Of a stretch of DNA of 64,000 bases, positions 1-64,000 are shown in pieces. Position numbers and translations under genes: made by a program. The notes under the pieces are model-generated. The model saw nothing but the letters and a program-made list of their open reading frames with translations. It ran no database searches and was not told where the DNA came from. Source of the stretch: Hysterangium stoloniferum (lineage: Eukaryota; Basidiomycota; Agaricomycetes; Hysterangiales; Hysterangiaceae); NCBI GenBank assembly GCA_015178975.1, contig WHVD01000001.1, forward strand, positions 2,294,001 through 2,358,000, written 5' to 3'. Each line of letters begins with the position of its first letter. Within the stretch, counting starts at the first letter, position 1.

Positions 1-720
1 GTGAGGTCGCATTGAAACTATATCAAAAGTATTAAAAATAGTATGAGTTGACTCTATTGCAATACACAATATACAAGGGTTTAATAAGCTTGTAATAAAA
101 GTACTTTGTGTCTCAATATCTTGTGTCAGTTAGTGTAGCACCTCCTGACAATATAGGTTGGATGCTCTGGGAGGTGTATACTGGTTCTGACACACATTAA
201 CCTCCAAATGCATGGTCCACAATTAGCATCTTCATATGAAAAGTTGCAATAATTGGTGGACTCCCCCTATAAAAAGGTGTGTTTCATCATCAAATTTAAC
301 AAAAAGTGTGATACGTTGCAAATAGTTTTGGAAATCCACACCAGCCAAAGCAGAATCGTACCTCTTTGTGTCTCAAATCCCACGTGGGTCTCCCGCCTTC
401 GTACATTTTGACCAATACCGACTTACCGTCACTTTCAGCCTTTGCTTCACCAAGTTTGACATTCCACCGCAAGGCGACCGGATGGTGTTCTGCCTTTTCA
501 TCGTCATAATCATTATGGTGCGCGATCGATATGGTGCGCAACACTTAAAAATTCCTTCTATGAACCAAACACTATGTAATTACTATAAGCCAACGGGCTT
601 GATATTTGAGATGACAGAACGAGCGTACGTTTTCACTAATATCGTTTCTTCCGCTGCCCGTGACCGACGAAAACGAATCAAGAATACCGTGTAATTGACG
701 TATGATATCGTCCATTCTGG
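1..720 (-). pseudogene. Family G fragment (kinase-like middle exons)
   Basis: This is a partial copy of the family G gene, read on the minus strand. It matches the 7475-7930 part of the copy at 5497-8534. The recognisable peptide at about 296-544 contains ISIAHHNDYDDEKAE and SVLVKMYEGG, the strand that resembles the lysine-bearing strand of a kinase N-lobe. The copy is interrupted by a 271-bp insertion at 31-301 and stops abruptly near 720-745, where family U sequence begins. The N-terminal helical exons are absent, so it cannot encode the whole protein. It is best read as a recombination remnant of the array. Confidence 0.7.
31..301. mobile_element. Unclassified 271-bp insertion in a G fragment
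   Basis: Compared with the intact arrangement at 7475-7520, the G sequence is split after ATATCAAAAGT and resumes with AAAAGTGTGATACG. AAAAGT is present on both sides (25-30 and 302-307), as expected for a 6-bp target duplication. The insert is AT-rich, has a TATA-like CTATAAAAAGG near its right end, and has no coding frame. Its ends do not follow TG...CA. It could be a non-autonomous element or an LTR with unusual ends. Confidence 0.5.
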
Positions 721-744
721 TATCATCGACGGCTACGAGGTGAG

Positions 745-1478
745 CGACGTGTGATGAACTCTTGAGAATCTTGCTGTTTCGTCAGTGAAAATTCTTCGTG
801 GACACTTCCTATGAGGGAATTGAACATGGTAGGTTTGATGGGTCCTTGGAGTACGGGCAGCGGCGTCGAGGATGGACGAGGGATCATCGTCAATGGCATT
901 GGTTCCATGAGATCAACAGCACTTCGGAGGAGGTAGGGACACCAGTGGCGTAAGATGGGAAATGGCTGCGAGGGTGTGATAACCAGCCTGAAAGGATTCA
1001 GTCCGCTATTTTGCGCATCTGAAAGTCAAACAGGATATGGGGAGCTCTTCGGTGCAGGAACAGTCGTGGGTGAGAAATAATAGGCGATGGTATGTGCGGA
1101 AACATGAATATCGATGGGAGGGTGGATTCCATGTAGCAGCTGTTTCCGAGATCGCGGAGTCCTGTCAGTCCTGTAGGGAAGACGGGCTCTAAAACATTAC
1201 ACGAGTATGACGTACCTCAGGATGACTCGACTCTGACTCTTCAAGAAATGACCTCCGTCCTTGTCCAAGACAACCCCAATATTTCACTGTCGGCCTAAAT
1301 TCATAATTGTTCTTCTCGTTCTCCTCGACAGTAACAAGGTTCTTATGCGGCAGTTCGCTACTCTTCTATCACCAACGCCACTAACTCAATCAGCAAAGCT
1401 GCCCAGCTCATACCCACATGCTCACAGAACAAAAAAAAACACCTTACTCACTCGGTTCGCGTTTGGTTCCAGCATGTT
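745..1478 (-). pseudogene. Family U fragment: UBP14/USP5-like, Cys box and QQDxQEF
   Basis: This is a truncated deubiquitinase-derived copy (peptidase family C19). Minus-strand reading gives the Cys box GLTGLRDLGNSCYMES, with the catalytic-type Cys codon at 1136-1138. Further along comes IKPTMFNSLIGSVHEEF followed by TKQQDSQEF near 750-830. In USP5/UBP14 these are the catalytic Cys box and the conserved QQDAQEF segment. Frame changes separate the blocks. The copy is cut on the right at about 1478, where sequence otherwise found downstream of gene D begins, and on the left by the G fragment. It lacks the later catalytic-domain and UBA parts. Confidence 0.7.
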
Positions 1479-1792
1479 GTTTCATGGTAAATCGAGACAC
1501 ATTATTCCTATCTTCTGTTCTTACTATCATGTATAAATATATATTACGAATCATCTTTATGTTTGTATTTTCTTAACTAGCTATTCTCACTCGGGAGGTC
1601 TGCATGCTTGACTCCTTCGAATAGTGGGTGGTGGGAACAAGTCTGTGGTTGTGTGGACCCATATGTACCCACATGTACTTACTGCAGCGCTATCTGTGTT
1701 AATCTACAGCCCTGGTCATTTGAGGTCTGAGTCTGATTTTGGTCACTCCTGGTGACTTCTGTGGCTTTCTATCATCTATTCTAACAGCCCAT
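1479..1792. other. Sequence otherwise found downstream of gene D, with a foreign stretch
   Basis: Positions 1479-1640 match the sequence downstream of the two D genes (10980-11160 and 53320-53670), including TTTCATGGTAAATC and ATCATCTTTATGTTTG. About 1639-1785 then departs from the D-side sequence and shares short blocks such as GTACCCACATGTA with the insertion at 53370-53574. I see no gene here. It is a junction segment of the array. Confidence 0.5.
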
Positions 1793-2365
1793 CACTTAAT
1801 ATTTGTGCTATGAGGAGGCGGTTTCAGAACCTGGATTACAGAAAACTTGGGAAAGTACATTCATTGTCTTGTGTGTTGCTGTAGCCCAAGAACTCAGTAA
1901 TGCTAGGGTTCCTGAACATGAATGTGATTGGACTACCTTGGGTTATTTAGTCTGATGTGTTGCATTCTTACGATACGTCTTGATAGGAAGTGAGGTCGCG
2001 TTGGAACTATATCAAAAATGTGATATGTTGCAAATCCTTTCTGAAACCCAAACCAGCCAAAACGGGACTCGTACCCTTTTTGCGTTTCAAATCCCACGTG
2101 GGTCTCCCACCTTGACCAATACCGACTTTCAGTCTTCGCTTCACAAAGTCCACCGCAAGGTGACCCCATGATTTCCTGCCTTTTCATAGTCATAATCATT
2201 GTGGTTCGCGAAGGTGAGTAACCCTTGCAAGTCCCTTCGATCGACCAAATACTGTCTCATTATGATAAACCCACGGACAAGATCTTTGAGATGACAGAAC
2301 GGGCGTACGCGTGTTCACCAAATCATTATTGCCTCTGCCCGTGACGGACGAAAATGAATCAAGTA
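1793..2365 (-). pseudogene. Family G fragment (kinase-like region), truncated
   Basis: This minus-strand remnant of family G matches about 7330-7900 of the fuller copy. It includes the region around the Pro-Ser-Ile...Gly-Tyr-Ser exon and the following exon, both damaged: part of the VLVK-like stretch is missing where 2110-2125 lacks the CGTACATTTTG seen in other copies. At 2365 it joins sequence that lies downstream of family U. The same joint occurs at about 59697, so this chimera was made once and then copied. Confidence 0.6.
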
Positions 2366-2458
2366 CCATGATGTGCTGAGGGGGATTAGCCATTGATCGT
2401 CTTTCTTCAGTTAGCAGTACCGCTGCATCCACCTTCTTGCTCTTTATCGCATGCAGTC

Positions 2459-2851
2459 TGTAAGCCTGGCCACCTTACCACATACGTCATCACCAACCTC
2501 TCCCATCAACCACTCATTGTTCCGCCACTTGGTAGCACCCTTGTGCCTTATCATGTGGTCATCATCACCAACCTCTCCCATCAGCCACTCATTGATCCGC
2601 CACTTTATTGTTAAGTAGCACCCCTGTGCTTGATCATGCGGTTCCTTGTTCTTCCACCCCATTCACCTTGACTCTATATAAAAGACCCCATATCCTATAG
2701 TGATAGGATATCTTCTCTTTGACCATTAATCCTTTCCCCACTCTTCCCTAGGGAACCTCGCATTCACCTTGTATCCTACTGATATGTAAAAATAAAGAAA
2801 ACTTAGTCCTGTCCGTGTTGACCGAGTGAGGCTGATACTGACAGCCTTACA
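2459..2851. mobile_element. Solo LTR, 393 bp, with CAGTC target duplication
   Basis: The segment begins TGTAAGCCT and ends AGCCTTACA, giving TG...CA termini and a near-perfect terminal inverted repeat. It is flanked on both sides by CAGTC (2454-2458 and 2852-2856). The empty site is visible at 59780-59800, where CATGTAGTCCCACATA is continuous. Inside are a TATA-like CTATATAAAAG near 2675, a polyadenylation-like AATAAAG near 2790 and a diverged internal duplication of about 45 bp (near 2497 and 2568). No internal coding region remains, so this is an LTR-LTR recombination product. The element family is not one of the copia families below. Confidence 0.9.
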
Positions 2852-2865
2852 CAGTCCCACATAAA

Positions 2866-3229
2866 ATTAAATAAGTTACATAGGCTGTGATGCCTTTACT
2901 TATGCTTCTTGTACTAATAGCAAATTCTGTGTGAATCATTACACTGCCTGGAATCTTTGGAAAAAGCTCCCCATGCAAAATGGCATGGACCCAACCATAT
3001 ATCTGTTTCGCATTGCTCGAAACCTCGTACCCCCATATCATTCTAGACATTTATGACCAATCTTGACAGTTAGTCGCAGGTTACAAAATAATATCCCATC
3101 GATCCTTCTCTGATCCGAATCTTGCATGTTGCAGTGGTGAGATGTTCATTATTATGTTCACAGCAAACATACATATATTGCATGTATGGATGTATGCGTG
3201 CAGTTACTCACCATATAACGTACATTCCA
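2866..3229. other. 3' flank of family U, no recognised gene
   Basis: This stretch follows family U in the minus-strand direction and is repeated at 14710-15170 and 59800-60230. Short peptides are partly shared between copies, but the frames differ and I recognise no domain. It may hold degenerate C-terminal exons of the U gene. Confidence 0.35.
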
Positions 3230-5000
3230 TATCCTCCATCAGAGCTATCTACTCCACAGGTGTTTCAGAGCCACTGTCACTTGCCGCCGCAACTTTCGAC
3301 CGCACGGAAGGTTCATCGATACGCATATATCCAATCAACCACAACAACCGCCTTCCCGGTAGCAATTAATGCCTCTGACAACGACCGGTAGGGAATGGCT
3401 GCGAACGGGGCGGCATTGAAGATTGGGAGGGAGGGGGCTTTTGTACGGGAGAGGCCGGAGTTAAGCCAGGCAATACAAGGCGCGAAGAGCTGTTGGGTGC
3501 AGGTACAGGCCTGGGTGAGAAAGGATAGGGGATAGTATATACGGAAAGCTGGAAGTGTGCATATTGACTGGAGGGTGGATGCCATGTCGCCACTGTTTCC
3601 CAGATTCCTGAGTCCTGTCAGTCCTTCAGACAAGACAGGCTCGAATCCATGGGGCAAGTATGACGTACCTGAGGATGACTCGACTCTTCAAGGAATGGCC
3701 TCCCTCCTTGTCCATGACACGCGTTGAAGGGAGAATAACTACCGCTGACCACGTTTTGTAGGCACCCAGCTCACGTGCAGAAAATTCGTCGCATGTAAAC
3801 AAAGATGTCAGGGAAAGTCGCAACACGTGCACATCTGGAAACACATCCACGACCTAGTCGGTATCAACCGATAGTACCGAGACGTCACTATGAAAGACTC
3901 ATGTCTGCGGTGGAACCCCTGCCTCGCACAACGGACACGAATACTCTGCCGGGGGTTTACCCATCATGTCCCCTACGCACACACGCAGCTTCCCCCACAC
4001 ATACAACACCTCTCTAAAGCCGGGGGCGGATACCCACGCTCAAATCACCATGCTCATCCACAAGCTAGCACGCACACCCTTGCACTACATATACAGTGAC
4101 TCTTGTTCCCGCTGAAAGAGAAGATGACAGTAGGCTCTGGCTTCGGGATGTGTTTTTAGCTTGTTGCCGCAGGGCTTTAAGAATATATATGCGAAGAACT
4201 CTTGAGCATCTTGCTGTTTCGCCATCGAGAATTCCTCGTGAACTCTTCCGATAAGGGAATTGGACATGGTGGGTTTGATGGGTTCTTGGAATACGGGCAG
4301 TGGCGTCGAGCATGGACGAGGTGATCACCAACGGTGGCATTGGTTCCATGGGCTTACCAACACTTCGGCGGTGTGAGAGGGGAAATGGCCGCGAGGGTGC
4401 GATAACCAGCCTGAGCGGATTCAGTCCGCTATCTTGTGCATCAGAAAGTCAAAACAGGATATGGGGGGCACTTCGGTGCAGGAACAGTCGCGGGGGAGAA
4501 AGGAGAAGGGATGGTATGGTGCGGAAGGCTAGAAGTGTGAATCTCGATGTTGATGCCATGTAGCAGCTGTTTCCGAGATTGCAGTGTCCCGTCAGTCTTG
4601 CAGGGGAGACAGGCTCGAAAACATTACACGAGTATGACGGACTTCAGGATGATTCGACTCGTCAAGAAATGACCTCGTTCCTTGTCCATGGCAAGCCCAA
4701 TATCTCACTGTCGGCATACACTCATAATTGTCCTTCTCCGTGTCCTCGACAGTAGCAAGGTTCTTAAGCGGCGGCCCGGGACTGTTCTATCACCAACGCC
4801 ACCAACCCAATCATCAAAACTTCCCAGCTCATACTCAGCTGCTCACAGAAGAAAAAAAACACCCTACTCACTCATTTCGGGTTCGGTTCCAGCATGCTCT
4901 TCACATACACGGATACCCAAGCATCCCACAATGCAGCTGCACATGCATCCGCGTCACATCGCCCCCCCACACTCTCTATCCAAGCACGGGAGGCACACGT
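3230..5000 (-). pseudogene. Family U copy: UBP14/USP5-like deubiquitinase with second, altered Cys box
   Basis: Read 5000 to 3230, the order of recognisable blocks follows USP5/UBP14. First comes a Cys box ending LGNSCYMAS (Cys codon 4563-4565), then FNSLIGRVHEEF-type sequence with KQQDAQEFFAYIF (about 4190-4225), then a segment resembling FPDIFVVxAxxF...WVPTK (about 3745-3815). In family members the Cys attacks the ubiquitin isopeptide bond. A second Cys box follows, GLTGLRNLGNSGDMAS, with Gly-Asp where Cys-Tyr belongs (Gly codon 3589-3591). It runs straight into a UBA-like stretch (SLSEALIATGKAVVVVDW, 3320-3410) and a damaged second UBA (EDMECT). Frames change between blocks and there are stops, so it is probably a pseudogene or heavily intron-split. 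I see no convincing zinc-finger UBP domain or His box. Confidence 0.7.
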
Positions 5001-5496
5001 CGATGCCTTCAAGTAGATCCTATTAGATCGCGTGGTTGGGGCGTAAGCATAATAAGTGAAATCTCATTTCCATGGTAAGAACGGAGGACATATTTCTTTG
5101 TCCAAGTATTGTGATGTTTCCTCTCTCTGAAATGAGTCTGAAAGACGAGGACTGGGAATGCGAGAAAGTCTGGGAGGAAGAATGAGCGCAAGACGCAGGA
5201 CTCCAGCACATGTTACGCGATGTCACACTTTTTTTGTAATAGTTTTTGAAAATTAACATTCACGTATTCTTACATCTTTTGTTCACAATTGAATTATGGG
5301 CAGAGCTCCAGAACTCCAGTAAATAAAGGGCTTTTATATCACAAAATGATATAGCTAGACATGAAGGGAAGAAATGTTCGATGGGTTTGATCGTGTCCGA
5401 GTTTAATCCTCTTCTTATATGCACCTAGGTAGCTGAAAGTACCATACAAGCCTTATTCAAAACGTTAATAGTATTAAATAACGACAACATCGACGC

Positions 5497-8400
5497 TTAC
5501 GGGTCTGGCTCAAATACCGTGTCCGGCCACAAAGGGTCATTTATCCAACTGGGCTCCGCATCATAAGAAGCGCGCAATTGCACATCTAGGACAGGTCGCC
5601 CCTCGGGGCCAGGAATATAACGTGGAGAAGTAGGTTCAAACAGGAATATTGTACGCGGTTCCACATCTCCGGAGTGACTAGATTACTCTTTCAGGCTCTG
5701 ACATTGCTGAAGGGGGAAGTGAAACAAACAAATTCTGAGGCATTTCCACAACTACTGTTGCCGCCCAGCAGTTTACTATTGTCACAAAGAGTTCAATATC
5801 ATTCCCAAAAGACTTCTGTGCTTACTGATCATCAACTCGTGTGGAAGGACACCCTCGATCCCATGTTCCTCTATGTAAAGCGGTGCGTATGCTCTCCATG
5901 CTTTTTGCACTTCAGACGACGGGCCGAAGTCTCCAACATGGACAACGGGCTGGTAGAACACTTCGATGTTGGCTTCGCCAATATCATAGGTATATCTACG
6001 CGGCGCAAAACTGAACAGCGATCGGGTCCGTGTGCTAGCTCGAAAAATACCTTCTTATTGGTTTTCCACCTCGTATTGTTACACTCTCACCCTCGTCTAA
6101 ATATCTAGACCTATGGTTGCCGAGGCGAACACGAACCTTGACTGAGGGTTCTATACCGAGGGTTTCAGAGAACCACTCATGTAGATTCCCACACACTACA
6201 AAATCGCCTGTAACTTTATCCCGATAGCCCACGTCCCACAAAGCGAGGGACCCCAGATCTCCATCCTCGATAAGGCCCGTGATTGGTTGCAGATACTGGA
6301 AGTCCAGCAGTTGATTGGCCAATTGATGAATGGTGTGCGAGCTTCGAAGTTGTTCATCCATTAAAGCCGTGCCGAGACGCCATGACTCCACTTGGGACAT
6401 GAATAAATTCACAATGGAATCGGGTGATCATGGATTGATCCTAGAGTAACCGGTATAAATACCGGGATACAATCTCCCATAGTACCCTGGGGCACGGAGC
6501 AGTGTTCCGGTAAACACAAGCTTCAGATGGCGGCGATTGGCAGGACTGTCTGTGACAGTGACAATTGAATCGCCGGGATTTAAAAACTGAATAGACAAAG
6601 TTATAATTGACATCTGATGGCAATCGAATTAACGAACAAGGTCATCAATTTCAATGTTGTTGTTTGAACAGAAATCCCCTAATTCCTATTGTCACATTGT
6701 GACATCAGTATTTGTGGGAGAGAGAAGGTATCCATGTTAGTAATCAAGTCTTCGCGTAAAATGTAACCGAAATATGGATCCGATGACGAATATATGCGCA
6801 TATATGCGCATATATTGAGGTGCCGCTAAGGGGGAAATAGCTCCTAATCTCCTTAATGATGCAATGGACTAGAAAATTCGAGTATCTGAATTTCCCCTAT
6901 TTACTCCCCTAAAAACTCTCCTAAAACAATTAGAAATTAGATAAAAAGTCGAGATATTTCGCCATATACCTCAGTGGAGTTTACTCATTCACTCACTGAG
7001 GTATATACACAATCATTTATTATTCATTCTATTACTTATTAAATATCTTGTAGCTTCGTAAACAGGTACTATAATACATAGTGGAGTTTACTCATTCACT
7101 CACTGAGCTTCGTAAACAGACTCAATCCTTCCGAAATCGTGTCTACTAATTAACAATCCAAGCACGTCACATTGTAAGAATCCCTCTAAAATATATCGCG
7201 TTAACTTGTAAATATCGCGAGTAATTTCATTCACCATGTCGTATAGTGCCAAAATGGTCTCTTTCACACCGGATGATCTAGTGCGTTCGAGCCATTTGCA
7301 TGCGTCCTCAGGTTCAGGGCCCGGATTACGGAAAACTTGAAAACGTACATTGTGTTGTGCGTTGCTGTAGCCCAAGAACTCAGCAATGCTAGGGTCCCTG
7401 AACATGAATGCGATTGGACTACTTGGATTATTTCACCAGATGTGTTGCATTCTTACCATACGTCTTGATAGGAAATGAGGTCACGTTGAAACTATATCAA
7501 AAGTGTGATACGTTGCAAATAGTTTTTGAAATCCACACCAGCCAAAACAAAACACGTACCTCTTTGTGTCTCAAATTCCACGTGGGTCTCCCACCTTCGT
7601 ACATTTTGACCAATACCGACTTACCGTCACTTTCAGCCTTTGCTTCACAAAGTTTGACATTCCACCGCAAGGCGACCGGATGGTGTTCTGCCTTTTCATC
7701 GTCATAATCATTATGGTGTGCGATCGATATGGTGCGCAACACTTGGAAATTCATTCTATGAACCAAACACTATATAATTACTATAAGCCCACGGGCATGA
7801 TCTTTGGGATGACAAAACGAGCGTACGTGTTCACTAATATCGTTTCTTCCTCTGACCGTGACCGATGAAAAATCAAGGATACCGCGTAATTGATGTATGA
7901 TATCGTCCATTCTGTTATCATCGACGGCTACGAGTTGAGCGACGGCTAATGAAGTATCCAGAAAAATGCACATCTAAGAGCCAATATATAACGAACGACT
8001 CTGAGTGTTACTTTCAGCACGTACCATTGCCTCTTTCTCCGCCTCTTCCAATCGCCTTTGCAGTCTGGTGATAGACCTATCTCGTTGTCGCATCCAAGAC
8101 ACGACGTGTGCTTTAAGACCTTTTCTTGGTTTGTATGACCTTGCAAGCCCAAGAACATCCTCAAGTGCACTGAAAACAATCGATTTATTAGTCAAGTACG
8201 GTTACCCAGTGAGTCTCAAGTTCTCACTTCTGATACTCGTCCAATATAGTTTTGAAATCGTCCGGGATGTCCTCCCACTTCCCCCTCAGCTGATCGTGGA
8301 AAGCGACGAGGCGACGTCCAGTGGTCCGGACAAGGCTATTCAATCTCTCGTTTTGCTCCCCGCTTGCCTGGTGATAGTGAATCATGATCTACATCAGGTC

Positions 8401-8534
8401 TTAAACTGGTGTTGATGCAGACGACCTACCTTTATAACGTTCATAATCTCCAAAACAAGGGTCGCTGCACTCTTTAAGCCAGGTACTGGAACGGCATCGC
8501 CAGCGACTTTGACAACAATAGCTGCAATGTCCAT
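5497..8534 (-). pseudogene. Family G copy 1: MLKL-NTD-like plus kinase-like protein, disrupted
   Basis: The start chosen is the ATG at 8534-8532. Exon 1 (8534-8430, 35 codons) reads MDIAAIVVKVAGDAVPVPGL and onward. A 62-nt GT-AG intron (8429-8368) follows, then an exon with LVRTTGRRLVAFHDQLRGKW. This is the amphipathic-helix pattern of fungal MLKL-NTD-like domains. An exon with a predicted coiled coil (QRRLEEAEKEAMVRAES) comes next. Later exons carry SVLVKMYEGG (about 7590-7625) and DPSIAEFLGYS (about 7365-7400), like a kinase N-lobe; I see no HxD or DFG motif. The C-terminal part holds GDSIVTVTDSPANRRHLKL and CGNLHEWFSETLGIEP and ends WPDTVFEPDP-stop (5497). A 421-bp solo LTR splits it (6735-7155) and a TGA sits in the INPSSPDS-type stretch near 6430. 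The role is unknown; a membrane-active or signalling function is inference from the N-terminus. Confidence 0.6.
6735..7155 (+). mobile_element. Solo copia-type LTR, 421 bp, inside G copy 1
   Basis: The segment starts TGTTAG and ends TTAACA and is flanked by ATCCA on both sides (6730-6734 and 7156-7160). The empty site is visible at 34685-34700 in another G copy. A TATA-like AGATAAAAAG lies near 6935, about 33 nt before a hairpin-forming segment ending CTGAG at 7000. A 53-bp GT...TAG spacer follows (7001-7053) and then the tail CTTCGTAAACAG. The hairpin (7080-7107) and tail (7108-7119) recur joined together without the spacer. This matches the architecture of the full copia elements in the window, so the element is a solo LTR from another copia family. 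Confidence 0.88.
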
Positions 8535-8639
8535 GGTCGATGATCGATGATCTTAGTAGATGGTGAGGGATAGTCGCTCTTTGGCACGAGGCGCTGTATT
8601 TACTGTTGGCTGTGCCCTGGGATGGAGCGCCGGGTCAGT

Positions 8640-9000
8640 AGGGGAAATGCAGTCAGTGTTCATCCAATAGCGACACACATATATTCAAAGGCCGTAATTA
8701 TGGTGTGGACTTTGTGCGTAGTAGAACTTCTGGAATATAATCGATTAGATAGATAACTCGTCATTGAACAAAAAGAGCACGATTTTTTCAATTGTTTGTC
8801 GAATAAAATGAAAGTACCATGATGTGCTAACGGACATATGGCGTTGTAGCGATAGGTCAGTTGTGCCTTGGCTAATAAATAATAAAGATGTATAAGACGG
8901 CGTCGTAATAAAATCGATTGGAAAAAGTAGTCTATGATTGAGATTTGCTTTTCGGGCTTTATTTGTTGGAATTTGCGGTGCTGTGATCCAAACTGGGGCA
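8640..9000. repeat. Segment upstream of G (H repeat)
   Basis: This sequence lies upstream of the minus-strand G gene and is related to 14010-14560, 30560-31280, 36100-37050 and 51000-51300. It probably contains the G promoter, but I find no clear TATA box. No coding region is supported. Confidence 0.4.
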
Positions 9001-9084
9001 CTCGCTCGTCGTCACCTTTGTCTCACCAATCATGTATGATATAGCTATTTTGTATTCCAATTCTGCTAAATTACACGATGTGCG

Positions 9085-10246
9085 TTATGCCAAAAGAAAT
9101 GCCCAAAATATATCAGTGCCGCAAAATGCGCCAAGTGTGCCCTGCTGGGGTGGCGCGGAACGATGGCACGCGAGCTCGTTGTCGCTGATGACGAGCGCGT
9201 TAGTATGGCATGGGAGGACGTTGCCGAAGGCGGCGCCGAGATGATGGGTTGGCGATGTGGCCGGGAAGTGGCACCCGGCCTCGAGACTGGAGCAGGTATT
9301 AGTGAAAAGTAAGTAACATTTTGTTGTCTCTGTTGTATTGGGTTTCTTACCTGGAGCGTCCCAGTCTCGCAGAATTAGCGGTGGAAGAGGCCTCACTACA
9401 CACTGCATCAAGTCATTCTACTATGTCGGGTGGGTTTCTCTCATTATTACAAGATCAATGTCATTTAGTTATTACTGTAAGTTACACCAACTTAAAAAAA
9501 GGTTTATGCCGTTTATCGACGGAACTACAAGTCGCTTATAGTACTAGCAATGGTATTAGCACTAGCGGTACTTGCAAGTTTGCTCGTGATGGGCCTTCAT
9601 ATGCCATTAGGTGAGTTCTTATATTTCCAACTTGTTGTTAATATGGATTAGGGTCAGCACCGCCTTTCGGACTCAACGCTTGCTTTCTGTTGATGGAATG
9701 CCACCAAAGTCTGCGTTTGGAGTGCTGCCATTGCTGATCTACGAAACAATTCTTTGCTTCCTCATGTTATGGGAGGTCATTCAGAATTACCGAGATGGAT
9801 ATGGATCTCTATTTTTGTGAGGAATGGTACATGACAGGTAAGCACAGCGTCCCAAGTCTCCTTGAAAGCATGGGCTTAAAAACCAGCTGTCCAGTCTCAT
9901 TTACTTCGGTGAGAATGTTCGTCGCGTTTGTTCGGGGTCACATTTCACATTTTGTACACTTTTTAACACAATTTTTCCAGTATCTTCACCGTTCTCTGTA
10001 TTGACTTCACCCTCTACTGCCCCCCCTGGGACATGTTCATCATATCGTAAGTTAAACCACTTTTGCTTATTCATGCTCGAGGCGAGAATATGTATCGAGA
10101 CGAGAATATACCATACCATGGAATGAGCTGAAGTGTCGAAATCTTCTCATGACACAGTTGTTACCTATAGCCTTTTACCCGATCGAAAGGCTACCAGCTC
10201 ATCAAAGAGAAGTGAAAATCACCACTGTAACTCCGGCCCTGGATGA
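9085..10246 (+). pseudogene. Gene D copy 1: possible DUF6533-like membrane protein
   Basis: This plus-strand multi-exon coding relic is repeated at 51480-52612. Hydrophobic segments can be read in order: LALAVLASLLVMGL (near 9560-9595) and LPLLIYETILCFLMLWEVIQ (near 9725-9785), then a segment around TVLCIDFTLYC (near 9985-10015). FMPFIDGTT before the first helix resembles the RYLPFID motif of the basidiomycete DUF6533 multi-pass family, and the LWEVIQ helix also fits. Intron-like GTAAGT (9309) and GTGAGT (9611) donors are present. The proposed C-terminal tail ends near 10246 with NSGPG-stop. Frames shift between helices, so this is either a many-intron gene or a pseudogene. The N-terminal exon is uncertain. 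Confidence 0.4.
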
Positions 10247-11160
10247 GTTCTACAGATTCCACCGTGCAATCGGGGAGCAGATCGGGCAGTCGATTTGCCA
10301 CACTAGATTCGGTACTGATTCTCAGTGACGTCAGGGTAACGGATGAGGTAGTTAAAATTCTTCCCGAGCGCTCCTTGCTTCTTCCCAGTCGTTTATCTCA
10401 TTCCGAAGAGTGGCCTTATTTCCCCCATACGAGTGCATAGCCGACCAATTCCAGTGATTGCAGCTACAATGAAATTCACCAGACTGAACTGATCAACACA
10501 AGATTTAAATAATCAAAAGTACGTAATCCTTGTGTTTTGGCAAGTATTTAGCGAAGAGGGTAGAAAATTTCTTGCACTAATATTGAAATAAATTTGAAAA
10601 TTTCGGATAAAATATATAAACTTTGTTGTTTTGCATGATCTGGCCTATTCAACAATATGTCCCGTTAGAGATGCAAAAGTCCTTCTGCCGCACTCAACAA
10701 CATTGCAAGGTTTGAACGGGAAATATCTTTTGCACGCCCCTCACACTACAGCGTGCGCAGGGGCACATGACGCGGGACCAAAAGTGCCTCGAACAATGCT
10801 AACCAACAACAAACAAACCAAGCACAGCGAAGCTTCCCGGCAACTTAGTATTTGATCAGGAAGCGGTGTTTCGGCAAAGCCTTCGTATGAGGGAAATACG
10901 GCCACCTCATTCCGAATGTCTGAGCTCATATAGAGTCGAACCGTTCTGAACAGATACTACTCTGTATTGTGGGATTGTGATGTTTATTGTTTCATAGTAA
11001 ACCGAGACACATTATTCCTATCTTCTGTTCCTACTATCATGTATACATATATATTACAAATCATCTTTATGTGTGAGTTGATTCTGGGTATTCTTTAACT
11101 CGTAATTCTCACTCGGAAGATCTGAATGTACGTCTTGACTGCTTCGAAAAGTCGGTGGGA
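10247..11160. repeat. Conserved flank downstream of gene D
   Basis: This region is repeated with high similarity at 52613-53670. Short frames exist on both strands (for example SVTLTSLRISAESSV on the minus strand of the second copy), but none resembles a known domain and the frames are not conserved. Its near-identity to the other copy shows that D and its flank were duplicated as a block. Confidence 0.45.
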
Positions 11161-11189
11161 ACGGAACAAAAAGAAACAGGTCCGGAAAT

Positions 11190-11336
11190 TAATCTTCGTG
11201 CTATCAGGAGGGAGGTGGAGGTTCCGAGCCCGGACTACAGAAAGCTTACATGCTCTTGTGTGTTACTGTGGCCCAAGAACGCAGCAATGCTAGGGTCCCT
11301 GAACATGAGCGTGATTGAACTACTTGGGTTTATTTG
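11190..11336 (-). pseudogene. Short family G fragment
   Basis: A minus-strand piece of the kinase-like exon of family G, corresponding to about 7330-7430 and 18920-19020, with the LGYS-type exon recognisable at 11255-11310. It joins family U sequence at about 11336. Confidence 0.55.
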
Positions 11337-12910
11337 TCATGACACGCGCAATACCTCACTGTCGTTATACTGTAAACTCAGACATGTCGTTCACTTTCTC
11401 CTCAACAGTAGCTAGGTTCTTAACCGCCGGACTGCTACTGTTTATCACCAACGCCACCGACGCCACCAACCACCAACGCCACCAGCGCCACCAACACCAG
11501 CACAATCATCAAAGCTTCCCAGGTCACACTCCTGCCTTTATTATTAGTACCTATTTTACACCGGGTCCAAAAGAAGCAGCGAAAAGGTCTCCAAGTGTAA
11601 CCATCGATCTGGGATAGAACGAAATGGATAAATAGGGCAAGAGATGAAGGGAGAACAACCATCGCTGACCACGTTTTGTAGGTACCGAGCTCATGTGCAG
11701 AAAATTCGTCGCATGTACAACAAAGATATCAGGGAAAGTCGCAACACATGCACGTCTGGAAACACATCCACGACCTAGTCGGTATCATCTTATAGTACCG
11801 AGACGACGCTATGAAAGACTTACGTCTGCGGTAGAACCCCTGCCTCACACCGCGGACGCGGGTGCTCAACCGTAGGCTTACCCATCCCGTCCCCTACGCA
11901 CTCACGCAGCTTCCCCCGCCCATACAACACCTCTCCAAAGTCAGGATGGGATGCCTACTCTCAAATCATCATGCTCCTCCACACGATACCGCAAACCCCC
12001 TTGCACTAAATACACCGTAACTCTTGCTCCACCTCCAAGCAGACGATGACAGTAGGCTCCGGCTCCGAGACGTGTATTTAGCGTGTTGACGCAGGACTTT
12101 AAGAATATATATGCACAGAACTCTTGCGAGTCTTGCTGTTTCGTCATCGAGAATTTCTCGTGGACTCTGCCGATGAGGGATTTGAACATGGTGGGTTTGA
12201 TCGTTTCTTGGAATACGTGCAGTGGCGTCGAGTATTAACGAGGGATCACCGTCGATGGTATTGGTTGCACGGCCTCGCCAACAGGTAGGTACACCGGCCC
12301 CGTGAGACGGGAAAAGGCTACGAGGGTGCGATAACCAGCCTGGACGGATTCAGTCCGCTATTTGGCGCATCTGAAGGTCAAAACAGGGTATGGGGAGCTC
12401 TTCGGTGCAGGAACAGGCGTGGGTCAGAAAGGATCAGGGATGGTATATGCGGAAGGCTGGAAGTGTGAATATTGATGCCATGTAGCAGCTGTTTCCGAGA
12501 TTGCGGAATCCTGTCAGTCCTGCAGGGAAGACGGGGTCGAAACATTACACTAGTATGACGTACCTCGGGATGACTCGACTCTGACTCTTCAAGAAATGAC
12601 CTCCGTCCGTGTCCAAGACAACCCCAATATTTCACTGTTGGCATAAACTCATAATTGTCCTTCTCGTTCTCCTCGACAGTAACAATGTCCTTGAGCGGCG
12701 GTCAGCTGCTGTTCTGTCAGCAACGCCACCAACTCAATCATCAAAGCGTCCCAGCTCATACTCACATGCTCACAGAACAAAAATAATACCCTACTCACTC
12801 GTTTGGGGTTCGGTTCCAGCATGCTGTTCACATACACGGATACCCAAGCATCCCATAATCCAAGTGCACATGCATCCGCTTCACATCGTCCCCTACACAC
12901 TATCCATGAA
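11337..12910 (-). pseudogene. Family U copy 3, rearranged
   Basis: This UBP14/USP5-derived copy is read on the minus strand. The first Cys box reads GLTGFRNLGNSCYMAS, with the Cys codon at 12485-12487. SLIGRVHEKFSMTKQQDSQEF follows near 12115-12190, and the WVPTK-like block lies near 11670-11700. Unlike the copies at 3.2, 15.2, 31.3 and 60.2 kb, it has no second Cys box or UBA segment. Beyond the WVPTK block, at 11337-11545, lies a duplicated piece of the 5' part of U containing a GCCACC-rich trinucleotide tract at 11450-11500. Stops and frame changes make it non-functional as one protein. Confidence 0.65.
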
Positions 12911-12914
12911 AGCA

Positions 12915-13428
12915 CGGCAGGCACACGTCGATGCCTTGAGCCCCCATTAGATCGCGTGGATAGCAAGCACGTACGCATAATAAGTGAAATCTCATTTCGA
13001 GTGTGAGAAAGGAGGAATTTTGTGAAAGCATTGTGCTGTTTCTTCTCTCTGAAAATATCATGAAAGAATAAGTGCAAGACGTTGGACTCGTGTGGCTTGG
13101 AGCACATGTCACGCGATGTCACACAATTACACCGAAGAATTACTTTTTTTTACATATACTTTTGAATATTAATATTCACATAAAATAACTATACAATATT
13201 CTTACATTTTCTGTTCACAATTGAATTATGAGAAGAGTCTCCAGAGATCCAGTAAATAAAATGTTTTAATATCTGAGAATGATATAGCTAGACGTGACGG
13301 GAAATTTTTCGATGGGTGTGATCGTGTCCGAGTTTAATCCTCCTCCCATATGCACTTAGGGAGTTGAACATAAATTATCAGCCCTTATTCAAGACGTTAA
13401 TACTATTAAATAAGGAGAACATCGACAC
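12915..13428. other. Spacer between G tail and U
   Basis: This holds the segment between the stop of the G copy and the start of the recognisable U coding region in the minus-strand direction. It is repeated between G and U throughout the array (for example 5001-5496, 17000-17516 and 62050-62590). A frame with the ORF-like peptide KSMLEPNPKR spans its left part in several copies and could be a 5' exon of U. No domain is recognised. Confidence 0.35.
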
Positions 13429-14000
13429 TCACGGGTCTGGCTCAAATCCTGTGTCCGGCCACACATCCAACTGGGCTCCGCATGAAGCGCGCAATTGCAC
13501 ATCCAGGACAGGTCCCCCCGAGGGGTCAGAAATATAACGTGGAGAAGTAGGCTCAAACAGGAATATGGTACGCGGTTCCACATCTCCGGAGTGACTAAAT
13601 TACTCTGTCAGGCTCTCACATTGATGAAGGGGGAAGTGAGACAAACAGGTTTTGAGGCATTTCCACAACTACTTGTGTCTCCCATTCGTTTACTATTTCC
13701 ACAAAGGGTTCAATATCATTTCCAAAAGACTCCTGTGCTTACTGATCATCAACCTCGTGGAGAGACACCCTTGATCCGATTTTTCTCTATGTAAAGCGGT
13801 GCGTATGCTCTCCATGCTCTCTGCACTTCACACCAGGGCCAGCAGAAATATTCGAACCAGACATAAGGCCGGCAGAAATCTTCGATACTGAATTCGCCGG
13901 TATCATAAGTATATCTACGCGGCAGAAAACTGAGCAACGATTGGGGTCAGTGTGCTAGCTCGAAAAATACCTTCTCATTGGTTTTCCACCTCGTAGGGTT
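13429..14000 (-). pseudogene. Family G tail fragment
   Basis: Only the last exons of G are present here. FLPRRYTYDTGEFSIEDF lies near 13870-13925. The final exon EPRTIFLFEPTSPRYIS continues to WPDTGFEPDP and a TGA stop at 13429-13431. The upstream part of the gene is missing; at about 14010 the sequence becomes the H repeat. The clean preservation of the last exon helped me to place the stop of family G in all copies. Confidence 0.65.
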
Positions 14001-14009
14001 GCACTCTCA

Positions 14010-14560
14010 CGTTCAAAGGCCGTTATCACGATGTGGACTTTGTCTGTAGTGGAAGTCCTGGAATACAAGGGATTAGATAGATTATTCGTCATTAAAAGAA
14101 AAGCCGCACAATCTTATGGATGGTTTATCAAAATGGTTTATCGAGAAGGATAAACGGTCCCATGAACTGACATAGGGCATTGTAGCGATAGGTCAGTTCT
14201 GCCTTGCTTATTCCCATGATCAGTTGTCTCGCCTTGTCCTTTGCCAATTGGAGCAAGTATTGTGTCTTTCTGGGCAAAACTTCAGACATATGGACGAGAT
14301 GGAAACTTGTGATATTTTTGTAACCCTTTCAATGTGAAATCTCTCACTTCTACAATACGACTACCGGGTGTTATGATTCAGTAATATTACTTGCACATAA
14401 TTGGAGTGGTGCAATCTCGCGAGCCAGGGGTGGCTTTTCGTGTATTTAACAGAAGTTAACCTTGTATCTGTTAAATTTTATAGCTGAAATTCGGTATTTA
14501 AATCGTTGACTAATAAAACGTTTAAGAAGTAACTACCTAACAAAGAAGATGAGAAAATCC
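14010..14560. repeat. H repeat copy
   Basis: This copy is related to 30670-31260. It is a non-coding or degenerate segment that normally lies upstream of G. Here it follows directly after a truncated G tail, so a deletion removed most of a G gene. No gene is supported. Confidence 0.45.
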
Positions 14561-14589
14561 ACACCATCATTTCTAAGTGTAAAATCCAA

Positions 14590-15177
14590 CAAACAGTGAT
14601 TTCGTTGTAAAAATATGATATTTGCGTGAGGGGGGTTAGCCATTGAGCGTCATTTCTTCAATTAGCAATACCGCTGCATCCACCTTCTTCCTCTTTGTCT
14701 CATGCAGTCCCACATACAATTAAGTAATGCATTGTAGTAACGTAGGCTTTGTTTTGCCTTGACTTGCGCTCCCTGTGCAAACACGCCTCCACAATGTAAT
14801 TCATCAACATCATCACAGTATTATTACACTGCGCTGAATCTTTGGAAAAAGCTCATGCAAAATGGCATAGACTCTGAGGGCAACCATGTCTCTTTCGCGA
14901 CGCTCCTACTCAAAAAAAACCTTGTAGCCCCATATGATTCTAGACATTTATGACCAGTCTTGGGAGTTTGATTACTATACCTCTGTCGGTCTTGAAACGT
15001 TGCCGGGTAGAAAGTAATATCCAATCGATCCTTCTCTGATCTAAATCTTGGATGTCGCGTAGTGATGGTTGATCGCGAGATGTTCATTATTATATCCACA
15101 CCAAACATATGTATTGCATGCATGTATGTATGCGTGTAGTTACTCGCCATATACGTACATCCCATATCCTCCATCAT
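14590..15177. other. 3' flank of family U
   Basis: Counterpart of 2370-3230 without the solo LTR, and of 59700-60230. A minus-strand frame at 14824-15177 covers it, but the peptide is not conserved in the other copies and shows no known domain. Nothing else is seen. Confidence 0.35.
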
Positions 15178-16990
15178 AGCTATCTACTCCACAGACGGTG
15201 CAGGCCCACTGTCACTTGTCGCCGCAACCTTTGACTGCACCGAAGGATCATCGATGCCTGTAATGACAAAAGAACCACGGGCGAACGACGGTGTCTAATA
15301 TCATCAATGCCAGACCCGGAACTTCCACACGTCCAATGAACTACAACAACCGCCTCCCCGGTAGAAAATAATGCCTCTGACAACGACCGGTAGGGAATGG
15401 CTGCGAATGGGGCAGGGGCAGCATTGAAGATTGGGAGGGAGGGGGCTTTCGTACGGGAGAGGGCGGAGTTAAGCGAGGGAATACAGGACGCGAGGAGCTG
15501 TTGGGTGCAGGTACAGGCCTGGGTGAGAAAGGATAGGGGATAGTATATGCGGAAGGCTGGAAATGTGCATATTGACTGGAGGGTGGATGTCATGTCGCCA
15601 CTGTTTCCCAGATTCCTGAGTCTTGTCAGTTCTTGAGAAAAGACAGGCTCAAATCTATGGGGCGAGTATGAGGTACCTGAGGATGACTTGACTCTTCAAG
15701 GAAGGCCCTCCCTCCTCGTCCATGACACGCGTTGAAGAGAGAATAGCCACCGCTGATCACGTTTTGTAGGCACCCAGCTCACGTGCAGAAGATTCGTCGC
15801 ATGTACAACAAAGAAGTCAGGGAAAGCCGCAACACGTGCACGTTTGGAAACACATCCACGACCTAGTCGGTATCAGCCTATAGTACTGAGACGACACCAT
15901 GAAAGACTCACGTCTGCGGTGGAACCCCTACCTCGCACCGCGGGTACGAATACTCAACCGTAGGTTACCCATCCTCTCCCCTACGCACTCAGGCAGCTTG
16001 CCCCGTCCATACAACACCTCTCTAAAGCCGGGATCGGATACCCAAATCATCATGCTCCACACGAGAGCGCAAACCTCCTTGCACTATATACACCGTGACT
16101 CTTCCTCCACCTCAAAGCAGAAGATGACAGTAGGCTCCTGCTCCGGGACGTGTGTTTACCATGTTGACGCAGGACTTTTAAGAATATATATGCGAAGAAC
16201 TCTTGCGCGTCTTGCTGGTTCGTCATCGAGAATTTTTCGTGGACTCTTCCGATGAGGGATTTGAACATGGTGGGTTTGATTGGTTCTTGGAATACGGGCA
16301 GTGGCGTCGAGGATGGACGAGGGGATCACCGTGGATGGCATTGGTTCCACGGCCTCACCAGCACTTCGACGAGGGTAGGGACACCGGCGGTGTGAGACGG
16401 GGAATGGCTGTGAGGGTGCGATAACCAGCCTGAACGGATTCGGTCCCCGATTTTGCGCTCTGAAAGTCAAAACAGGATATGGGGAGCTCTTCGGTGCAGG
16501 AACAGGCGCGGGTGAGAAGGGATCAGGGATAGTATGTGCGGAAGGCTGGAAGTGTGAATATCGATGTTGATGCCATGTAGCAACTGTTTCCGAGATTGCG
16601 CAGTCCGTCAGTCTTGCAGGGGAGACAGGGTCGAACATTACACGAGTATGACGGACCTCAGGATGATTCGACTCGTCAAGAAATGACCACGTTCCTTGTC
16701 CATGAGAAGCCCAATATCTCACTGTCGGCATACACTCATAATTGTCCTTCTCCGTGTCCTCGACAGTAACAAGATTCTTAAGCGGCGGTCCGCGACTGTT
16801 CTATCACCAACGCCACCAAATCAATCATCAAAACCTCCCTGCTCATACTCACCTGCTCACAGAAGAAAAAAAACACCATACTCACTCGTTTCGGGTTCGG
16901 TTCCAGCATGCTCTTCACATACACGGATACCCAAGCATCCCATAATGCAGCTGCACATGCATCCGTGTCACATCGCCCCCTCCACACTCT
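15178..16990 (-). pseudogene. Family U copy 4: UBP14/USP5-like with second, altered Cys box
   Basis: The arrangement matches the copy at 3230-5000. The first Cys box keeps the catalytic-type Cys (GLRNLGNSCYMAS, Cys codon 16580-16582), although a base change just upstream puts it out of frame with the preceding block. SLIGRVHEKFSMTNQQDAQEFF lies near 16195-16265. The second Cys box has Gly at the Cys position (codon 15597-15599). The UBA-like SLSEALFSTGEAVVVV follows near 15345-15390. A stop (TAG) lies in the linker to the second UBA-like start MMEDMGCT near 15160. Read through introns this could have been one gene, but the frame damage argues against function. Confidence 0.68.
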
Positions 16991-17516
16991 CTATCCAAGC
17001 ACGGGAGGCACACGTCGATGCCTTCAAGTAGATCCTATTAGATCGCGTGGTTGGGTAAGCATGAAAAGTGAAATCTCATTTCCATTGGAAGAACGGAGGA
17101 CATACTTCTTTGTCAAAGCATTGTGGTGTTTCTTCTCTCTGAAAAGACGGGGACTGGGAAGGCGAGAAAGTCTGGGAGGAAGAATGAGCGCAAGACGCAG
17201 GGCTCCAGTACATGTTACGCGATGTCACACAGTTACGGCGAAGAACTACTTTTTTTTGTAATGATTTTTGAAAATTAACATTCACGTATTCTTACATCCC
17301 TTGTTCACAATTTGATTATGGGCAGAGCTCCAGAGCTCCAGTAAATAAAGGGCTTTTATATCACAGAATGATATAGCTAGACTTGACGGGAAAATGTTCG
17401 CTAGGTTTGATCGTGTCCGAGTTTAATCCTCATCCCATATGCACCTAGGTAGCTGAAAATACCATACAGACCTTATTCAAAAGGTTAATAGTATTAAATA
17501 AGGACAACATCGACGC

Positions 17517-19226
17517 TTACGCGTCTCGCTCAAATACCGTGTCCGGCCACACAGGGTCATTTATCCAACTGGGCTCCGCATCATAAGAAGCAAGCAACTG
17601 CACATCTAGGACAGGTCCCCCCGAGGGGCCAGAACTATAACGTGGAGAAGTAGGTTCAAACAGGAATATGGTACGTGGTTCCACATCTCCGGAGTGACTA
17701 GATTACTCTGTCAGGCTCTGACATTGCTGAAGGGGGAAGTGAAACAAACAAATTCTGGGGCATTTCCACAACTACTGTTGTCATAAAGTAGTTTACTGTT
17801 GTCACAAAGTGGTCAGTATCATTCCCAAAAGACTTCTGTGCTTACTGATCATCAACTCGTGTGGAAGGACACCCTTGATCCCATTTTCTTCCATGTAAAG
17901 TGGTGCGTATGCTCTCCACGCTTTCTGCACTTCAGACGACGGGCCTAAGTCTGCGATATAGACACTAGGCCGGCAGAAATATTCGATGCTCCCTTCGCCA
18001 ATATCATAGGCATATCTACGCGGCAGAAAACTGAACAACGATCGGGTCAGTGTGCTAGCTCGAAAAATGCCTCTTCATTGGTTTTCTACCTCGTATTGTT
18101 ACACTCTCACCCTCATCTAAATTTCTAAACCTATCGTTGCCGAGGTTAACATGAACACCGACTAAGGGTTCTATCCCGAGGGTTTCAGAGAACCACTCAT
18201 GTAGATTCCCACACACTACAAAATGGCCTGTAATTTTATCCCGATAGCCCACGTCCCACAGAGCGAGGGACCCCAGATCTTCATTCTCGATATAGCCCGT
18301 AATTGGTCGCATAAACTCGAAGTCTAGTAGTTGATTGGCCAATTGATGAATGGTGTGCGAACTTCGAAATTGTTGATCCATTAAAGCAGTGCCGAGAGAC
18401 CATGAATCCACTTTGGCCATGAATAAGTCTACGATGGAGTCTGCTGATGATGGATTGATCCTAGAGCCGGTATGAATACCGGGATGCCTTCTCACGTAGT
18501 ACCCTAGGGCATGGCTGACCAGTGTTCCCGTGTACACAAGCTTCAGATGACGGCGATTGGCAGGACAGTCTGTGACAGTGACAATTGAATTACCGGGCAT
18601 AAAAAACTGAATAGACAAAGTTAACATTGACATCTGATGTCAGTCGAATCAACGAACGAGGTCGGAAACTGCAATTTCGTTGTTTGAACAGAAATCAACT
18701 AATTCCTAATGTCACATTGTCACATCAGCATTTGCGGGAGAGAAGGGATCCAAGTACGTCACATTGTAGGAATCCCTCTAAAATATACCGCGTTAGCTTG
18801 TAAATACCGCGAGTAATTTTATTCACCATGTCCCATAGTCCCAAAATGGTTTCTCTCACATCGGATAATCTAGTGCGTTCGAGCCATTGGCATGCGTCCT
18901 CAGGCTCCGTGCCCGGATTACGGAAAACTTGGAAAAGCACATTGTCTTGCGTGTTACTGTAGCCAAAGAACGCAGCAATGCTAGGGTTCCTGAACATGAA
19001 TGTGATTGGACTACTTGGATTATTTATTCTGATGTGTTGCGTTCTTACCATACGTCTTGATAGGAAGTGAGGTCGCGTTGGAACTATATCAAAAGTGGGA
19101 TATGTTGCAAATAGCTTCTGGAACCCAAATCAGCCAAAGCGGGACTCGTACCTGTTTGCGTCTCAAATCCCATGTGGTTCTCCCGCCTTCGTACATTTTG
19201 ACCAATACCGGCTTACCGTCACTTTC
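17517..19226 (-). pseudogene. Family G copy 2, 3' half (split by nested retrotransposons)
   Basis: This is the C-terminal half of a G gene whose 5' half lies at 29654-30546. The 192-codon frame 18055-18633 is uninterrupted, with GNSIVTVTDCPANRRHLKL, SLALWDVGYRDKITGHFVV and CGNLHEWFSETLGIEP. The next exon gives FLPRRYAYDIGEGSIEYF, and the final exon stops at 17517-17519. Upstream, PSIAAFFGYSNTQDNVLF matches the kinase-N-lobe-like exon. Element E1 entered after CTTTC (19222-19226) within the exon that encodes the VLVK strand. Apart from the insertion, this part is among the best preserved. Confidence 0.65.
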
Positions 19227-19515
19227 TATTAGGTATAACGAGTATTGCAGAAGTAAGCGCGCGTATGAAAAAGGTGAGACAAAATGTCTTGAAAAGACGC
19301 AATGCGTCATATGTTCAATCTCCTCTCGAATGTACTCTTATATACACGTAGCATAGCTAGGGAATCTCTCAGCGAACGTTTATTCGCTGAGAGTAAGTGA
19401 TATGTGTATTGCCTTCTCACGAAACAAAACTTATCTATGTATATAGTACTTAAACGTCTTTAGGTATTGTATAATACAGCGAACATTTATTTGCTGAGAT
19501 ACTTAAACATCTTTA
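19227..19515 (+). repeat. E1 5' LTR, 289 bp
   Basis: A TATA-like TCTTATATAC near 19337 lies about 30 nt before the hairpin segment CAGCGAACG...CGCTGAGA (19370-19392). A GTAAGT...TATAG spacer of 54 bp follows (19393-19446), then the tail TACTTAAACGTCTTTA. The hairpin and tail recur joined at 19477-19515, forming the LTR end. In the 3' LTR this joined copy matches hairpin plus tail base for base. Confidence 0.88.
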
Positions 19516-19528
19516 GGTTATGGGCCCC
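19516..19528 (+). promoter_or_regulatory. Primer-binding site of E1
   Basis: GGTTATGGGCCCC abuts the LTR. It matches the anticodon-stem region of initiator tRNA-Met, as in Drosophila copia, which is primed by a 5' half-tRNA, and not the tRNA 3' end. Confidence 0.8.
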
Positions 19529-19582
19529 GGCTCTTTATATTGGTAGCAAACAATTAACAAGCCATCCTAATTAATCGCTGAA

Positions 19583-20449
19583 ATGATTACCCTGGACAAA
19601 ATTAAGAATTATGAAATAAGCACTGGGAGTGCTTACCAACTTTTTCCGAAGTTACACAAAGACAATTATTTTACTTGGAGTGTGAGTATGAAAACCATGC
19701 TGGAGTCTTTGAATCAATGGAAGGTTGTAACTGGAGAACTGGTGGATCCTATACACGTAGACACGAAGGTTCTGACAATGGAGGAACTTGAGATCGAAGA
19801 GGCCTGGGAACTTCAAAAGAAGAGGGCCTACAGTGAGATAATGCTCCGCATTGAAGACGAGCCCAGGGTGGCTGTAATGGTGGATAGTAATCCAGTCAAT
19901 GCATGGGAAACTTTGAAGACGACTTACAGAACACAATTGGCCAATAGTCGTGCAATGCTACTTTCCGAACTTGTTCGTATGCGTTACGACGGGACAGGAA
20001 TTATCGAATATAAATCCCAAATGGACTCCATCAGACTTAAATTGTTGGAGGCTGGTCATGCCATCACAAATGCTGACTACCTCAGCCTATTCATGAGTAC
20101 GCTACCCGAGGATTTCGATATAATGTCAACAACAATCGATTATGACATTGATACTGTCGAAGAAGTAATCAATAAACTGCATCAAGTTGAGATTCAAAAG
20201 GAAATACATCCAGGCTATGGCGAAGGTTCCGCATTTCATGCCCAGAGGGGCGAAGGTTCCACATTTCGCCCCCAGAGGGGAATCAGTATGCAGCGAGGAG
20301 CGTATCGTAATAGTGGTCGTGATCGTGCCGCCATTCCGCAAGGAACACAGATCAGGAGGAGTACTCCACAGTCTGGTTGTTTTGAATGTGGGGATTTGTC
20401 GCATTGGGCAAGCGATTGTCCTAAAAGAAAACAAAGATATGCTCAGTGA
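19583..20449 (+). CDS. E1 Gag-like protein, 288 aa
   Basis: Open frame from the ATG 68 nt after the primer site. The N-terminal part (AYQLFPKLHKDNYFTWSVSM) has the copia-type Gag pattern (UBN2-like). Near the C-terminus is a zinc knuckle CFECGDLSHWASDC of the C-x2-C-x4-H-x4-C type that binds RNA in the virus-like particle. Two tandem copies of about 30 bp encode EGSAFHAQRG and EGSTFRPQRG just before it. The frame ends at TGA (20447-20449) where copia elements normally continue into protease. Confidence 0.85.
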   Translation: MITLDKIKNYEISTGSAYQLFPKLHKDNYFTWSVSMKTMLESLNQWKVVTGELVDPIHVDTKVLTMEELEIEEAWELQKKRAYSEIMLRIEDEPRVAVMVDSNPVNAWETLKTTYRTQLANSRAMLLSELVRMRYDGTGIIEYKSQMDSIRLKLLEAGHAITNADYLSLFMSTLPEDFDIMSTTIDYDIDTVEEVINKLHQVEIQKEIHPGYGEGSAFHAQRGEGSTFRPQRGISMQRGAYRNSGRDRAAIPQGTQIRRSTPQSGCFECGDLSHWASDCPKRKQRYAQ

Positions 20450-23400
20450 TCTGAAAATTGGAAGAACCAAAATAGAAGTAATGACTCATCTGGAAATACA
20501 CCATCTCCCTCAGTTGCAAGTAGGGGAATGTTTACTTCCAGTACACGTAGACACGAAGGTTCTGACAATGGAGGAACTTGAGATCGAAGAGGCCTGGGAA
20601 CTTCAAAACGATGAATTACAAAATAGGTTGGAAGACATACCTATGATGTTTTCCGCGAATTTGACATGCGATATTATGAAATGGCATCAGCGTTTGGGGC
20701 ATTTGAGCACGAATGCTATTTGGAATCTAGTGTGACATTTTGCGACTGGAATGGACATTGAAGAAATTGAAGGCTTCGAAGGTGACTGCATTGCATGTAT
20801 TGAAGGTAAACAGTGCAGAAATCCATTTAAAACTGGATGTACCAGAGCGACAAAGTTGGGAGAATTACTCCATATGGATCTTGCCAGACCTATGGAAACG
20901 ATAAGTTTTGATAAAAAGCGTTATTTCATTATCGTTGTTGACGACTTTTCCCGTGCTGTATGGGTTGAAACACTAGCAAGCAAGCTGGAAGCGGTGTGCA
21001 AAATAAAGGAATATATAACTCAACTGGAGACGTTATTCAATACGAGGGTCCAAGGAGTTATGACAGATAATGGAACTGAGCTAATAAATTTGGAATTTAG
21101 AAGTTATCTGTTATCGAAAGGTATAGCTTTATTTACCTCAGTGCCATATACGCTGCAGCAAAATGGTGTTGCAGAAAGAGGTATATGCACCATTACTGAA
21201 GGGGCAAGAACAATGTTATATGTGACAAAAATAGCGGAAGGCGCATGAAACTTACTTTATGCATCAAAACTCCCTAAATTCTTGTGGTCTATCGCAGTCA
21301 AAATGATGGCATATTTGAGGAATCATAGTCCATCACGTGCAAACAATGGACATACACCTATTGAAAGGATAACGGGAGAGAAGCCGGATTTAGCACATTT
21401 GCAGATCTTTGGAAGTCCAGTTAGCATGGCAGTTCCTAAACAAAGATGTCAGAAGTGGGACTCATGTTCAAAGATGGGTTATATGGTTGGATATGAACCA
21501 TATTCATCTGGATATTTAGTGTGGTTCCCTGGAACGAGGAGGATCGAAAAGGTATGCGATGTGATATTCCATGAAGATGCGATGACATTGCCATCACCGG
21601 TGCCTTATGGAGATGAAGGTCAATTTAGGGATATAAATAGCGTACCTCCAATGCAACCCGAGAAAGAGCCTCAGCTTAGACTCACGATCCGTATCCCGCC
21701 TCATCCTTGACCTATCGAAGAAAAAGAGGAGACTACGATGAGAGAAGAGTCCCAATTAGTGTCAAGTGTACCTGACTATCCTCGTGGAATAACAAGATCT
21801 GGTAAAGTGTGGGAAGGAATTCGAAGTTTATTGTCAGTTGAAGAAAAAGAATTAGAAGATTCAAATGTACCGGTTGTTTTCTCGACATTGGGCAATCCGG
21901 CGATAGAGGAGGCATTGAATATGGCAGGAGATGAAGGATTAGCTTGGGAAGAAGCTAGGCAGGCGGAGTGGAAGAATATGGTAGAACATAATGTATTTGG
22001 CGCACCTGAAGAACCACTGCCAGGAACACGTGTTTTAAAAACTGGAACGGTGTGTCGTGGATTGTACAAGAATGGCGAACTAATAAAGAGGAAAGTACAA
22101 ATCGTCGTAAAAGGATTTAGTCAAATTCCTGGATTACATTTTAACGAAACATACGCACCAGTCATGAAGTGGGAAACGTTCCGAATTTTACTGGCACTGG
22201 GAGCAATAACAAATTCAGCAATACGTCAATTCGATGTTAAATCGGCATACTTACATGGGACGATGAAAGAAAAGGTTTGGGTTCAACAACTGGAGGGGTT
22301 TGAAGAACCCGGAAAGGAAAATTTAGCATTACCGTTATTGAAGGCTCTATATGGAACAAAACAGGGAGGCAATGAGTGGAGAAAAATGCTGTATGATTTT
22401 ATGGTTAAAGAACTCACCTGGTTCTGTTCTGATTTTGACAGTGCTACATTCTTCAAAATATGGGATGATGGAAGTTGGGCCGTAGTTGCATTTTGGGTGG
22501 ATGACGCAACTGCCGTAGGTGATGAAAAACGGCTCCTAGATCTCGAAAAGGCATTCCACGAATGATTTGGAATTTCGAGTGAAGGCGAAGCCCATTGGAT
22601 ATTAGGAACAAGTATCTGTCGAGATGCTGAATCGAAATCAGTATTCATATCGCAGAAAGAATATATTGAAAATATAGCAAAGAAGTTCAACGTACAAAAT
22701 TCCAAGCGAATTCGAATTCCCATATCACTTGGAATTGATTTCGCCTCTATTATTCATCCAGATACTGAAGAAGAACGAAATGAAGTCGAAAAATTGCCCT
22801 ATTGTGAACTTATCGGAAGTTTGATGTTTGCAGCTACAGTATCGTGTCCCGATATCACATATTCTGTTAACAAACTATCTCAATATTCATCAAATCCCAC
22901 GAGAATGCATTGGGACTTAGCTAAGCACATCCTGCAATATTTATATACGACTCGCGATTTCGAGCTTTGATTGGGAGGACAAGCACTTTGTCTGCATGGA
23001 TATTTGGATGCCGATTTCACAGGAGATCAAGAGGATAGACATTCAACAGGAGGATATGCGATTTGTTTAGGTTCAGGAATGGTATCTTGGTCTTCGAGGA
23101 AGCAATCAACAGTCGCCCTTTCATCCACCGAAGCGGAATATATTGCACTTTCAGAAGTGGCTTGCGAAATTATGTGGATGCATCATTTCCTCGAAGAACT
23201 TGATATAATATATGAGGAACCGATGGCAATTTTTGAAGATAATCAAGGCACTATCGCATTTGCTCAAAACCAATGCGCTTTGAGAAGGATGAAACACATT
23301 GAAGTGAAATACCACTTCATTCATCATTTGATTGAAAACGGCACTATTCAACTTATCTATTGATTGACTAAACAAATGACTGCAGATATATTGACGAAAC

Positions 23401-23471
23401 CACTCTCCTCACCCATTCACTACCATCACACAGGACGTTTAGGACTTATTTCTTCAAAACTCGAGGAGGAG
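20450..23471 (+). pseudogene. E1 Pol remnant (integrase, RT, RNase H; protease missing)
   Basis: Blocks appear in copia order. Integrase has WHQRLGHL (about 20683), CIACIEGK, LHMDLARP, VMTDNGTEL (about 21058) and QNGVAERGICTI (about 21160). Reverse transcriptase has VVKGFSQIPGLHF, FDVKSAYLHG (about 22233), YGTKQGGNEW and FWVDDATAVG (about 22492). RNase H has YLDADFTGDQ (about 23000), SSTEAEYIALSE and FEDNQGTIA. In-frame TGA stops lie at 20733, 21246, 21708, 22563, 22968 and 23361. No Asp-Thr/Ser-Gly protease motif exists; the place is taken by a 67-bp copy of gag sequence (20542-20608). A purine-rich tract ending GAGGAGGAG (23463-23471) abuts the 3' LTR. Confidence 0.85.
20542..20608 (+). repeat. 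67-bp exact copy of gag sequence inside pol
   Basis: Bases 20542-20608 equal 19752-19818 at every position. The copied piece encodes HVDTKVLTMEELEIEEAWEL of Gag and sits where protease should be. It looks like template switching during reverse transcription. Confidence 0.9.
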
Positions 23472-23608
23472 TATTAGGTATAACGAGTATTGCAGAAGTA
23501 AGCGCGCGTATGAAAAAGGTGAGACAAAATGTCTCGAAAAGACGCAATGTGTCATATGTTCAATCTCCTCTCAAATGTACTCTTATATACGTGTAGTATA
23601 GCTAGGGA
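23472..23608 (+). repeat. E1 3' LTR, left part
   Basis: Begins TATTAGGTATAACG like the 5' LTR and runs to AGGGA (23604-23608), where element E2 begins. The LTR continues at 29502. Confidence 0.9.
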
Positions 23609-23873
23609 TGTTGGGATAACACCGTAAAAACCTTATCATCACATGTAAGGCACATACACCGTCATCGTTCCCCATGTGGTATTTAAACTGCATAGTTACA
23701 ACATTTACACCTCAGTCCGTTACACACTAATACGAGACTGAGGTGAGTGTTGCTCTGCATAGTATCTCTTTTACCTTTATATTAATTGTATATATCAGAT
23801 ACATATAGGTATATACATAAGTCCGTTACACACTAATATGAGACTGAGATACATATAGAGTTACCTTTCAACA
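23609..23873 (+). repeat. E2 5' LTR, 265 bp
   Basis: A TATTTAAA box (about 23681) lies 30 nt before the hairpin segment that ends GACTGAG at 23742. The spacer GTGAGT...TATCAG is 56 bp (23743-23798) and is followed by the tail ATACATATAG. The hairpin (to 23848) and tail (23849-23858) recur joined, with one mismatch in the hairpin. Confidence 0.9.
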
Positions 23874-23886
23874 GGTTATGGGCCCC
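23874..23886 (+). promoter_or_regulatory. Primer-binding site of E2
   Basis: GGTTATGGGCCCC directly after the LTR, the same half-tRNA initiator-Met type site as in the other copia elements here. Confidence 0.8.
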
Positions 23887-23947
23887 GACTCGTCTATATA
23901 GACTACTTATACACTTGTGATGAGTTAGACCGTAACTCTTTTTTATA

Positions 23948-26900
23948 ATGGCCACCCCTGCAACAGCCTCTGCGGATGAGCTTGCACCCTCAATTACCGC
24001 ACTTTGCACCAATCTCACTTACTCTGGCCCTAAACTAGATAAACTTCAATCTAACTATCAAGCATGGCTTTGGGCCGCCACTCTATTCTTAACCTTAACT
24101 GGTTTCTATGGCTATGCCAAGGGCACAATCACTCAACCTGGTCCAGAGCACCCCCATGCCTGAGCCAACTGGGACAGCAATAACTCTCTCACAGCTACTC
24201 TCATTGCCTCCACCATTTAATCGACTGAATGGGAATATATTGACTTGGATCTTGGCGCGAAATCCTGCTGGGATACCCTTCTAGCCCACCACAAAAGCGA
24301 GGGACCCATTCGTCAGGTTCAACTGCTCCAAACAGCCCTTCTCGGCCAATTCGCCCGTGGTACTCCATTGCCTACAACAGCCGAAGCAATCTGTGCCTCC
24401 GTTGACCGTGCGGATGACATGGGTGATATCTCACGGGACCTCTTCAAATGCATTGCCTTACTAAACACCTTGGGCACCGATTTTCAACACCTGCATTCTA
24501 TCATTACCCGTGACATATCCCCGTCCACTACAACAAAACCCTTCACTTCCGCACAACTCCGTTCTTACTTGGACAGTGAGCAGGCATTGATGACCTCTGA
24601 TACCACTAAACATTCCACCACTGCTAACTCCATCGCTTTGACCGCATCCAAGTCTGACAGTCCACCTGTCTGCTCTAATTGTAAGAGACACCACCACACT
24701 GTCGAATATTGTGTGGCACCCAGTGGTGGAATGGCTGGCAGAAGCATTGAGGAAACCAAACTCGCCAGGCTCTGCGATCGGGGGGTTGCACAGCCAAAAC
24801 CTTTCCCCTCCACTCCTAACCCCGTCCCCGTCTCAAAAATCCCTATCCATGTGAAGGGCACTGATGGTCGCACGTACATTGCCCAAATGAATCCTTCCGA
24901 CTTATCCGTTTTGCATACTACTGCCCTGGATTTTGCTGGGATCGTGGCCCCTCCATCGCACACTATCCCCTCGCCCCCACTTATGCTGGATACTGTTGAG
25001 TACGATGGCTGGATTGTCCTTGAGGAGGAGCTGCAAACTACTGTGGATTGGAACAAGCACAGTCAACTATCTCTCACTGTCCTGAGCGCCTCTACTGTCC
25101 AACCATTATCACAAACAAACCAAACTCCATTATATACAGAGACTAACCCCTTTTGGTTGGATAGCGGTGCAACTATACACATATCACCTGATCAAACCGA
25201 CTTCATCACCTTAAGAGCCGTCACACCTCGTTCTGTAAGAGGTTTAGGAGGATCATCTATATGGGCCATTGGAATAGGCAATATCAAAATACATCTAGGC
25301 CGAGGATCCCACATCCTTCTTCAGGACGTGCTTTACATTCCTGAAGCAGTCGTATGCTTAATCTCGGTTCAATGCCTCACTCGCAACTCCAACGTTATCA
25401 CACATTTTGATCACAACTCTTGTTGGCTCAGTATCAAGTCATCTAACTCCATCGTTGCCCGTGGCTCCTTACTACCACACAAAAACCTTTACTCATTGAT
25501 GCTACAATCTGCACAAGTGGAACATGCTCTCATCATGCAAAATCTACCCACTCTCGAGACTTGGCACCACCGCCTTGGGCATGCTAACTACAAATCTGTC
25601 ACTGACATGCTCAACAATGGCCTGATCAAAGGTGCATGACCAGCCTCAACTACTGCCTCCCCAAATGTGACTCATGTATCATTGGAAAACAGACAAAGTC
25701 TCCTGTTCCAAAAATACGTGAGGAGGGGTTAGGGCATAGGGGGACCAGGAGGCTTGAAAAAGTCTGGATAGATCTGTCTGGACCACACGCTGTAACATCA
25801 CAAATTGGAAATAATTATATTATGAATATAGTTGACAATTTTACAAGCTATGTATGGACCATCCCTTTGAAACACAAAAGTGACGCCTTCCCTAACCTTC
25901 AAACATGGGAACGGGCTCAGGAAGTCGAGACAGGCCTCAAGGTTGGGGTATACCTCACTGATAATGGAGAACTCAAGAGTCATGAAATGTCAAACTGGTT
26001 AGCATTAAGGGGAACAGAACAGCAGTTTACTGCACCCTATACATCGGCGCACATTGGGCGTGTTGAGTGAATGCATCGGACACTTATGGGAAAAGCGAGA
26101 TCAATGCGTATCTACGCTGGTCTACCTGCTTACTTATGGGATGAATTATACCTCACTGCAGCCCATCTTCATGTGAAAACTACCACTACTACCCTTCAAA
26201 ATAAGACCCCATGGGAACTTTGGTATGGATGTCCCCCTGACTACTCTTACATGAAAGAGATCAGATGTCGTGCTTTCGTCCTCATTCAAAACAAAACAAA
26301 CCCAAAAATATTTGAATGCTCTATTGAATGCATACTAGTTGGGTATGATGCGAAATCAAAATCATATAGATGCTATGGTACAGTGACCCACCAAATCTAT
26401 AGTTCTTATCACGTTCGTTTCCTAGACAGTCATGATGGCCACTCTAAATCACCTTCATCTAGGACTGACGCTCCCCTTACCACGTCTCCATTCCCACTAT
26501 CTTCTGGGTCTACTGCCGTCAGCTCTTCCATTGATGCCTACGATGAACCCCCGCCACTCCCTATCATTTCAGAAGTGCCAGATGCATTACCTCCCCCCAA
26601 TGAGCAACCTCTTCGCCGCTCCACTCGTACGACGGCTGGTATTCCTCCGGGGTCCAATAGACTCCAGCAGTCTATTCAGGCATCAAAGGATAGTGCTGAA
26701 CGTCTGCACCTTGAAAAATTAGTGCATTCGCAAGCTATCATTAACTTACCCGAACCATCCTCATCTCCTGACCTGGAGCAAATACAAGATGCTCTTTTAT
26801 CCCTAAACTCAGGATATGACTCCCCTAGCTTCAATCTCGCTTTAGCAGCCATCTCCGATGGCATTGGGATCGATCCACTCACTTGCAATGATGAGCCCAA

Positions 26901-29192
26901 AAATTGGGAGGAGGTGTTATGCTCAGGGGACGCAGAGCGGTGGAGGGCTGGTTTCCAAGATGAACTTGATTCCCTCAAAGCGATGGGAGTCTATAAATTA
27001 GTCCCTAGGTCGGAAGTCCCTCAAGGGTGCAAAATCACAAAGGGCCGCCCCATTTTCCACATAAAAAGGGATGAACATGGCAATGCTGTCTACTGGAAAG
27101 TCAGGCTTGTCTTTAAGGGTTTCGAGCAAATATATGGAAAGGATTATCATCAAACTACCTCACCTACTGCACACATGGAGTCCTGGCGCATCCTCCTCCA
27201 CATCGCTGCCACTCTTGGATGGGATGCCCAACAAATTGACATTAAGACCGCTTTTCTTTACGGTCTATTCCCAGATGATGAGATTCAGTTTATGGAACAA
27301 CCTGAAGGTTTTGCTGAGCCTGGGAAATGTGATTATGTCTGGATGATCTTACGTGGTCTATATGGCATGAAGCAGAGTGGATGTATCTGGAATCAAACTA
27401 TGAATGAGCAAATGCTCACCTGGGGCTTTACCCGGCTTCCATGTGAACCTTGTCTCTATTATCACCAAACACCGACTGGCATTATTATTGTAGCCATCCA
27501 TGTTGACGACTTCTTGTCCATCGCCAGCAATGCTGCTGAGAAAGAATCTTTCAAGACTCAGATGCATGCCGTGTGGACTATCTCTGAGTTGGGTTCTGTC
27601 CGTTTTGTCGTTGGTGTAGCTGTTGAATTGGACCGACACAACCATCTCGCCCTTCTTTCCCAATCAGCTCTGATTGACAAAATCATCTGCCAATTTGGTC
27701 AGACCCATGCTTCTATCGTCTCCACCCCGATGGACCACAACCTCAAGCTTCGTCAGACCGATCGCACATCTCTCTCCCAACCTATCCTGGTGTTACGACC
27801 GTGTCGCAACCCTATCGGCCCCGAGGTTATCGCCACTTGTCAACGTTTCAAGTCATCCTCTCGGAAACCATCGGCACCGAAGCTGACGAATGTTTCGCGA
27901 AGATCAAACTCCATTTACGCCCACATCAAAATAACTCGTATTGTCTGGTCAAACTTTGATACGTCCCCTTTTATTATGTTGATCCGCTCAATCTTATGTT
28001 TCGCATATGTCTATCTATATTTGTAGTCCTTGAACCATTTCCTTTTATCGTAATCCCGCTCTCGGTTATCATCGGCCTCCGAACTAATCATAAACTTCCC
28101 GTTCCTAGTCAAGCTTATTGTTAATACCGTGTTCCGCCCTTCTCCCCATTAGTACTTTCTAGACGCCTGTTACTTGTATATGAACTCGCTGTAATTGTAG
28201 TTACTAGGCAATCAGAATATCGACTCAGAATACCCTCATACGTCTGTAGCAGTCTCATACTAGAAGAATCCCCCTTCCGCCTTTGCGTGCGCTCGCCCAC
28301 TCTCGGCCCCGACCCCTTGGCCCGACACTTGACTTGTCCTTCGATTCCGATCGGTATCACGCCGAAAGGTACTCATTAGGACTAGTCTTCGCCTGCCCGA
28401 AATTTAAGGACATCCTACGGATATTTGCGAGGGCGCAGCACATAAGCTGAAGCCAAGTCCTTCCGATCGGCCCCCGTCGGCCACCGACATTAGTCAGTTT
28501 CTAGTTCTTAACACCTGGATGCCATCCTTAAACTACCCTACTGGTCCCTTGTTGGCTGCTTACTCTGTCTTGCTATTTCCACACGCCCAGACATTTCATA
28601 TGCCGTTCAACAACTGTCTCAATACCTTGACAGCTACTCGAGTCCCCACTGGACTGCTGCCATTCGAGTTGTCCGATACTTAAAAGGCACTCGTGATCTC
28701 CAACTATGCCTTGGGGGGTCCAACACCCTTTCTTTGATTGGGTATACTGACTCTGATTGGGCCAATTGTTTGGATACCCATCGCAGCGTCAGTGGCTATG
28801 CCTTCACCCTTGGCTCTGGTATTATTTGGACATCAAAAAAGCAAAAAACGGTTGCTGCATCATCATGTGAAGCTGAATATGTAGCCACCTTTGAGTCTGT
28901 TAAGGAGGGCACCTGGCTCCGTAGCCTTTTCCGCAGTATTTCCATGCTTCCCCCCTCCCAAACCACCATATTATGTGACAATAATGCTGCCACTGCCCTC
29001 TCCGAGGATCCCCTCCTTCACTCCCAGGTCAAACATATTGACATTAAGTTCCATTTCCTCCAGGACCGTGTCCAGGCTGGGGACTTTCACCTTCGCTATA
29101 TCCATACGAAGGACAATTTAGCTGATATCTTCACGAAGGCCTTAGAACCGTCTCAATTTATCAAACTACGAGGTTTTCTGGGTCTCAAATAG
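23948..29192 (+). pseudogene. E2 Gag-Pol remnant
   Basis: The reading order equals that of E3. Gag starts MATPATASADELAPSIT. The zinc knuckle is CSNCKRHHHTVEYC (about 24673). The protease motif is FWLDSGATIHIS (about 25150). The integrase has WHHRLGHAN and CDSCIIGKQ, LTDNGEL (about 25957) and then a TGA at 26068 in place of the Arg in E3. The reverse transcriptase has IDIKTAFLYG and IHVDDFLSI (about 27500). RNase H ends with DNLADIFTKAL and LGLK-stop. There are stops at 24161 (TGA) and 24218 (TAA) and a frameshift near 25636, and the solo LTR interrupts it after 27790. It is not functional. Confidence 0.9.
27791..28513. mobile_element. Solo LTR, 723 bp, inside E2
   Basis: Starts TGTTACGACC and ends TTCTTAACA, with TGTTA/TAACA as terminal inverted repeat, flanked by CCTGG on both sides (27786-27790 and 28514-28518). 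Removing it and one CCTGG restores a continuous reverse transcriptase/RNase H reading frame, which confirms the boundaries. It lacks the hairpin architecture of the copia LTRs. The length and ends suggest a gypsy-type LTR, but the family is not identified. It holds no supported gene. Confidence 0.9.
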
Positions 29193-29231
29193 TTGGACTT
29201 CCCAAGGAGGAGTTTCAACGGTGAGGAGGAG

Positions 29232-29496
29232 TGTTGGGATAACACCGTAAAAACCTTATCATCACATGTAAGGCACATACACGGTCATCGTTCCCCGTGT
29301 GGTATTTAAACTGCGTAGTTACAACATTTACACCTCAGTCCATTACACACTAATACGAGACTGAGGTGAGTGTTGCTCTGCGTAGTATCTCTTTTACCTT
29401 TATATTAATTGTATATATCAGATACATATAGGTATATACATAAGTCCGTTACACACTAATACGAGACTGAGATACATATAGAGTTACCTTTCAACA
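29232..29496 (+). repeat. E2 3' LTR, 265 bp
   Basis: Same length, ends and internal hairpin-spacer-tail layout as the 5' LTR, preceded by a purine-rich GAGGAGGAG tract. A handful of substitutions separate the two LTRs. Confidence 0.92.
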
Positions 29497-29501
29497 AGGG
29501 A

Positions 29502-29653
29502 ATCTCTCAGCGAACGTTTATTCGCTGAGAGTAAGTGATATGTGTATTGCCTTCTCACGAAACAAAACTTAGCTATGTATATAGTACTTAAACGTCTTTA
29601 GGTATTGTATAATACAGCGAACGTTTATTCGCTGAGATACTTAAACGTCTTTA
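29502..29653 (+). repeat. E1 3' LTR, right part
   Basis: Continues the E1 LTR after the duplicated AGGGA. Its last 39 bases equal hairpin plus tail with the GTAAGT...TAG spacer removed, without a mismatch. It ends GTCTTTA at 29653, followed by the E1 target duplicate CTTTC. Confidence 0.9.
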
Positions 29654-30546
29654 CTTTCAGTCTTCGCTTCACAAAGTGTGACACTCCACCGCAAGGTGTC
29701 CCCATGATTTCCTGCCTTTTCATAGTCATAATCATTGTGGTTCGCGACCGATAAGGTGCGTAACAGTTGCAAGTCCCTTCGATCGATCAAATACTGCCTC
29801 ATTATGATAAACCCACGGACATGATCTTTGAGATGACAGAACGGGCGTACGCGTTCACTAATATCACTTCTTCCTCCGCCCGTGACCGATGAAAACGAAT
29901 TAAGGATGATATCGTCCATTCTGGTATCATCGACGGCTACGAGTTGAGCAACGGCTAATGAAGTACCCAGCGAAAAATACATCTAAGAGCCAATATGTAT
30001 AATAAACGACTCTGAGTGTCACTTTCAGCACGCACCATTGCCTCTTTCTCCGCTTCTTCCAATCGCCTTTCCAGTTTGGTGATAGACCTATCTCGTTGTC
30101 GCATCCAAGACACGACGTGTGCTTTCAGACCTTTTCTTGGTTTGTATGACCTTGCAAGCGCAAGAACATCCTCGAGTGCACTGAAAACAATCGATTTATT
30201 TGTCAGGTACGGTTACACAGCGAGTTTCAAGTTCACACTTCTGATAATCGTCCAATATAGTTTTGAAATTGTCCGGGATATTCTCCCACTTCCCCCTCAG
30301 CTGATCGTGGAAGGCAACGAAGCGACGTCCAGTGGTCTGGACAAGGTTATTCAATCTCTCGTTTTGCTCCCCGCTTGCCTAGTGATTGTGAATCATGATC
30401 CACATCAGCTCTTAAACTGATGTTGATGCAGACGGCCTACCTTTATAACGTTCATAATCTCCAAAAAGAAGGGTCGCTGCACTCTTTAACCCAGGCAATG
30501 GAACGGCATCGCCAGCGACTTTGATAACAATGGCTGCAATATCCAT
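29654..30546 (-). pseudogene. Family G copy 2, 5' half
   Basis: This is the N-terminal half of the G gene split by E1. The ATG is at 30546-30544 (MDIAAIVIKVAGDAVPLPGL). The next exon contains a shortened LRGKWENIP-type helix region, followed by the coiled-coil exon (KLERRLEEAEKEAMVRAES) and the exon LAVAQLVAVDDTRMDDII. It ends at the VLVK-coding exon, which is cut by E1 at CTTTC (29654-29658). The end of exon 2 reads ETRC before GTAACC, where the copies at 33449-36038 and 48880-50918 have a TGA. So this copy might once have been functional before the insertion. Confidence 0.62.
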
Positions 30547-30559
30547 GAGCGATGGTCGA

Positions 30560-31280
30560 TGATCTTAGTAGAAAACTGCTCTTTAGCACGTCGAGGCGCT
30601 GTATTTGCTATTAGCTGTGCCCTGAGAATAGAGCGCCAGTTCGGTAGGGGAAATGCAGTGTTCATCTCAACAGCGATACTTATATTCAAAGGCCGTAATC
30701 ACGATGTGGACTTTGTCTGTAGTGGAATTCCTGGAATACAAGGGATTAGATAGGCCATTCGTCATTAAAAGAAAAGCCGCACAATCTTATGCATGGTTTA
30801 CCGAAATGGTTTCTCGAGAAGGGTAAACGGTACCATGAACATAGGGTATTGTAGCGATAGGTCAGTTTTGCCTTGGTTATTCCCGTGATCAGTTGTCTCG
30901 CCTTGTCCTTTGCCAATTGGAGCTAGTATTGTGGCTTTCTGGTAACACTTAAGACATGGATGAGATGGAACTTGTGATATTTTGTAACCCTTTCAATACT
31001 GGATCCGGCTTGGATTCAAGTTTCTCTGTTAAATCTCCCACGGCTACAATACGACTACCGGGTTTCAGAGAGCAGGCTCGGCTCACTGGTATTAGGTACA
31101 CTTTCAGTTCAGTCACTATATCTTTTACACAATTGGAGTGGTGCAATTTGGTGAGCCAGTGGTGGCTTCCGTGTATCTAACACAAATTCTAAGCCTGTAT
31201 CCATCAAATTTCATGCCTGAAATTCGGCATCCAAATCTTTGACCAATAAATATTTTAAGAACAAGTTACTACTCAACGAA
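30560..31280. repeat. H repeat copy between G and U
   Basis: Upstream segment of the G copy, joined directly to a truncated U copy at about 31283. A minus-strand frame of 65 codons (30949-31146, KPGSRIVAVGDLTEKLESKP) is present, but I do not recognise it and it is not intact in the other H copies. Confidence 0.4.
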
Positions 31281-31282
31281 GG

Positions 31283-33000
31283 ACACACCCGGAACTACTA
31301 CATGTCCAATCAACCACACAACAACCGCCTTCCCGGTAGCAATTAATGCCTTCTAACAACGACCGGGAGGGAATGGCCGCGAACGGGGCGGCATTGAAGA
31401 TTGGGAGGGAGGGGACTTTTGTACGGGAGAGGCCGGAGTTAAGCCAGGCAATGCAAGGCGCGAGGAGCCGTTGGGTGCAGGTACAGGCCTGGGTAAGAAA
31501 GGCTAGGGGATAGTATATGCGGAAGGCTGGAAGTGTGGATATTGACTGGAGGGTGGATGCCATGTCACCACTGTTTCCCAAATCCCTCAGCCCTGTCGGC
31601 CCTTGAGAGAAGACAGGCTCAAATCCATTGGGCGGGTATGAGGTAGGTACCTGAGGATAACTCGACTCTTCAAGGAATGGCCTCCTTCCTTGTCCATGAC
31701 ACGCGTTGAAGGGAGAATAACCACCGCTGACCACGTTTTGTAGGCACCGACCTCAAGTGGATAAAATTCGTCGCATGCACAACAAAGATGTCAGGGAAAG
31801 CCGCAACACGTGCACGTTTGGAAACACATCCACAACCTGGTCGGTATCAGCCTATAGTAGTGAGACGACACTATGAAGGACTGACGTCTGCGGTGGAACC
31901 CCTACCTCGCACCGCGGGCACTCAGCTTTTACCGGGCATACAATACCTCTCTAAAGCCGAGATCGGATACCCACGCTCAAATGATCATGCTCTTCCACAC
32001 GATAGCGCAAACCTCCTTGCACTACATACACCGTGACTCTTCCTCCACCTCAAAGCAGAAGATGACAGTAGGCTCCGGCGCCGGGACGTGTTTTTAACTT
32101 GCTGACGCAGGACCTTAAGAATATATATGCGAAGAACTCTTGCACGTCTTGCTGTTTCGTCATCGATATCTCCTCGTGGACTCTTCCGATGAGGGATTTG
32201 AACATGGTATGGTGGGTTTGGATGGGTTCTTGGAATACGGGCAGTGGCGTCGAGGATGGACGAGGGGATCACCGTGGATGGCATTGGGGCCACGGCCTCA
32301 CCAGCACTTCGACGAGGGTAGGGACACCGGCGGTGTGAGACGAGAAATGGCTGCGAGGGTGGGATAACCAGCCTGAACGGATTCGGTCCGCGATTTTGCG
32401 CATCTGAAAGTCAAAACAGGATATGGGGAGCTCTTCGGTGCAGGAACAGACGCGGGTGAGAAAGGATCTAGGATGGTATGTGCGGAAGGCTGGAACTGTG
32501 AATATCGATGTTGATGCCATGTAGCAACTGTTTCCGAGATTGCGCAGTCCGTCAGTCTTGCAGGGGAGACAGGCTCGAAATCATTACACGAGTATGACGG
32601 ACCTCAGGATCATTCGACTTGTCAAGAAATGACCGCGTTCCTTGTCCATGACAAGCCCAATATCTCACTGTCGGTAAACACTCATAATTGACCTTCTCCG
32701 TGTCCTCGACAGTAGCAAGGTTCTTAAGCGGCGGTCCGCGACTGTTCTATCACCAACGCCACCAACTCAATCATCAAAACTTCCCTGCTCATACTCAGCT
32801 GCTCACAGAAGAAAAAAAACACCCTACTCACTCGTTCCGGGTTCGGTTCCAGCATGCTCTTCACATACACGGATACCCAAGCATCCCACAATGCAGCTGC
32901 ACATGCATCCGCATCACATCGCCCCCCACACACTCTCTATCCAAGCACGGGAGGCACACGTCGATGCCTTCAAGTAGATCCTATTAGATCGCGTGGTTGG
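31283..33000 (-). pseudogene. Family U copy 5: UBP14/USP5-like with second, altered Cys box
   Basis: The order is as in the other full copies. The first Cys box is NLGNSCYMAS (Cys codon 32524-32526), then CTEELPISCFDFQMRKIADRI with a W/Y-S-HPR sequence, which closely follows the CxxKLxxCxxCQMxKLADGLLSGxYSHP segment of UBP14 proteins. QQDVQEFF-type sequence lies near 32130-32160. The second Cys box reads GLRDLGNSGDMAS (Gly codon 31567-31569). The UBA-like end breaks off at 31283, where the H repeat begins, so the second UBA is missing. Frame changes between blocks remain. Confidence 0.68.
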
Positions 33001-33448
33001 GGCGTAAGCATAATAAGTGAAATCTCATTTCCATTGGAAGAACGGAGGACATACTTGTTTGTCAAAGCAATGTAGTGTTTCTCTCTGAAAATATTCTGAA
33101 AGACGAGGACTGGGAATGCGAGAAAGTCTGGGAGGAAGAATGAGCGCAAGACACAGGACTCCAGCGCATGTTACACGATGTCACACTTTTTTGTAATTAT
33201 TTTTGAAAATTAACATTCACGTATTCTTACATCTTCTATTCACAATTGAATCATGGGCAGTACAGAGCTCCAGTAAATAAATAGCCTCTATATCTCAGAA
33301 TGATATAACTAGACGTGACGGGAAAATGTTCGCTAGGTTTGATCGTGTCCGAGTTTAATCCTCCTCCCATATCCACCTATGTAGCTGAAAGTACCATACA
33401 AACCTTATTCAAAACGTTAATAGTATTAAATAAGTACAACATCGACGC

Positions 33449-36038
33449 TTATGGGTCTCGCTCAAATACCGTGTCCGGCCACACAGGGTCATTTATCCAA
33501 CTGGGCTCCGCATCATAAGAAGCGCGCAACTGCACATCTAGGACAGACAGGTCGCCCCTCGGGGCCAGAAATATAAGGTGGAGAAGTAGGTTCAAACAGG
33601 AATATGGTACGCGGTTCCACATCTCCGAAGTGACTAGATTACTCTGTCAGGCTCTGACATTGCTGAAGGGGGAAGTGAAAAAAACAAATTCTGAGGCATT
33701 TCCACAACTACTGTTGTCCTAACGTCGTTTACTGTTGTCACAAAGTGGTCAATATCATTCCCAAAAGACTTCTGTGCTTACTGATCATCAACTCGTGTGG
33801 AAGGACACCCTTGATCCCATTTTCCTCTATGTAAAGTGGTGCGTAGGCTCTCCACGCTTTCTGCACTTCAGACGACAGGCCTAAGTCTGCGATATAGACA
33901 CTTGGCCGGCAGAAATCGTCGATACTGGCTTCGCCAATATCATAGGTATATCTACGCGGCAGAAAACTGAGCAACGATCCGGTCAGTGTGCTAGCTCGAA
34001 AAATACCTTCTCATTGGTTTTCCACCTCGTATTGTGACACTTTCACCCTCGTCTAAATATCCAAACCTATGGTTGCCGAGGTTAACACGAACCCCGACTG
34101 ACGGTTCTATACCGAGGGTGTCAGAGAACCACTCATGTAGATTCCCACACACTACAAAATGGCCTGTAACTTTATCCCGATAGCCCACGTCCCACAACGC
34201 GATGGACCCCAGATCTTCATTCTCCATATAGCCCGTAATTGGTCGCAGAAAGTCGAAGTCTAGTAGCTGATTGGCTAATTGATGAATGGTGTGCGAGCTT
34301 CGAAGTTGTTCATTCATTAAAGCAGTGCCAAGACACCATGAATACACCGCGGACATGAATAAGTCTACGATGGTGTCGGGGGGAAATGGATTGATCCTAG
34401 AGTCACCGGTATAAATACCGGGATACCATCTGTAGTCCCTTGATGGGTCACGGCTGAACAGTGTTCCGGTAAACACAAGCTTCAGATGACGGCGATTGGC
34501 AGGAGAGTCTGTGACAGTGACAATTGAATCACCGGGAAGATGAAACTGAATAGAGTTATCATCGACGTCTGATGTCAGTGGAATTAACGAACAAGCTCGT
34601 TCATAAGAATTTCGTTGTTTGAACAGAATTCAACTAATTCCTAATGACACATTGTCACATCAGTATTTGCGGGAAAGAAGGTATCCAAGCACGTCACATT
34701 GTAAGAATCCCTCTAAAATATATCGCGTTAGCTTGGAAATATCGCAAGTAATTTCATTCACCATGTCGTATAGTGCCAAAATCGTTTCTTTCACACCGGA
34801 TGATCTAATGCGTTCGAGCCATTTGCATGCGTCCTCAGGTTCAGGGCCCGGATTACGGAAAACTTGAAAAAGTACATTGTCTTGTGCGTTGCTGTAGCCC
34901 AAGAACTCAGCAATGCTAGGATCCCTGGACATGAATGCGATTGGACTACTTGGTTATTTAATCTGATGTGTTTCATTCTTACCATATGTCTTGATAGGAA
35001 GTGAGGTCCCGTTGAAACTATATCAAAAGTGTGATATGTTGCAAATAGTTTCGGAAACACAAACCAGCCAAAACAAAACTCGCACCTCTGTGTGTCTCAA
35101 ATCCCACGTGGGTCTCCCGCCTTCGTACATTTTGACCAATACCGACTTGCCGTCACTTTCGGTCTTCGCTTCACAAAGTTTGACATTCCACCGCAAGGCG
35201 ACTCGATGGTTTCCTGCCTTTTCAACGTCATAATCATTATGGTGCGCGATCGATATGGTGCGCAACACTTGGAAATTCCTTCTATGAACCAAACACTATA
35301 TCATTACTATAAGCCCACGGGCATGATCTTTCAGATGACAGAACCGGCGTACGTGTTCACTAATATCGTTTCTTCCTCTGACCGTGGCTGACGAAAACGA
35401 ATCGGGGATGGTATCGTCCATTCTGGTATCATCGACGGCTACGAGTTGAGCGACGGCTAATGAAGTATCCAGCAAAATGCACATCTAAGAGCCAATATGT
35501 AACGAACGTTGAGTGTCACTTTCAGTACGCACCATGGCCTCTTTCTCCGCTTCTTCTAATCGGCCCCCAGTTTGCCGATAGACTTGTCGCGTTGTCGGAT
35601 CCAAGACACGTGTGATTTAAGACCTTGGCTTGGTTTGTATGACCTTGCAAGCGCAAGAACATCCTCAAGTGCACTGAAAAAAAACAATTTATTCGTCAGG
35701 TACGGTTACTCAGTGAGTCTCAAGTTCCCACTTCTGATAATCGTCCAATATAGTTTTGAAATTGCCCGGGATATTCTCCCACTTCCCCCTTAACTGATCG
35801 TGGAAAGCGACGAGGCGACGTCCAGTGGTCCGGACAAGGGTATTCAATCTCTCGTTTTGCTCTCCGCTTGCCTGGTAATTGTGAATCATCATCCCCATCA
35901 GCTCTTAAACTAGTGTTGATGCAGACGACCCACCTTTGTAGCGTTCATAATCTCCAAAAGAAGGGTCGCTGCACTCTTTAAGCCAGGTACTGGAACGGCA
36001 TCGCCAGCGACTTTGACAACAATTGCTGCAATGTCCAT
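33449..36038 (-). pseudogene. Family G copy 3: MLKL-NTD-like plus kinase-like protein, most continuous copy
   Basis: This copy has no transposon in it. Exon 1 is 36038-35934 (MDIAAIVVKVAGDAVPVPGL). A 62-nt intron follows (35933-35872), then an exon ending in KWELETH before GTAACC and a 36-nt intron (35709-35674). The coiled-coil-like exon follows. NFQVLRTISIAHHNDYDVEK and SVLVKMYEGG lie at 35110-35280, and DPSIAEFLGYS near 34890. The C-terminal frame 33991-34476 is open and carries LALWDVGYRDKVTGHFVV. A 40-nt intron (34006-33967) leads to FLPRRYTYDIGEASIDDF, and the stop is at 33449-33451. A TGA precedes the second donor, so the copy is either dead or spliced differently. The kinase-like region shows no HxD or DFG motif. 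Confidence 0.6.
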
Positions 36039-36099
36039 GAGTGATGGTCGATGATATTAGTAGATGGTGAGGGGATAGTCGCTCTTTGGTACGTCGAGG

Positions 36100-36325
36100 C
36101 GCTGTATTTGCTGTTGGCTGTGCCCTGGGATGGAGTGCCGGGTCAGTAGGGGAAATGCAGTGTTCATCCCAACAGCGACACACATATATTCAAAGGCCGT
36201 AATTATGGTGTGGACTTTGTCCGTAGTGGAACTTCTGGAATATAATTGATTATATAGATCATTCGTCATTAAAAGAAAAGCCGCACGATTATTTCAATGG
36301 TTTGTCATAGTTGCTCTTTGCCACG
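36100..36325. repeat. H repeat, first copy
   Basis: The region upstream of G copy 3, related to 8600-8830 and 50950-51200. It is cut at 36325 by a 216-bp insertion. No gene is seen. Confidence 0.4.
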
Positions 36326-36541
36326 TGTAATCCCGTCGTCAATTGGGATCACTGGCGGTCACACAAGTTGACAGGACCACGGTGTATTGTCCAGAGCAGA
36401 ACAAGATACAGGCAAGTGCAGCGTACGGTAAGATCTAAGGTCCTGAAAACTTCCCGGCTACTTATACCGTACAACACGGTGATTATGTAATCACGTAAAA
36501 CTAAAGGGTCCGTGCGTAAGACTGGGGGCACCAGGATTACA
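36326..36541. mobile_element. 216-bp insertion with 8-bp terminal inverted repeats
   Basis: The segment begins TGTAATCC and ends GGATTACA, and splits the H sequence TTTGGCACG/TCGAGGCGCTG that is continuous at 50965-50980. I see no target duplication. There is no coding capacity. It could be a MITE-like element or a partial LTR. Confidence 0.5.
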
Positions 36542-37050
36542 TCGAGGCGCTGTATTTGTTATTGGCTGTGCCTTGGGATGGTGCGCCGGATTGGTAGGGG
36601 AAATGCAGTGTTGATCCCACCAACGACACACTCATATTCAATGGCCGTAATCACGGTGTGGACTTTTTCCGTAGTGGAACTGCTAGAATACAATGGATTA
36701 GATTCATCATTCGTCATTAAAAGACGAGACGCACGATCTTATCAATAAGTTTATCGAGTAGCATGAAAAATACCATGATGTGCTACTGACATATGGCGTT
36801 GTAGCGATATGTCACTTATGCCTTTGGATGAAGAATAAAGATGGATGAGATGGAACTTGTGATATTTTTAGGAATGGATATGACTTCCGCTCAATTTTTG
36901 CTGTTAAATCTCCCAATGCTGGAGGTATCAGTTAACTATATTACTCTTACATATTTGCAATGGTGCACTCTGGTTGAGTTCCCGTGTCCAATACAGACTT
37001 CTCGGGAGGCGGGCGGTCACCTGGATAGTGTTGGTTGTTAATGGTGACAT
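36542..37050. repeat. H repeat, second tandem copy
   Basis: The sequence after the insertion repeats the CGAGGCGCTGTATTTG to CATTCGTCATTAAAAG part of H and continues to about 37050, where locus-specific sequence starts. No gene is supported. Confidence 0.4.
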
Positions 37051-38286
37051 GATCTGTCTTTTCTTTACCACGCAATGTGGTTGGTTCTTGCCAAGGACAT
37101 AATGGGAGAATTGCAGCATACGGGGCTAATGGCGAGGCAGCGGCTACCCGAGCTGCCCACGGCAACATCGTTGGACCTCACCATGGACACGATGGAATTG
37201 CAGTAGATGGGGTGGTTGAGCGAGATGTAGAACAGGTGTGGGTTTTACTTATGGTCAATTTGTATTATTTGGACTGCTTTTTAAATTTTAATAATTTTCA
37301 TTCACGGTGGTCATGTCAAGACGGTGTAGTCGGCGAACAGCGAAACCATAAGGGCAGGTGGCGAAACAGGATGAACAAATCAGACAGTATTTTTTTAAAT
37401 ATGACTATCGCTGGGCCACCTTAATATTCTGGCTGATACACTGGCGAGGGGTCAATCTGAGAGGGTATAGTGAACGACACCATGAATTTTCCGTCTACAT
37501 GCAGGGGGCGTAAAGACCAGCAAACGGAAGGGCATTAGGGAACATCACAGTCGTGGATGCAGGAATATGGCCATAAACCTTGTCGCGTAGATATATACAG
37601 TATGCTCTGTGCAACATTATTTACTTTCCACATTCCCTGCCCGAAACACGGACAACATTGTTCCCAGGATTCTGAGTGCTCTATTACCCTCACTTTAGGC
37701 TGTCACCGATAGGTCGCGGTATCTACTGTATACATTATAATATTACATGCAATGTTAAACCCTGGAACTGCATAATATTAGGCTGCAGTGAACTCAAGCC
37801 CAAAAAAAAAAACCCATCATGTCAATAATTTTGAAATTACATGACTTGTCACGGAACAACGATTGGCTGCAGGGAAGTGAAAAACACGCCATATTTCAGT
37901 CATTATGAAATTAGATGCTGTATGGCCTGCAGAGTTCCAAAATTGCCTGAATATGTCTCGCTTCACATGCCATAATAACCGACAGGCGACGTGACGGCTG
38001 GGCTTTTTACTCAACACGGGGTTTCAAATTTGACAAAACACTACACTACATCATCAGATTCTACTAGTAAATGGGCAAGCGTATGAAGGGGAGCGGGGAA
38101 GGTGGGAGCGACATCACAAGCAGGTTCTGTGGAAGGAAAAACACGGTGAAGGAATGTTCATATCAAGGGGAGAGAGATTAAAAGAATATTCCGTAAATGA
38201 TGCTTCATACAATGTGAAAATAAGCTGGAATCAGCTACATTCTTTGGGTAGTAAACCTTCGACCTACCAAGGAAACCGTGAGGGGA
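37051..38286. other. Locus-specific sequence, no convincing gene
   Basis: This stretch has no counterpart elsewhere in the window. A plus-strand frame at 37077-37424 (115 codons) starts with sequence rich in Gly, Ala and His, and a GTGTGG donor-like site lies near 37236, but I recognise no domain. An A-run lies at 37801-37811. The remainder shows nothing I can name. Confidence 0.3.
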
Positions 38287-38336
38287 TCAGTTGCTCTCGG
38301 CAAAGAGAGCAATGACGTCTACCGGGGTAGCCCTAC

Positions 38337-38531
38337 TCAAGTGAGGAGTCGCGGGGGAGGCCGGGGAGGGGGCAGGGAAGGAAGGGGGAGCAGGGAAGGC
38401 AGGGGGGCAGGGGGGGCAGGGAGGCCGGGGACAATCTGACGCGACTCTACGCTCTGCCATTGAACGACAGGAGCAGCAGAAGTGAGGGAGAGTAGGGCGA
38501 TGAGACTGAAAAGATAGGTGAAAGAGGTCAT
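38337..38531 (-). CDS. Small secreted proline-rich protein, 64 aa
   Basis: The predicted protein begins MTSFTYLFSLIALLSLTSAA, a typical fungal signal peptide with cleavage expected after SAA. A short region QWQSVESRQIVPG follows, then a Pro/Leu-rich tail. A TATA box CTATAAAAGG (38612-38603) lies about 72 nt upstream of the ATG, which supports a real promoter. The G-rich tract at 38350-38440 is prone to slippage. One alternative frame through it stays open to 38287 and would end VDVIALFAESN, so the true C-terminus is uncertain. It resembles small secreted proteins of fungi only in general layout; no function is assigned. Confidence 0.6.
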   Translation of the reverse strand: MTSFTYLFSLIALLSLTSAAPVVQWQSVESRQIVPGLPAPPAPLPSLLPLPSLPPPRPPPRLLT

Positions 38532-38602
38532 GATGTAGGACGAATACTCTAGCTTACTGTGTTGACTACGGTGAGTTGGACCTTGTTAGTGGAGGATACT
38601 GG

Positions 38603-38612
38603 CCTTTTATAG
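38603..38612 (-). promoter_or_regulatory. TATA box of the small secreted protein gene
   Basis: CTATAAAAGG on the minus strand, about 72 nt before the ATG. It is the clearest host-type TATA box seen in the window. Confidence 0.55.
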
Positions 38613-38888
38613 GGAATTTGCGAATATCCACAGCCACCTGGGAGGAGGCCCCGCAGTCCGACAGTGTAAATTATTGCTGTAGGCATGCCGCCAAGAACAC
38701 AAAGATATAGATTGCTCATATATTTCGCCGTAAATTGCGAAGGTATTGAAAGAATTGGGATGTCAGTCCAGCACAGCCGCAAGGCGTGATACAAGATGCC
38801 ATAGAAAGTTACACCTTCAGTTAAAAGACCCCACATCGCCTCAATACAGAACTAGATCCGTAATACACATACTTGTGGTAGACCTTTA

Positions 38889-39223
38889 TGTTGAATTTTA
38901 GGCTCTTGCAGTCGGACCAATGGCTACCCAACACCGTATACGGATACACCACCCCGTATACCGTTATACCAAGCCGCATTATCCCCTGCCTAATATACCA
39001 CGACTCACTACCATCAACTACGTAATTTAGATATTTTACTATTTAGCCTCGAACGTTTCGATACCCATACCTCAGTCGAATCACTATCTGTGTCGACTGA
39101 GGTACGTCAGTACGAACTATTTCTCGTCTTCGTATTCTTATCTTGATGTAATGTAGCGTGTTTCTTACAGGTAGTAAATCTTAGTCGAATCACTATCTGT
39201 GTCGACTGAGCGTGTTTCTTACA
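38889..39223 (+). repeat. E4 5' LTR, 335 bp
   Basis: The hairpin segment has a 9-bp stem (CTCAGTCGA with TCGACTGAG, 39071-39101) and is preceded by a weak TATA-like TACTATTTAG about 30 nt upstream. A 55-bp spacer GTACGT...ATGTAG follows (39102-39156), then the tail CGTGTTTCTTACAG (39157-39170). The hairpin (39183-39210, 28 bases identical) and tail (from 39211) recur joined at the LTR end, without the spacer. Confidence 0.92.
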
Positions 39224-39236
39224 GGTTATGGGCCCC
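39224..39236 (+). promoter_or_regulatory. Primer-binding site of E4
   Basis: GGTTATGGGCCCC directly after the LTR, matching the anticodon-stem region of initiator tRNA-Met (half-tRNA priming of the copia kind). Confidence 0.8.
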
Positions 39237-39372
39237 GACCAAAGCTGTTAATTAACCATCGAAATTGACCGACCAAACAAACTGACCCCGACATTGACCA
39301 ACTGAACCTGACCCTGACCAACTAAACTTGACCTCGACCAACTGAACACCGACCCAACTGACTAAAACAAAT

Positions 39373-40089
39373 ATGGCGTCACACCAACCAGCACTATTTA
39401 TGTTGCAACCTGAGGATCGCCTCGATGGACACAATTGGTTCGCATGGCATGACACTATCTGGTCTGCAGTGGATGCACGAGGCGTCCGAGGGTATATGGA
39501 TGGAACTATAAAGAAACCTTCCCAACTTGCCCCCAATACTACCCCTGTACCAACGACTTACTGGGGATCACACAATCCTTCACCCGAGGAATGGGAACAG
39601 CACGACGCATATGCAAAGGCAATGATTGATCTGAACATCAAGAATCCTATCAGCAACGGCATTCAACCGTCCGATACTGCGAGTGAGGCCTGGTCCGCCC
39701 TGAAAGTGATACACAGTGCAACCTCCGATATAGGTTTGCTTAATGCCGATAACGATTTGCGTACAATCAAGCATATTGACGGCGCGGACATCATATCCCA
39801 TTTCACACGACTACGCGAAGGATGGGCAAAGGTCAACACGCAAGGGGGAAAAATGGACGATTCTACTTTCCGCACAATTGTGATTGTGTCGATGCCTAAG
39901 GAGTGGGATCTAGTAATTGGAACTCTTTTCTCACTGAAGACCTCCAAAGAAGTAATATCAAACCTCACCTTATATGACAAAACAATCGCACGAAACAGGA
40001 AACCCACACCCCAAACTTCACAAGCTCTCGCGACTACTAAATCTAATCGGTCTAGTGATGTTTGCTCCAACCCAACTGTAAACGCATAG
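39373..40089 (+). CDS. E4 Gag-like protein
   Basis: Open frame of 238 codons from MASHQPALFMLQPEDRLDGH, with the copia Gag pattern HNWFAWHDTIWSAVDARGVR. The leader before it (39270-39360) is a set of tandem GACCAACTGAACCTG-like repeats. The frame stops at TAG (40087) just where a zinc knuckle is encoded in the next frame (C-x4-C-x4-H-x4-C, near 40070-40115). So a one-base shift separates Gag from its RNA-binding end; programmed frameshifting is possible but a mutation is likelier. Confidence 0.75.
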   Translation: MASHQPALFMLQPEDRLDGHNWFAWHDTIWSAVDARGVRGYMDGTIKKPSQLAPNTTPVPTTYWGSHNPSPEEWEQHDAYAKAMIDLNIKNPISNGIQPSDTASEAWSALKVIHSATSDIGLLNADNDLRTIKHIDGADIISHFTRLREGWAKVNTQGGKMDDSTFRTIVIVSMPKEWDLVIGTLFSLKTSKEVISNLTLYDKTIARNRKPTPQTSQALATTKSNRSSDVCSNPTVNA

Positions 40090-43000
40090 GACACACGATT
40101 GAGAAGTGTTTCAAAGTCGGAGGGGGAATGGAAGGTCAGTTTCCTGATTGGTGGAGGAAGAAGGGGACCGGTACTGGTGGAAGTCAAGCCGCGCAGCAAC
40201 AAAAACCATCCGACGGTGTACCTACGAAATCAACAGCTAACGTGTCGACAGCTAACGTGGCAGTCGTGCCCTCTACTCCCTTCACACCTGGATCTGGAGA
40301 ATTCTGCGCCCTTATGATGCAGGTAGATCCAACGGTATCCACCAACAGCACTATTGTCACCTATGCTGACTCCGCAGCGAGTGATCATTTTTTTAATGAT
40401 ATAAACGATTTTCAAACTTACAAGAATTATAATGGGAAGGATGGGACTATGGCTAACAATGGTAGCACTTTTTCAATCTGCGGAAAGGGGACAGTTAGCA
40501 AGCGTTGCATATACGATGGACGCGTTATCAATCTCATATTTCAGGACGCACTTCATTGCCTGACCTTATCCCACAACCTCGTGTCCATCGGGAAACTTGA
40601 CAACAGTGGATGTTATGCAATTTTTGGGGGCGGCGGCGTTACCTTTATCAACCCAGATGGTCGTCCATTTATGTATGGGAGGGGAGAAGGAACAATGTAC
40701 AAGATCGACATTGTTCCCCCAGCTGGCCCCCTCCCAGATAGCGTGCAATTATCACCGGAGATGGCAATACACCCAGCGGCCATAGTCAAGATGACCGCAC
40801 ATGCTTTTGCTGCCAAATCCCACGACCGACCAACCAATATAGATACCTGGCATCGACGCCTTGGTCACGTTCGGTACGATACTGTACAACAAATGGCCAA
40901 TCACAACGTCGTTCGTGGCATGCAGGTAACCACCATGACGCCCCAACCAGGGACATGTGAGGGATGTATAATGGGGAAGCATACACGCCGCCCATTCTAC
41001 ATCAATGATGAGCGTGAAACAGCAATCGGGGAATGGACCTATGTTGACTTGTGGGGACCGTCCTGAGTCCAGTCCATCAGCGGGAGAAGTTACATGATGC
41101 CGTGTGTCGACGGGTACAGTGGTCACCCGGAAGTTTTCTTCTTGTCCAGTAAAGAAGCAAAAGGAACCTTAGCTGCATTGAAGCAATATACAGCGCTCAC
41201 TGAACGTCAGACGGGGATGAAGGTGCGCAGGATACGTACCGACGAAGGCACCAAATTCTTCAATTTATTGTGGACCACTTACCTCAACAAACAAGGGATT
41301 ATACACGAAACCACCACTGCGTACTCGTCTTTGTCCAACAGCGTTGTCGAGCGATGTCATCGCACCATCATCGAGCAAGTGCGCATTTGCCTGTATGAGA
41401 ATAAGTTACCTTCTGCGCTGTGGTGTGAAATCGCAGCAGCGATCGTATATGTGATGGATTTTATCCCTACTACCAGAAACCCCAACTCGACTCCTTTTGA
41501 GTTGTGGCATGGGAAGAAACCCGATATTTTCTCACCTGCGTCCCCTCGGTTGTGTAGCTTATGCTAAAATCCCCATCGAAACAGGAGGAGGGCTTAGTAA
41601 ACTGGATCCACGGTCCATAAAAGGGGTGCATATTGGATATTTCGGACATGACGCTTATAGAATTTACGACCCAGAGACGCGTCGTATTTTTCGCTCGCGT
41701 GATGTCATCTTCGAGGAGGGTCGCAGTTGCAAGACACTGATGGAGATATCGGGTGATGAGGAAATACAGAATCTCGACCACGTTACACTCACCACACCGG
41801 TTAACGAGAACACAGATGAACTGAGCAGCGGTTTGGCACCAGTACAAGACCACACTTCCGCAATTGCCCCAACCAATATCTCAATCCCAACCGTCACTGA
41901 GTCTACCAGCGTGGAATCTGCACCACGTTGTTCCACATGTGTATCTGTTCCAACACAGGCACTTAAGGAATCTCTCACCTCAGAGATGAACATACAGCAA
42001 GCCCAGTTGGCAGGGGAAGCGTGGGGTGACGACAGAGTACATAGTGCGTTCCATACTGATGCCATGACAGTTCCAGACCCAACAAACATGTGGCTTCCCA
42101 AAACATACAGCGAGGCGATGACGCGTCCTGACATATGGGCCGGCCCTATCAACAAAGAGTTAAACGTCATGAGAAAACACGGGGTGTGGACAGTTATGGA
42201 CTGTCCTGCTAATGCTAGACTGGTACAAACGCGTTGGACCTTTGCACACAAATACAACAGTAACGGCAAACTTATTGCCCGCAAGGCAAGACTCGTCGCT
42301 AAAGGTTTTACCCAAATACCCGGTGTCGATTTTTTCGAAACATACACCTCTGTTGTTCGGTATGAGTCACTGCGAATGAATTTGGCCGTTGCAGCTGCCA
42401 AAAACATGGAGTCATGGCAGATTGACTACGTCGCGGCATACCTCAATTCAGTTCCACAAGCTGTTACATACATCGAACTTCCTGACGGCGCGAAGGAGGC
42501 AGGGAAGGTCGGGAGACTGGAAAGGACTTTATATGGCACCATGGATGGTGCCAATAACTGGTGGGGAACTTTGGATAGAGAAATGGGTGAGTTGGGATAT
42601 TACCGGTCAAAAGCCGACCCATCAGTGCGCTCCCGCCATGCGAATGGCAGCACCACAATAACATCCACATACACTGACGACACGACCGGAATCTCCTCAT
42701 CTGAAGAAGAGGCACATAGAGCCAAGGAAGAATTAGGCTGGAAGTACGAGACCAAGGACATGGGGGATGTGAATTTAATCCTGGGAATCCGAATCGACCG
42801 TGACAGGAAACGTGGCACAATAAAGCTATCACAACACGCATACCTCAAACGAATTCTTGAGCATTTCGGAATGACAGAGTCAAACCCTCGCGGCACACCA
42901 CTACCCCCAGGCATTACGCTGAACAGGGAGCAGGGGCCCCAGACGACTGAAGACCGCGTCTTCATGGCTGATAAGCCATATCGAGAGTTACTGGGATCAA

Positions 43001-43391
43001 TTATGTACGCACAAATTGCAACGCGTCCAGACCTCTCGTACGCGGTCTCCACACTGAGCAAGTTTGCCTCAAACCCCAGGAAGGCTCACTGGAACGCATT
43101 GACCCACGTCTTACGATATATCAAAGGGTCACTCAATTACGGGATTACATATGGGGGTTCACTCCAGGATGTCAGGCCAGTCGGGTATGTCGACGCTGAT
43201 TTCGCCTTTACAACGATAATTCAGGCGCAGTTCTCTTAACCAAGAATACGAAACACAACGCACGTGTTAAGCATATTGATATACGGTATCACTACATACG
43301 GGAACGGGTCGAGGAGGGGGACATCGAAGTCCATCGCGTCACATCATCTGATAACCTCACGGATATGTTCACGAAACCGTTGCCCAAATAA
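40062..43391 (+). pseudogene. E4 Pol remnant
   Basis: After the knuckle comes the protease motif YADSAASDHFF (about 40362), with Ala where Gly is usual. Integrase has WHRRLGHVRYD (about 40850), CEGCIMGKH, VDLWGPS and a TGA (41064-41066), then RTDEGTKFF and SVVERCHRTI (about 41340). A frameshift near 41560 precedes the next block. The reverse transcriptase has VAKGFTQIPGVDFFETY, IDYVAAYLNS (about 42420) and YTDDTTG (about 42672). RNase H starts GYVDADFA (about 43188), but the middle is deleted; the end resumes with VKHIDIRYHYIRERVEEGD near 43270 in another frame. It cannot make active RNase H. Confidence 0.88.
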
Positions 43392-43451
43392 ACGCTCATT
43401 CAGCAATGTATTGCGCTGCAACTCTGCGAGAGTGCGTCGAGCCAGGGGGAG

Positions 43452-43786
43452 TGTTGAATTTTAGGCTCTTGCAGTCGGACCAATGGCTACCCAACACCGT
43501 ATATGGATACACCATCCCGTATACCGTTATACCAAGCCGCATTATCCCCTGCCTAATATACCACGACTCACTACCATCAACTACGTAATTTAGATATTTT
43601 ACTATTTAGCCTCGAACGTTTCGATACCCATACCTCAGTCGAATCACTATCTGTGTTGACTGAGGTACGTCACTACGAACTATTTCTCGTCTTCGTATTC
43701 TTATCTTGATGTAATGTAGCGTGTTTCTTACAGGTAGTAAATCTTAGTTGAATCACTATCTGTGTCGACTGAGCGTGTTTCTTACA
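43452..43786 (+). repeat. E4 3' LTR, 335 bp
   Basis: Same layout as the 5' LTR, preceded by AGCCAGGGGGAG as polypurine tract. The few changes include C to T within the second hairpin copy. Confidence 0.92.
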
Positions 43787-43791
43787 CTTTA

Positions 43792-44733
43792 TCCCATAAC
43801 GATTGAAAGAAAAGAATCGATGAATGACAGACATTAACGTCTAATCACGTGCAGCTACAGAGACCTTGAACACTAAAGATTCGGAATCGCCACAAGTCAT
43901 AGCGCCTTATTCTCATTTTGAACTGTATTTGCACCGGTTTATCACTGGAGGCATCCCAAGATTTTTGGAGTTGGAAAACCTTCAGAAAATCTTGTTATTT
44001 GGCCAAATTTTCTAAGTGTTTTGTGAATTGAAAAACTCTTTGAAAATTCTAAATTTTAGTAGGTTTTTCTGAGGCCAAAAATTGGATCTGAAAATTCTAA
44101 AAATTTGCATCAGGAAATTATGAGGAAATATTGTTGGAAATAGCCTATTCTTTATGGATTTTCTGAATAAGAAAACTTTTAGAAAACCCTGTATTTTGTT
44201 AGGATTTTTCCACCTAACAAAATCCTATGAAAACTGTAATAATGTGCCTAGAGAAATCAATTGAAAACCACATATTTCTACTTAATTTTGCCTCTGAGGG
44301 AATTCAGTGAAAACTATGGTTCCCTGCCTGAAAAAATCTTGAGCCAAGACAAAGTTTTTTTAATGTTTTGTCAAGGGGAAAACCATGATGAAGTTTACAA
44401 TTTAATTATACATAAAATCATTGAATAATTAGATATTTCAACAAAATTTTCCTTGGTCACAAACACTATGGAAATTCAAAAAATCTGTTTGTGAAATCAT
44501 GAAGAAATTGATGATTTTCCATGAGTTTCTTAGAGGTTTTTCAAGGTGAGAAACCCTGAACCGATGTTTTGCAATTCAGCACAATTTGCAAATATTCAAA
44601 AGGATACAGTGCGATTCAGTGCGATTCGCAAATATTTGAAAAGATACAGTGTGATTCATTACAAACAATTGGCAAGTGTTCAGGAATATTCAATGCGATT
44701 TGCAAGTTTTCAGGAGGCTAGAGTGCAACTCTT
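43792..44733. other. AT-rich non-coding sequence
   Basis: Rich in AAAATTC and TTTTCTGA-like strings with no gene. At 44575-44720 it passes into GTGCGATTC/GCAAATATT repeats that recur at 48086-48140. Confidence 0.5.
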
Positions 44734-45060
44734 TTAGACTTTTTGCAACTATTCTAGACTTTTTGCGACTATTCTAGACTCTTTGTGATTGTTTGCGACT
44801 GTTTGTGACTCTGATAGACTGTTTGCGACTCTTTTGGACTTTTTGCAACTCTTTTGGACTTTTTGCAACTCTTTTGGACTCTTTGCAACTCTTTTGGACT
44901 TTTTGCGACTCTTTTAGACTCTTTGTGACTCTTATAGACTCGTTACGACTGTTATAGACTCTTTGCAACTGTTATAGACTCTTTGTGACTCATGTAGACT
45001 CTTTGCGACTTTTTGTGACTCTTCACGACTCTTTTAGACTCTTTGCGACTTTTTGTGTCT
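44734..45060. repeat. Minisatellite array A, about 20-bp unit
   Basis: Tandem units of the form GACTYTTTGCAACTCTTTTG. An inverted version lies at 47836-48070 and a direct relative at 48118-48275. Long open frames across it are a product of the unit composition. Confidence 0.9.
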
Positions 45061-45215
45061 TTGAAAAGTTGCAAAGTCGCACAAAGTTGCAAAGTGTCAC
45101 ATAAAGTCACACAGTCGCACAAAGTCACAAAGTGTCACACAAAGTCACAAAGTATCGCAAAAAGTCGTGCTACAAAAAGTCACAAAAGTGTCACAAATCA
45201 TAGCACAGTGTCTTC
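45061..45215. repeat. Minisatellite array B
   Basis: Irregular tandem units of the AAAGTCGCACAAAGTTGC and AAAGTGTCACAC type. The direct relative is at 48296-48680. Confidence 0.85.
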
Positions 45216-46500
45216 ACACAATAATAATCTATGTAAAAAGCCTCCAAAATTTCTATTATCCTCTTTTCTCTATGACCACAAACAATGATACACTATACAC
45301 ACAGCACATGGACAAAGGGAGGAAAAAAACGCATCACTATCAATTATATAGATAATGTATGTTAAGAAGAAGCCGCAGCAAACCTGATATACAGTAGGAG
45401 GTACACATCGCATGTGAATTTGAAGCTGGGGGATGATGGCATGGAACAAGAAAATGGGGCTTGGGGCAGGCAGTATCCAAGATGGCGGCAGCGGCAGGGG
45501 GCAGGCTGGGGTGATGGTGGGTAGGTACAGGTAGTTGAGTATCGATACCAGTATCATCAGGCGCAGGATATAAACGAGACATTGGTTATATTAAGTAGAA
45601 TATACTTTTTACTTGTATAAATCTTGAAAGCTGGTGCAGTGCTGGCCGGGGCGGGGTGACAAGGTGGGGAGAGGTGGTGTGGGCGTGATGGTGTGATATA
45701 ATATGCTGAGCAAGAAAAAGGGAATCCAACTCCAAGTCTAGCTGGAGAGGATAGCAATAGAAGTGGGGGGGGGATAACCAAAGGGAGCCGGAGGAGACGA
45801 TGGCGAAACGTGATCACTCATCCATCCTATTCATATCTCCATTTTCATCGTCCGCATAGGAGGGTGTTTATAATTACTATAATCTCAAATATTTACTAAT
45901 AAAAGTCTTATTTTTACAAAACTCCATCTTTAAATAGTGATATCTATTCTGAAACAATTATATCATCAAAAAACAACCGTCAGAAATAGTTCTCCATATT
46001 ACATCTTATACAACCCATAGTTATTTAACAAATTCCATTGTATATAATTTCCTTCCTTTTACAGATGCCTACTAATACTTTTATTAGTACTTTGTTTTTT
46101 AAAAGTTGTAATGAAGTTATTTCCATGTAAAATATGTAAAATATTATTGGAAATTTTTCATACCACAGCTGTCTTTATTAAGTAAAACCCCCTATATATT
46201 CTGGGTATGTTGAATCAAGTAGAAATCTGCTTAGATTGACAGATCTATTCCGAAGTAATACATATGTATTTAGAGGTGCCAATGATATACATATGCATGG
46301 AATGGACTATTTAAAGGTATCTATTTTTTAAAAGTATTAGTGTTTCAAACTACTAATTTTTTTTATTGTCTACTTGTGTCCAGAAAGATTCATTAGTTTG
46401 TAATGTATGAGAGAGTTTAAAACTTTTTGAAAGTTTTAAAAACCAAATTATGTTTGAATCACATCCCAGATGTTTAAATGACCTTTAGAGTATATTAGAA
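45216..46500. other. Sequence between arrays; no supported gene
   Basis: A moderately GC-rich part (45420-45820) has several short minus-strand frames, rich in Pro and His, that resemble no known domain. 45850-46500 is AT-rich and empty. Confidence 0.4.
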
Positions 46501-47835
46501 TTTGGTATACTTAATAGTTTTCAGATATCCTCCATATTGCTCCACAGACTGCCATGCTGCACATTTGCAGGGGACAGCGCAAGCGTGGTCCCCGGGCCTG
46601 ACGGGTGCTGGTACGACTGGTGCGTCGTCGACGTGTGCGGGTGATGCGAGCCAGTATACGACGTGTGGTGCGAGTCGCAAACCTCCCCGTGAGAAATGGC
46701 CCGGCCCCACCTCCACGCCCGATCCGCCCCCCACCACACCGCTTGAGCTGGTCGTGGTGGTGCTCGGCGAGCCCCCAGGGCCCTGCGGGAAAAACGGTGC
46801 TGTCAGCGTCCCAAGCCCCAGTGTGCCGCCCCCACCCCCTCCACCGCTGCCACCCCTACTCGCGTTCCCCACACCACTGCCACCGCCGCCACTCCTGCTG
46901 AGGCTGCCATATCCACTCCCACCGTTCCCCGCGGCGCCACTACCAAGCACAGGCGGGAAGCCCCCAAAGTCCGCGCTCGAGCCAGTCTCGTCAGACCAGT
47001 TCTGCGCGTGGTATGGGGGTGCGCGCCGCTGTGCGCGTTCACGTGCAGCGGTGCGGGGTGCAGCATGTCGTAGGGCCCGTTCCCATGTCCGTGTCCATCA
47101 CCGCCGCCACTGCCACCGTGCGTGTGCCCCAGCTTGGGGAAGGCGGGGTGCCATGTCGCGGCGGGGGGGGAAGTGGTCGTCGGGGTCCGCGTGGACGGCG
47201 GGTCCGTTCAGTGCGGGCACGGCATCGGCGTAGTGGCTGCTGCTGGAGTAGTAGGCCGTGGCGAGCCCATAGGGGAGGTGGTAGGGTGTGCCGTCGACGG
47301 GGGAGACGCTGCTGAACTCATCGGCGGGGAAGTTGTGCGGTGAGATGGAGGTGTCGTAGGGTGAGGCATCGGTGCGGCACCTCTTGCAGCTGTTGTTGGG
47401 GCGGGGGTGGTAGATGCGTTAGTGCTCTGCATGAGGTTTCTGGTGGGCAGGTGGGATATGTGGGATAACAATGGGGGGGCGGACTACCAGGTTGGGTTTG
47501 AGGGCACCAAGGGAGAGAGGGCGGGGGACCTGCGGCTGGGGCTGGAGAAAGCGAGTGTCACCGTCACCGTTGTGGACGACAGACGACATAAACTCCCCCC
47601 GCGGAGGCTGAGGATTCTCCCCCACATGCTCCGTGACTCTGACTCGGATGCTGACTTTGACAATGATTCGTTAACGGGCAAGGACAAGGACAAGTTGTCC
47701 CTGGCGGAACCGGAACCCACGCTCGCCTCGCCTCTCGCTGCACGGTATGATTTCCACACTAGCTTGAAGGGAAAAGACAACATGGACATCTTGAGCCCAA
47801 GTTTGGGACCCGCCACTGCACCCGCCCCTGCGCCC
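46501..47835 (-). pseudogene. GC-rich gene fragment, low-complexity protein, frameshifted
   Basis: Base composition jumps here compared with both flanks. On the minus strand, plausible coding runs from about 47835: NESLSKSASESES, then in the next frame GEFMSSVVHNGDGDTRFLQP and a TAA (near 47419). The same frame continues with NSCKRCRTDASPYDTSISPH and LPYGLATAYYSSSSHYADAV. Later frames give HPAPLHVNAHSGAHPH and a Gly/Ser-rich end (46495-46950). The style (Ser/Pro/His-rich linkers) suggests a fungal regulatory protein, but I recognise no DNA-binding domain. At least three frame changes and a stop mark it as a broken copy, perhaps of a host gene elsewhere. Confidence 0.45.
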
Positions 47836-48070
47836 AAAAAGTCACAAAGAGTCTACATGAGTCACAAAGAGTCTATAACAGTTGTAACGAGTCTATAAGA
47901 GTTGCAAACAGTCCAAAAGAGTTGCAAACAGTCCAAAAGAGTCGCAAACAGTCCAAAAGAGTTGCAAACAGTCCAAAAGAGTTGCAAACAGTCCAAAAGA
48001 GTTGCAAACAGTCCATCAGAGTTGCAAACAGTCACAAATAATCACAAAGAGTCTAGAATAGTTGCAAAAA
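47836..48070. repeat. Minisatellite array C (inverted relative to array A)
   Basis: Units such as AGTTGCAAACAGTCCAAAAG. Its left end matches the reverse complement of array A around 44940-45010 closely, including the distinctive TCTACATGAGTCACAAAG string. Confidence 0.88.
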
Positions 48071-48117
48071 GTCTAAATCGGGAGGATTGAGTGCGATTCC
48101 CAAATATTCAAGAGGCT

Positions 48118-48275
48118 ACAGTGGGATTCATTGCGACTCTTTTAGACTTTTTGTGACTCTTTTAGACTTTTTGTGACTCTTTTAGACTTTTTGTGACTCT
48201 TTTAGACTTTTTGTGACTCTTTTAGACTTTTTGTGACTCTTTTAGACTTTTTGCGACTCTTTAAGACTCTTTTAG
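48118..48275. repeat. Minisatellite array D
   Basis: Very regular 20-bp units GACTCTTTTAGACTTTTTGT, in the same orientation as array A. Confidence 0.9.
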
Positions 48276-48295
48276 ATTGTTTGTGGCTCTTTTAG

Positions 48296-48680
48296 TCAAA
48301 GTGTCACAAAAAGTTGCACAAAGTCGCAAAGTGTCACACAAAGTCGCATAGTGTCACAAAAAGTCGCAAAGTGTCACAAAAAGTCGCAAAGTTCCACGAA
48401 GTCACCAAATGTCACACAAAGTCGCAAAGTTGCAAAAAGTTGCAAAAAGTCACAAGAGTTCAAAAAGTCACAGAGTCACACAAAGTCTCAAAGTGTCACA
48501 AAAAGTCGCACAAAGTTGCAAAGTGTCACACAAAGTTGCAAAGTGTCACACAAAGTCGCAAAGTACAAAAAGTCGCAAAGTCGCACAAAGTCGCAAAGTC
48601 ACAAAAAGTCACAAAAAGTCGCAAAAAGTCACAGAGTTCAAACAGTCACAGAGTCATACAAAGTCACAAAGTGTCACAAA
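48296..48680. repeat. Minisatellite array E
   Basis: Irregular AAAGTCGCAAAGTGTCACA-type units in the same orientation as array B. The 48086-48680 stretch repeats the order seen at 44575-45215. Confidence 0.88.
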
Positions 48681-48879
48681 AATTCATATTGCACACCTCC
48701 AGCATCGACTATCTCAGACTGACAATTAAAGAGAGCTGCATGGTTGGGTAGGGGGAGAGTGTTAGCTCTCCATGTGTGCGTGGGAAGACTCACCGCTCGG
48801 GAGGGCAGGCATTCATGATGCATTTACAGCTCTCGTTTTGTGCAATCCGAAACTATGACAAAATACTATGCACAGAGGT

Positions 48880-50918
48880 ACCTTCTCATTGGTTTTCCAC
48901 CTCGTATTGTTATACTCTCACTCTCGTCTAAATATGTAGACTCTCGTTCGTTGAGGTCAACACGAACCCCGACGAAGGGTTCCATACCGAGGGTTTCAGT
49001 GAACCACTCATGTAGATTCCCACACACTACAAAATCGCCTGTAACTTTATCCCGATAGCCCACGTCCCACAAAGCGATGGACACCAGATCTCCATCCTCG
49101 ATGTCGCCCGTGATTGGTTCCAGAAACCCGAAGTCCAGTAGCTGATTGGCCAATTGATGAATGGTGTGCGAGCTTCGAAGTCGTTCATCCATTAAAGCAC
49201 TGCCGAGACACCATTATTCCACTTCGGAGATGAATAAGTCTACGATGGAGTCGTGTGATGATGGATTGATCCTTGAGTCACCGGTATAAATACCGGGAAG
49301 CCATCCCCAATTGGGCTTTGAGACACCGGTGCGCAGTGTTCCGGTGTACACAAGCTTCAGATGACGGCGATTGGCAGGACTGTGTGTGACAGTGACAATT
49401 GAATCACCCGGAAGTTCAAACTGAATAGACAAAGTTAACATTGACATCTGATGTCAGTGGAATTAACGAACAAGGAAGCCAATTTTCATGTCGTTGTTTG
49501 AACAGAATTCCCGTAATTCCTAATGTCACATTGTCATATCAGTATTTGGGGGAAAGAAGGTATCCAAGCACGTCACATTGTAAGAATCCCTCTAAAATAT
49601 ATCACGTTAGCTTGTAAATATCGCGAGTAATTTCATTCACTATGTCGTATAGTGCCAAAATAGTTTCTTTCACACCGGATGATCTAGTGCGTTCGAGCCA
49701 TTTGCATGCGTCCTCAGGTTCAGGGCCCGGATTACGGAAAACTTGAAAAAGTACATTGTGTTGTGCGTTGCTGTAGCCCAAGAACTCAGCAATGCTAGGG
49801 TCCCTGAACATGAATGTGATTGGACTACTTGGGTTATTTAGTCTGATGCATTCTTACCACACGTATTGATAGGAAGTGAGGTCGTGTTGAAACTATATCA
49901 AAAGTGGGATACGTTGCAAATAGTTTCGGAAACCCAAACCAGCCAAAGCGGGGCTCGTACCTTTTTGTGTCTCAAATCCCATGTGGGTCTCCCGCCTTCG
50001 TATTAACCAATACCGACTTACTGTCACTTTCAGTCTTCGCCTCACAAAGTTTGACACTCCACCGCAAGGCGACCGGATGATTTCCTGCCTTTTCATCTTC
50101 ATAATCATTATGGTTCGTGATTGATATGGTGCGTAACACTTGGAAATCCCTTCTATGAACCAAACACTATATCATTACTATAAGACCACATGCATGATAT
50201 TTTGTGATGGCAGAACAAGCGTACGTGTTCACTAACATCGTTCTTTCCTCTGCCCGCGACCGACGAAAACGAATCAAGGATGATATCGTCCATTCTGGGA
50301 TCATCGACGGCTACGAGTTGAGCGACGGCTAATGAGGTATCCAGCGAAAAGTACATCTAAAAGCCAATCCGCATAACCGACGACTTTGAGTGTCACTTTC
50401 AGCACGCACCATAGCCTCTTTCTCCGCTTCTTCCAATCGCCTTTCCAGTTTGGCGATAGACTTATCTCGCTGTCGCATCCAAGACACCACGTGTGCTTTG
50501 AGACCCCTCCTTGGTGTGTATGACCTTGCAAGCGCAAGAACATCCTCAAGTGCACTGAAACAGTCAATTTATTTAACAATTACGGTTACTCAGTGAGTCT
50601 CAAGTTCTCACTTTTGATAATCGTCCAATATAGTTTTGAAATTGGCCGGGATATTCTCCCACTTCCCCCTCAGCTGATCGTGGAAAGCGACGAGGCGACG
50701 TCCAGTAGTCCGGACAAGGTCATTCAACCTCTCGTTTTGCTCCCCGCTTGCCTGATGGTTGTGAATTATGATCCACATTAGCTCTTGAACTAGTGATGAT
50801 GCAGACGACCTGCCTTTATAACGTTCATAATCTCCAAAACAAGGGTTGCTGCACTCTTTAAGCCAGGTACTGGAACGGCATCGCCAGCGACTTTGACAAC
50901 AATGGCCGCAGTGTCCAT
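48880..50918 (-). pseudogene. Family G copy 4, last exons missing
   Basis: It starts with the ATG at 50918-50916. The helical N-terminus (LVRTTGRRLVAFHDQLRGKW), the coiled-coil exon, the VLVK exon and DPSIAEFLGYSNAQHNVLF (near 49790) are present. The C-terminal frame has GDSIVTVTHSPANRRHLKL but contains TAA in the SEVE-stop-W stretch (near 49213). The copy ends at about 48880, exactly at the donor of the last-but-one intron, where the minisatellite block begins; the FLPRRY and EPRTIFLF exons are lost. It is therefore a pseudogene. Confidence 0.65.
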
Positions 50919-50949
50919 GGGCGATGGTCGATGATCTTAGTAGATGGTG

Positions 50950-51380
50950 AGAGATAGTTGCTCTTTGGCACGTCGAGGCGCTGTATTTGTTATTGGCTGT
51001 GCCCTGGGATGGTGCACCGGATTGGTAGGGGAAATGCAGTGTTGATCCCATCAACAACACACTCATATTCAAAGGTCGTAATCACGGAGTGGACTTTGTC
51101 CGGAGTGGAACTGATGGTATATAATGGATTAGATAGATCATTCGTCGTTAAAAGAAACGCCGCACGACCTTTTCAATGGTTTGTCGAGCAAAATGATAGT
51201 ACAGTGATGTGCTAACTGACATCTGGCATTGTAGCGATAGGTCAGTTGTGCCTTGGTTAATAAATAATAAAGAAGTATGAGATGGTTGTAATAAAATTGA
51301 TTGGAAAAGTAGTCTATGATTGAGATTTGCTTTTCGGGAATTTGCGGTGCTGCTATCCATGCTGGCCCACTCGCTCGTCG
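50950..51380. repeat. H repeat upstream of G copy 4
   Basis: Same order as 8580-9030: the H sequence followed by the 5' region of gene D. No gene is supported. Confidence 0.4.
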
Positions 51381-51479
51381 TCACATTTGTCTCGCCAATC
51401 ATGTATGATATAGCTATTTTGTATTCCAGTCCTACTAAATTACACGGTGTGCATTATGCATAAAAAAATGTCTAAAATA

Positions 51480-52612
51480 TATCAGTGCCCCAAAATGCGC
51501 CAAGTGCGCCATTCTGGGGTGGAACGATGTGACGCGAGCTCGTTGTCGCTGACGGCGAGCGTGTTAGTATGGCAGGGGAGGACGTTGCCAAAGCCAACGC
51601 CGCGATGACGGGTTGGTGATGTGGCCGGGAAGTGACACCCGGCCTCGAGACTGGAGCAGGGTATTAGTGAAAAGTAAGTAACACTTTGTTATCTCTGTTG
51701 TATTGGTTTCCTGACCTGGAGCGTCCCATTCTCGCAGAATTAGCGGTGGAAGAGGCCTCACTACATACTGTATCGAGCCATTCTACTATGTTGCGTCAGT
51801 TTCTCTCATTAATACAAGATCGACGTCATTCATTAAGTTACCAACTTGAAAGGTTTACACCGTTTATTGACGGAACAACAACTTGCTTATTGTACTAACA
51901 ATCGTATTAGCACTAGCGGTACTTGCAAGTTTGCTCGTGATGGGCCTGAGCCTTCATATGCCATACGGTGAGGTCTGAAATTCCATGAAAACAATATTTC
52001 CAACTTGTTGTTAATATGCGATACACCAAGGTTTGCGTTTGGAATGCTGCCGTTGCTGATCTACGAAACAATTCTTTGCTTCCCCATCTTATGGAAGGCC
52101 ATTCAGAATTACGGAATTAGATATGGGTCTTCATTTCTATCAGGAATGGTACATGACAGGTAAGCACGATGTCCAAAGTCTCCTTGAAAGCATGGGGCTT
52201 AAAAAAAGCACCTGTCTAGTCACATTTACTTCATTGGGTATGTCCGTCGCGTTTGTTCGGGGTCACATTTCTCATTTTGTACACTTGTTAACTCTATTTT
52301 TCCAGTATCTTCTCCGTTCTGTGTCTTGACCTCACCCCCACCCTCTTACTGCCCCCCTGGGGCATGTTCATCATATCGTAAGTTAAACCACTTTTGCGTA
52401 TTCATGCTCGAGGCTAGAATATGTATTTAGATAAGAATATACCATACCATGCGCAATGAGATGCCGAACTCCTAGTGAATACGATGGAAGAGGCTGAAGT
52501 GTCGAAATCTTCTCATGACACAATTATTACCTATAGCCTTCTACCCGATCGACAGGCTACCAGCTCATCCACGAGAAGTGAAAATCACCAATATAACTCC
52601 GGCCCTGGATGA
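51480..52612 (+). pseudogene. Gene D copy 2: possible DUF6533-like membrane protein
   Basis: Second copy of the gene at 9085-10246. Helix-forming segments LTIVLALAVLASLLVMGLSL (51898-51957) and PLLIYETILCF (near 52055) are recognisable, as is SLSYQLERFTPFIDGTT before the first. A GTGAGG donor follows HMPYG. The probable start region differs from the first copy: ATG is followed directly by TGA near 51530. The middle part lacks bases present in copy 1 (around 52020). So this copy is probably broken, or uses other starts. The tail SSHDTIITYSLLPDRQATSS is conserved with copy 1 (HDTVVTYSLLPDRKATSSS), which supports that the tail is real coding sequence. Confidence 0.4.
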
Positions 52613-53671
52613 GTTCTACATTCCACCGTGCAATCGGGGAGCAGATCGGGCAGTCGACTTGCCACACTAGATTCGGCACTGATTCTCAGTGACGTCAGGG
52701 TAACGGATGAGGTAGTTAATTCTTCTCGAGTGCTCCTTCCTTCTTCCCAGTCGTTCATCTTATTCCGAAGAGTGGCCTTATTTCCCCCATACGAGTGCAT
52801 AGCCGACCAATTTCAGTGATTGCCGCTACAATGAAATTCACCGGACTGCTGAACTGATCGATATAAGATTAAATAATCAAAGATTCGTAATACTTGTGTT
52901 TTGGCAAGTATTTAGCGAAGAGGGTGTAAAATCTCTTGCACTAGTATATGAAATAAATTTGAAAATTTCAGATAAGATATATTAACTTTGTTGTTTTGCA
53001 TGATCTGGCCTATTCAACAATATGTCCCATTAGAGATGCAAAGTCCTTCTGCCGCACTCAACAACCTTGCAAGGTTTGAACGGTAAATATCTTTTGTGCG
53101 CCACATGATGCGGGACCAAAAGTGCCTTGAACAATGCCAACCAACAACACACAAACCAAACACAGCGACGCGTCCCGGCAAATTAGCATTTGATCAGGAA
53201 GCGGTGTTTCGGCAAAGCCTTCATATGGGGGAAATAGAGCCACCTCATTCCAAACGTCTGAGCTCATATAGAGTTGAACCGTTCTCAACAGATACTACTC
53301 TATATTGTGAAACTGTGATGTTTACTGTTTCATGGTAAATCTAGACGCATGACTCCTATCTTCTGTTCTGTTGGAATTTGTGGTTCAGAACCCTAAGTAC
53401 CCACATGTATCCATAATAGTCCCAATCCATGTTTGTGATTCTATACAGCATGCGGTCGTCTGAGTTTGGTTACTTCTGGTAACCAGTCTGTGTCTGTGTC
53501 CGAGTGGTGGTCTATTTGTCCACTAAGGTCACTATTATGTGCCCCGATCCCCCTTCTATTCTATCCTTTTAATATGTTCTTACTATTATATATACATATA
53601 TATTACGAATCATCTTTATGTTTGAGTTCATTCTGGGTATTTATTAACTAGTTATTCCACTCGGGAGGTTT
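52613..53671. repeat. Flank downstream of gene D, second copy
   Basis: Matches 10247-11140 apart from the insertion at 53370-53574. No gene is recognised. Confidence 0.45.
53370..53574. mobile_element. About 205-bp insertion with TGTTCT duplication
   Basis: The D flank reads CTTCTGTTCCTACTATC at 11000-11015. Here it is opened after TGTTCT and resumes with TGTTCT (53364-53369 and 53575-53580). The insert has no coding frame and shares short blocks with 1640-1785, so a small non-autonomous family is likely. Confidence 0.6.
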
Positions 53672-53676
53672 GAATG

Positions 53677-53994
53677 TGTTAAAATTGCAACTAATATTTA
53701 TCTCAGTCTCGTATTAGGGTATAACAGACTAAGTGTATGTACCTAATATTTATCTAACACATATTGTCAATACAGCAATAAGGGACGTTATTTAGAGCAA
53801 ACTCACCTCAGTCTTGTATTAGGGTATAACGGACTGAGGTGTAGATAGTTTGACTACATAGTTTAAATACCGTGCAGTGAATGATGACCATATGTGGAAC
53901 AAGGGGATGACGTGTCATTTCGTGTATCCACGATCGCGTGTTCTAAAAATAGATATCGTTCATCGAATCCATTGTTCATGTATACATTCCAACA
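53677..53994 (-). repeat. E3 3' LTR, 318 bp
   Basis: TGTTGG...TTTTAACA on the minus strand, with the same hairpin-spacer-tail layout as the 5' LTR. Confidence 0.95.
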
Positions 53995-54172
53995 CTCCTC
54001 CTCAGCATGGACAAATGTTAATGGTCTCCTCCTTAGTGAAAACAATATGTGCTCCTCCTCGCATGGAAAATGAGTTAGATGAGACCAAGGAAGGGACGAA
54101 GATGGGAGAATTTTGAGGTGTCAAGGGCCTTGGTAAAGATATCAGCGAGGTTATCCTTGGTGTTGATATAAC

Positions 54173-57100
54173 TTAGGTAAAGTCTCCTGCCAAGACGCGT
54201 TCCCTAAGAAAGTAGTATTTGATATCGATATGTTTGACCCGAGAATGTAAGAGTGGGTCCTCGGAGAGTGCAATGGCGGCATTGTTGTCACAAAGGAGAG
54301 TTGTAGGGGCCGAGGGAGGAAATTGGAGACCAGTAAATAGCGTACGAAGCCAGCTGCCTTCCTTGGCAGCTTCAAAAGCGGCAACATATTCAGCCTCACA
54401 GGAGGACGCTGCAACCGTTTTCTGCTTTTTAGAAGTCCAAGATATAACGCCAGAACCCAAGGTGAAGGCATGACCACTTATGCTGCGACGAGTGTCGAGA
54501 CAATTGGTCCAATCCGAGTCGGTGTATCCTAGTAGGTTGATTGCGTTGGTACCACCCAGGTGTAAACAAAGTTCTCGGGTGCCTTTTAAGTAGCGAACGA
54601 CACGAATGGCGGCATGCCAGTGGGGCGTGGAATAACAGTCAAGATATTGGGAGAGTTGTTGGACGGCATAGGAAATGTCAGGACGGGTCGAGATGGCTAG
54701 ATAGAGTAAACAACCCACTAGGGACCTGTAGGGGAGTTTCAACAGAGCATCGAGTTCAGTTTGGGAGGAAGTTGTACGATCACTGCGTCGAAGTTTTGAA
54801 CTATGGTCCATAGGCATGGATGCAATGGAAGCATTGGTCTGACCGAATTGTCGGATTATCTTGTCGATAAGGGCAGTTTGGGACAGATAAACAGATTTGT
54901 TGGGACGATCCCACTCGACAGCGATACCGACCACAAAACGCACATTCCCAAGGTCGGAGATAGTCCAGATTTTGCTCATTTGTTCCTTGAAAAGCTTATT
55001 TTCTGCAGGAGAATTCGCAATGGAGAGGAAATCGTCAACATGAACGGCCGCTATTATGATCCCAGTGGAGGTTTTGCGGTAATAGATACATGATTCACAG
55101 CTAAGTCTTGTAAAACCCCATGATATCATCTGTTCGTTCATTGTTTGATTCCATATGCGTCCACTCTGTTTCATGCCATAAAGACCACGCATTAGCATCC
55201 ATACCCAATCCTCCTTGCCAGGCTCTTCAAAACCGGTTGGTTGTTCCATGTACTGCGTCTCATTCTCGGGTAGTATGCCATATAAGAAGGCTGTCTTGAT
55301 ATCAATCTGCTGGGCATCCCATCCTAGGGCAGCGGCGATATGCAACAAGATCCTCCAAGATTCCATGCATGCAGTTGGTGAGCTCGTTTTGTTATAATCT
55401 TTGCCATAGATCTGTTCAAATCCTTTGAAAACCAGGCGTACTTTCCATCGGGTCACCTTGCCCATCTCATCCCATTTAATCCGAAAGACAGGTCTACCTT
55501 TGCGTATCTTGCAGCCCTGTGGGACGTTAGATCGGGGGACTAATTTGTAGACCCCCATAGCTTTGAGGGAAGCAAGTTCATCGAGGTAACCCTGTCGCCA
55601 TTGGACTGCATCGGCAGAGTTGAGAGCTTCCTCCCAAGATTTGGGTTCATCATGACATGTCAGGGGATCAATGCCTGTCACTGATTCAAAAACATTGTCA
55701 GTCCCAAGGAGGCCACATTCCTGCTGTAACATGGACAACACGTGATCAATATCCTCATTATTGGGTGGATCATGGGATGTATTTGACTGTAACTGGTGTA
55801 ATTCACGTAAAGTATGCAGACGTTGTTGCTTCGCAAGACGTAAACGTTCCACACTTTCTTGAGAGGCTTGGATGGCACGTTGAAGACGTGAGCCTGGTTC
55901 GATGTGTCCTCCTGTGATGCGATTGGAACGGCGAACGGGTACCTCAGGATTCGGTTGGTTATTGATCAAAGGGGGGTCGTTGTTTTGTGGTACAGGTGTC
56001 TCCAGATGATTCATGATTGGTGGAATGGATGGTGTGGTAATACTATCATCGATAGAGTTCGGAATGATAATGTTATCTGGCGTAGATAGAGTAGAGGTAC
56101 ATGGGGAAGATGCTGGCGGCTCTGGGTGTGTATATGTTGATTCTGGACGGGGGTGCCCCTCATGGCTTTCCAAAAAACGTACATGATATGAACTATATAT
56201 TTGATGAGTTTTGGGGTTGTAGCATCGATATGATTTTGATTTTGCATCGTAACCGACCAAGATACATTCAATTGAGCGTTCAAAGATTTTTGGGTTAGAC
56301 TTGTTTTGGATGAGTACGAAAGCTTTGCATCCAATTTCCTTCATATAAGAGTAATCAGGAATGCGGCCATACCAAAGCTCCCAGGGAGTTTTGCCATTAA
56401 GAGAATTGGTGGTCGTTTTGACGTGAAGATGAGCCGCAGTTAGGTAGAACTCGTCCCATAAGTATGTCGGTAAATTAGCGTATATACGCATTGATCGAGC
56501 CTTCCCCATAAGCGTTCTATGCATTCGTTCCACTCGTCCGATATGGGCTGATGTGTATGGTGCCGTAAATTGTTGTTCAGTTTCTCTGGATGATAGCCAA
56601 TTTGACATGTCGCTGCTTTTAAGCTCACCATTATCAGTGCGGTATATACCAACTTTTAGCCCCGTTTCGACTTCCCTAGCTCGCTCCCATGCCTGAAGTT
56701 GAGGAAAGGCATCACTTTTAACTTTCAATAGTATGGTCCAAACAAAGCTTGTGTAGTCGTCAACTATATTCATGACATAGCTATTTCCAGTTTGCGAAGT
56801 TATAGCCTGCGGTCCTGAGAGATCTATCCAAACTTTTTCTAACCTCCTTGTTGCTCTATGCCCCAACCCACTTTCACGCGTTTTTGGAACCGAGGATTTC
56901 GTCTGTTTGCCAAGGATGCATGAATCGCATTTTTGGGGAGCTGAAGTGGAGGGGGATTGCACACCTTTTAGGAGGCCACTTTTGAGCATGTCATTTATGG
57001 ATTTGTAGTTCGCATGTCCGAGGCGGCGGTGCCAAGTGTCGAGGGTTGGTACATTTTGAGTGACAAATGCATGCTCTGCAAGTGTGGAGTGGAGAGATAG

Positions 57101-58663
57101 CGTGTAGAGATTTTTGTGAGGGAGTAATGAGCCGCGAGCTATTATGGTATTAGATGATTTGGTACTGAGCCAACATGATTGGTCGTCGAAGTGTGCGGTG
57201 ATATTGGAATCCCGGGTTAAACAACGAACTGATATGAGACGCACTGTGGCATCTGGTATGTAGAGCACATCTCGGAGTATGATTGATGTTCCACGACCTA
57301 TACGCATTTTGACATCACCAACACCAATTGCCCAGATGAGGGAACCTCCTAATCCCCGTACAGAGTGAGGGGTAATGGCTCTTAAAGTAAGAAAGTCGGT
57401 TTGATCTGGTGATATGTGTATTGTTGCACCCGTGTCGAGCCAGAAGGGATAGATTTTGGTGGAAATCGGGGTGCGTTTTAATTGTGACAGTGGTTGAATA
57501 GTTGATGTGTTCAATGCTGTAGCGTGCGTGTGGTTGTTCTTGGTCCAGTCGATGGTAGTCTTCAACTCCTCCTCAAGGACAAGCCAACCTTCGTACTCGA
57601 TCTGTTCTAACACAAGGGGAGAGGATAGTGTTCTGTCAGCGGGGGCAACATGTCCTGCAAAGTCGGTAGACGCAGGGTCCAGGCTGGCTAATTCGGAAGT
57701 GTCCATTTGAGCAATGTAAATACGGCCATCAGCCCCTTGGATACGTACGGGGGTCTTCGCTTTAGGGGTCAACATTGGAGTGGTCAGGGTGGGTGGAGTG
57801 TGGATGGCCTTCGATGGTTTAGCTCCCCGGCTCTGTTGCCTGGCTAGCTTGGACTCTTCGACAGTTTTGCCAGCCATTCCACCACCTGGTGCGATACAGT
57901 AGTCGACCGTATGGCGGTGTTTCTTGCAATTGGAGCAAACGATTGAAGTGTTGGGTTTCGATACAGCAGTGAGAGCAATGGAGTCACCCACAGTGGGAAT
58001 CTTGTTACTGACTGGGGTCATAAGGGCTTGTTCGCTGTCTAAGTAGGTACGTAGTTGGGTAGAGGTGAACGGATTGGACTTGGTGGACTGGGTGATGTCA
58101 TGGGTGATGATGGAACGCAGATGTTGGAAGTCAGTGCCCAGGGCATTGAGAAGAGCGATGCATTTAAAAAGGTCCCGGGAAATCTCACCCATGTCGTAGG
58201 CACGGTCAATCATAGTGCAGATGGTTTCAGGTGTTGTGGGTAAGGGTGTGCTGCGGGAGAATTGAGTGAGTAGAGCGTTTTGTAGTAATTGGTCCTGTCG
58301 GATGGGCCCTTCACTCTTATGGCGAAGTTGTAAAGTATCCCAACAGGCCTTTGCTCCAAGGTCCAGGTCAATGTACTCCCATTCCGAGGCCTCAATGGTG
58401 GATGCAATAAGAGTGGCAGCAAGGGAATTGTTGCTTTCCCAGTTGGCCCGAGCACGAGGACAATCGAGACCTGGTTGAGTGATAAGTCCTTTGGCATAGC
58501 CTTGGAAACCAGTAAGAGTGAGGAACAAAGTGGCAGCACGAAGCCATGGTTGATAGTTGGACTGGAGCTTGTCTAGCTTCGGCCCAGAGTAGACAATGTT
58601 GGTGCGGAGTGCTGTGATGGATGGAGCGAGGTCATCCGTAGATGCTGTTATAGAGGAAGCCAT
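54173..58663 (-). CDS. E3 Gag-Pol polyprotein, 1496 aa
   Basis: One uninterrupted frame with copia domain order. The Gag N-terminus is followed by the zinc knuckle CSNCKKHRHTVDYC (about residue 242). The protease is FWLDTGATIHIS (about 408). The integrase has HRRLGHAN and CDSCILGKQ (about 545-585) and its Asp, Asp and Glu in WIDLSGP, RTDNGEL and GRVERMHRTL (about 612, 674, 711). The reverse transcriptase has FKGFEQIYGKDY, IDIKTAFLYG and VHVDDFLSI (about 1082-1207). RNase H has GYTDSDWTN, SCEAEYVAAFE and LCDNNAAIALS (about 1381-1460). It ends early: compared with E2, a single missing base near 54174 gives a TAA after RVLAGDFT, so the last 30-35 residues, including the DNLADIFTKAL segment, are out of frame. 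Confidence 0.93.
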   Translation of the reverse strand: MASSITASTDDLAPSITALRTNIVYSGPKLDKLQSNYQPWLRAATLFLTLTGFQGYAKGLITQPGLDCPRARANWESNNSLAATLIASTIEASEWEYIDLDLGAKACWDTLQLRHKSEGPIRQDQLLQNALLTQFSRSTPLPTTPETICTMIDRAYDMGEISRDLFKCIALLNALGTDFQHLRSIITHDITQSTKSNPFTSTQLRTYLDSEQALMTPVSNKIPTVGDSIALTAVSKPNTSIVCSNCKKHRHTVDYCIAPGGGMAGKTVEESKLARQQSRGAKPSKAIHTPPTLTTPMLTPKAKTPVRIQGADGRIYIAQMDTSELASLDPASTDFAGHVAPADRTLSSPLVLEQIEYEGWLVLEEELKTTIDWTKNNHTHATALNTSTIQPLSQLKRTPISTKIYPFWLDTGATIHISPDQTDFLTLRAITPHSVRGLGGSLIWAIGVGDVKMRIGRGTSIILRDVLYIPDATVRLISVRCLTRDSNITAHFDDQSCWLSTKSSNTIIARGSLLPHKNLYTLSLHSTLAEHAFVTQNVPTLDTWHRRLGHANYKSINDMLKSGLLKGVQSPSTSAPQKCDSCILGKQTKSSVPKTRESGLGHRATRRLEKVWIDLSGPQAITSQTGNSYVMNIVDDYTSFVWTILLKVKSDAFPQLQAWERAREVETGLKVGIYRTDNGELKSSDMSNWLSSRETEQQFTAPYTSAHIGRVERMHRTLMGKARSMRIYANLPTYLWDEFYLTAAHLHVKTTTNSLNGKTPWELWYGRIPDYSYMKEIGCKAFVLIQNKSNPKIFERSIECILVGYDAKSKSYRCYNPKTHQIYSSYHVRFLESHEGHPRPESTYTHPEPPASSPCTSTLSTPDNIIIPNSIDDSITTPSIPPIMNHLETPVPQNNDPPLINNQPNPEVPVRRSNRITGGHIEPGSRLQRAIQASQESVERLRLAKQQRLHTLRELHQLQSNTSHDPPNNEDIDHVLSMLQQECGLLGTDNVFESVTGIDPLTCHDEPKSWEEALNSADAVQWRQGYLDELASLKAMGVYKLVPRSNVPQGCKIRKGRPVFRIKWDEMGKVTRWKVRLVFKGFEQIYGKDYNKTSSPTACMESWRILLHIAAALGWDAQQIDIKTAFLYGILPENETQYMEQPTGFEEPGKEDWVWMLMRGLYGMKQSGRIWNQTMNEQMISWGFTRLSCESCIYYRKTSTGIIIAAVHVDDFLSIANSPAENKLFKEQMSKIWTISDLGNVRFVVGIAVEWDRPNKSVYLSQTALIDKIIRQFGQTNASIASMPMDHSSKLRRSDRTTSSQTELDALLKLPYRSLVGCLLYLAISTRPDISYAVQQLSQYLDCYSTPHWHAAIRVVRYLKGTRELCLHLGGTNAINLLGYTDSDWTNCLDTRRSISGHAFTLGSGVISWTSKKQKTVAASSCEAEYVAAFEAAKEGSWLRTLFTGLQFPPSAPTTLLCDNNAAIALSEDPLLHSRVKHIDIKYYFLRERVLAGDFT

Positions 58664-58730
58664 GTAGAATGGAGAATGGAGTCACAATTTTAATTCGTCG
58701 CAGGGTATAGTCAGCTTATACAGACGAGTC

Positions 58731-58743
58731 GGGGCCCATAACC
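58731..58743 (-). promoter_or_regulatory. Primer-binding site of E3
   Basis: GGTTATGGGCCCC on the minus strand next to the 5' LTR, the half-tRNA initiator-Met type. Confidence 0.8.
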
Positions 58744-59061
58744 TGTTAAAATTGCAACTAATATTTATCTCAGTCTCGTATTAGGGTATAACGGACTAAG
58801 TGTATGTACTTAATATTTATCTAACACATATTGTCAATACAGCAATAAGGGACGTTATTTAGAGCAAACTCACCTCAGTCTCGTATTAGGGTATAACGGA
58901 CTGAGGTGTAGATAGTTTGACTACATAGTTTAAATACCGTGCAGTGAATGATGACCATATGTGGAACAAGGGGATGACGTGTCATTTCGTGTATCCACGA
59001 TCGCGTGTTCTAAAAATAGATATCGTTCGTCGAATCCATTGTTCATGTATACATTCCAACA
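58744..59061 (-). repeat. E3 5' LTR, 318 bp
   Basis: On the minus strand a TATTTAAA box lies about 35 nt before the hairpin segment. The spacer GTGAGT...TGTTAG is 53 bp (58873-58821), followed by the tail ATAAATATTA (58820-58811). The hairpin (58797-58769) and tail (58768-58759) recur joined without the spacer. Confidence 0.9.
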
Positions 59062-59066
59062 GAATG

Positions 59067-59697
59067 TACCCTCTGACTGCTTCGAGGAGTGGGTGGGAAC
59101 GGAGCAAGACGAAACGGGTCCGCAACTTAATCTTCGTGCTATGAGGAGGCAGGTTAAGGGTCCGGATTACGGAAAACTTGGAAAAGTACATTATATTGTG
59201 TGTTACTGTATCCCAAGAACGCAGCAATGCTATGGTCCCTGAACATGAATGTGATTGGACTACTTGGACTATTTAATCTGATGTGTTGCATCCTTACCAC
59301 ACGTCTTGATAGGAAATGAGGTAGCAGGTAAAATATATCAAAACTGTGATATGTTGCAAATAGTTTCTGAAATTCAAACCAGCCAAAACAGAACTCGTAC
59401 CTCTTTATGTCTCAAATCCCAAGTGGGTCTCCCACCTCGTACATTTTGACCAAAACCGGCTTGCCGTCACTTTCAGTCTTCGCTTCACAAAGTTTAACAC
59501 TCCACCGCAAGGTGACCTGATGATTTCCCGTCTTTTCATAATAATAATCATCGTGGTTCACGACCGATAAGGTGTGTAACAGTTGCAAGTTCTTCAGTCG
59601 ATCAAATACTGTCTCATTACGATAAGCTCACGGGGATGATCTTTGAGATGCCAGAACGGGCGTACATATCGTTTCTGGCTCTGCCCGTGGCGGAAGA
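59067..59697 (-). pseudogene. Family G fragment
   Basis: Related to 1793-2365. The kinase-like region is present in pieces (59160-59260 and 59420-59600) with frame damage. At about 59697 it joins the U 3' flank, as at 2365. No start or end of G is included. Confidence 0.6.
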
Positions 59698-60239
59698 CAA
59701 CCATGACGGGCTAAGGCGGATTAGCCATCGATCGTCTTGCTGCAGTTAGCAATAACGCTGCATCCACCTTCTTCTTTATCGCATGTAGTCCCACATAATA
59801 TTAAATCATACATTGTAGTTACATAGGCTGTTTTTCCTTTACTTACGCTTCCTGTGGACATCCCAAATTCTCCCTCGGGTGGACAATGTAATTCATTAAC
59901 ATCATCATAGAATCATTACACTGTGTTGAATCTTTGGAACGAGCTCCGCATGCAAAATGTCATGGACTCTGAGGGTAACCATATATCTGTTCCGCGCCGC
60001 TGCTACTCAAAGAAACCCTCGTACCCCCGTATAATTTTAGACATTAATTACCAATCTTGACAGTTAGTTGCAGGTTAGAAAATAATATCCCATCGATCCT
60101 TCTCTGATCCGAATCCTGCATGTTGCGGTGGTGCTTATCGTGAGACGTTCATTATTATGTTCACAGCAAACATATATGTACTCCATGTATGCGTGTATGC
60201 GTGCAGTTACTCATTATATAACGTACATCCCACATCCTC
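59698..60239. other. 3' flank of family U
   Basis: Counterpart of 2366-3229 without the solo LTR, which makes it the empty site for that element. No recognised gene. Confidence 0.4.
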
Positions 60240-62050
60240 CATCATAGCTTTCTACTCCACAGAGGGTTCAGGCCCACTATCACTTGCCGGCGCAACTTTC
60301 TACTGCACTGAAGGATTATTGCTGTCTGTAATGAGAAAAAAAAGACGGGCGAACGATGTTGTCTAATATCATCAATGACACACCCGGAACTTCCACATGT
60401 CCAATCAACCACAACAACCGCCTTCCCGGTAGCAAATAATGCCTTCTGACAAGGACCGGTAGGGAATGGCTGCGAACGGGGCGGCATTGAAGATTGGGAG
60501 GCTCTCGTACGGGAGAGGCCGGAGTTAACCCAGGCAACGCAAGGCGCGAGGAGCTGTTGGGTGCAGGTACAGGCCTGGGTGAAAAAGGATAGGAGATAGT
60601 ATATGCGGAAGGCTGGAAGTGTGCATATTGACTGGAGGGTGGATGCCATGTCGCCACTGTTTCCCAGATTCCTGAGTCCTGTCAGTCCTTGCGAGAAGAC
60701 AGGCTCGAATCCATGGGCGGATATGACGTACCTGAGGATGACTCGATTCTTCAAGGGCCTCCTCCTTGTCCATGACACGCGTTGAAGAGAGAATAACCAC
60801 CGCTGACCACATTTTGTAGGCACCCACCTCACGTGCAGAAAATTCGTTGCATGTACAACAAAGATGTCAGGGAAATTGCAACACGTGCACGTCTGGAAAC
60901 ACATCCACGACCTAATCGGTGTCAGCCTATAGTACTGAGACGACACTGTGAAAGACTCACGTCTGCGCTGGAACCCTACCTCACACCGCGGGTACGAATA
61001 CTCAACCGCAGGTTACCCATCCTGTCCCCTACGCACACACGCAGCTTCCCCCGCGCATACAACACAACACCTCTCTAAATCCAGGATCGGAGACCACGCT
61101 CAAATCATCATGCTCATCCACAAGCTAGCGCACGCACCCTTACACTACATACACAGTGACTCTTGTTCCACCTCAAAGCAGAGGATGACAGTAGGCTCCG
61201 GCTCCGGGACGTCTTTTTAACTTGCTGGACTTTAAGAATATATATGCGAAGAACTCTTGCACGTCTTGCTGTTTCGTCATCGATATTTCCTCGTGGACTC
61301 TTCCGATGAGGGATTTGAACATGGTGCGTTTGGAAGGGTTCTTGGAATACGGGAAGTGGTGTCGGGGATGAACGAGGGGATCACCTTCGAGGGCATTGGT
61401 TCCGCGGCCTCACCAGCACTTCGACGAGGGTAGGGACACCGGCGGTGTGAGACGGGAAATGGCTGCGAGGGTGCGATAACCAGCCTGAACGGATTCGGTC
61501 CGCGATTTTGCGCATCTGAAAGTCAAAACCGGATATGGGGAGCTCTTCGGTGCAGGAACAGGCGCGGGTGAGAAAGGATCAGGGATGGTATGTGCGGAAG
61601 GCTGGAAGTGTGAGTATCGATGTTGACGCCATGTAGCAGCTGTTTCCGAGATGGCGGAGTCCCGTAAGTCTTGCAGGGGAGACAGACCCGAAAACATTAC
61701 ACGAGTATGACGAACCTCAGGATGATTCGACTCGTCAAGAAATGACCTCGTTCCTTGTCGATGACAAGCCCAATATCTCACTGTCGGCATACACTCATAA
61801 TTGTCCTTCTCCGTGTCCTCGACAGTAGCAAGGTTCCTAAGCGGCGGTCCGCGACTGTTCTATCACCAATACCACCAACGCAATCATCAAAACTTCCCAG
61901 CTCATACTCAGCTGCTCACAGAAGCAAAAAAACACCCTACTCACTCGTTTTGGGTTCGGTTCCAACATGCTCTTCACATACACGGATACCCAAGCATCCC
62001 ACAATGCAGCTGCACATGCATCCGCGTCACATCGCCCCCCACACACTCTC
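60240..62050 (-). pseudogene. Family U copy 6: UBP14/USP5-like with second, altered Cys box
   Basis: The first Cys box is LTGLRHLGNSCYMAS (Cys codon 61636-61638). The QQDVQEFF-type segment lies near 61245-61275. An especially clear CDFPDIFVVHATNFLHVRWV (about 60800-60875) matches the FPDYLVIxxxKFxxGLDWVPKK part of USP5. In the same 234-codon frame, separated only by a linker, comes GLTGLRNLGNSGDMASTLQS with Gly at the Cys position (codon 60653-60655), then SLPTGPCQKALFATGKAVVV and the linker IDDIRQHRSP. So in this copy the blocking-loop-like part, the altered Cys box and the UBA-like part share one open frame (60242-60946). That makes it the best evidence that the fusion once was translated. 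Confidence 0.7.
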
Positions 62051-62590
62051 TATCCAAGCACGGGAGGCACACGTCGATGCCTTCAAGTAGATCCTATTAG
62101 ATCGCGTGGCTAGGGAGTAAGCATAATAAGTGAAATCTGAGTTCCATTTGAAGAAAGGAGGACATACTTCTTTGTCAAAGCATTGTAGTGTTTCTTCTCT
62201 CTCAAAATATTTTGAAAGACGAGGGCTGGGAAGGCGAGAAAGTCTAGGAGGAGGAAGAATGAGCGCAAGACGCAGGACTCCAGTACATGTTACGCGATAT
62301 CACACAGTTACGGCAAAGAACTACTTTTTTTGTAGTTATTTTTGAAAATTAACATTCACGTATTCTTACATCTTCTGTTCACAATTTAGTCAGGGGAAGA
62401 GCTCCAGAGCTCCAGTAAATAAACGGCTTTTGTATCACAAAATGATATAGCTAGACTTGACGGGAAAATGTTCGATGGGTGTGATCGTGTCCGAGTTTAA
62501 TCCTCCTCCCATATGCACCTAGGCAGCTGAAAATAACGTATCCACCTTATTCAGGACGTTAATACTATTACATAAGGACAACATCGACGC

Positions 62591-64000
62591 TCACGGGTCT
62601 GGCTCAAATACCGTGCCCGGCCACACGAGGTCATTAATCCAACTGGGCTCCGCATCATAAGAAGCGCGCAACTGCACATCTAGGACAAGTCCCCCCGAGG
62701 GGCCAGAAATATAAAGTGGAGAAGCAGGTTCAAACAGGAATATGGTGCGCAGTTCCACATCTCCGGAGTGACTAGATTACTCTGTCAGGCTCTGACATTG
62801 ATGAAGGGGGAAGTGAAACAAACAAATTCTGAGGCATTTCCACAACCACTCCTGTCCAAAAGTAGTTTACTGTTGTCACAAAGCGGTCAATATCATTCCC
62901 AAAAGACTTCTGTGCTTACTGATCATTAACTCATGTGGAAGGACACCCTTGATCCCATTTTTTTCTATGTAAAGCGGCGCGTATGCTCTCCATGCTTTCT
63001 GCACTTCAAGCGACGGTCCGAATTGTCCGAAACTGACATATGGCCGGCAGAAATCTTCGATGTTGGCTTCCCCAATATCATAGGTATATCTCCGCGGCGG
63101 AAAACTGAACAACGATCGGGTCAGTGTACTAGCTCGAAAAATACCTTCTCATTGGTTTTCCACCTCGTATTGTTACACTCTCACCCTCGTCTAAATATCT
63201 AACCCTATGGTTGCCGCAGCGAACAGTAACCTCGACTAGGGGTTCTATACCGAGGGTGTCAGAGAACCACTCATGCAGATTCCCACACATTACAACATCG
63301 CCTGTAACTTTATCCCGATAGCCCACGTCCCCATAGAGCGAGGGACCCCAGAGCTCCATCCTTGATAAAGCCCGTGATTGATTCCAGAAACCCGAAGTCC
63401 ATTAGTTGATTGGCCAATTGATGAATGGTGTGCGAGCTTCGAAGTTGTTCATCCATTAAAGCAGTGCCGAGACGCCATGAACCCACTTTGTACATGAATA
63501 AGTCTACGATGGAGTCGGGTGAGGATGGATTGATCCTAGAGTAACCGGGATAAATACCGGGACGCCATCTCCCATGGTATGGGACACTGCTGCGCAGTGT
63601 TCCGGTAAACACAAGCTTCAGATGAGGGCGATTGGCAGGACAGTTTGTGACAGTGACAATTGAATCACCGGGAGGATAAAACTGAATAGACAAAGTTATC
63701 ATTGACATCTGATGTCAGCCGAATTAACGAACAAGGTAACCAATTGCAATGTCGTTGTTCGAACAGAAATCAACAAATTCCTAATGTCACATTGTCACAT
63801 CAGCATTTGCGGGAGAGAAGGTATCCAAGTACGTCACATTGAAAGAATCCCTCTAAAATATATCGCGTTAGCTTGTAAATATCGCGAGTAATTTCATTCA
63901 CCATGTCCCATAGTCCCAAAATGGTTTCTCTCGGACCGGATAATCTAGTGCGTTCGAGCCAATTGCATGCGTCCTCAGGTTCAGTGCCTGGATTACGGAA
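62591..64000 (-). pseudogene. Family G copy 5, running off the right edge
   Basis: The final exon stops at 62591-62593 (TGA). FLPRRY-type sequence (here FPPRRYTYDIGEANIEDF) lies near 63060-63110. The C-terminal frame has GDSIVTVTNCPANRPHLKL and CGNLHEWFSDTLGIEP, but a one-base change near 63340 shifts the frame between LALW and DVGYRDKVTGDVVM. The kinase-like exon continues past 63900 to the window end. The 5' half lies outside the window. Confidence 0.6.

What the first reader, a model, noticed from the sequence alone, without database searches (positions are those of the whole stretch)
38889..39223. Copia LTRs contain an intron-like spacer plus a second, exactly spliced copy of the same segment at the LTR end
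In the E4 LTR a hairpin segment (39074-39101) is followed by a 55-bp GTACGT...TAG spacer (39102-39156) and the tail CGTGTTTCTTACAG. At the LTR end the same 28-base hairpin segment and the same tail are fused with the spacer missing to the base. The same layout occurs in E1, E2, E3 and the solo LTR at 6735, with unrelated sequences but always CTCAG...CTGAG stems, GT...AG borders and 53-56 bp spacers. A TATA-like box lies about 30 nt before each hairpin, so transcripts should start at the hairpin. The inference is that the 5' leader is spliced and the LTR 3' end is a reverse-transcribed copy of that spliced leader; the hairpin copy could serve as the repeated R region for strand transfer. I do not know of a description of this.
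Basis: partly seen in the sequence, partly recalled or inferred. Interest (0 to 1): 0.92.

Follow-up and report, generated by a model that had tools for sequence, protein, structure and literature searches.

The report
Jumping gene that keeps its introns
Copia-type jumping genes in this genome carry introns inside their long terminal repeats and appear to rebuild the end of each repeat by copying their own spliced RNA leader, a way for a retroelement to keep introns that copying through RNA would normally erase.

Summary
The E4 LTR is U3 / A1 / 55-bp GT..AG spacer / tail1 / 12 bp / A2 / tail2, where A2-tail2 is A1-tail1 without the spacer. Of the first 100 listed (of 257) primer-site loci, 74 have this layout in many diverged families; the join is GT-AG in 73. 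A second intron is hidden in it: tail1 runs into GT, its copy ends in AG (65 of 74). In 69 loci A1 and A2 differ by 7 transversions in 1,970 aligned positions, while A differs between loci by 32% transversions. A TATA-like box lies near -32 of A1. The base before A1 is invariant; the base before A2 varies between insertions but agrees in both LTRs (9 of 9 pairs). Rare LTRs lack intron 1 to the base. Best reading: transcription starts at A1, two introns are removed, the strong-stop cDNA of the spliced leader lands on A2 of the RNA 3' end, and the intron-bearing A1 block survives as part of U3. No RNA data were available, so splicing is inferred. Nine full-text searches listed no description of this.

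The parts
38884..38888 (+). E4 target-site duplication CTTTA (partner 43787-43791)
38889..39223 (+). E4 5' LTR (TG..CA)
39040..39046 (+). TATA-like box (TATTTAG), 34 bp before A1
   Evidence: read; position class
39071..39073 (+). CTC just before the inferred start site; can pair with GAG at the end of A1 only if RNA reads through from U3
39074..39101 (+). A1: inferred exon 1, 5' R segment, hairpin
39102..39156 (+). intron 1 (GTACGT..TAG, 55 nt)
   Evidence: GT-AG in 73 of 74 loci
39157..39170 (+). tail1: inferred micro-exon 2
39171..39224 (+). inferred intron 2 (GTAGTA..ACAG, 54 nt) = mid + A2 + tail2; its last G is the first base of the primer site
39171..39182 (+). mid (not copied)
39183..39210 (+). 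A2: second copy of A, inferred 3' R and landing site
39211..39224 (+). tail2: second copy of tail; LTR ends at 39223
39224..39234 (+). primer binding site GGTTATGGGCC (copia-type half-initiator-tRNA site, recalled)
40062..43239 (+). E4 pol pieces in two separate open frames (Pol_BBD, gag_pre-integrs; SH3_retrovirus, RVT_2)
43452..43786 (+). E4 3' LTR, same layout (A1 43637-43664, intron 1 43665-43719, A2 43746-43773)
19227..19515 (+). E1 5' LTR, same layout (A1 19370-19392, intron 1 19393-19446, A2 19477-19499)
23609..23873 (+). E2 5' LTR, same layout (A1 23714-23742, intron 1 23743-23798, A2 23820-23848)
29232..29496 (+). E2 3' LTR, same layout (A1 29337-29365, intron 1 29366-29421, A2 29443-29471)
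29508..29653 (+). hairpin part of the E1 3' LTR (split by E2), same layout, TSD CTTTC after it
6735..7118 (+). LTR without partner in the window, same layout (A1 6973-7000, intron 1 7001-7053, A2 7080-7107)
58744..59061 (-). E5 5' LTR, same layout (A1 58874-58902, intron 1 58821-58873, A2 58769-58797); intron 2 donor reads AAGT here
53677..53994 (-). E5 3' LTR, same layout; TSD CATTC

Best explanation
These are Copia-type LTR retrotransposons whose 5' leader has two short spliceosomal introns inside the LTR. Inferred cycle: (1) RNA starts at A1. (2) Intron 1 (between A1 and tail1) and intron 2 (mid-A2-tail2, ending at or near the primer site) are removed, so the RNA begins A-tail-U5-primer site. 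(3) Reverse transcription from the primer site runs to the RNA 5' end, giving a short strong-stop cDNA of A-tail-U5, probably often with an extra untemplated base. (4) The RNA 3' end carries U3-A1-intron 1-tail1-mid-A2; the strong-stop cDNA lands on A2. (5) The new LTR is U3-A1-intron 1-tail1-mid plus a fresh copy of A-tail-U5. In the 3' LTR the introns then count as part of U3, so they are not lost, and A2-tail2 is rewritten from A1-tail1. Intron 1 of the 3' LTR must stay unspliced; a likely reason is that CTC, which lies outside the RNA at the 5' end, completes the A1 stem in the 3' LTR and covers the splice donor. Shown from sequence: layout, concerted identity, splice-site signals, variable junction at A2, precise intron-1 absences. 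Inferred: splicing, start site, RNA 3' end after A2, landing, donor masking.
For: (a) 257 genome matches of CTGAG + 8-32 nt + primer site, 0 for the reversed control. Of the first 100, all examined: 75 have a first copy; 74 with a gap of 47-63 nt, GT-AG in 73; GT and AG of intron 2 in 65 of 74. (b) A1 versus A2 in the 69 of 74 loci with a match of at least 20 nt: 66 transitions and 7 transversions in 1,970 positions; transversion distance in the last 20 nt 0.0029 within a locus, 0.321 between loci. (c) TATAWAW match of 6-7 of 7 upstream of A1 in 53 of 69 (27 perfect); upstream of A2 31 of 69 (2 perfect); shuffled A1 windows 19 of 69 (6 perfect); 54 of 67 TATA-like starts lie at -34 to -31 of A1. 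(d) CTNAY branch-type site at -30..-12 in 27 of 31 intron-1 families, shuffle mean 7.3, 0 of 1000 reach it. (e) In one family the base before A2 is G, T or C (25 insertions by my grouping: G 11, T 7, C 4, shorter or longer mid 3), equal in both LTRs in 9 of 9 pairs; C before A1 in 39 of 39. On a weak tree the junction has the largest excess of steps of 18 columns and no phylogenetic signal (7 steps, permutation mean 7.95). (f) Precise intron-1 absence: L038 and L131, both LTRs of one insertion; L063 versus L050. (g) Predicted pairing of the exon end beside the donor 0.99 in 3' LTR context, 0.63 in RNA from A1, 29 families.
Against: No RNA evidence. The intron 2 donor is weak (GTA, mostly no G at +5), and nine of 74 loci lack its GT or AG. 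A one-intron splice from A1 to the AG of A2 gives the same RNA, so two introns are inferred mainly from the tail identity. The A and tail stretches compared were chosen by the matching itself, which favours identity; the fixed 20-nt comparison is not trimmed but uses only loci with a long match, and distances between loci are end-anchored without gaps, so part of them is register. The folding contrast follows partly from the stem's own complementarity, and E4 shows hardly any (0.99 versus 1.00). Intron-1-less doubles were not found in the E4 or the CTCTTCTTAG family with up to 3 mismatches, only in the E1 family. Eighteen of the 25 loci without a first copy are single intron-free LTRs (by eye), which may come from plain deletion between A1 and A2: insertion L123, with a matching TSD, has a double 5' and a single 3' LTR. 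The search pattern demanded CTGAG and the primer site, so their conservation is no evidence.
Confidence: 0.78

Rival explanations
1. One intron only: the strong donor after A1 is joined to the AG at the end of A2, giving A1-tail2-primer site. A2 is rewritten each cycle, tail1 is not.
For: Same RNA product; intron 1 donor is strong, intron 2 donor weak.
Against: Leaves the likeness of tail1 and tail2 unexplained (11 mismatches in 1,002 aligned positions in 69 loci; 33 distinct tails in 65 loci), and the AG|GT at the end of tail1 in 65 of 74 loci, also in the 37 loci where 15-18 nt of U5 follow the copied tail.
Confidence: 0.1
2. Conventional long R: RNA starts at A1, is not spliced when reverse transcribed, and the A2-tail2 copy is an old duplication kept by selection.
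For: An unspliced RNA would also pass the layout on.
Against: Predicts that a variable strand-transfer junction lies before A1, but that border has C in 39 of 39 and the variable one is before A2; does not keep A1 and A2 alike while A changes between loci.
Confidence: 0.05
3. Conventional R at A2: RNA starts at A2; the A1 block is an upstream relic.
For: Explains the variable base before A2; 29 of 69 loci have a 6-of-7 TATA match upstream of A2.
Against: Perfect TATA-like matches 27 of 69 at A1, 2 of 69 at A2; A1 and tail1 would drift from A2 and tail2 but do not; splice signals of intron 1 are kept.
Confidence: 0.05
4. DNA-level gene conversion or template switching between the two copies keeps them alike, without splicing.
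For: Short direct repeats do recombine; LTR pairs with unequal numbers of copies exist (L123; L129 and L130).
Against: Conversion of the first copy by the second would delete the spacer, yet it is kept, with GT-AG at the join in 73 of 74.
Confidence: 0.02

Closest known systems
Copia (Pseudoviridae) LTR retrotransposons with a half-initiator-tRNA primer site
   Same: RVT_2 in E1, E2, E4 and E5, gag_pre-integrs in E2, E4 and E5, copia-type gag in E1 and E5 (weakly E2), 5-bp target duplications, primer site directly after the LTR (primer type recalled)
   Different: Known Copia elements as I recall them have one R segment per LTR and no introns in the LTR
Foamy viruses: major splice donor inside R of the LTR (PMC3694450; abstract and one results section read)
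   Same: Splice donor close to the start site inside the LTR; RNA structure that includes U3 bases is reported to differ in the 3' LTR and presumably to block the donor there
   Different: There the matter is poly(A) choice; the parts read describe no second spliced copy of R-U5 in the LTR
HTLV/BLV-type retroviruses with a splice donor in R (recalled, nothing read)
   Same: Donor within the LTR
   Different: Genomic RNA is unspliced; no doubled R
Penelope-like retroelements that keep introns (recalled; search listing only)
   Same: A retroelement that keeps introns through retrotransposition
   Different: Different reverse transcriptase class and no LTR strand transfer of this kind

Membership tests
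Copia LTR retrotransposon | Copia-type RT (RVT_2) | tested here: met
   in open frames of E1, E2, E4 and E5
Copia LTR retrotransposon | two direct LTRs flanked by a short target duplication | tested here: met
   E4 CTTTA, E2 AGGGA, E1 CTTTC, E5 CATTC
Copia LTR retrotransposon | primer site directly after the 5' LTR | tested here: met
   GGTTATGGGCC at 39224, 23874, 19516 and 58733 on the minus strand; primer tRNA not tested
Standard LTR architecture U3-R-U5 | start site and poly(A) site bound one contiguous R at the same place in both LTRs | tested here: inconclusive
   sequence signals speak against it: start-site signals at A1, junction signature at A2; RNA ends not measured
Foamy virus | foamy-virus gag/pol and env | tested here: not met
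   Copia-type domains only in the seven ORFs scanned
Foamy-like donor masking (works like) | splice donor structured differently in 5' and 3' LTR RNA | tested here: inconclusive
   predicted pairing 0.63 versus 0.99 in 29 families, 18 differ by more than 0.2, none the other way, E4 hardly; no probing data
Penelope-like element | Penelope RT | tested here: not met
   RT matches RVT_2, Copia type
Spliceosomal intron | GT..AG borders and branch site | tested here: met
   intron 1; intron 2 has borders in 65 of 74, branch site not shown
Spliceosomal intron | removed from RNA | not testable with these tools
   no RNA data; genomic copies lacking intron 1 only

The most novel reading that the evidence does not exclude
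A whole radiation of LTR retrotransposons has split R in two: a 5' R (A1) with the promoter before it and two introns behind it, and a 3' R (A2) that is overwritten each cycle by the cDNA of the spliced leader. Reverse transcription thus restores the introns instead of erasing them, and each LTR end is a record of the parent's splicing.
Probability: 0.72. Interest if true: 0.93.

Novelty: new variant of a known kind. Interest (0 to 1): 0.88.

Why it matters
Retroelements normally lose introns when spliced RNA is copied. Here the spliced product seems to be what gets copied, and yet the introns survive because the strand-transfer point lies downstream of them. If true this is a new solution to an old problem, it separates the two roles of R, and it gives a genomic read-out of transcription start, splicing and strand transfer in an organism for which no RNA data were on hand. 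It also warns that the usual LTR model (start site to poly(A) site = R) can fail.

Tried and rejected
One-intron model: dropped as the main reading because it leaves tail identity unexplained. Unspliced long R: dropped because the A1 border is invariant. A2-only start: dropped for lack of a good TATA-like box there and for A1/A2 identity. Single intron-free LTRs as proof of splicing: not used, since deletion between A1 and A2 gives the same (L123, TSD GGTGG). A look outside this genome: 86 viral-contig stretches match the CTGAG-primer pattern, none has the doubled layout at the score asked; this genome has no relatives in the tool, and I searched no other eukaryote genome. The YTRAY branch-site count on 65 loci was only modestly above shuffles (41, mean 29.9, maximum 40 of 200); after removing near-duplicates, and with CTNAY, it was clear. 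Intron-1-less doubles in the E4 and CTCTTCTTAG families: none with up to 3 mismatches. Literature: nine full-text searches answered, three of them with 0-1 papers; no listed title or abstract start described an intron-bearing LTR whose spliced copy closes the LTR. Only the best 8-15 hits were listed, subscription papers are largely missing from that library, and I read one paper in part.

Full report
What is there. E4 is a Copia element (Pol_BBD, gag_pre-integrs, SH3_retrovirus and RVT_2 in two open frames) with LTRs at 38889-39223 and 43452-43786, 98.5% identical, TSD CTTTA. Its LTR reads U3, A1 (28 nt), a 55-nt GT..AG spacer, tail1 (14 nt), a 12-nt mid piece, A2, tail2, then the primer site GGTTATGGGCC. 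A2-tail2 is A1-tail1 with the spacer gone to the base. E1, E2, the LTR at 6735 and a fifth element E5 on the minus strand (1496-aa open frame, TSD CATTC) have the same plan.

How general. A pattern of CTGAG, 8-32 nt and the primer site has 257 matches in the 111-Mb genome against 0 for the reversed control. Only the first 100 places, in contig order, are listed; I examined all of these (L009-L108). 75 have a first copy upstream: 74 with a gap of 47-63 nt and one (L038) with none. Of the 25 others, reading the printed sequence by eye, 18 are single LTRs of the form U3-A-tail-primer site, one (L050) is A-intron-tail-primer site, and 6 are truncated or unclear. The join found by sequence matching, with on average 2.8 equivalent positions, can be GT..AG in 73 of 74; the exception, L065, begins TT. 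There are 31 distinct intron-1 families at 75% identity over the last 45 nt, and 27 carry a CTNAY branch-type site starting at -30 to -12 (shuffle mean 7.3, 0 of 1000 shuffles reach 27).

A second intron. In most families the LTR goes on after the copied tail (37 of 65 loci have 15-18 nt before the primer site, one has 7, 27 have none). In 65 of 74 loci there is a point in the shared tail where the first copy runs on with GT and the second copy ends in AG; the shared stretch stops 0-3 bases past it (11, 16, 36 and 2 loci). Of the nine misses, reading, six look like a single changed G (L015, L021, L034, L072, L086, L105) and three do not (L027, L055, L083). The second intron (mid-A2-tail2) would be 50-65 nt. 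Its donor is weak: GTA in 61 of 65, mostly without the G at position 5 that intron 1 has in 63 of 65. With both introns removed the RNA starts A-tail-U5-primer site, which is the DNA from A2 on.

The copies move together. In the 69 loci with an A match of at least 20 nt (5 of 74 dropped), A1 and A2 differ at 73 of 1,970 positions, 66 of them transitions; 31 loci have no mismatch. In the last 20 nt of A the transversion distance is 0.0029 within a locus and 0.321 between loci (end-anchored, no gaps, so partly register). 60 of 69 loci have their own A1 as best or tied match to their own A2. Tails: 11 mismatches in 1,002 aligned positions, 59 of 69 loci with none (all). The aligned stretches were chosen by the matching, which favours identity; the fixed 20-nt figure does not depend on trimming.

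Start site and junction. TATAWAW matches of 6-7 of 7 lie upstream of A1 in 53 of 69 loci (27 perfect), upstream of A2 in 31 (2 perfect), and in 19 shuffled A1 windows (6 perfect); 54 of 67 TATA-like starts lie at -34 to -31 of A1. In the 65 loci where the start motif was found, the three bases before A1 are CTC in 64; the base before A2 is T 38, C 18, G 8, A 1. In one family (CTCTTCTTAG tail) 34 junction matches, 25 insertions by my grouping on contig, strand and distance, show G 11, T 7, C 4 and three with a shorter or longer mid piece ending in G; nine insertions have both LTRs in the list and all nine agree. The matching A1 border has C in 39 of 39 and CTC in 38. In an alignment of 20 insertions the junction column needs 7 steps, the largest excess among the 18 columns tested, and is no better than random permutation (mean 7.95; 272 of 1000 reach 7 or fewer); the tree is poorly resolved and other columns are homoplastic too. 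This is what one expects if the RNA 5' end is copied, an untemplated or near-start base is added, and transfer happens at A2. Reading G as a copy of the cap is recalled knowledge and untested, and T, not G, is the commonest base over all families.

Exceptions that speak. The element on contig C24 has both LTRs as A-tail-mid-A-tail: intron 1 is absent to the base and the rest is kept (L038, L131, TSD CGATG). Contig C279 has a triple A-tail-mid-A-tail-mid-A-tail (L129) and, 6 kb on, a double (L130), taken as one insertion although the flanks read AAGAG and AAGGG. L050 and L063 are relatives with one copy each; one has the intron, the other lacks it exactly; L063's form has one exact match in the genome, itself, and one with 3 mismatches. 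In C35 both LTRs are single (L052, L132). These forms fit combinations of which intron was removed and where the cDNA landed. But single LTRs can also arise by deletion between A1 and A2: L123, with TSD GGTGG, has a double 5' LTR and a single 3' LTR. The E4 and CTCTTCTTAG families have no intron-1-less double with up to 3 mismatches.

Why the 3' LTR keeps intron 1. The stem CTCAG..CTGAG straddles the inferred start site. Of 43 distinct hairpins (7 of 65 loci dropped, not fitting the motifs asked for), 42-43 pair at each of the five outer positions; several of these were fixed by the motifs asked for. Positions 6 and 7 pair in 40 and 42 with some compensating changes, positions 8 and 9 in only 17 and 14. 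RNA from A1 lacks CTC; RNA reading through the 3' LTR has it, and the exon end beside the donor is then predicted paired at 0.99 instead of 0.63 (29 of 31 families; 18 differ by more than 0.2, none the other way; E4 hardly; with CTC masked 0.46); the first six intron bases 0.75 instead of 0.58. Foamy viruses are reported to hide the donor of the 3' LTR in a similar way (PMC3694450; abstract and one results section). This step is inference.

Verdict. It remains unproven at RNA level. The host species is not known to me, and nothing here says how widespread the plan is beyond this genome.

Noticed in passing
L109-L128 LTR ends (for example L109:5487-5520): The fifth base from the LTR end (N in NAACA before the primer site) also varies between insertions (C 10, T 9, G 1 in 20) and is equal in 7 of 8 LTR pairs (not L123); perhaps an error spot just after primer extension begins.
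   Followed up: partly
window 23604-29501: E2 sits inside the 3' LTR of E1, just before its hairpin, with TSD AGGGA.
   Followed up: yes
window 44704-45083 and 47897-48610: Arrays of a degenerate 10-bp repeat.
   Followed up: no
window 1168-8403, 12176-19319, 29630-35907, 48879-50787, 59269-63993: Long direct repeats of about 60-95% identity at similar spacing; looks like a diverged family of several-kb units.
   Followed up: no
L009-L108: Differences between A1 and A2 are almost all transitions (66 of 73), as after cytosine deamination of silenced repeats.
   Followed up: partly
window 54173-58663 (minus strand): E5 keeps one open frame of 1496 aa with gag to RT domains and LTRs 98.7% identical.
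   Followed up: no
L123 (contig C201) and L129/L130 (contig C279): Insertions whose two LTRs differ in the number of A-tail units, the 5' LTR having more in both.
   Followed up: partly
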